Made by a program: the position numbers and the translations under genes. Of a DNA stretch of 28,762 nt, positions 1 through 28,762 are shown in pieces. Source of the DNA: a virus; IMG/VR virus record IMGVR_UViG_3300028840_002330, positions 1-28,762 of that record; one strand, given 5' to 3'. Position 1 is the first letter of the stretch. Every line of letters starts with the position of its first letter. The notes below the pieces were generated by a model. The model ran no database searches, was not told the origin of the DNA, and saw only the letters and a list, made by a program, of their open reading frames with translations.

Positions 1-471
1 GCCGTAGTCGTGACCGCACAAGATTCCGTCTTCGGCAACCAGCGGCCACCATGCCTTGATGCTAGCCCGGACGCCGGCTAGAGTATGGTCGTCGTCGATG
101 AATGCAAAATCAAGTGTTCCGGCATTTTCTCGCCAGACGGCGCGAGCTGCGTCCACTGATGGATGGCGAATAATAGTTCGTCGCTCAAATGGTGTGGCGA
201 CCGCTGCCGCTATGTAATTATCTTCTTGCTCCCCTACCGAAAAACGACTGCAACAATCGCCACTTTGGAAATATGGATGCGATTTAGGATAGCTCAGCCA
301 CGCATCCACCATATACAAATGCAACGCCGGAAATGCCAGCAGCAGTTGCCGTGACGTGTTACCGCGATGCACCCCGACTTCCGCACCAATCGTCACATGA
401 CCGATCTGATCACGCAAGATCGTGATCAACGTATCCGTGGCGCCCACATTAAGTGTTTTGCGTGGCGTCAT
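1..471 (-). CDS. Class I SAM-dependent methyltransferase (Methyltransf_24-like), 3' part missing
   Basis: The frame runs open from the ATG at 471 to base 1, giving 157 codons with no stop, so the C-terminus lies outside the window. Motifs fit a class I methyltransferase of the Methyltransf_24 type: GAEVGVHRG at residues 29-37 (glycine-rich SAM loop), VDAW at 55-58 (acidic end of strand 2), FIDDDHT at 124-130 and GHDYG at 153-157. Such enzymes often methylate sugars or other small substrates. The start directly follows the TGA of the upstream gene, so the two are probably translationally coupled. It closes a cassette with a glycosyltransferase, a sugar-isomerase-like cupin and a CMP-sugar synthetase, which makes glycan methylation a reasonable inference. 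The substrate cannot be read from the sequence. Confidence 0.85.
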   Translation of the reverse strand, partial: MTPRKTLNVGATDTLITILRDQIGHVTIGAEVGVHRGNTSRQLLLAFPALHLYMVDAWLSYPKSHPYFQSGDCCSRFSVGEQEDNYIAAAVATPFERRTIIRHPSVDAARAVWRENAGTLDFAFIDDDHTLAGVRASIKAWWPLVAEDGILCGHDYG

Positions 472-723
472 TCAAGTATCAAATTGTTGATAGAAAAGTA
501 GATATTTCTTTTTTTTCTGACAAATCCGGCACTTTGAATCAAAACCGGTAATAAATGGATGAGAGCAACTTTCCGAAGTCGATGACGATGACGATGACGA
601 TCTTTCATCCCATTCATCAACAACTTCTTCAGTCCAATCCAACACATCATCATCAGCAATCCCGTTAGCCACGGCTGTTGCCATCAACCCGGTAAGTGCC
701 GTCATAAATCCACGTCGATTCAT
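472..723 (-). CDS. Small Tat-signal-like protein with Ser run and C/H-rich tail
   Basis: I chose the ATG at 723 because it begins MNRRGFMTALTGLMATAVAN, which resembles a twin-arginine export signal (RR followed by GFM and a moderately hydrophobic stretch). The product is 83 aa. After the signal comes an acidic segment (residues about 24-40), a run of seven serines, then C-S-H and C-R-I-C spaced like a possible metal-binding site, and a Lys-rich end. I know no family for it. It lies between a glycosyltransferase gene (stop at 729) and a methyltransferase gene (start at 471). The Ser run links it in style to the large Ser-rich virion proteins further upstream. The export signal is a pattern match only, and a membrane anchor is an alternative reading. 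Confidence 0.6.
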   Translation of the reverse strand: MNRRGFMTALTGLMATAVANGIADDDVLDWTEEVVDEWDERSSSSSSSTSESCSHPFITGFDSKCRICQKKKKYLLFYQQFDT

Positions 724-728
724 TGCGA

Positions 729-1511
729 TTATGCTCCGCTTAATGCCCGATCTGCCGCTTCCCGCAATCGCTGCAATCCGTTGATGTGCCGCCAACCGAA
801 CGTCTTCATATTCCGGGTGCGGTACATGTCGCCCCGCCGCTTGGCACAATACCACAAGAAAGTGTCTTGGCTCGGCACCGGCAGCCGGTCACCCGCTAAA
901 CTAGCCATCTTCTGCGTCCAGTCGGTGCGACCGAAGAACACGTAGCTGATGATCCGTTTGTGGCGAACCAGCCGGGATGCGGGATCGAATGGCAAATTCA
1001 ATCGTGGGTGTTCTCGCACGCCCGGCGTGGTATCGCCCCAGTCGTCAAGTGCCTGGATTGCGTTGGCCGGTTTCGTATAGCCCCATGGTGACGTTACGAA
1101 AACAGGATTGCCGGCAAACCACGAATCATCAATCCATTTGCCGGGGCTGGTGGCGACAACGTCCGTGTCGAGCTTGAGGTACCATGGGGTGCGGACATGG
1201 GCTGTTCCAAAGACCAGCGCCGTCAACGCTCGTTCGCGTTGCGGTAGGCCATCGGGTGTGACGTGAGGCTGACCCCAAAACGCAATCCGTGCTTTTGGGT
1301 GATCTTGCCATACAAACTGCAATTGTTCTCGCCACCAGTCGGCGATCTGCGTCCACCATAAATTACCGGGAGCAGTGTACTCATCGCACATCAGCAGCAA
1401 GGGTTGCTGCAAGATTTCCGGCCGGAATTTCACCCACGTCGGCCATACCGCCGCCAATTCCGGCAGGTGGTCATCGTCCAGGGCGACAATGGTGGTGCAG
1501 GTGGGGGTCAT
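729..1511 (-). CDS. Glycosyltransferase-like protein with DXD motif
   Basis: This 260-aa protein has the layout of a GT-A-fold glycosyltransferase. The N-terminal strand TTIVALDDDHL is followed by a helix-rich segment, and WYLKLDTDVVAT around residues 110-121 places a D-T-D (115-117) where such enzymes bind the metal and nucleotide sugar. A later acidic segment, PVPSQDTFLWY near residue 215, could supply the catalytic side. It has no transmembrane segment, so it should be cytoplasmic. The start overlaps the stop of the cupin gene by four bases (1508-1511), a typical coupled arrangement. Donor and acceptor are unknown. Given the neighbours it could glycosylate host surface glycans or the Ser-rich virion proteins of this phage; that part is inference. 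Confidence 0.75.
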   Translation of the reverse strand: MTPTCTTIVALDDDHLPELAAVWPTWVKFRPEILQQPLLLMCDEYTAPGNLWWTQIADWWREQLQFVWQDHPKARIAFWGQPHVTPDGLPQRERALTALVFGTAHVRTPWYLKLDTDVVATSPGKWIDDSWFAGNPVFVTSPWGYTKPANAIQALDDWGDTTPGVREHPRLNLPFDPASRLVRHKRIISYVFFGRTDWTQKMASLAGDRLPVPSQDTFLWYCAKRRGDMYRTRNMKTFGWRHINGLQRLREAADRALSGA

Positions 1512-1873
1512 GGTGTGCCGTCCACCCCTCCTTCATCATGCCGCACAATGTCGGCTGGATCGGGTACATGATCCCCTGCCAGGAAATATACTTCAGTTGC
1601 AATCACGTCCGTTAAGGCGCGAAATTTGTGATGTATACCGGGCCTTACGAGATATATATCATTGCCTGATTCGAGATTGGCATCTATCGACATTGAACTG
1701 CACGGAGGCCATTGCATCACCAACAACTTGCCTGCATGAACAAGGAATCCATTCCACTTGTTTTTGTGGTGGTGCCGCGATGAAAACCCGCCTTTGTTGA
1801 CATGAATCCGGACCACTTCAATGCGGTCATCAATCAATAACGTCCGGCTGGTTCCCCACAGCTTTTGCATCAT
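1508..1873 (-). CDS. Cupin protein, type II phosphomannose isomerase-like
   Basis: I chose the ATG at 1873, which overlaps the upstream TGA by one base; the longer open frame upstream is out of character and overlaps the zinc-ribbon gene. The 121-aa product is a single cupin domain. KLWGTSR at the N-terminus and GGFSSRHHHKNKWNGFLVHAG (residues about 28-48, three consecutive histidines at 34-36) match the first metal-binding cupin motif. PGIHHKF near residue 80 supplies the second. The W-G-x-x-R start and the S-x-x-H-x-H pattern recall the C-terminal isomerase domain of ManC/AlgA-type enzymes. It may isomerise a sugar or simply bind one. Its place before a glycosyltransferase gene supports a carbohydrate role. 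Confidence 0.75.
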   Translation of the reverse strand: MMQKLWGTSRTLLIDDRIEVVRIHVNKGGFSSRHHHKNKWNGFLVHAGKLLVMQWPPCSSMSIDANLESGNDIYLVRPGIHHKFRALTDVIATEVYFLAGDHVPDPADIVRHDEGGVDGTP

Positions 1874-2184
1874 CACGCTGCTCCCGTGCTGGCTTGCCGT
1901 AACGTCGCCTGCCGTTGCATCAACATTCGCAAATGCTCCAGCCTGGCGGGATCGTTTTTGTGATCGCCACCCGGATCGAGTGGACAACCGCATTGGATAC
2001 AATGCAGTGTTGATTCTTCGTCTCCCACCGGATATACCGTGATCCGTTTCATGCGGAGATTGTCGCCACACCTCTTGCAGTATTGCTTCGCGCCCCGTGG
2101 TGGCACGGCCCGTGCGGCAGTCTTGCGTTGCCGCTGCCGCCGCTGAACGTCCATGAGTCGATGGCCGTCGTTATGATTGCTCAT
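1873..2184 (-). CDS. Small zinc-ribbon protein
   Basis: The likely start is the ATG at 2184 (MSNHNDGH), overlapping the end of the upstream gene by 14 bases. The product is 103 aa. Residues about 33-66 hold two CxxC knuckles, YCKRCGDNL and LHCIQCGCPL, about 22 residues apart, a classic zinc-ribbon spacing. The N-terminal part is rich in Arg and Gln (MDVQRRQRQRKTAARA), and the C-terminal 35 residues look helical. It may bind nucleic acid or act as a structural adaptor. There is no specific evidence for either, and I do not recognise a named family. Confidence 0.6.
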   Translation of the reverse strand: MSNHNDGHRLMDVQRRQRQRKTAARAVPPRGAKQYCKRCGDNLRMKRITVYPVGDEESTLHCIQCGCPLDPGGDHKNDPARLEHLRMLMQRQATLRQASTGAA

Positions 2185-2566
2185 TGGGTGTAGGTTCTTG
2201 CGTCGGGGTTGGGGTATCGTCCAAAGGCAAAGCGTCGGTAGCACCCATCACTTCCGCCTTGATGATGTCTTGCAGTAAGAGGCCCGCGAACTTCAGAAAC
2301 AGTCCGCTGACATTCCCTGCCCAGCTACGCATGACGCGAAACTGCGGCGGGTCGGCACTCGGCGGAGCGTCTAACGCCCACACGGCCACCATATAGCCGT
2401 GCTCGTTCTTGGCCGCTTCCTTGAGTGCATCCACAAGGTCTCGGGGCAGGCCGGCTTGTGCCAGTTCCACGTGTTGCGGCTTACGGACGCCCTTGATGGC
2501 TCCCATTGGCAAACCGCCCAATAGCTGCGGATTGACGTTGACGGGTTCTTGATCGCCTGTTGGCAT
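2171..2566 (-). CDS. Hypothetical protein, 131 aa
   Basis: The ATG at 2566 is preceded by GGAG about ten bases upstream, which supports the start. The protein has a possible amphipathic core (DLVDALKEAAKNEHGYMVAV, then a segment around residues 85-105 ending in LLLQDIIKAE) and a Pro/Thr-rich, probably disordered C-terminus. I do not recognise it. It sits between the 322-aa possible glycan-modifying protein and the zinc-ribbon protein in the same run of genes. Confidence 0.6.
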   Translation of the reverse strand: MPTGDQEPVNVNPQLLGGLPMGAIKGVRKPQHVELAQAGLPRDLVDALKEAAKNEHGYMVAVWALDAPPSADPPQFRVMRSWAGNVSGLFLKFAGLLLQDIIKAEVMGATDALPLDDTPTPTQEPTPNEQS

Positions 2567-2584
2567 ATCGGGTTTACTCCGTGA

Positions 2585-3553
2585 TTAGGGGACGTACCAA
2601 TCGTTCGTATCCCACGGCTCTGGCGGCATGGCATTAGTTGCATCAGCCACGGCGTCGTCAAAACTGACGTGGGGAAAGACTGCAAATCCGCTTTCGGCAT
2701 TGCAGTTGAATATCTGGAACCCAGCCGCGTCGAATGACGGCTTGAGCATGCCAAACATATCGTTCATAATGCGGTAGCAATTGTTGTTGCTTTTCACTCC
2801 CGCCGCGCTCTTGGTTTGTGCGAATGCGTAGGGCTGGTGATCATCCATGAAGAAATCACAGCCAAGCAAATAGAGCCGCCGGAAGCCCAGGGAGTAGGCG
2901 ATTTTCGTCACGGCAAACATGACGTTCAGGCACCGTGGCTGCTTGTTACGCAGGGCGGATCGCTTGGAGTTGCCCCAGTTGATAGACGGCTCCGACAGCC
3001 ATTTGTCGGGGTCGAAAAAGGCGTTGCGGTCATATCCGATGACGCCGGGCATATCCTTGGCCTTAATGGCCGCCCCTGATTGATCGGTAAGCTCCAGGAA
3101 TTTTCCATCTACCTTGGTTTGCAGCGGTTTGCCGAAATGCCGAGACGGAATAATCTTCAAAACGCCCGGGTCTTTCCAAATCCCATCATGGAACTTGCGG
3201 GCCCGGTCCACATAGGTCCAAAAATTGGTTCGCCACATCGACGGTGATTGATTGACGCCGATGCTAGCGATCCCCCGCCGATCAAGTCGGTCGAGGTCTA
3301 ACTGGAGTAGCGAAAGCCCCGAAAGGACAACAAAGACGGCCGCACCACGGTACAAATTGTGCAGGTGCAACGGGCGCTTGTCGACGTCCACGAATGGTGT
3401 GTTTGTCAACCATTTTGTGGCAGGCGGGAACTGGTCTCCGCTACGTTGTCGGGCCCTTGCTTCTCGCCGCTGTTGCCGTTTTCTGCGACGCTGACGGCGT
3501 TGTTCCCGTTGCTGCTGACGCGTCAACTCAGGTTGTGCAGTTGCTTCAGGCAC
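2585..3553 (-). CDS. Possible glycan-modifying protein (DUF115/sialyltransferase-like nucleotide-binding style)
   Basis: The 322-aa product starts at a GTG (3553) with AGGTGA upstream. The first 40 residues are almost entirely Arg/Gln and must be a basic, disordered tail. The body opens with AAVFVVLSGLSLLQLDLDRL (residues about 70-90) followed by RGIASIGVN, a pattern seen in DUF115 and sialyltransferase-type proteins, where a nucleotide-sugar loop follows the first strand. Later GFRRLYLLGCDFFMDD (residues about 224-239) fits the second half of that fold. It lies directly downstream of a CMP-Kdo synthetase-like gene, so a transferase using a CMP-activated sugar is attractive but unproven. The fold assignment rests on a few motifs only. 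Confidence 0.5.
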   Translation of the reverse strand: MPEATAQPELTRQQQREQRRQRRRKRQQRREARARQRSGDQFPPATKWLTNTPFVDVDKRPLHLHNLYRGAAVFVVLSGLSLLQLDLDRLDRRGIASIGVNQSPSMWRTNFWTYVDRARKFHDGIWKDPGVLKIIPSRHFGKPLQTKVDGKFLELTDQSGAAIKAKDMPGVIGYDRNAFFDPDKWLSEPSINWGNSKRSALRNKQPRCLNVMFAVTKIAYSLGFRRLYLLGCDFFMDDHQPYAFAQTKSAAGVKSNNNCYRIMNDMFGMLKPSFDAAGFQIFNCNAESGFAVFPHVSFDDAVADATNAMPPEPWDTNDWYVP

Positions 3554-3563
3554 CTGTCGTCAC

Positions 3564-4277
3564 CTACTGTGCTTTGCTACAAAATCGCTCGTAATCGCGA
3601 AGGATGTTGATGCTCCGAAGGCAATCGTCAATCCTTTCAACGGCAATTTGGAGCCCGTGGTCAAGCCATTGTAATTGCTCTAGGTCTTCCGCCTGCGCCA
3701 AACGAGAATCGGACATGCGACGGATCGCTTTGAGTGCGTCCGGCCGAAAGACATAGGCCCCGACATGTTGCATGGCACCCGCAATCGGGGCCCGAGAGAA
3801 ATACATTGCCCAGTCAGTCGATCCCACGGCGACTTTAACGGTGTCTGGCTCATCGTAAACACCCGCCGCCAACGGACACACCAGCGTGGCAATACCCAGC
3901 CGGGGGAGCATCATGGCTCGCCGAATCAAGGCATCAAGGGCTTCGCCGGTGATCTCTGGCTCATCAGCCTGGAGATTAACAACGATGTCTGGCGGATGAA
4001 GCAACTTGGCCACGGCTGCTATCACTCGCCGCGTGCCATTCGGATAGTCGCCTGCCACCAAAACATGGGGCGCACGGAACTCCATGGCTGCTATCGCCAC
4101 CGCATCACTTCCGGCCGCAATCAGCACCCGAGTGGCCAATTTCGACTGTCTGGCCGCTTCGTAGGTGTGCTGCAAGAGCGTTTTGCCGGTTTTGTCCAGC
4201 AAAACCTTACCCGGCAGCCGTTTGGACTGCTCGTGGGCAGGGATCACGATCGTGATGTTTCGATACGGCCGTATCAA
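3564..4277 (-). CDS. kdsB: CMP-Kdo synthetase-like cytidylyltransferase
   Basis: The 237-aa length and motif order match 3-deoxy-manno-octulosonate cytidylyltransferase, which activates Kdo with CTP to CMP-Kdo. Visible are IPAHEQSKRLPGK (residues 12-24, nucleotide loop), NLQADEPEI (101-109, with the metal-binding Asp of the Q-x-D-E-P motif), YFSRAPI (159-165), HVGAYVFR (171-178) and EDLEQLQWL (197-205). The start appears to be the TTG at 4277, just before the first strand, with GAGGGGC upstream. Two positions differ from the usual family: the GTDR/GTER motif reads GTRR (81-84), and the C-terminal G-V-D-T-P-E-D-L motif reads S-I-N-I-L-R-D-Y (222-229). It may therefore act on another ulosonic acid or be impaired. 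The family call is firm; the exact substrate is not. Confidence 0.85.
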   Translation of the reverse strand: MIRPYRNITIVIPAHEQSKRLPGKVLLDKTGKTLLQHTYEAARQSKLATRVLIAAGSDAVAIAAMEFRAPHVLVAGDYPNGTRRVIAAVAKLLHPPDIVVNLQADEPEITGEALDALIRRAMMLPRLGIATLVCPLAAGVYDEPDTVKVAVGSTDWAMYFSRAPIAGAMQHVGAYVFRPDALKAIRRMSDSRLAQAEDLEQLQWLDHGLQIAVERIDDCLRSINILRDYERFCSKAQ

Positions 4278-4415
4278 CGCGAATTCAGCCCCTCTTGCCC
4301 AACATGTGAAATTTAGCGATTCACGAAAAGCAGATGCAAGACGAATATGGACAAAATGAAGATTATTTTCACGGCCAGCAACGCGAGCGCCGACTCGGGC
4401 GTGTTCTGCCTGGTT

Positions 4416-5051
4416 CTAGCGTCTTTTCCGGCGAGAGCTGCGCCGGCGGCGATGGTGCGGCGGCTTGTCGCTTACTTTCGCCGGAAACCGTGGGGGGTCG
4501 GCTGGGCAGCCCTCCGTCGCCCACAATAGACGATTTATGACAGATTGCTTGCTCCGTCTGCCCTTACAGCCGCATCGGCTACAGCCTCCGACGATTGTGA
4601 GATGCTCACACGGATCATCGGGGTTTGCGCAATATGTATTATACAGTTCGGCCGCTTCATCAGCGGTGCGAGTAGGCCGGCCAAATCGGCGCCACCGCTG
4701 CACCCTTTGGCTAGGACGCATGGCCGCTTCTTTTCGTGACGGACTGCGAAGTGGCGGTTTGCGGCGGGGCCCCGAAGCTGCCGGAACACACTCACAGCCA
4801 GGCCCTTCGCCAACCTGCCCTTCTAATTCTGGCGTACACGGAGTGGTGGGCTCAAGACAGCGACAGGTCGTGTTGCAACCAGGGCCTTTTGCACAGTCGG
4901 GCGGATCGCCACAAGTCGTTGGGTCATCGCCCGGTTCACAGCCATCCGGCGTATCCCAGACCCAGGTACCAGATGTGCAAATATACGAACAGCCATCATT
5001 CGGAGAGGTGCATGTTCCTCCGCAGCAACACCCAGTTAAAGTCTTCCCCAT
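4416..5051 (-). CDS. Cysteine-rich protein with basic C-terminus
   Basis: The 211-aa product follows the Ser-rich tail protein by six bases. It begins MGKTLTGCCCGGTC and holds about twenty cysteines: a dense cluster in residues 8-90 (several C-x-C and C-x3-C spacings between Pro/Gly/Asp turns) and a second set near YCANPDDPC and GGCSRCGCKG around residues 145-168. The last twenty residues are mostly Arg, Lys and Ser. The pattern could be metal-binding knuckles or a disulfide-stapled extracellular fibre tip. I know no family for it. Its place at the end of the tail genes suggests a virion role, but it could equally be the first gene of the glycan cassette. Confidence 0.65.
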   Translation of the reverse strand: MGKTLTGCCCGGTCTSPNDGCSYICTSGTWVWDTPDGCEPGDDPTTCGDPPDCAKGPGCNTTCRCLEPTTPCTPELEGQVGEGPGCECVPAASGPRRKPPLRSPSRKEAAMRPSQRVQRWRRFGRPTRTADEAAELYNTYCANPDDPCEHLTIVGGCSRCGCKGRRSKQSVINRLLWATEGCPADPPRFPAKVSDKPPHHRRRRSSRRKRR

Positions 5052-5057
5052 TGAAGT

Positions 5058-6566
5058 TTATCCGCAATCTTCCGCGCTCGCTCCCGTAAAATGCCCTGCG
5101 GAATCAAAAGTAAGCGTTGTGGTGCAAATGACGATTTCGTTAGTTTCTAAGTCGCAAGCAACATCTGTTACGACTTCTATTGTGCCTCCGTCGTCGCCAG
5201 TAGTAGAACTAGTAGAGCTGTCTAAGGTACTGGACGTACTGCTGGTACTAGACGTACTGCTGGTACTAGACGTACTGCTGGTCGACGATGTGCTGCTCGT
5301 ACTGGACGTACTGCTGGTAGATGACGTACTGCTGGTAGACGATGTGCTGCTCGTACTGGACGTACTGCTGGTACTAGACGTACTGCTGGTCGACGATGTG
5401 CTGCTCGTACTGGACGTACTGCTGGTAGATGACGTACTGCTGGTCGACGATGTGCTGCTCGTACTGGACGTACTGCTGGTACTAGACGTACTGCTGGTAG
5501 ACGATGTGCTGCTCGTACTGGACGTACTGCTGGTACTAGACGTACTGCTGGTAGACGATGTGCTGCTGGTACTAGACGTACTGCTGGTAGATGACGTGCT
5601 GCTGGTAGACGATGTGCTGCTCGTACTGGACGTACTGCTGGTACTAGACGTACTGCTGGTCGACGATGTGCTGCTCGTACTGGACGTACTGCTGGTACTA
5701 GACGTACTGCTGGTAGATGACGTGCTGCTAGTGGATGACGTGCTGCTGGTAGATGATGTACTTGATGTACTGCTAGTAGACGAGCTAGACGTTCCGCTTT
5801 GAGACGACGTACTCGATGTGCCGCTACTTTCCGTGAAAGTGCAACAAACGTAGGTAAACCACTGATACTCGTCGTCTTCCCCGAGGGCTGCATAAACCCA
5901 AATCACCGTGCCTTCTGGAATATATGGAATGTCGGTGCAGGTCTCGCAGTTTTGGTCCCATTCATCGTACAGATTACAGACAAACGCTTCGGGGCCTTCG
6001 TTTGCTGGAGAACCGCCAGCCGATTCGTCAGATTGCAGATATTCGATCGTATAGTTTTGCCGGCCGGCTGCATTGGTATATTCCAGCCGCACAAACTTGA
6101 TCGGGTAGACGTTTGGTTCATCGCCGGCCTTGGGGTAATCATCAGAATCATCGCGACACGTGATTGCATGCCGGATGTGCCGGGTCGAGACGGGAACGTA
6201 TTTTCCGTTGTGGGTGAAGCACGCCACTCGTTCACCATGATCATACGGCAATCCAAATGCGTCCACGAGGTTGTCAACTTCTTCAGCCGACTGGAATTCG
6301 CCATCAGCTTCCGAATAATTCAAGGCCGTACCGTCACGGTTGAGGAATTCTGAAGATTCCTCTGGGCCGATTACCTCATCTAGCTCGATGATTTTGATCG
6401 CCTGAGATGCAGTCGTAGCAGGGATGTGGAGCAGCGGACGAGCCACTTCATCGATCTTGCGATTCATCGACTGGAGATGCGCAGCCGACAACGGATCACC
6501 CGGCTCCCACGGTACTAGGTGTGGGTCGCGATCTGGCCGCTGATTTGCATAGCCGTCTTCTGCCAC
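5058..6566 (-). CDS. Tail/fibre protein with about 200 residues of Thr-Ser-Ser repeats
   Basis: The GTG at 6566 has GGGGA upstream and lies 14 bases after the previous stop. The 502-aa product has three parts. Residues 1 to about 245 form a virion-type head whose start (PGDPLSAAHLQSMNRKIDEV, about 22-41) resembles trimerising N-termini of phage fibre proteins, followed by a beta-rich region. Residues about 247-450 are nearly pure Thr-Ser-Ser repeats. The last 50 residues (from GDDGGTIEVVTDVACDLE onward) form a short beta-rich tip with three cysteines. The linker would be extended and flexible or, if glycosylated, stiff. It follows tape measure and a tail protein, so I read it as a tail-tip or fibre component. 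The repeat region also leaves a long open frame on the other strand, which is a shadow. Confidence 0.8.
   Translation of the reverse strand: MAEDGYANQRPDRDPHLVPWEPGDPLSAAHLQSMNRKIDEVARPLLHIPATTASQAIKIIELDEVIGPEESSEFLNRDGTALNYSEADGEFQSAEEVDNLVDAFGLPYDHGERVACFTHNGKYVPVSTRHIRHAITCRDDSDDYPKAGDEPNVYPIKFVRLEYTNAAGRQNYTIEYLQSDESAGGSPANEGPEAFVCNLYDEWDQNCETCTDIPYIPEGTVIWVYAALGEDDEYQWFTYVCCTFTESSGTSSTSSQSGTSSSSTSSTSSTSSTSSTSSTSSTSSTSSTSSTSSTSSTSSTSSTSSTSSTSSTSSTSSTSSTSSTSSTSSTSSTSSTSSTSSTSSTSSTSSTSSTSSTSSTSSTSSTSSTSSTSSTSSTSSTSSTSSTSSTSSTSSTSSTSSTSSTSSTSSTSSTSSTSSTSSTSSTSSTSSTSSTSSTSSTSSTSSTLDSSTSSTTGDDGGTIEVVTDVACDLETNEIVICTTTLTFDSAGHFTGASAEDCG
5221..5790 (-). repeat. Nested 9/18/54-bp tandem repeats coding for Thr-Ser-Ser
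   Basis: The stretch is built from 9-bp units, mostly alternating as an 18-bp pair, with a higher-order unit of about 54 bp that recurs several times with few changes. In plus-strand spelling a typical pair is ctgctggtactagacgta. Synonymous third positions vary in a regular pattern, so the array is older than a simple slippage tract but still expands by whole units. All units are multiples of three and keep the reading frame. Confidence 0.9.
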
Positions 6567-6580
6567 AAAATGTCCCCGGC

Positions 6581-7393
6581 TTACGAAATTAGAAACAGGT
6601 CCGTAAACGTGCCTTTGATGTACATGTCATGGCCACTGTCTCGCTGTACGCGACGCCACTTTTTCTTAGCGGCCCCGGCATTTACCTCAGGGTCGTACAT
6701 GTGATTCCAGGTCACCGTTGTATCGCCGTCGACATTCCGCTCTTGGAACCGAAACACGGCGTCATAAACCAAAGAGCCGTCCGAGGCGTACCGTTCGGCA
6801 ATGTCAGCTCCCATAAATAGCAGGCATTCGGCCGCTGCCCCCTCGAATGTCGCATCATTGACTTTTCCAATCAATGATCGGATGGCCGTAACGGGAATGG
6901 TGGCTAGCCCCTTGACGGTAACCTCGTGGTTGATAGTGCCGACAAATATCCCGCCCCGCATTTCAGGATTTTTGATCGGTACTACCGGGCTCACATCCGC
7001 CCAGACCAGCCCGATATTCGGGATAGTCAAGAGTTGACCACCTACGCTCCAGCGTCGCGTGATAGGGTGATCAGCCGCGTCTAGCTGCCACACATAATTC
7101 TTGTAGCGAATCGTGACGTGGGCTGTGGCGTAATTATTGATCGGTGTCGCCACGACTCCAGCGGTCGTGCTGGTGACTTCAGCTTCCTTGAACAGTGGGG
7201 CAAAATCCACTGCTTCGGCCCGCAAATACGACGACCCGGGACATAGTGCGGGCAATCCGAGAGGCGGAAACAACTCTTGATAGAATGCGTCGATATTGGC
7301 CCATGCAATTTCTCCCGTCCGGACAGCGCGTAATTCCTTGGCAGTTGCGGAAAACTGCGGAGAACCAACATCTTCGTAAAATGTAACTGCCAT
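6581..7393 (-). CDS. Putative distal tail protein, 270 aa
   Basis: The start ATG at 7393 lies just after the tape measure stop (7397-7399). The protein is beta-rich with no membrane segment. The first 90 residues look like an adaptor domain (MAVTFYEDVGSPQFSATAKE; FYQELFPPLGLPALCPG). The middle contains alternating hydrophobic strands (HVTIRYKNYVWQLDAAD, IFVGTINHEVTVKGLATIPV), and the end is basic (GAAKKKWRRVQ). In siphovirus gene order the product directly after tape measure is usually the distal tail or baseplate hub protein, and its length would fit. I see no diagnostic motif, so the name rests on position. Confidence 0.6.
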   Translation of the reverse strand: MAVTFYEDVGSPQFSATAKELRAVRTGEIAWANIDAFYQELFPPLGLPALCPGSSYLRAEAVDFAPLFKEAEVTSTTAGVVATPINNYATAHVTIRYKNYVWQLDAADHPITRRWSVGGQLLTIPNIGLVWADVSPVVPIKNPEMRGGIFVGTINHEVTVKGLATIPVTAIRSLIGKVNDATFEGAAAECLLFMGADIAERYASDGSLVYDAVFRFQERNVDGDTTVTWNHMYDPEVNAGAAKKKWRRVQRDSGHDMYIKGTFTDLFLIS

Positions 7394-7396
7394 GAT

Positions 7397-9424
7397 TTAT
7401 GGTGTTGCGCGATTGATGATTTCACCCAGTCTGGCGGTTTGTTGCCCCAAGAGGTTGCCCATGGTAGCAAAGAATCCGCCGACGCCGCCCGCCAGGTTTT
7501 TCATGTCGCGGGCCATTTGCTTTTGCGGATCGTTCTGGTTCAGCAATGCAAGCTGCATGGCATCTCCGTAGCCGGCCAGGCCCATGAACGAGGAACGGTG
7601 GCGGTCGCCCGAACCAGCCCCAGCCAGTCCACCAAGCATTTGTCCCAGTGGACCACCGGCACGACCGGCCAACGCCCCGAGTACCCCGCCACCTGCCGCA
7701 AATTGTGCGTCGCCCCAAGCTCCACGCCCAGCCATCAATCCTTGGCCTAAGGCCCCATGGAGCCACTTGCCGGCACGCCAGCCCCAGCCACTTTCCCGTG
7801 TTTCTTTGGCAGTTTCCGCGCGTTTTGTTTGCTGCTCAGGGTCTAAAAAATTGCGAAGCGGCTTAAAGAGTTGGCTTAACAGTGGATCGCCACCAGCCAT
7901 TAACTTTGCGTGAGCAGTTTGCATGCGATTCCATGCAGCTCGTCCTTGACCTATTTTTTGTTGCGCGGCGCTCCATTTATCTTGAACGTTAGCCTGAATC
8001 AATCGCATCCGTTCCTTCCACGTCATATCCTTCCATTTGACAGTAGTGGCGTCTTTTAGAGCCTGCTTATGCTGGGTCATTTCATCCATAAACCTAAAGC
8101 CATCTGGCCCCGGTTTTCCCCGACGAGGGCCGCCATCTGGACCGAAACCGCCCCATTCCCATGTGCCGTATTTTCCTAAAAAAGCATCCTTGACTGCTTC
8201 CCGTACTGTAGTGTCATGGCTAATTTCTTTTGGCTTAGATTTACCGGGCATCCAACTTGGCGTGGCCTCGTAGATGGCCGATGCAATTGTATAGCCAAGA
8301 TGTTCACCCAATCGTTCCAAAAACGTGCTCATCGCTCGCCAGACTGCGGACAACAAAGACTGAATTATGTTTCCTACCACTCCCAATATTTTTTGTCCTT
8401 GCTTTATCCATCTTGCTAAATCAATGCTGCGAATTGCCGTGGCGATTGCATCCAACATCTCCTTCACGCCTTCTAGCATGCCCTTAAACTTGGGCAATTG
8501 ATTGTTGACGACTCTCGCTCCTAATTCCGCAAATGCTCCTATGATATTGCTGATTCCCGTGGAGATTGGCAACAAAATTTTCCCGATGTTCTCGAACAAT
8601 TGTCGGAAGTTCGCCCCCATCCGACGCATCGTGTTGGCAAAACTAGTTGCCGATCGCTCCATATCGCCCTGGGCGTCTTTGGTGCCATCCAAGATCACGC
8701 CCAGCCGAGCCATCACCTTTTGCTGCGCCGTAGCTTCGCGAGTGCCGCCCTTGATGCCCTGCTCCAAGAGCTTGGCGTTGAGCGTCGATTCACTCAAGAC
8801 AATTCCGTAAGCACGCACCGCTTCATGGTTGCCAACCAAGGCAGACGTCATCCGCCGCATGGCAATGGCTGGATCGTCGTCATGGAAAGACGCCAAGTCG
8901 ATACTCAATTCAGTAAGCGTTTTCGACAAAGCCATAGCCTTGTCGCGGGCGAATCCTAGAGGCACGAATGTGTCTTGAAACCCAGCCATCCATCGCCGCA
9001 AATCAGATGTCGCTAGTCCAAATCGCCGGCGAAAATTTCGGACGATCTGATCCGCTTCCTTGTTCAACCCCTTGAAAACAACGCGATACTTGTTTTCGAT
9101 CTCCTCTGCCGCGCTGGCCAACTTCAGGCTGCCGAAAATTCCGCCTGCCAAGATGGCAGCCATCCCCAGCATGCCCCACTTGACAATCGAAACAAGAGCA
9201 CTCATCCCGCCCGTCACAACCGCGCGGACAATAGAAAACCCAGACTTTAGGGTAACAACAAGCGTTCGGACGAATCTCTGCCCCATGAGCCGAGCAGCTT
9301 TCCCCGCTACAGCAACCATTTGGTTTGTAAATACGTGCCGAACTTGGTTGATTTCTCGACGTAATCGTTTCGTTTCCAGGCGAACGCTTAAATAAGCCGT
9401 AGCGAGCTTGGATGGACCGGGCAT
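7397..9424 (-). CDS. Tail tape measure protein
   Basis: This 675-aa protein sets tail length and is threaded through the tube. Evidence is position (directly after the two-frame chaperone), length, and content: a basic helical N-terminus (KRLRREINQVRHVF), a hydrophobic Gly/Ala segment at about residues 62-97 (VVTGGMSALVSIVKWGMLG then MAAILAGGIFG), then a characteristic tape-measure core around residues 100-300 (SAAEEIENKYRVVFKGLN, FGLATSDLRRWMAGFQDTF, RMTSALVGNHEAVRAYGI), and a Gly-rich C-terminus. At roughly 0.15 nm per residue it predicts a tail near 100 nm. No lysozyme or peptidase domain is visible. The ribosome-binding site before the ATG is weak, suggesting coupling to the chaperone gene. 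Confidence 0.9.
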   Translation of the reverse strand: MPGPSKLATAYLSVRLETKRLRREINQVRHVFTNQMVAVAGKAARLMGQRFVRTLVVTLKSGFSIVRAVVTGGMSALVSIVKWGMLGMAAILAGGIFGSLKLASAAEEIENKYRVVFKGLNKEADQIVRNFRRRFGLATSDLRRWMAGFQDTFVPLGFARDKAMALSKTLTELSIDLASFHDDDPAIAMRRMTSALVGNHEAVRAYGIVLSESTLNAKLLEQGIKGGTREATAQQKVMARLGVILDGTKDAQGDMERSATSFANTMRRMGANFRQLFENIGKILLPISTGISNIIGAFAELGARVVNNQLPKFKGMLEGVKEMLDAIATAIRSIDLARWIKQGQKILGVVGNIIQSLLSAVWRAMSTFLERLGEHLGYTIASAIYEATPSWMPGKSKPKEISHDTTVREAVKDAFLGKYGTWEWGGFGPDGGPRRGKPGPDGFRFMDEMTQHKQALKDATTVKWKDMTWKERMRLIQANVQDKWSAAQQKIGQGRAAWNRMQTAHAKLMAGGDPLLSQLFKPLRNFLDPEQQTKRAETAKETRESGWGWRAGKWLHGALGQGLMAGRGAWGDAQFAAGGGVLGALAGRAGGPLGQMLGGLAGAGSGDRHRSSFMGLAGYGDAMQLALLNQNDPQKQMARDMKNLAGGVGGFFATMGNLLGQQTARLGEIINRATP

Positions 9425-9434
9425 GGCTAATCAA

Positions 9435-9749
9435 TCAAAATGGAGCGGGTTGGCCAAAATGTCGTTCGTACAGTTCGCGTTCCCGTTGCAGGGGATCGAG
9501 CCACTTCTTCGGCGGTTTCTTTTCGTAAGGGACCGCATCAGCTGGCCGCTTCTGCGTGCCCTTGACGGCCCGTTCATCCGCCGCATACAACAGCACCTCA
9601 TAAATGGTCAAGTCTTTGACGTCGTTGGGGCTCATGCCCCGACCGCCCGCCATTCCCGGCAACGTCAATCGCCAGAAGAGATAGTCCCAGTTCCATCGGA
9701 GTCGTTCTTGGGCTCGGCCGCCGGTTCCGTGGCCGCCGAGCTTTCCGAG
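9435..9749 (-). CDS. Second frame of tail assembly chaperone (gpT-like part of a G-T fusion)
   Basis: This frame follows a -1 shift at AAAAAAC in the upstream chaperone gene and gives 104 residues. Read from the slip site it passes through R-L-R-W-N-W-D-Y-L-F-W-R-L-T-L-P-G-M without a stop, then GMSPNDVKDLTIYEVLLYAA to the end at 9435. The aromatic segment just before the overlap looks conserved and coding, which would be hard to explain if translation began only at the TTG of 9668, where the frames overlap as TTGA. The fused product would be about 274 aa. By analogy with lambda gpG and gpGT, the short form coats tape measure while the long form recruits tail tube. An independent TTG-initiated 77-aa product cannot be excluded. 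Confidence 0.8.
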   Translation of the reverse strand, partial: LGKLGGHGTGGRAQERLRWNWDYLFWRLTLPGMAGGRGMSPNDVKDLTIYEVLLYAADERAVKGTQKRPADAVPYEKKPPKKWLDPLQRERELYERHFGQPAPF

Positions 9750-10258
9750 TTTTTTACCGCTTGCGGGATTTGGTCTAACGTTCCTGCCTGATCGCGTGAT
9801 TCCTTGATGTCATCAAGGATACTGTCGTCCATTTGGTTCAGTTTGTCGATCAATTCCTCAAGCGTGAACTTGCCGGGATTCGACCGTTCAAACATCAACC
9901 AGAGCGTATAACCCATGCCCTCGACTGTATCAATCCAGCCGATGTTACCTGGGTCAATCATATTGCCGTCGTCATCGAATTTCGGTGGCGTCCCTGCCAC
10001 CTCCTCCGGATCAACTCGCGTGATTGCCGCCGCTTCTCGTCTGGCGACCTCCCACTCCTTTTGCCACAAATCTGGCGGCATGTCATCCCGCAAATCCAGC
10101 GTCATTTGCTGGCGCTGCTTGCGTTTCTGCCGCACCAAATGCTTTTCAACCGTCGCAAAATCGCGGAGTGTGATCGGCCCGATCAAATAGGTCTGGCCGT
10201 CCAATGTAATCTCGGCCTGGCCTGCGGCCGGCCCCGAAATGCCGGAAATATCACTCAT
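9665..10258 (-). CDS. Tail assembly chaperone, short form (gpG-like)
   Basis: The start is most likely the second of two adjacent ATGs (10258), six bases after AGGGG; using 10261 adds one Met. The 197-aa product has a beta-rich N-terminus (AEITLDGQTYLIGPITLRDF), helices with basic patches (residues about 38-80), a central IGWIDTVEGMGYTLWLMFER segment, and a disordered acidic/Ser tail that encodes the slippery site. Position between tail tube and tape measure genes, and the presence of an overlapping -1 frame, are the hallmarks of the G/T chaperone pair in siphoviruses. Residues near the shift site are V168, K169, N170 (numbered from 10258). Confidence 0.85.
   Translation of the reverse strand: MSDISGISGPAAGQAEITLDGQTYLIGPITLRDFATVEKHLVRQKRKQRQQMTLDLRDDMPPDLWQKEWEVARREAAAITRVDPEEVAGTPPKFDDDGNMIDPGNIGWIDTVEGMGYTLWLMFERSNPGKFTLEELIDKLNQMDDSILDDIKESRDQAGTLDQIPQAVKNSESSAATEPAAEPKNDSDGTGTISSGD
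9713..9755 (-). promoter_or_regulatory. Programmed -1 frameshift signal: A-AAA-AAC slippery site plus hairpin
   Basis: In the zero frame the codons GTA AAA AAC (9757-9749) contain the ideal X-XXY-YYZ heptamer A-AAA-AAC. Eight bases later, CTCGGC (9740-9735) pairs with GCCGAG (9718-9713), then one G-G mismatch and an inner GCC/GGC stem (9733-9731 with 9722-9720) close an 8-base loop. Heptamer, spacer length and GC-rich stem all fit the standard arrangement for -1 frameshifting, and the -1 frame is open to the end of the second chaperone frame. Confidence 0.85.
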
Positions 10259-10313
10259 CATGTGCCCCTAGGGTGCGAGTGGAGTTGTGAATGATTCGAC
10301 GCTACAGGCCAGG

Positions 10314-10709
10314 CTACGTTTGCAGTGCGCCGTCACCGGTCCATTGTCCGTTGGTTTGGAAGCTGGCTTCCCAACCCACAGGCCCGCCTTCGTCGATGTC
10401 TTCCTCGACATCCAGTGATTCGATGGTGACCGACGACTCGATGTATTGCGTAGCAGTGATGTAGAACGTAGCCGTGACGGTATCGCCGACGTCCATGTGA
10501 TTTCGCACATCGTCTTCCGGATCAAAATTGCCACGAACTGTGCCGGAACCACTCTTGGTACCAGCAACAGTTTCCTTGTACCCGGAACTTTGATTTGTGG
10601 CTCGGGCATGGACCGCTGCCTTGCGAGACAACGACCAGAAATAGACTTCGATGATTTCGGACGCGGCAATTTTGAACGTGCCGTACTGCCCAGAAATGGG
10701 GGCTGCCAT
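10314..10709 (-). CDS. Major tail tube protein
   Basis: I chose the ATG at 10709 (MAAPISGQYGTFKIAASEII) because GGAG lies eight bases upstream; a longer open frame above it runs through the leader region. The 131-aa product is a single beta-sandwich with alternating strands (VYFWSLSRKAAVHARA, DTVTATFYITATQYIESSVT, WEASFQTNGQW), typical of small tail tube proteins that polymerise as hexamer rings. It sits just before the chaperone and tape measure genes, the canonical place. It is the first gene after the promoter and hairpin at 10928-10798, which fits the high expression a tube subunit needs. Confidence 0.75.
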   Translation of the reverse strand: MAAPISGQYGTFKIAASEIIEVYFWSLSRKAAVHARATNQSSGYKETVAGTKSGSGTVRGNFDPEDDVRNHMDVGDTVTATFYITATQYIESSVTIESLDVEEDIDEGGPVGWEASFQTNGQWTGDGALQT

Positions 10710-10797
10710 TTGTTGATTCTCCGCGCAGGAAGCCGCTGTTGGTCCAGCCGCCGTGAGCCCCACTGCGCAGAGACAAACTTGAATGTGCATTCGCCAA

Positions 10798-10839
10798 GAA
10801 ACAGAAAAACCCGGTCATGGCTAAGGCCACGGCCGGGTT
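10798..10839 (-). terminator. Intrinsic terminator or attenuator in the leader of the tail operon
   Basis: On the minus strand AACCCGGCCGTGGC (10839-10826) pairs with GCCATGACCGGGTT (10821-10808) across a CTTA loop, with one C-A mismatch and one G-T wobble. It is followed by TTTCTGTTTC, which extends the T run at the stem base to five. It lies after the small membrane protein gene and also downstream of the promoter at 10928-10899, so it could end upstream transcripts, release a short RNA of about 95 bases, or attenuate tail expression. Confidence 0.75.
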
Positions 10840-10898
10840 CCCGTCTCGGTGATACGCCGGTTGCTGGGGGTTTAGCTACCGTCCAGCATCAGATTGTG

Positions 10899-10928
10899 AT
10901 TGTAGAGTGGCGAGATAGGCAAAGTCAA
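10899..10928 (-). promoter_or_regulatory. Sigma70-like promoter upstream of tail tube gene
   Basis: On the minus strand TTGACT (10928-10923) and TACAAT (10904-10899) are separated by 18 bases, each one substitution from consensus. Initiation would fall near 10892. It lies in a non-coding gap of about 240 bases, the natural place for a promoter of the tail genes. Recognition by the host is not demonstrated. Confidence 0.6.
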
Positions 10929-10945
10929 GTTGGATTGCCAATGGA

Positions 10946-11167
10946 TTAGCGTAATGGTGGCGGAGATGGGGCCCTTTTTGAGGATGCAGGTCGATTGCTG
11001 GCGTGCAACTCGCGGGCGAGTTCATCTAAACGATCGCGGCAATCATGAAGAATCTGGAGATATTGTCGTCCTAGCACCCAGAGCATCAACAACAAGACTG
11101 CACAACCGGCAACGCCAACACACGTGATCCATCGCCAGACTGCAAAAAAATGTTCCAGCCCCGTCAT
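10946..11167 (-). CDS. Small single-pass membrane protein with coiled coil
   Basis: The ATG at 11167 has AGGGGGTGA upstream. The 73-aa product has one hydrophobic segment at about residues 12-34 (RWITCVGVAGCAVLLLMLWV), then a charged heptad-like helix (ILHDCRDRLDELARELHAS) and a Pro/Ser/Lys end. The shape, an N-terminal membrane anchor followed by a coiled coil, is shared by small holins, inner-membrane spanins and phage membrane accessory proteins. No motif decides between them. It lies between the tail terminator and tail tube genes, an unusual place for a lysis gene. Confidence 0.65.
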   Translation of the reverse strand: MTGLEHFFAVWRWITCVGVAGCAVLLLMLWVLGRQYLQILHDCRDRLDELARELHASNRPASSKRAPSPPPLR

Positions 11168-11173
11168 GGTTCG

Positions 11174-11296
11174 TCACCCCCTGCCAAATTCTTGATAGTG
11201 AAGAAAGAATAACTTTGACCTACCCCACTTCCGAACGATACCACCACCCATGATAGCATCGGAATTCAAATGCACGCAACCACTCAGTAAGATCAA
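11174..11296 (-). CDS. Tentative mini-protein (40 aa) in the gap after the tail terminator gene
   Basis: The frame starts at a TTG (11296-11294), has only a weak GGA upstream and ends nine bases before the ATG of the membrane protein. It contains LILLSGC at its start, which matches a lipobox, but the hydrophobic stretch before the cysteine is too short for a normal lipoprotein signal unless a rare upstream start such as ATT is used. The composition (HLNSDAIMGGGIVRKWG) looks protein-like. An outer spanin partner for the neighbouring coiled-coil protein is one speculative reading, and chance is the other. Confidence 0.2.
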   Translation of the reverse strand: MILLSGCVHLNSDAIMGGGIVRKWGRSKLFFLHYQEFGRG

Positions 11297-11360
11297 TCGG
11301 TTGGTTCCAGCTACACAAATAGCCGCAATCCCTTGCTGAGCAACGACTTGCGACTCGCCG

Positions 11361-11777
11361 CTAACTCGCCCGATCTACGGCCCGGAGGTAGGAATACGTC
11401 AAAACGTGCCGCCAAACGCCCTTGTCTTCCTCTTCGGACGATTCACCTTCGCGTCGGACCCGGAAGATTCGCCCTTGGCCACTGGCCAACGTAGGTAGCA
11501 GCGAATCGAACACGGCCGCCACTACTTTGGCATTCGCCGACGCGGCCTCGGGGTTGGAGTTAAAGATACGGAATTCAAGCCGATCTTGCCAAGATTCTTT
11601 GCGGCTAGTGTACGCTTCCAGCGTGCTGGGCAACGTCTGGATAATAACATACGGGAAGCTGGGGCTGGCGTCGGCCGGCTCACGATCGCGATAGGGACCG
11701 CCAAATGACGACAGCGACGATTCGGCGTCCCATGCAGTCTTCAACGCGGTCAGTAGATCAGAAACGCTGGCGGCCAT
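11361..11777 (-). CDS. Tail terminator / tail completion protein
   Basis: The 138-aa product has the pattern of small alpha/beta tail terminators: a helix (SDLLTALKTAWDAESSLSSF), a strand region with PSFPYVIIQTLPSTLEAYT, then DRLEFRIFNSNPEAASANAK leading into the helix VVAAVFDSLLPTLASG and a final strand (GVWRHVLTYSYLRAVD). Such proteins cap the tail tube and join it to the head. It follows the gp10-like gene by nine bases and precedes the tail tube region, the expected order. The start ATG at 11777 has AGGG about eight bases upstream. Confidence 0.7.
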   Translation of the reverse strand: MAASVSDLLTALKTAWDAESSLSSFGGPYRDREPADASPSFPYVIIQTLPSTLEAYTSRKESWQDRLEFRIFNSNPEAASANAKVVAAVFDSLLPTLASGQGRIFRVRREGESSEEEDKGVWRHVLTYSYLRAVDRAS

Positions 11778-11786
11778 AACGAAACC

Positions 11787-12155
11787 CTATCGGTGAATCT
11801 GCACACGAGTGAACAATCTGCGGAGCGACAATAACGTGCGGCGAAAATAAGACCGTTCAGAACCGATTTTCCTGTTCCCCAGCTCCAGGTCCAGTGCATA
11901 AGGCGCATCGCTGTAGACGATCATTTCGCCACGTTGGCCACCCCGTTGCACCTGAATGCTCTCTTGCAGCCGTCCGGTGCGTTTGTGGGGGAAATTGCCC
12001 GGCAGGCTGGCTGGCGGTCCTTGCTGGCTGATGTTCTTTCGGATCGCTGCGGCTACCGTGTTGGCCTGTTCTTCCACCCACGGTTCCATATCGATTTGAA
12101 CCCGCCGGATCGTACGATCAAGGGCCCAGTCTCTAAGGGTGCATAGTTTGCTCAT
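11787..12155 (-). CDS. HK97 gp10-like neck / head-tail joining protein
   Basis: I prefer the ATG at 12155 (AAAGG about nine bases upstream) to the TTG at 12158. The 122-aa product shows the family pattern: an N-terminal helix (VEEQANTVAAAIRKNISQQG), then FPHKRTGRLQESIQV (residues about 55-69), where T-G-x-L-x-x-S is typical, then a beta segment with DAPYALDLELG (about 82-92) and a basic C-terminus. These proteins form part of the neck in HK97-like phages. Its start overlaps the end of a methyltransferase gene by 23 bases. Confidence 0.8.
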   Translation of the reverse strand: MSKLCTLRDWALDRTIRRVQIDMEPWVEEQANTVAAAIRKNISQQGPPASLPGNFPHKRTGRLQESIQVQRGGQRGEMIVYSDAPYALDLELGNRKIGSERSYFRRTLLSLRRLFTRVQIHR

Positions 12156-12744
12156 CAATTGCAGCCTTTCTTCGTAAAGCCAATTTTCGCACCCCTACCT
12201 GCCTTCCCTTCCACAGCAATTCATAGAAACAATTTGCCTGTGACAAAAACTCATCGACTGCCGGCTTTACTTGATTGCGTCGGCGCAACCGATAGTCATC
12301 CCAGACAACCAATCCGCCTGCATGGACTAACGGCCAGACCAACTGTGAATCTTTCCGCACGGCAGCACCATCATGGCCACCGTCAATGTATGCAATATCA
12401 ACACTGTTGTTTTTCCATTCATCCCACAACAAAACATCCTGTGACGCCCCATGGATCAATCTGACGCGACTGCCAAATTCAGCCAGATTCGATTGTGCAC
12501 GCTGCTGAATGCGCCGCATAGCATCCAAAGTAGGATAACGTCGTGTCGGAGCCCACACGTCAATGCCAATATACCGACTATCGGGATGCGTCAAGACATT
12601 GCTTAACATCCAATAAGCACTACCACCCTCGAATACTCCAATTTCCAAATAAGTCAACTTTTGCCCAGACAATGGCGACAGCCATTGAGCCCAGTCTTTC
12701 TGCACTCGCCGATGCCACTTGCGTGTAAATTGCGGTTTTGTCAC
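12133..12744 (-). CDS. Class I SAM-dependent methyltransferase (Methyltransf_24-like) embedded in connector genes
   Basis: The 203-aa product starts at GTG 12744, with AGGTGG upstream. LEIGVFEGGSAYWML (residues 33-47) is the SAM-binding loop, GIDVW (60-64) the end of strand 2, and YIDGGHDGAAVRKD (119-132) plus GGLVVWDDYR (143-152) the strand 4/5 region that defines the Methyltransf_24 group. The fold is complete. Known members of this group modify sugars, antibiotics or other small molecules. It interrupts the stopper/gp10 order of an otherwise ordinary connector block, so it looks like an acquired extra gene. It differs from the methyltransferase at the left edge (EVGVHRG instead of EIGVFEG), so the two are not a recent duplicate. 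Confidence 0.85.
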   Translation of the reverse strand: MTKPQFTRKWHRRVQKDWAQWLSPLSGQKLTYLEIGVFEGGSAYWMLSNVLTHPDSRYIGIDVWAPTRRYPTLDAMRRIQQRAQSNLAEFGSRVRLIHGASQDVLLWDEWKNNSVDIAYIDGGHDGAAVRKDSQLVWPLVHAGGLVVWDDYRLRRRNQVKPAVDEFLSQANCFYELLWKGRQVGVRKLALRRKAAIDEQTMHP

Positions 12745-12754
12745 TTAACACCAC

Positions 12755-13099
12755 CTATCTGTCTCGTGTCGTCACTGAATTGCCCAGCACCACCCACAAC
12801 AAGTCGGTTCCCGGTCGCCCTTCGGAATAGGCCCCGGTCACCTCCAACTTCGTACTATCCGACAGCGTCACGCGATGTTGTCGCCCGATGCTCGGATTCG
12901 TCGAGAAGAACAAGATATGCGTAACCCGCAGACCCCGCGATTCGTAATCAAGCACTTCCGCCGAATCCAGCTTTTGCACCAAGCAATCCTTGCTGCTGGC
13001 CGTGCCCAGCGTGACGGAAACGCCGAATTCTGCGCCCGTGCCGGCTGTCTCGACCTGAACGCTGACCGTGTCTTGGCTGCATAAAGACTCAATACTCAC
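12755..13099 (-). CDS. Head-tail stopper / head completion protein (by position)
   Basis: The frame is open from a GTG at 13117, directly after the upstream stop, but the GTG at 13099 (reading MSIESLCSQDTVSVQ) has GAGGTG four bases upstream and gives a tidier N-terminus; both are possible. The product of about 114 aa is a compact beta-barrel-like sequence with strands VSVTLGT, THILFFSTNPSIGRQHRVTL and TDLLWVVLGNSV. The P-S-x-G-R-Q-H-R-V-x-L stretch and small size fit the SPP1 gp16-like stopper family, whose members close the connector after packaging. The identification relies on gene order between the gp6-like and gp10-like genes as much as on sequence. Confidence 0.6.
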   Translation of the reverse strand: MSIESLCSQDTVSVQVETAGTGAEFGVSVTLGTASSKDCLVQKLDSAEVLDYESRGLRVTHILFFSTNPSIGRQHRVTLSDSTKLEVTGAYSEGRPGTDLLWVVLGNSVTTRDR

Positions 13100-13117
13100 A
13101 ATGCACCTCACACCCAC

Positions 13118-13873
13118 CTACGCCCACAAACGGCCGTAGTTCCGGAATGGTTGTAACAACAACTGAGCTTCTTGCGGCACATTGACCACCAGCCCCGACC
13201 CGGCCACCGCCGATCCGCCACCATACGAAACCGAATACTTGCCAATCGATTCTGCCGTTACAGGCCCCGCCCCGCTGCTCGATTGATTCGACTTCCATCC
13301 CCAAAACGCGCGAGCCGCCGTGATGATCACCGCTTCCTTGATGGGAGCCGCCTCTGCATCAAACTGGGCCGCCGTCCAGCCGCCAGAATACGTCGCCTTG
13401 ACGGTACGCGGTTCCGATGGCCATGTGCCACCAATACGAATCAAGGCACCCGACCGGCTAAAAGTCGTGTCGTCCATGTCGAGATAGAAGTCGGTGCCCG
13501 CCGTCAACAGTGTGCTGCTGCCAAAGGCATCGTCCGCCTGCCCCGCATAGGCCCCGGTGTCTTCGTACACGGCCAGGCTCGTGGACCACACGGGGATATG
13601 CTTCAGTTGCAATCGGCTCAGCCGAGAATAGCGGCCTTCCCGGACAACCTGCCCGCCCACCATGCCGTAATCTTCAAGCGATACGTCACCATGCAGCTCT
13701 TGGCCAATAGGCAGATATTCCGTATGCGTGCCAAACTCCAGGTCGTTTTGCATGTACGACTTGACGGCACGTTCTGCACGAGCGTGGACCGAATCCAACA
13801 GGCCCAAATCAGCATCAGAGATCGTTGATCCCTTGCCGATGGCCACCAAGATTTCAGCGCGTGATGTAATCAC
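13118..13873 (-). CDS. Head-tail connector (gp6/adaptor-like)
   Basis: The GTG at 13873 has GGGAG six bases upstream. The 251-aa product starts with helices (ISDADLGLLDSVHARAERAV, residues about 18-37) followed by a long beta insert (DFYLDMDDTTFSRSGALIRI, WPSEPRTVKATYSGGW) and a helix PIKEAVIITAARAFWGWKS, ending EAQLLLQPFRNYGRLW. The helix pair and the L-x-P-F-R C-terminus are typical of adaptor proteins that ring the portal; the beta insert makes it longer than HK97 gp6 (about 110 aa), a form common in other phages. It opens the block that continues with stopper, gp10-like and tail terminator genes. Confidence 0.8.
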   Translation of the reverse strand: MITSRAEILVAIGKGSTISDADLGLLDSVHARAERAVKSYMQNDLEFGTHTEYLPIGQELHGDVSLEDYGMVGGQVVREGRYSRLSRLQLKHIPVWSTSLAVYEDTGAYAGQADDAFGSSTLLTAGTDFYLDMDDTTFSRSGALIRIGGTWPSEPRTVKATYSGGWTAAQFDAEAAPIKEAVIITAARAFWGWKSNQSSSGAGPVTAESIGKYSVSYGGGSAVAGSGLVVNVPQEAQLLLQPFRNYGRLWA

Positions 13874-13885
13874 AAGAATCTCCCG

Positions 13886-14302
13886 TTAAGATGACGACGA
13901 CGAATCGCTTGATGAACTGGATTCCTCTTCGCCTACTTCGCCGCCCATGGTGGGGTGCAAAACCATTACCCCGTATTCCGCATGCTTAATCGCGTCCGCA
14001 GGGGCAGTTTCGCTATTGTCAACTACGGCCAACTCCACATCATAAGCGCCCGGTTCCAAATCAGACGTATCCGTACCGAACCGCACCGTGACGTCATTGG
14101 AGGCAACCGTAAACGTCACGCTTGACCCACCCGGTTCAGCCTCAATCGAACTCATGTCCAGATCGGGAGTGCCGCCACCACGCCCAATCTTCACCCGCAC
14201 AACATCATCTGATAGAAGCGTAACTTCCGTGGTGCCGTCATCTTCAAACAGGTTGACGTCGTAATCCACCACGCGATTTTTGTAAACGTGAATTTGGAAC
14301 AC
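13886..14302 (-). CDS. Protease-less near-copy of the N-terminal virion domain, ending in a poly-Ser tail
   Basis: The start is the GTG at 14302 (reading VFQIHVYKNRVVDYDVNLFE) with AGGCGG upstream, 13 bases after the previous stop. The 138 residues match the first 138 of the upstream protease protein at about 84 percent by eye, including GRGGGTP, VRFGTDT, PGAYDV and HAEYGV. The copy ends within the S-S-S-S-S-D-S-S-S-S-S segment, where the other protein continues into a linker and a protease. The domain is beta-rich and resembles N-terminal domains of phage baseplate/upper fibre proteins (BppU style), an inference from pattern. Mixed assembly with the longer protein would dilute the protease on the virion. 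Confidence 0.75.
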   Translation of the reverse strand: MFQIHVYKNRVVDYDVNLFEDDGTTEVTLLSDDVVRVKIGRGGGTPDLDMSSIEAEPGGSSVTFTVASNDVTVRFGTDTSDLEPGAYDVELAVVDNSETAPADAIKHAEYGVMVLHPTMGGEVGEEESSSSSDSSSSS

Positions 14303-14315
14303 CAGGATAATCCGC

Positions 14316-15569
14316 CTATGAAATCGCTTCGTAAATGCTCGACAAATCTGCCATCGTGACAGTGTACCCAGTAGGACTCTCCCCATCGGCTGTTGCAATC
14401 AATGTGTTTATGGCGTCGGCGTGATATGTGGTGAATGGTCCACGAATCGAAGTGTAGTGGCACGCCAATACATACAATTCTCCATTGAGCGCTAAGCACG
14501 TCGGGTGCCCGCTATCGCCCGGGACCAGTTCTTCGTAATAGAGGCTGCGAGGAGATGTGGCTGGTTCTTGGTGGGTAACATCGTCATCTACAGATTTCCA
14601 CTCAAATACCAGCACTTTTTCTTCTTGATCGAATACAACCAGAGGGCTTCCTACGGCCGTAAAGAAAGCAGCATGATTTGCCGGGAGAATTTCATACCAC
14701 TTGATTGTGCCCGGCAGATCGGAGTCCAAAGCAATCACCTGGATATCACTTAAGTCATGGTCCGCAACTCCAGTGATCTGCCTGGTGACTGCCGTGCCGT
14801 CTTGCGCAATCCATGTTACGACTTTACCGACTAATAGCCCCAAATGCTTAGCTAGTATTGCGTGACGGGGAGTAATTAACGTCCCTGCACGCCGAGTATC
14901 ATAATTATTGTAGTTGCTGATTCCCGTCATGTCGAAATCAGCCGCCCAGCAACCTGTGTTATACGTCGAAGAACCCGTGGGGTTAAAGCCTCCTGCCGCA
15001 AAGATGTTTCTTCGGGCCGCCGTATACTCCCCGGTGATGCGACTGTCAATTTGGTTGCTGATATGTGCATCAAATTGATTGATGATAGTCGAGGAACTGG
15101 ATGACGAATCGCTCGAAGAACTAGACGACGAATCACTGGACGATGAGTCACTCGACGAACTGGACGATGAATCGCTCGACGAGCTCGATTCTTCCTCACC
15201 TACCTCACCACCCATGGTCGGATGCAGCACCAATACGCCATATTCCGCGTGTTTGATCGCATTCGCCGGGGCAGTTTCGCTATTGTCTACCACAGATAAC
15301 GTCACATCATACGCTCCCGGCGTCATCGCGGCCGTGTCCGTGCCAAACCGCACGACTACATTGTTGGTTCCAGCGGAAAACGTCACACTGGACCCACCGG
15401 ATTCCGCTTCAATCGAGCTCAAGTCTAGGTGGGGTGTACCGCCGCCGCGTCCTACCTTGACTCGCACGACGTCATCCGACAAGAGCGTCACCTCCGTAGT
15501 GCCGTCCTTTTCAAATAGGTTGACGTCGTAATCGATAACGCGGTTCTTGTAGGCGTGGATTTGAAACAT
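14316..15569 (-). CDS. Virion-type protein fused through a poly-Ser linker to a chymotrypsin-like serine protease
   Basis: The start ATG immediately follows the stop of the upstream gene. Residues 1-127 are the beta-rich domain shared with the downstream copy. Residues 128-160 are Ser with occasional Asp. Residues about 185-417 carry an S1-type peptidase: LITPRHAILAKHLG (231-244) aligns with the L-I-x-S-x-W-V-V-x-A-A-H-C segment, giving H242; DIQVIALDSDLP (275-286) supplies D275; and PGDSGHP (350-356) gives S353. All three catalytic residues are in the right order and spacing, and H replaces the second G of G-D-S-G-G-P. No export signal is visible, so delivery on the particle is likely. It may clip host surface or capsular proteins, or other virion parts. 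Confidence 0.85.
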   Translation of the reverse strand: MFQIHAYKNRVIDYDVNLFEKDGTTEVTLLSDDVVRVKVGRGGGTPHLDLSSIEAESGGSSVTFSAGTNNVVVRFGTDTAAMTPGAYDVTLSVVDNSETAPANAIKHAEYGVLVLHPTMGGEVGEEESSSSSDSSSSSSSDSSSSDSSSSSSSDSSSSSSTIINQFDAHISNQIDSRITGEYTAARRNIFAAGGFNPTGSSTYNTGCWAADFDMTGISNYNNYDTRRAGTLITPRHAILAKHLGLLVGKVVTWIAQDGTAVTRQITGVADHDLSDIQVIALDSDLPGTIKWYEILPANHAAFFTAVGSPLVVFDQEEKVLVFEWKSVDDDVTHQEPATSPRSLYYEELVPGDSGHPTCLALNGELYVLACHYTSIRGPFTTYHADAINTLIATADGESPTGYTVTMADLSSIYEAIS

Positions 15570-17717
15570 CTAGGTATTCACCCCCTTGCGGGTCCACACG
15601 GCACGCCCCACCCGCATCCTGGTGGCAATAATACTGCTACTACTGCTACTGCTGCTGGTGACGGATGAACTGCTGGACGATGACGATACGCTGCTCGAAC
15701 TGCTGCTAGTGAGAGATTCGCTGCTACTGGACGATGATGCTGAACTACTGGACGATTCACTGCTACTACTACTATCGCTGCTGCTGCTGCTTCCGCTACT
15801 ACTGCTGCTTTGACTACTACTACTATTGCTGCTCGTGCTACTGGTGCTACTGCTGCTGCTGCTCGTGCTCGATTCACTACTGGTAGATGACTGGCTAGCG
15901 TCAGGCGAAGAACTACTTTCTTCCTCTAACTCAATAGTGTCGCTCGTCACGCTCGTCCAATTGCCGTCAACATCTCGGAATCGAGCGTAGACCGTTTTCA
16001 CACCTAGGTCTGCCGTCAAAGTCCATGAGTGCGTAGTCGCGTAAGGCTCAACCTGGGACCACGTACTACCATCATTAGAAAACTGCATCAGCGCCCCGTT
16101 CTGGAACGGGAACCGAGCGGATGATCCCATACCAGAGCCGGCATCGGTCACGCTGATGTTTAATGTTACAGACTGTGATGTGGTGGTGGCATCTCCGTTA
16201 TTTATCGCAAACGAACCGATCGTCGGCGGTATGTATTCGTAGGCTCCTGGGTCCAAATATCCGTTTACATCAGTCCAACCATCCGGATCAGTCGACAAGA
16301 ACCGCACTTCATTGTCGGTCGTGTTCGTTTCCGTGACTTCATAGGTCAGTTCAATGCCGTGCTCGTCGAATTCGTTACGGATGTTTCCATATGCACCACC
16401 AGGAGCGTCATAGCCAGCGATATTGTCCGTGAAAGACACGTCCAGAACGGCTTCGCCGGCAGGCTGGTTGTGCCCCGCGTACATGAGATATTCGTCAATC
16501 TCACTGAAGAAATTATCAGTGATCGTGATTCCGGCAGAGCTAGAATAGTGCTGAATCCCTCGTGGAGCGTCAAGAAACCTGTTGTTTGATATGTCCGTAC
16601 TTGCGGCCTGAGCGTCGTACGCACCCAGGATTACCGCTGCCCCTTGCAGGTTCCTGATGATGTTTCCCTGGACCTTCGTGGCGGACATCGCCCCCTTGAG
16701 TTGAGCGCCAAGTTTTCCATACGCTGCGTTGGTGCAGTCGGCGTAGTTGTCCACGATGTAGACGTCGTTGACGCCGCTGCAATACCACACATGGCTATGC
16801 CCGTCGTCGCCAGCGGCGATATAGTTTCGCAGCGATAACCCATGTTGGATGTATCGGATCATCGTTGTCGACCCGGCACCTGCATTGTAGTTGCCACATC
16901 CCGTGATCGTATTTCTTCGGTGGATCGTCCTCGCGCAGTCTCCGATCTTTCCGAAGTTCTTCAGCGTGCAATCTTCAATGACCTCGTGCATCCGCTGAGC
17001 GTAGGTGTCGCCTCCGACGGTGAACTGGGGGTTGTTCACGTAGGTATCCGGATCGTTTTCCATCTCGATCTGGAGATTGCGAACAAGCAGATACGTGTCA
17101 AAGTCTGGGGCCACACCGCCATGAATCGCGAAGAAGCAATGTTCTCCACCCGCTGCACTGTCGTCGCTGAAGATAAACCGAGGTTGCGTGGCCCCCGTCC
17201 CCACGAAAGCTAGTTTGGTGATCTTGGGGTCACCGCCGAAGTTGTGAGCGTCGAAATCAACGACAAGCGTCGTGTTTGACTCAAAGGAATCTTCCCACAG
17301 ATATGTTCCCGACGGGAACTCAATCTTCATTCCCGTCGTATCGTTGTAATTGTCCCGAAGATATTGCTTTAACGTCGCTTGGCAGTTCGTGTTGCCCGTG
17401 TTGTCGAGGCCGATGTCCGTGACTGCATCCACGGTGGGCATGGACGAGTGAATGGCCACGTCCACGATCAAGACCACTTTTTCCGAATCTCCTGCATCGT
17501 CCGTCACAGTCACGGTGACGTAATGTATTCCAGGATATTCAAACGTGTGCGATGGGTTCTGCGTCGTCGTCGGATTCTTGTACGTTTCAATGTCGTCAAA
17601 CTTCCACGAATACGTGTATGGCGCAGTTCCTCCAGATGGCGTGCAGGTGAAGGTGACAGAATCATCCACCTCCGGTGACACGCTCGACGCACTGGCTACT
17701 ACTGCAAGGTCTGCCAT
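15570..17717 (-). CDS. Tailspike-like protein: PKD domain, right-handed beta-helix, Ig-like domain, poly-Ser tail
   Basis: The 715-aa product begins with a PKD-type domain (residues 1 to about 90: GGTAPYTYSWKFDD, HTFEYPGIHYVTVTVTD). Residues about 95-500 form a parallel beta-helix, with short coils rich in Asn and repeated units such as NTITGCGNYN, VQGNIIRNLQGAAVILGAYD and DISNNRFLDAPRGI; this fold is typical of polysaccharide-binding or cleaving spikes. An Ig-like domain follows (IGSFAINNGDATTTSQSVTL to VTSDTIELEEE), then about 85 residues of Ser-rich linker and a short tail containing VGRAVWTRKG. The domain order suggests host-glycan binding on the virion. Whether the helix cleaves glycan is unknown, since no catalytic residues can be assigned. 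Confidence 0.8.
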   Translation of the reverse strand: MADLAVVASASSVSPEVDDSVTFTCTPSGGTAPYTYSWKFDDIETYKNPTTTQNPSHTFEYPGIHYVTVTVTDDAGDSEKVVLIVDVAIHSSMPTVDAVTDIGLDNTGNTNCQATLKQYLRDNYNDTTGMKIEFPSGTYLWEDSFESNTTLVVDFDAHNFGGDPKITKLAFVGTGATQPRFIFSDDSAAGGEHCFFAIHGGVAPDFDTYLLVRNLQIEMENDPDTYVNNPQFTVGGDTYAQRMHEVIEDCTLKNFGKIGDCARTIHRRNTITGCGNYNAGAGSTTMIRYIQHGLSLRNYIAAGDDGHSHVWYCSGVNDVYIVDNYADCTNAAYGKLGAQLKGAMSATKVQGNIIRNLQGAAVILGAYDAQAASTDISNNRFLDAPRGIQHYSSSAGITITDNFFSEIDEYLMYAGHNQPAGEAVLDVSFTDNIAGYDAPGGAYGNIRNEFDEHGIELTYEVTETNTTDNEVRFLSTDPDGWTDVNGYLDPGAYEYIPPTIGSFAINNGDATTTSQSVTLNISVTDAGSGMGSSARFPFQNGALMQFSNDGSTWSQVEPYATTHSWTLTADLGVKTVYARFRDVDGNWTSVTSDTIELEEESSSSPDASQSSTSSESSTSSSSSSTSSTSSNSSSSQSSSSSGSSSSSDSSSSSESSSSSASSSSSSESLTSSSSSSVSSSSSSSSVTSSSSSSSSIIATRMRVGRAVWTRKGVNT

Positions 17718-17750
17718 GTTATTCCGTGGCTCTAAACTGATTGTTTGTCG

Positions 17751-19040
17751 CTACCGCGACCACACCGCCCGACTTACACCGCTAATAGACCAAGTCGCAT
17801 CTCCAGGATACAATCCCAACCCCTGCAACACTGATGATGAGCTGGTGCTAGACGCACTGCTGGTGCTTGACGTAGATGATGTACTACTGGATGACGAACT
17901 GCTAGTGGACGAACTACTGGTGGACGAACTACTCGAAGATGATGTACTAGATGTACTGCTCGTTGATGACGTACTGCTCGACGACGTGCTAGACGTGCTG
18001 CTAGTGGACGATGCACTACTTGTTGACGATGTGCTGCTAGACGACGTACTGGACGAACTACTGGTTGATGACGTGCTACTCGTACTGGACGCACTGCTGG
18101 TCGATGACGTACTGCTTGCACTAGACGTACTACTGGTGCTGGATGTGCTGCTGGTGCTAGATGCACTACTTGTCGATGATGTACTGCTGACACTTGACGT
18201 GCTGCTAAAGCTGGAGGTACTACTGGTCGATGATACACTACTGGTTGACGACGTGCTGCTAGCGCTACTCGTCGAACTCGTCGAACTGGACGACTCTTCT
18301 TGAAATAAGTATTTTGGCGTCCGCCGTGCCACCCTCACCAGCGCCAACGGATCGTCCGAGTACAACTGAATTTCCGCCGCCGAGAGCACTCGATTCCAGA
18401 TCGCAAATGACTCGATGGTGCAAATCTGGTTGTCACCCGTCGTCACGTCAGTACCGAGATAGAGCGACTGGCTCACCGTGGTGAAGTCCACGGCACTACC
18501 AGCGTCCGCGTCTTGCAGGACGCCGTCGAAATACAGACTCCCCGTTCCGTTGGGCGTGCCAGTGACCGAATCGAACGTGAAAATACCGACGCGCGGATAG
18601 CCGATCCCTCGCAGATCGAGAGGCCGCACGGCCCCCACTTCACCGCGAAGCCACATCGCAGAACCCGTTCCGATGCACTCGATGCAATTATCGTCGTCGA
18701 CGAACCACCCCCAGTACGTCTTCCACGCCGACTCATTGTTGAATGTGCCAACGAACGCCACGGTCATGCCCATGTTGGTGACGTCAGACAGCGTTAGTGG
18801 AATGTTCGCGTAGTCGCTCGCCGTGCCGTCGAAATAGAGTCCTTCAGTCAGCCATGTCGTCCCCGTAATCGTGCCATCTCGACCCTCACCGGATATATCG
18901 TACAGGATGCCGCCTGTGGGGCCCAGCGCAGGGAACCACGCACCAACCAGACCTTCCCACAAACTCGGATGCGCGGGGCGGCCAGTAGCCGGAGCGTACC
19001 CTTGGGCGTAATTCGGTTGCGTGACGCCTGGAGTAATCAA
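17751..19040 (-). CDS. LamG-domain adhesin with long Ser/Thr-rich region
   Basis: The TTG start at 19040 overlaps the previous stop as TTGA. Residues about 25-240 are a concanavalin/LamG-type domain: GLVGAWFPALGPTGGILYDI, the G-R-D-G-T-I-T-G-T loop, LYFDGTASDYANIPL, a strand with GSLYFDGVLQ, and the closing IESFAIWNRVLSAAEIQLY, which is the family's signature end. Residues about 248-405 are Ser with Thr, in TSS-type repeats. The last 25 residues (LGLYPGDATWSISGVSRAVW followed by SR) are ordered. The last few resemble the end of the downstream spike (R-A-V-W-S-R compared with R-A-V-W-T-R). Carbohydrate binding at the virion surface is the likely role. Confidence 0.8.
   Translation of the reverse strand: MITPGVTQPNYAQGYAPATGRPAHPSLWEGLVGAWFPALGPTGGILYDISGEGRDGTITGTTWLTEGLYFDGTASDYANIPLTLSDVTNMGMTVAFVGTFNNESAWKTYWGWFVDDDNCIECIGTGSAMWLRGEVGAVRPLDLRGIGYPRVGIFTFDSVTGTPNGTGSLYFDGVLQDADAGSAVDFTTVSQSLYLGTDVTTGDNQICTIESFAIWNRVLSAAEIQLYSDDPLALVRVARRTPKYLFQEESSSSTSSTSSASSTSSTSSVSSTSSTSSFSSTSSVSSTSSTSSASSTSSTSSTSSTSSASSTSSTSSASSTSSTSSTSSSSSTSSSSTSSTSSASSTSSTSSTSSSSTSSTSSTSSTSSSSSSSTSSSSTSSSSSSSTSSTSSTSSASSTSSSSVLQGLGLYPGDATWSISGVSRAVWSR
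17840..18290 (-). repeat. Imperfect 9-bp tandem repeats coding for Ser/Thr-rich linker
   Basis: The array is built of 9-bp units of the type (minus strand) three Ser/Thr codons, less regular than the one at 5221-5790. Serine codons of both the TCN and AGY types alternate, so the protein repeat is maintained with diverse DNA spelling. It encodes residues about 250-400 of the LamG protein. Confidence 0.8.
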
Positions 19041-19537
19041 TCCTGCACTTCGTCAATCAACGGTGTCAACGTAAGCTGATGACTGTCTTCATCGCCTTCA
19101 AACGCTTGCCCAGCCTTATTGATCACAACCGGACAGCCGTATCGGGTCGGGGGCGAGAATATAAAGGTCTGCGTCTGCACGACCGCATCGGCATCGTTGG
19201 TACATACTACCGAACCAACCCGTAGAAGTTGTTTTTTCCACTCGTCTTCTTCGCCTGCCTTGTAGGCCGCGTCGGTGCCAGTGGCTCCACCCGGGAACGT
19301 AGTGTCGTCGTGGGACGCAGCCCACCAGATTTCAATGACTGTACCAGCCGTAGGAGCGACATCAAGATTGAACTCAGCCGTCACGGCATAGCGAGGCGCA
19401 AACGTGGAACCCAAATCTGCCTTAACTCCACATCGTCCGGCATCGTCTGCTAGGCTGGCGAGCGTTATCGCGTAGTCACCGCCGGAATTTTTCCAAACAA
19501 TGTCAGTACCTTGTTTGACTAAGACTTCGTTGGCCAT
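19037..19537 (-). CDS. Putative virion beta-sandwich protein, 166 aa
   Basis: I chose the ATG at 19537 (MANEVLVKQGTDIVWKNSGG) because GGGAG lies eight bases upstream; a start at 19552 overlaps the previous gene further. The sequence alternates strands (YAVTAEFNLDVAPTAGTVIE, TQTFIFSPPTRYGCPVVINK) with loops and has no helix-rich part. The style W-W-A-A-S-H-D-D with a following Gly/Thr loop is seen in phage structural proteins placed ahead of fibre genes. I know no family name for it. Its stop overlaps the start of the LamG adhesin gene, so it may be an assembly partner or base for that adhesin. Confidence 0.65.
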   Translation of the reverse strand: MANEVLVKQGTDIVWKNSGGDYAITLASLADDAGRCGVKADLGSTFAPRYAVTAEFNLDVAPTAGTVIEIWWAASHDDTTFPGGATGTDAAYKAGEEDEWKKQLLRVGSVVCTNDADAVVQTQTFIFSPPTRYGCPVVINKAGQAFEGDEDSHQLTLTPLIDEVQD

Positions 19538-19539
19538 CC

Positions 19540-20541
19540 CTAGTTCTCCCATTCCCGGCTAATTGTCACTGCTCCCGCCATCGGCTCGACACGATAATCA
19601 CGACACCGTCGCAATTCCACGATCGGTGGTTTATCGGGACCGGTTCCACCACTAAGCAAACGATTCATGCACTGGACGTAAACCCCGTTGCAGTCCTCAA
19701 ACAAGCAGGGAGGTTGGTCGGTGGCCAGAGTTAAGTTGCGCTCGAACCGGCAACCCTCCAGCCTAAACCCATAATACTGGCGCACCCGTATGACAAGAGG
19801 CTGGGCCTCCAAGACGCAACCGTAAAAAGCCCCGTTGGAACCACCTTTTAGATCGATCGCATACTGCGGCTCCCATCCCTCTGATTGCAGGCCGTTTTTC
19901 TCGATCAAACACCGCTGAAACTGGAATTCGTTCAGTCGTCCACTGGTTGCGTCAATCACCTGGCCGTTGTACATCAACTCAGAATCAAGCACGGCCAATC
20001 CACCGTAAGTAGAACTGCCGCCGGGCGCGTTCTGAAACTCGAATGCTTTGGCGAAATACTTGATCGCACAGTCTGCAAACTTGAACGGCCGCAAATACTG
20101 ATCCGGCGGAGAAAACCGAAACGCCGTTCCGCTTTTCTTGGCGTGGAAGTAAATACCCCGTGCCTTGAACCCATAAGACCGTTCCGTAGCCGGCTTGTCC
20201 TTCGATACCATCGTAAAGAGAGCATCATTGGGATTTTCCCCCTGCCACTCGATGGTGCAAGCGTAAGTCTTCGGGCCTCCGCATCCCCGCAATGCGACAT
20301 TGGGACACCGCACAATAATTGGCGTTTTCACGGGGTATCGTCCCCGGGGAAATTCAATAATTCCACCAGACATATCCGGCCATTTCCCGTCATCGTCCAC
20401 GAGATTATCAATGGCACGTTGAATTGCCGGCCCCCAATCACTCGAATCATCGGCGTAATCGCGGATGTTGGCAGCCATGGCCGTGCTGCACAACACGACC
20501 AATATAAGCATCAAAACAACGCGGAAAAACTTCGCCATCAT
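19540..20541 (-). CDS. Exported pectate-lyase-like beta-helix protein
   Basis: The start is the first of two ATGs at 20541, after AAGGGGAGGG, overlapping the upstream TGA. The N-terminus (AKFFRVVLMLILVVLCSTA, cleavage likely after A-M-A) is a clear Sec signal peptide. The mature part opens with a Pectate_lyase_3-type segment: NIRDYADDSSDWGPAIQRAI then GGIIEFPRGRYPVKTPIIV (residues about 24-80), followed by beta-helix rungs rich in paired Cys and Asn (FRLEGCRFERNLTLA, CLFEDCNGVYVQC). The total is 333 aa. A signal peptide is unusual for a tailspike, so it may be secreted by the infected or lysogenic cell to act on surface glycans. Enzymatic activity is inferred from the fold only. Confidence 0.7.
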   Translation of the reverse strand: MMAKFFRVVLMLILVVLCSTAMAANIRDYADDSSDWGPAIQRAIDNLVDDDGKWPDMSGGIIEFPRGRYPVKTPIIVRCPNVALRGCGGPKTYACTIEWQGENPNDALFTMVSKDKPATERSYGFKARGIYFHAKKSGTAFRFSPPDQYLRPFKFADCAIKYFAKAFEFQNAPGGSSTYGGLAVLDSELMYNGQVIDATSGRLNEFQFQRCLIEKNGLQSEGWEPQYAIDLKGGSNGAFYGCVLEAQPLVIRVRQYYGFRLEGCRFERNLTLATDQPPCLFEDCNGVYVQCMNRLLSGGTGPDKPPIVELRRCRDYRVEPMAGAVTISREWEN

Positions 20542-20849
20542 GGCCCTCCCCTTGCAAGACAAGTAGCTAGTTTGGTTTCAATCACATGCAAAGTCGCACG
20601 GGTCTTCTCGTCACGTTTCGCCGCCCGTTCCTCGTGCTGCAAGACGGTATCGTTGACGCGGCTAATAGTCTGAGTGTTGGCTTCAATCACCCGCGTGTTT
20701 GCACGGACCACGCTGACCAACTGTTTCACTACCCACCAGACAAAGACAAACAAGAACGCCAATAACACCACCGTCATGCCGGCGAATCCGTATCGAGCCA
20801 CGGGTTGCATTAGGTGGTCAATCATCATGTCGTCAGCAGCAAAAAGCAT
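20538..20849 (-). CDS. Single-pass membrane protein with coiled coil (holin-like or BhlA-like)
   Basis: The 103-aa product has one strong transmembrane segment at about residues 22-45 (YGFAGMTVVLLAFLFVFVWW), followed by a long heptad-like helix (VRANTRVIEANTQTISRVND, then HEERAAKRDEKTRATLHVIE). One membrane anchor with a coiled coil fits BhlA-type holins, though other phage membrane proteins share this form. The ATG at 20849 has GGAG about ten bases upstream. It follows the EF-hand gene and overlaps the secreted beta-helix gene by four bases. With the cysteine peptidase upstream, it could belong to a lysis module, but no muramidase or amidase is visible nearby. Confidence 0.6.
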   Translation of the reverse strand: MLFAADDMMIDHLMQPVARYGFAGMTVVLLAFLFVFVWWVVKQLVSVVRANTRVIEANTQTISRVNDTVLQHEERAAKRDEKTRATLHVIETKLATCLARGGP

Positions 20850-20946
20850 GGGAGGCTATCTCCGGGTGATAATCTTGCGAATTGTAGCTAAATGCTCGCC
20901 GGCCGCCCGAGCCGCTTCAGGTCGCCAGAGGCGATCAACGGGGACG

Positions 20947-21357
20947 TCATTCCCCCGGGATGATCGAGCGAATCAAGTCCACGAGTGTCTTCAGCCGCTT
21001 GAGTTTCGGAAAATCATCAATGTTGATTTTCCCATCGTCGTTTCGGTCCAGGAACTCCTTGACCGCGTCAACCAGTTCCTGGAAGGCCGCCTTGAACTTC
21101 ACAACGTGTTCCGGCGTCAGGCCTCCGGTCAGGGCTCGCACCAAGCCGAGCGTGTGTCCGGCGTCGTCTAGAAGGTCGTCCAACTCCCCGAGTGTCTCTT
21201 CCGTGAACTCTTCCATGAAGGCGTCCAGCAAGGCCTCCACTTTGGTCATCAGCTTGCCGGCTTGGTCCATCTTGGCGTCCGCCTTGGTCATTGCCTTTCC
21301 GGCTTGGTCCATTTTGGCGTTGGCTTTGGTCATCATTCTTCGCAATCGTCCGGGCAT
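20947..21357 (-). CDS. Helical protein with 14-residue repeats and an EF-hand loop
   Basis: The ATG at 21357 is seven bases after AAGGAG. The N-terminus contains a 14-residue unit twice (MTKANAKMDQAGKA and MTKADAKMDQAGKL) and a third partial copy, forming an amphipathic helix. The middle is acidic and helical (FTEETLGELDDLLDDAGHTL). Near residue 103, DRNDDGKINIDDF gives a calcium-binding EF-hand loop: Asp, Asn and Asp at positions 1, 3 and 5, Gly at 6, Ile at 8 and Asp at 12, flanked by helices (ELVDAVKEFL before, PKLKRLKTLVDLIRSI after). The product is 136 aa with no signal or membrane segment. Calcium binding is well supported by the loop; the role is unknown. Confidence 0.75.
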   Translation of the reverse strand: MPGRLRRMMTKANAKMDQAGKAMTKADAKMDQAGKLMTKVEALLDAFMEEFTEETLGELDDLLDDAGHTLGLVRALTGGLTPEHVVKFKAAFQELVDAVKEFLDRNDDGKINIDDFPKLKRLKTLVDLIRSIIPGE

Positions 21358-21375
21358 TATCAGGCTCCTTTGCTC

Positions 21376-22176
21376 CTAATGGTTATCTTCCTTCCACTCG
21401 TTGACCTCACATCGCGGCATCTCCGACATTCCCTGTCGCGTCGTGCCATCTCCCACGGCCGTCCTGACGGCAAACGCACCGTATCCAAAATTGATGTCTC
21501 GGCTGAGTCGGTCCACACCAAATCCGCCGTCACCCCAGTCCCCCCAGGAGTTCAGGTAGAGAAACCGATCCTCGTCCAGCATTTCCACTCCGGCAATCGC
21601 GTGCCCACGCCGTCCATAGCCGACAAGAAAGCCCTGTAGAAGAGCACTGGCGAATTCGTCGCGAGTCTGGATGTCGTAGAATTCGTCGATTCGGTACTTC
21701 GATGCGTACTCGTCAAGCAAGTCTTGCGACGGTTTGGCTCGCCAACCCTTCGACCGGGGCCAGATTTCCATCGGCATGATGCCGACGTCGCGAGCCCGTT
21801 GCATGTTGCTGTCGACCGAACTGCCGCCGTCTCGGCCTCCCGAAGTCCATGCGTAGAGACTCCATGGGTTCAACAAAACATGTTCCATGCCCGCCAGCGC
21901 ACGAGTGGCCATCTCAATGCCAGCGGTCTTTTCGGACGCACAGGATCCGACGCCGTCCTGCGACAGCACGTCATCCACCAGAATGCGAGCCGTGACGCCC
22001 TCTTGTTCGCGTTGCTCGATCAGATCACTCCACTCACGGCGGGGGATGACTGTGATCCGCTCCGATGCCAGCGGGCACAAGTCGCCGGGTTTCGACTCAC
22101 GGGGCAAGCACCCCGGTTTCGTCCCGTCAGGGCCGTCGTATGACTGCCAGTCGTGCCTATAGTCAAACGTGCTCAT
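21376..22176 (-). CDS. Papain-like cysteine peptidase (C1 family style)
   Basis: The ATG at 22176 overlaps the previous stop as ATGA. The 266-aa product carries the papain catalytic pattern: Q73 and C79 in SQDGVGSCASEK, H192 in GRRGHAIAG, and N209 in YLNSWGDWGDGGFG. Spacing and the N-S-W-G-x-W-G-x-x-G motif are those of C1A peptidases, though the usual W after the catalytic Cys is replaced by Ala. There is no signal peptide or long pro-region, so it may act in the cytoplasm or be packaged. It lies between a signal-peptide protein and the EF-hand protein. A processing or host-attack peptidase is likely; the target is unknown. Confidence 0.85.
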   Translation of the reverse strand: MSTFDYRHDWQSYDGPDGTKPGCLPRESKPGDLCPLASERITVIPRREWSDLIEQREQEGVTARILVDDVLSQDGVGSCASEKTAGIEMATRALAGMEHVLLNPWSLYAWTSGGRDGGSSVDSNMQRARDVGIMPMEIWPRSKGWRAKPSQDLLDEYASKYRIDEFYDIQTRDEFASALLQGFLVGYGRRGHAIAGVEMLDEDRFLYLNSWGDWGDGGFGVDRLSRDINFGYGAFAVRTAVGDGTTRQGMSEMPRCEVNEWKEDNH

Positions 22177-22847
22177 CGGTGCCCCTCCACGAATTCGACC
22201 GCCTCACGAGCAGTTGCCGGCATCTTCTCAACGGCCACCACTGCGTGTCCGTCTGAAGTCAAGGAGCCAACGGCGAGCAGGGGGAGCTGTTTGCCCTCGG
22301 CTGTTTCCAGATACGGGACCAGCCACGTCGGCGTCTTCCCCGTCTGGCTGTCCTTCAGGTCGTCGTCGACTATCCTGTACCAAATCCCTTCCTTCTCCAG
22401 ATGCTTGCGAAGCGCCAGAAGCGTCGTCGCCTGAGAGGGCGTCCTCTCTGTCGATTCCTCGATCACTACCACCGCCAGCTTTCCGGGCACCGGCGGTGGA
22501 GGCGGAGGTGGGGGCGGGTGGCCCTCGCCGATCACGGTTACCGTCAAGCTAATGGGTTGGAAAAATTTTTCGTCCCACTTGATCAACATCCCGAGAATTT
22601 CGTACTCGCCAGGCTTCAAGGCCCGAAACATCGCGTGACCGTCATGGATTCTGGGTGGGCCAGCGGTTACGCGGGACGTGGGGAAAAACTTCGCCACAGC
22701 GCCCTCCGGGACATCCTGAAACTCATACCAGACAGGCTCGCCAGCCACCACCTCGACGGGGCCAACGATTGTTGCCTGCCCGTAAGCCGTCGCAGCCATG
22801 AGGCAAAGCAGAGCGGACAACAGAAAGCGGAAAGCGGTTCTTGACAT
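22173..22847 (-). CDS. Signal-peptide protein with Ig-like domain, poly-Pro linker and C-terminal alpha/beta domain
   Basis: The ATG at 22847 follows two AAGGAG-type sites. Residues 1-23 (FRFLLSALLCLMAATAYG core) are a Sec signal peptide, with an early Arg. Residues about 26-105 form a beta-sandwich (VEVVAGEPVWYEFQDVPEGA, MFRALKPGEYEILGMLIKWD). A run of nine prolines links it to a C-terminal domain of about 105 residues (LAVVVIEESTERTPSQATTL, TPTWLVPYLETAEGKQLPLL). The latter resembles a thioredoxin-like fold without the active-site cysteines, an impression only. It shares a four-base overlap with the cysteine peptidase gene, so the pair are co-translated and may interact. Exact function is unknown. 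Confidence 0.65.
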   Translation of the reverse strand: MSRTAFRFLLSALLCLMAATAYGQATIVGPVEVVAGEPVWYEFQDVPEGAVAKFFPTSRVTAGPPRIHDGHAMFRALKPGEYEILGMLIKWDEKFFQPISLTVTVIGEGHPPPPPPPPPVPGKLAVVVIEESTERTPSQATTLLALRKHLEKEGIWYRIVDDDLKDSQTGKTPTWLVPYLETAEGKQLPLLAVGSLTSDGHAVVAVEKMPATAREAVEFVEGHR

Positions 22848-22879
22848 GCTTTTTGCTCCTTTTTACTCCTTTGTAGTCA

Positions 22880-22942
22880 GCCCGGTGACAATCCGCCGCC
22901 GCCGCCCCGGCGACTATTCGCCGGCCCGGTGACAATCCGCCG
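22880..22942. repeat. 19-bp direct repeat flanking a perfect 7-bp hairpin
   Basis: GCCCGGTGACAATCCGCCG occurs at 22880-22898 and 22924-22942. Between them lies CCGGCGA-CTAT-TCGCCGG (22907-22924). The 137-bp gap between neighbouring genes contains nothing else that I recognise, apart from the two ribosome-binding sites of the downstream gene. Confidence 0.7.
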
Positions 22943-22984
22943 GCCCACCTCGCGGCTGCGCTCCTGTACGGCGTGGGGGCGTAA

Positions 22985-23278
22985 TCAAAACATCAAGATG
23001 AACTTCATCACGATTTCAAGAATAGCCTCCACAAACGCCAGAATCGCGTCCCAGTCGACGGAGGGGTCTCCGAACGCTTGCGGGTTTTCTCCCACCAGTT
23101 TGTCGATCACGAACGCCGAGGCAACCGCCAAGTCCGTGTCTTTCGTCAATTCGCCAGAGTCAATCCCAGCCTTTGCGATTCTCCGAATATTGAGAAAAGT
23201 CAGCCCCATTTCACGGCGCTGTCGCCGGGATAACCCTTTGCGGAATCCTTGGGGCTCTCCTACTGTTTCGTCACTCAT
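22985..23278 (-). CDS. Hypothetical small helical protein, 97 aa
   Basis: The ATG at 23278 follows AAGGAAAACAGATT, an acceptable site. The sequence is basic at the N-terminus (FRKGLSRRQRREMGLTFLNI), acidic and helical in the middle, and ends with a hydrophobic helix (ILAFVEAILEIVMKFILMF) at the very C-terminus, long enough to touch a membrane. No family is recognised. The preceding gene codes for a protein of similar size and also Val/Ile-rich helices, so the two may work as a pair. Confidence 0.5.
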   Translation of the reverse strand: MSDETVGEPQGFRKGLSRRQRREMGLTFLNIRRIAKAGIDSGELTKDTDLAVASAFVIDKLVGENPQAFGDPSVDWDAILAFVEAILEIVMKFILMF

Positions 23279-23354
23279 AATCTGTTTTCCTTGCTTTGTG
23301 GTTCGGGGGCTTCACGCTGTTGACGTCGGGACGAGCAACCGGCCCCACCGACTG

Positions 23355-23720
23355 CTATTTTGCAAATACCCGATCGAACAACCACGACACGGTCGGCCGG
23401 ATGGCCTCACCGATCGTGCGGTCCACGAAGTCTTCAATCGCGTTTGGCACCCACGGAAGATCGAGCGGCTTGATTTCACGTATGTAGAACTCGTCTACGA
23501 TGTCCAGCAACAACATCTTTTTGTCGTCCTCGGACGCCACGATGGGCTCCACGATTTCGATGACACTAACGGCGACGACCTGCACAATTCCCCAAATATC
23601 AGAGATGGTCACACCATCTGAAAGCCGCGACTTGGCGACCTGCCATACAAAAAACACCTGCTCCCTGATCTGCTCATACAAAACCTGATTAGAAACACTC
23701 AAATTCAACGCAACACTCAT
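23355..23720 (-). CDS. Hypothetical helical protein, 121 aa
   Basis: The second of two adjacent ATGs (23720) fits the AAGGGG site better. The protein is mostly helical with hydrophobic stretches (IWGIVQVVAVSVIEIVEPIV at about 44-63) that could be membrane-associated but are interrupted by charges. The C-terminal half is acidic (VDEFYIREIKPLDLPWV). I do not recognise a family. It lies just after the zinc-finger mini-protein gene. Confidence 0.5.
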   Translation of the reverse strand: MSVALNLSVSNQVLYEQIREQVFFVWQVAKSRLSDGVTISDIWGIVQVVAVSVIEIVEPIVASEDDKKMLLLDIVDEFYIREIKPLDLPWVPNAIEDFVDRTIGEAIRPTVSWLFDRVFAK

Positions 23721-23752
23721 CATTCACCCCTTTGGGAAAAGAAACGGTTTGA

Positions 23753-23932
23753 CTATTTCGTAATTACGCCGTCGCGCTTACAGCCACGGCAAACGGGACA
23801 CGGACATTCTTGCTCACCCGATTTGGAAACAAATGCCACGACTCCACTGCCACCACAATGTTCACACGGCCGTGGCCCGTGCATCTCTTGCACCTTCGTG
23901 ATCCGATCCGCTGTCCTCACAACTACCACCAT
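23753..23932 (-). CDS. Small zinc-finger protein, DnaJ-type CxxCxGxG style (59 aa)
   Basis: The ATG at 23932 opens a 59-codon frame ending in TAG at 23753; a second ATG 16 codons later (AAGG eight bases upstream) is an alternative start. The sequence contains PCEHCGGSG and CPCPVCRGC about 20 residues apart, matching the Cys-x-x-Cys-x-Gly-x-Gly zinc knuckles of DnaJ-like and other zinc-binding mini-proteins. The paired knuckles make chance unlikely. It fills what would otherwise be a 315-base gap between two helical proteins. Partners are unknown. Confidence 0.6.
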   Translation of the reverse strand: MVVVVRTADRITKVQEMHGPRPCEHCGGSGVVAFVSKSGEQECPCPVCRGCKRDGVITK

Positions 23933-23958
23933 CGTCTACCAGATTGTGTTTTACAGTC

Positions 23959-23986
23959 GCCCTGCCCGGGATTGCCCGGGCAGGGC
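23959..23986. other. Perfect 12-bp inverted repeat (hairpin) between genes
   Basis: GCCCTGCCCGGG (23959-23970) and CCCGGGCAGGGC (23975-23986) flank the 4-base loop ATTG. On either strand the T-run expected for an intrinsic terminator is missing (minus strand continues GACTGTAAAACA). It may stabilise the 3' end of an RNA, act as a factor-dependent terminator, or bind a protein. Confidence 0.6.
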
Positions 23987-24035
23987 TAACCGCCTCTGAC
24001 AGCCGGGGGCTACGGCTGCAACGTCACTCGTGGCT

Positions 24036-24608
24036 TCACACTCCTGCTGCGGATGCGTCACGTTCCGGCTGCTTGATCGGTCCACCCGCCTCTTCAACAA
24101 TGTCTGCCGTTCGGGAACGAGGACCGATCCAGTTGTGCAATTTGCGGGCACCGACAAACTCGCGAATCTTCTCCAGTGACGGCAGTTCCGGCCCCGAGAT
24201 GTGCCGGGCCAAGCCGCAGTCGATCAGATTGCGCATGTCGTAGACCCATGTTTTCAGTGCATCAGGAGACAGGTCGCGAACCACCGTTTCGTCCCATGGC
24301 TGGCCACCCTTCAAAAATTCAGCATACTGCTGCAAAACGGGCTCGATCGCCTGCCAAATCGCTCGTCCCTCGTCGGTTTCCTTGAGCGGATCAAAGCGTC
24401 GACCAGTCTGTTTCGCAGGATCGATCGCCAGGCAGATGCCGGGGATGTATCCTTCCGGCAACGCGGCGTGCAGCGCCGCAAGGGACTCGTGAGCACTGCG
24501 CCCCGATAATGCGTGAGCATTCCACCGACCACGAAGCCGTTCACCGAGCGGGCCGAAAAGGGCATGCTCGTTGTGGGGTCCAGCGATTTCGATAATTGTT
24601 TCAGCCAC
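24036..24608 (-). CDS. Hypothetical protein, 190 aa
   Basis: The GTG at 24608 has GGAGG nine bases upstream. The protein is mainly helical, soluble and without signal or membrane segments: GERLRGRWNAHALSGRSAHE in the first third, an acidic middle (EGRAIWQAIEPVLQQYAEFL), and RNLIDCGLARHISGPELPSL in the last third. I do not recognise it. It is the first gene after the capsid terminator, so it may mark the beginning of the cargo block, or be a capsid accessory protein by position. Confidence 0.6.
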   Translation of the reverse strand: MAETIIEIAGPHNEHALFGPLGERLRGRWNAHALSGRSAHESLAALHAALPEGYIPGICLAIDPAKQTGRRFDPLKETDEGRAIWQAIEPVLQQYAEFLKGGQPWDETVVRDLSPDALKTWVYDMRNLIDCGLARHISGPELPSLEKIREFVGARKLHNWIGPRSRTADIVEEAGGPIKQPERDASAAGV

Positions 24609-24630
24609 CGTGTAATGCCTCCAGGTTCAG

Positions 24631-24678
24631 AGAAAAGAAAAATGCGGGCCCCGGAACGATTGAAATTCCGGGGCCCGC
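24631..24678 (-). terminator. Intrinsic terminator after the capsid gene
   Basis: On the minus strand GCGGGCCCCGGAA (24678-24666) and TTCCGGGGCCCGC (24656-24644) form a perfect 13-bp stem with a nine-base loop, followed by ATTTTTCTTTTCT. It lies 17 bases after the stop of the capsid reading frame. Strong hairpins after the capsid gene are common and separate high capsid expression from downstream genes. Confidence 0.95.
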
Positions 24679-24694
24679 CATATCGCATGCGGGG

Positions 24695-25846
24695 CTATGC
24701 TTGTCCCGCCGTAATCTTGCTCATCGAGCCGCTTAGCTCATTCTGTCCACCGAAGCGGGCACGCACCAGAATCATTTGCTGATTCTTGCGGGCCAGTTCC
24801 TTGTCCTCGGTGACCACTCGCACTTCCAACCCCTGCCGGCGATAGAGCCGGTAACGGTTCAGGCAGCAGAAGAGGATTTCGGCATTGCTCAGCGATTCGT
24901 TGATCGCGTAGCGATGACCCAGGATCGCATAATCCTCGTGCGTGTTGGTTTCCATGCCGAAGACGCGGCGGGCGTCCGTCTCGCTGACGTCGATCGACCG
25001 GGCCCGCTGATAGCTGGTTTCCGTGCCGATGAAACAGGTCCGACCACCTGCCCGCCGGGCTTCCGCCCGGTACTGCTTGGCCACGCCAAACAGCAGGGCT
25101 TCATAATCACCCACTGTCTGGGCGGCACCTGCGGTACCTTCTGGCGTAATCGCCGAAACACCCGAGGTGTTCAGCAATCCGGTCGGGCGGGCCGTACCGC
25201 TACCGGTCGCGATGACGTTGTCCATCTCGGCCTGGAACCGCTGGCCGTAGTTGTTGACCAGGATGTTGCCCACACCCACCGGCGAATCGGCCTCAAAGTC
25301 CAGCCCGATTTCGATGGCCCCGGTCAACGGGAAGATCGTGGTATCCAATGCCGCGATCAGATCATCCGTGTCAAACAGCGAGATTTGCGAGCCCTCGGCA
25401 ACACCCCACGACAGGGTCGGATTGCCGACACTGAACCCCTCGATTCGACGCCGCGTGGCGTTCCGGATGCTGACGTAGGGGTACAGCTCGCCATGGAGCA
25501 GGGGCGTCAGAACGGCCGCGTCGTCGAACTCAATCGGCACCGCTTCCAAGCCGCCCGAACCTGTGGTAGTGGCATCATCCAGCAACGCCTTTCGCTGAAT
25601 GTCACTGAGCTTTTGCCCATAGGGATCAAGCCACTGGCGGGCGTCGTCCAGGCTGTCATTCCAGTCGAGCGGCCCCACGAACTTGCATTCGTGAACGGCA
25701 TAATCACAGAGCTTCTTGTCGATGTCTCGCATCCGATAGGAATGCGGAACCGGTCGGCCCGAACGCCGAAACGCCGCCGCCACCATCTTGCGAAACCACG
25801 CACCGGTAATCGCCGAAACGCCGCCGCCACCATCTTGCGAAACCAC
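24695..25846 (-). CDS. Major capsid protein (HK97 fold), C-terminal frame after a 47-bp duplication
   Basis: This 383-aa frame carries the capsid shell domain: GGLEAVPIEFDDAAVLTPLL (about residues 95-114, the early conserved strand-turn of Phage_capsid proteins), LSWGVAEGSQISLFDTD, EMDNVIATGSGTARPTGLLN (the characteristic G-T-G-x-x-x-P-x-G-L motif) and the C-terminal ARFGGQNELSGSMSKIT. In the sequence as given it is separated from the N-terminal part by a frame shift. Removing one copy of the 47-bp duplication at 25764-25857 joins both frames without any stop and gives a single 577-aa protein starting at 26475. The GTG at 25846 is an in-frame codon and not a convincing start. Confidence 0.9.
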   Translation of the reverse strand: MVSQDGGGGVSAITGAWFRKMVAAAFRRSGRPVPHSYRMRDIDKKLCDYAVHECKFVGPLDWNDSLDDARQWLDPYGQKLSDIQRKALLDDATTTGSGGLEAVPIEFDDAAVLTPLLHGELYPYVSIRNATRRRIEGFSVGNPTLSWGVAEGSQISLFDTDDLIAALDTTIFPLTGAIEIGLDFEADSPVGVGNILVNNYGQRFQAEMDNVIATGSGTARPTGLLNTSGVSAITPEGTAGAAQTVGDYEALLFGVAKQYRAEARRAGGRTCFIGTETSYQRARSIDVSETDARRVFGMETNTHEDYAILGHRYAINESLSNAEILFCCLNRYRLYRRQGLEVRVVTEDKELARKNQQMILVRARFGGQNELSGSMSKITAGQA

Positions 25847-26475
25847 GCACCGGTAATCGCCTGGCTGCGCTCGGTCGGCATGTTGATCGGACGGGCACCA
25901 GGCCCTTCGGTCGCCGTCTTGAGCTGCTGATCACCCATCGTGTTGCGGAGATGCTCCTTGCTCGACTTGGCCCACGTGGCCGCCGTTCGCGTGTCGTCGA
26001 ACTGCTCGACCACCGACTTGACGCGGATGTTATAGCCGTCAGCCGCACCGGCACCATCAATACCAGCCGTGCCGGCCTTAGTCATTGTGTCGGCCGGATT
26101 CGGGGCACCATTCTTGGTTGCCAGCGGCGGGGTGTCATCTGCCGGGGTGTCGTCGGCCTTGGTGTCAGCGGGCGGATCATCGGCCTTGTCGTCACCTTCG
26201 GCCGGCTTCAACAGGCTGCCCAAGGCGTCCAGCTTTTCGTTCAGCGGACCGAGATTAGCATCAAACGCCTTCTTGACCTGCTCGTCCACCATCGCGGCAA
26301 TCCGGGCCTCGGCACCCGCCGCCTTGGTGGTCATCAGCTTCTTGAGCGTGTCCAGGTCCAGATCGCCCTTGGTGATCGCGTCGCTGACCGCCTTGCGAAT
26401 ATCGTCATCCGCCGCATCGGCCGCCACGTTCAAGTTCTCAACTGCGTACTTTCGCAGAGCTTCGGTAATTTCCAT
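25507..26475 (-). CDS. Major capsid protein, N-terminal (delta/scaffold) frame, broken by a duplication
   Basis: The ATG at 26475 has GAGG seven bases upstream. The first 220 or so residues are the scaffold-like delta region: helices (MEITEALRKYAVENLNVAAD, ARIAAMVDEQVKKAFDANLG), an acidic/Pro linker with D-D-x-P-A-D repeats near 95-120, then a segment ending RSQAITGAWFRKMVAAAFRR just before the shell domain. In HK97-like phages this region is removed by the prohead protease. After the repeat the frame continues into unrelated residues to 25507, so only the portion to about 25811 is real. Whether this is a natural lesion or an assembly error is open. Confidence 0.85.
   Translation of the reverse strand: MEITEALRKYAVENLNVAADAADDDIRKAVSDAITKGDLDLDTLKKLMTTKAAGAEARIAAMVDEQVKKAFDANLGPLNEKLDALGSLLKPAEGDDKADDPPADTKADDTPADDTPPLATKNGAPNPADTMTKAGTAGIDGAGAADGYNIRVKSVVEQFDDTRTAATWAKSSKEHLRNTMGDQQLKTATEGPGARPINMPTERSQAITGAWFRKMVAAAFRRLPVRGFARWWRRRFGVRADRFRIPIGCETSTRSSVIMPFTNASSWGRSTGMTAWTTPASGLIPMGKSSVTFSERRCWMMPLPQVRAAWKRCRLSSTTRPF
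25764..25857. repeat. Exact 47-bp tandem duplication inside the capsid gene
   Basis: The 47-bp unit at 25764-25810 is repeated without change and without a gap at 25811-25857. Since 47 is not a multiple of three it shifts the frame. One copy alone gives an uninterrupted capsid gene. Confidence 0.97.
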
Positions 26476-26512
26476 TGGGTATCCTCAAAATGAAAGGAAG
26501 GACCGCAGCAGG

Positions 26513-27910
26513 CTACTCCCACATGCTGTCTGTTTCTGTTTCTCGCACAATGTCTGCCATGGCCCCCAATTCGCGAATCGTGACGTCCAACGCGACCCGG
26601 GATTGAGCCGGGGTCATTTGGGCGGTAGCGCCGCAGATTTGCTTGGTGCAGAGAATGATTTGTTCGCCGGGAGAAAAATCCGCATGCGGTGCGCACAGTT
26701 TCTCGACGACTTGTGGCTGAATTTCGACTTCCGCGACGTCCCCCGTCCATTGCGGCTCATCATCGGAAACCTCCCAGTTCATACGGTAGCACGGATAGTC
26801 CTTGCTGCCGTATTCATGGATGCAGACCACCGCTTCATCGTTGAATGTTGCGACAAGCTCGGTCCAACTGTCGGTGCTGACCTTGTGGCCTTTTGCTCGC
26901 AAGTAGTCGGCCGCCGAATCCCGTAACTTATTGCGAATCCATTCAAAACTACCCGGCAGGTGATCGTCCATGCCAGCTAGTTTCGTTGCCAAATCGGGTG
27001 CCGACGCCGGCTCCACGTTCTCAGTTGCTTTTGCAGGGCCGCCGGTATCGTCGGCACCCGGTAGTTCGCCGGCCGGATTATCGTGATCGTCCGTTGTGGC
27101 CTTAGTATCAGGCTCCGCGTCGCCCTTGGCCGCCAAATCCTGGCCGTTGACCTTGACGGACAAGTCGATGTTGACGGGTACCTGGACAGGGCGAGCGTCG
27201 TAGTAGTTTTTCGCCCACGACTTGACCAACGGAGTCGTCAAGCTGCCTTCGCTGTAGGCTTCCACCACGCCATCGACGTTCGACGGGATCGAAACCAGGC
27301 TGCCTTCGCGAATCTCGCCCTTGTGGACATGCCACCCGGCCGGGGGTTCGTTGGCCGATTTGCCTTCGATGGGCTCGAATTCATACGGCTTGAATCCGTG
27401 GCTCATCCGCAGGCAGCCGGCCTTGGTTAACGTCGCCGCATCACGGCCCAACGGGGTGTCCACAATGCCGAACTTCACGCGAATACGGTCATCGTTCTGG
27501 CCCAGCAATTCCAGGTGCTTGCCGATCGGTTGCATGGGCAAATGCTGCCACAAGAGCGGCATCTGGTTGTCAACCTTGAGTCCGGCCGGCTCCAGAATGT
27601 CGCCGTCGCGGTCCTGTCGCTTGCTGGTCAACGTGCAGTCGAACGACATGCGGAATCCATCAGGAAGATCGGTGCCTTCGTTGATGCTGCCGGTGACGTC
27701 CTTGGTGTCCCCCATCAATTCATCGCAGTATGTCAACCGGCCGGCTGCTTCCTTGACGGCTTTTCGCCATTCCTCCAAGGAAAACAGGTCACCATACAGG
27801 CAACCCTCGACCGACTTCAGATAATGCGACGCCAACCCGATCCCCCAGCGAGTCGTGGTGGATCGGGTCTTAATGGACTGGAGCAGGTTGTCAAGTGGCG
27901 TATCAGGCAT
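26513..27910 (-). CDS. Prohead protease (HK97 family, U35/S78) with long C-terminal extension
   Basis: The ATG at 27910 opens a 465-aa protein. Residues about 85-225 are the protease: SKRQDRDGDILEPAGL (96-111) is the typical strand with a D-R-x-G-D turn, H123 in LLWQHLPMQPIGK (119-131) is the catalytic His, and S204 in REGSLVSIPSN (201-211) the catalytic Ser. The remaining 240 residues contain an acidic, disordered stretch and a further domain (FEWIRNKLRDSAADYLRAKG, VVEKLCAPHADFSPGEQIIL) not usual for the family, perhaps a scaffold-like or capsid-docking part. It directly precedes the capsid gene, as expected. The substrate would be the capsid delta domain. Confidence 0.85.
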   Translation of the reverse strand: MPDTPLDNLLQSIKTRSTTTRWGIGLASHYLKSVEGCLYGDLFSLEEWRKAVKEAAGRLTYCDELMGDTKDVTGSINEGTDLPDGFRMSFDCTLTSKRQDRDGDILEPAGLKVDNQMPLLWQHLPMQPIGKHLELLGQNDDRIRVKFGIVDTPLGRDAATLTKAGCLRMSHGFKPYEFEPIEGKSANEPPAGWHVHKGEIREGSLVSIPSNVDGVVEAYSEGSLTTPLVKSWAKNYYDARPVQVPVNIDLSVKVNGQDLAAKGDAEPDTKATTDDHDNPAGELPGADDTGGPAKATENVEPASAPDLATKLAGMDDHLPGSFEWIRNKLRDSAADYLRAKGHKVSTDSWTELVATFNDEAVVCIHEYGSKDYPCYRMNWEVSDDEPQWTGDVAEVEIQPQVVEKLCAPHADFSPGEQIILCTKQICGATAQMTPAQSRVALDVTIRELGAMADIVRETETDSMWE

Positions 27911-27964
27911 TGCGTTTGACTCTCATAATGTATCCTGGGTTGCACGGCACCATAGGGTGAAGAC

Positions 27965-28408
27965 CTAGCCGTCCACCGCCAATGCCACAAACTGAGCCTC
28001 CGTAATCGTGATGGTGGCCGTGCCTAATCCGTTATGGACGACATACACTTGTAGGGCTCCAGTGTCGCTTGACGCAACATCCACAAAGCCCTGGAAGCTG
28101 ACGCTTGCAGGCCGACCAGACGCCACGGAATAATTCGTGCATTTCATGCCCGTGACCGCCGATGCGTCTTTGTACAACTGAAAGCTGATAGATGTCGTCG
28201 AATCATCCACGTCAACACTGGCAGTAAACGAAACAAAATAACGGCCAGGTGGGCATGTCAACTTACCAGTTGCGCCAGTTTCCGTGATACTTGCGTCGCC
28301 GTGCCTGTTTCCCAGCGCCGTCCAGGTGATGGGGAAAAGTGCAGCAGTCGCAGTAATTATCTCTGCGGTCGTATTCGCCGCGATGTATACTCCACCATTT
28401 ACGCTCAT
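27965..28408 (-). CDS. Jelly-roll-like (C1q/TNF-style) virion protein
   Basis: The ATG at 28408 follows CGGAG by eight bases. The 147-aa product is beta-rich: ITWTALGNRH, CPPGRYFVSFTASVDVD, ISFQLYKD, a central segment with SVSFQGFVDVASSD, and the closing TITEAQFVALAVDG. The C-P-P-G-x-Y-x-V-S-F...L-Y-K-D pattern recalls the C1q/TNF jelly roll, which in phages is used for decoration or head fibres. It is a diverged tandem copy of the gene at the right edge (same L-Y-K-D and E-A-Q-F-x-A-L motifs). Being just upstream of protease and capsid genes it may be a head protein. Confidence 0.65.
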   Translation of the reverse strand: MSVNGGVYIAANTTAEIITATAALFPITWTALGNRHGDASITETGATGKLTCPPGRYFVSFTASVDVDDSTTSISFQLYKDASAVTGMKCTNYSVASGRPASVSFQGFVDVASSDTGALQVYVVHNGLGTATITITEAQFVALAVDG

Positions 28409-28457
28409 ATGATTACTCCGTCAGGTTTCCCTGGTAATGGTGACAAGGAAACGGCGG

Positions 28458-28762
28458 TTAATCCACCAGCAACGCCGTGAACTGGGCTTCGCTAATGACG
28501 ATGTCATTGCCGCTGGCGTCCGTGGCGTCCACGTAGACCATCACGTCCCCCGAATCAGCTGATTGCGATGCGTTGGCAGCGTTGATATCCACCAGGGCCG
28601 TGATGCTGACGTTAGTGGGCCGGTCTGCCGCCTGCGAATCCACGCTGGCCTTAGCTCCGGCGATCGCGGTAGGCGTCGCCACCAAGTCCTTGTAAAGCAG
28701 AAAGCTCACAATGCCCACGCTGTCGCCAGACGTACCAGAAACCACTTCGGTTTCCACACTAG
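28458..28762 (-). CDS. Second jelly-roll-like protein, N-terminus cut by window edge
   Basis: The frame is open to the end of the window, and alignment with the downstream copy shows that about 60 N-terminal residues lie outside. Matching parts are VSFLLYKD compared with ISFQLYKD, VSITALVDINAA compared with VSFQGFVDVASS, and VISEAQFTALLVD compared with TITEAQFVALAVD. A GTG at 28757 exists but would delete conserved strands, so it is not the real start. The two genes are tandem paralogs, probably subunits of one decoration or fibre structure. Confidence 0.7.
   Translation of the reverse strand, partial: SVETEVVSGTSGDSVGIVSFLLYKDLVATPTAIAGAKASVDSQAADRPTNVSITALVDINAANASQSADSGDVMVYVDATDASGNDIVISEAQFTALLVD

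Follow-up and report, generated by a model that had tools for sequence, protein, structure and literature searches.

A predicted chymotrypsin-fold serine protease domain, joined through a linker of serine and aspartate to a probable virion anchor, has been found in a virus record of 28,762 bases, which is the whole stretch of DNA analysed here and is referred to as the window. On balance we favour an active protease displayed on the virion, which would cut protein on the host cell or close to it and give access to the receptor or the wall. The fold, the triad, the duplication of the anchor, the family and the fusions of its relatives to virion modules have been established computationally, and from these we infer the virion location, the catalysis, the target and the entry role of the window protease. 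The gene and its parts are as follows.

14316..15569, minus strand: whole gene (anchor, Ser linker and S1-like protease domain), ATG start, 417 amino acids
15192..15569, minus strand: N-terminal domain, residues 1-126, probable virion anchor by its neighbouring copy and its identity to L003 and L099
15090..15191, minus strand: Ser/Asp linker, residues 127-160, almost only Ser and Asp in the sequence
14319..15089, minus strand: predicted chymotrypsin-fold domain, residues 161-417 (AlphaFold2 model, chymotrypsin alignment, trypsin profile match)
14844..14846, minus strand: H242 codon, catalytic His equivalent, 78/78, aligned with the AAH of trypsin
14745..14747, minus strand: D275 codon, catalytic Asp equivalent, conserved in 78/78
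14511..14513, minus strand: S353 codon, catalytic Ser in GDSG, conserved in 78/78

The AlphaFold2 model of residues 167-417, predicted with 44 aligned relatives, has a pLDDT of 94.5 and a pTM of 0.91; the single-sequence prediction reached a pLDDT of only 32.7. Chymotrypsin was the top Foldseek match of the model (E 4.5e-10) and Umb1 structures (8w20) were also found among the matches. Alignment of the model with delta-chymotrypsin in VIA-align 2 gave a Z score of 18.5, with 2.7 A over 180 residues. The family profile also matched trypsin chains of the PDB (E 3.2e-4), and in this match the His, Asp and GDSG line up. Residues 161-417 are thus modelled as the two-barrel chymotrypsin fold of clan PA. 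The original prediction had proposed a trypsin-fold domain on a poly-Ser tether with the residue order H242, D275 and S353; structure prediction and superposition agree with the fold, the tether is present as the Ser/Asp linker, and the triad positions are exact with matching contexts, namely TPRHAILAKHLG around H242, HDLSDIQVIALD around D275 and VPGDSGHPTC around S353.

Each of the three residues was found to be identical in 78/78 non-redundant members of the family (less than 85% identity to each other, 63 of them from virus contigs), and the relatives are overall about 22-38% identical to the window protease. The conservation of His in the first sample is partly by construction because the DNA pattern used to collect it (GTLI[ST]P[RS]H-x5-H) contained the histidine. 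A second pattern, DQEEKAL, holds none of the three catalytic residues and so gave a sample unselected on the catalytic motifs; where the respective part of the domain is present in its loci, the triad is again complete (H 17/17, D 19/19 and S 19/19). This invariance suggests, at the level of sequence, that catalysis is under selection in the family. A chance occurrence of GDSG was rejected as the family shows selection, and a pseudo-protease was rejected as the triad is invariant.

In common with the MEROPS S1 family (chymotrypsin/trypsin, clan PA), the window protease has the double beta-barrel, the H-D-S order, GDSG and the PRH-x5-H spacing. Unlike S1 members it lies below Pfam recognition, and the nucleophile motif is GDSGHP in the window and GDSGNP in most relatives, where S1 has GDSGGP. 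The Cys which trypsins have after the catalytic His is absent, and the family has a conserved N-terminal helix and an RN..CWA segment (N.GCWA in the window). An obvious zymogen N-terminus of the IVGG type is not seen, though a [D/N]-x-R-[IL] stretch is common ahead of the domain, and the domain is joined to phage virion modules. Among the chymotrypsin positions, Gly 193 is replaced by Tyr in 10/122 rows. Position 215 is Trp, by eye, in the majority of relatives but His in the window protease, which together with the missing Cys counts against the favoured reading.

Scanning of the viral contigs with the first pattern returned 79 viral loci, nearly all with a homologous domain (blastp to E 7e-41). 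The DQEEKAL pattern added 20 further loci, and the family profile matched 19 of these as listed, so about 98 virus loci in total were found to encode the protease domain from two narrow DNA patterns. The original prediction had regarded proteases on such proteins as rare, and this needs revising. With one pattern, 12 loci were found in 84,980 bacterial and archaeal species genomes; they lie in MAGs of Kiritimatiellia/Verrucomicrobia, several Patescibacteria and a few others. A wider look in one phylum gave matches in 27/195 genomes, about 11 of them strong, and in another phylum 1/192. A tblastn search of phage records identified one relative, in the uncultured podovirus MW202510.1 (26% identity, His, Asp and Ser in place), and no cultured phage with the domain was found in the collection searched. 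Plasmids gave no match, and viral contig scans with single-sequence and two-sequence queries returned no relatives. In the tree, bacterial members form groups nested among the virus members (midpoint rooting, modest supports), which may hint at exchange of the domain between phages and bacteria.

Neither Pfam and PHROGs nor a single-sequence search of the PDB gave a useful match to the window protease. Pfam Trypsin (PF00089) did not match the window protein and matched 5/44 family members weakly (best E 2.1e-4), DUF316 matched 8/44 members (best 0.0087), and PHROGs and NCBIfam gave nothing of weight for the 44-member family. Since recognition by Pfam, PHROGs and NCBIfam is weak or nil, the family is taken as a distant S1-type branch, outside the standard S1A members and without a family name in the libraries searched. 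Such genes stay annotated as 'hypothetical protein' because the three libraries do not label these proteases, Pfam excepted in a few cases.

The carriers of the relatives are extremely diverse, and encoding among virion structural genes, or fusion to them, was found. In 89/121 matches, no more than 30 residues separate the end of the domain from the C-terminus of the protein. Its partner in L052 is the T4 gp15 tail-sheath stabiliser (PF16724, E 4.5e-13), phrog_227 was matched in both L052 and L056, and the gp15 fusion of L056 adjoins a portal gene. Other partners are a long-tail-fibre N-terminus (L060), Big_2 Ig domains (L015, L018 and L027) and FN3 with DUF285 (L009). The 128 neighbour proteins matched 168 PHROG families, the commonest being virion structural, minor tail, hyaluronidase and tail-fibre families. 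In MW202510.1 (Manatee Spring) the relative is the hypothetical protein UOF78081.1, whose gene lies in the tail block between rhamnogalacturonan-lyase-type and FN3 genes; it shares the domain and the triad with the window protein and differs in its N-terminal region, in having no poly-Ser linker and in lacking the GTLI[ST]P motif start. The bacterial relatives are large multidomain proteins outside any evident phage structural block, several of them, by eye, beginning with a stretch like a signal peptide and containing parts that resemble cadherin or peptidoglycan-binding domains, which suggests from sequence features an extracellular use of the domain. In L017 a single open frame contains the protease domain as a tandem pair, of which the second copy is cut by the end of the locus.

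The following other genes of the window bear on the position or the role of the protease gene.

13118..13873, minus strand: head-tail adaptor, which fixes the genomic position (phrog_442, E 1.8e-13)
13886..14302, minus strand: stand-alone anchor copy followed by a short Ser/Asp tail and stop, adjoining the protease gene
15570..17717, minus strand: companion gene with PKD, a weak pectate-lyase-like match and poly-Ser, directly preceding the protease gene
17751..19040, minus strand: LamG and poly-Ser/Thr protein, whose L099 counterpart directly precedes the anchor gene there
26513-27910: Peptidase_S78 prohead protease

The N-terminal domain of the protease gene and the stand-alone copy share 83% protein identity and 76% DNA identity over 409 bases, and a GTG at 14300-14302 is the start of the copy, matching the ATG of the protease gene. 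The earlier observation that this domain is duplicated next door without a protease is therefore upheld. The anchor of the protease gene is 45% identical to its L003 counterpart, and the anchor of L099 (10862-11245) is 44% identical to it and 48% identical to the stand-alone copy. In both L003 and L099 a single anchor gene, without protease, lies directly before the head-tail adaptor. The major capsid protein of L099 is 76% identical to that of the window, and its gene order leads from the capsid through a w19552 homologue, the LamG/poly-Ser gene and the anchor to the head-tail adaptor; neither a protease nor a PKD/pectate-lyase gene was found there between the LamG and anchor genes. The window has two extra genes at this place, the companion gene (15570-17717) and the anchor-linker-protease gene, and tandem repeats lie over the linker DNA of the latter (15089-15182). 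The anchor domain had no relative of weight in Pfam or the PDB, and a scan with its own pattern returned one other contig. Search for a host through the capsid protein gave one weak faecal-phage match; the 289 genomes searched in the phylum to which G011 (a Kiritimatiellae MAG) belongs gave none, an empty result which is uninformative.

The simplest reading of these comparisons is that the anchor gene, a small virion gene beside the head-tail adaptor, was duplicated and that one copy probably captured the protease domain at its serine-rich end, in the repetitive Ser-coding tract. Residues 1-126 would then fix the protein to the particle, residues 127-160 would act as a flexible tether and residues 161-417 would hold the protease with its H242-D275-S353 triad. 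A surface layer, an adhesin, a pilus or a matrix protein may be the substrate, and its cleavage would clear the way to the receptor or the wall, as a proteolytic counterpart of the tail-spike depolymerase. Digestion of a protein surface layer of the host, as the original prediction had it, is plausible. Its assignment of the domain to a virion-type carrier was supported indirectly by the place of the anchor upstream of the adaptor in L003 and L099 and by the fusion of relatives to sheath-stabiliser and fibre modules, but a tail or fibre identity was not, as the gene is found in the interval from the major capsid gene to the head-tail connector genes; because of this position, attachment at the head or neck is as possible as at the tail.

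Among the other explanations, a virion maturation protease, cutting its own carrier or neighbouring structural proteins in assembly and not serving entry, is unlikely, though it comes first of those considered. The gene lies inside the structural block, and other phage fibre proteins are known to process themselves, e.g. the S74 chaperones. Maturation is made less likely by the Peptidase_S78 prohead protease already present in this phage, by the diversity of the carriers (T4 gp15, fibre N-termini, Big_2, FN3 with DUF285, poly-Ser) and by the close relative L099, which has the same head-connector block without the protease gene; the bacterial relatives, as large multidomain proteins outside evident phage structural blocks, also speak against it. 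An S74 autoprotease itself was rejected, since Peptidase_S74 was unmatched in Pfam by both the window protein and the 44-member family.

Only a slightly smaller chance is given to a host-takeover or release protease, which would act inside or around the lysing cell and would not be displayed on the particle. Three genes of the same block (20538-20849, 19540-20562 and 22173-22847) start with signal- or membrane-type segments by eye, and an HtrA-like protein is present at the corresponding place in L099. Against such a role, no signal peptide is evident in the protease gene, its anchor duplicates a gene whose position beside the head-tail adaptor is conserved, and its relatives are fused to the tail-sheath stabiliser and tail-fibre modules. 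It is rather improbable that a virion protease frees progeny or detached particles by cleaving receptors or debris, or acts on matrix proteins around cells, with no role in first entry; the anatomy would be the same as in the displayed entry protease and the data are compatible with early and late use alike, but nothing observed favours a late role.

It is very improbable that the domain is a trypsin-fold adaptor or binding module without catalysis. The precedent is UmbA of the umbrella toxin particles of Streptomyces, with a trypsin-like domain that reportedly binds UmbB and lacks catalytic activity (PMC11062931), and the Foldseek results included the Umb1 structures (8w20). Against this, the triad is invariant in 78/78 members despite about 22-38% identity to the window sequence, and a fold used for binding alone ought to have shed catalytic residues in some branches. 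The trypsin fold is common to UmbA and the phage family, UmbA being part of a secreted particle, and the invariant triad of the phage family, from which its activity is presumed, sets it apart from the reportedly inactive UmbA (PMC11062931).

The displayed entry protease resembles the tail-spike and fibre depolymerases (pectate-lyase-like beta-helices) in having an enzyme domain at the end of a virion-type protein, and the location of its gene directly after the PKD/pectate-lyase-like gene also recalls them. It differs in its substrate, which is predicted to be protein instead of glycan, and in having a trypsin fold instead of a beta-helix. The phage virion enzymes known in detail are mostly glycan or peptidoglycan cutters, and the literature covered, which is incomplete, yielded no publication about trypsin-like proteases of phage tails. 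The carrier and the family are new; the fold and the chemistry are already known. It is possible, at somewhat short of an even chance, that these proteins are virion-tethered proteases of the chymotrypsin fold which make up one widespread family, so far without a name, and which phages of many kinds carry on sheath stabilisers, fibres and head-neck proteins and use to breach the protein layers of environmental bacteria. The distribution suggests that phages widely carry protein-cutting tools beside sugar-cutting ones. If this is true, protein barriers such as surface layers, sheaths, adhesins and matrix proteins would be a common obstacle for environmental phages, and the family motif can be used as a marker to find such phages and as a source of new proteases.

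Several other observations were made in the window and in L099. By its motifs (QDGVGSCASEKTAG, RGHAIAGVEM and YLNSWGDWGDGGFG) the window gene at 21376-22176 (minus strand) resembles a cysteine protease of the papain type (C1A); it had no match in Pfam, PHROGs or the PDB and no L099 counterpart, and may possibly be a second protease in the same block as the first. In L099, positions 6169-7737 (plus strand) encode an HtrA-like trypsin-type sequence (GSGCCIQISDDYVWVLTNAHV, DQSIDAAIIAI and GGRSGSAIF) with signal- and membrane-type segments, lying in the capsid-to-connector interval as the protease gene does in the window; L099 has no S1-like gene. The major capsid gene of the window consists of two overlapping frames (25507-26475 and 24695-25846), where L099 has one intact frame of 593 amino acids, and a perfect 47-base tandem duplication lies at the split (25764-25861), which may be an assembly error or a real lesion. 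Long TSS or poly-Ser tracts were found in structural-type proteins at 5058-6566, 15570-17717 and 17751-19040; two of these proteins end alike (GRAVWTR and SRAVWSR), and the LamG protein of L099 has TTWTR repeats at its end. Such Ser tracts may mark junctions at which modules are exchanged. Lastly, the gene at 3564-4277 (minus strand), near glycosyltransferase-like genes, looks by eye like a sugar nucleotidyltransferase of the CMP-KDO synthetase (KdsB) type, which is an unusual cargo for a phage.
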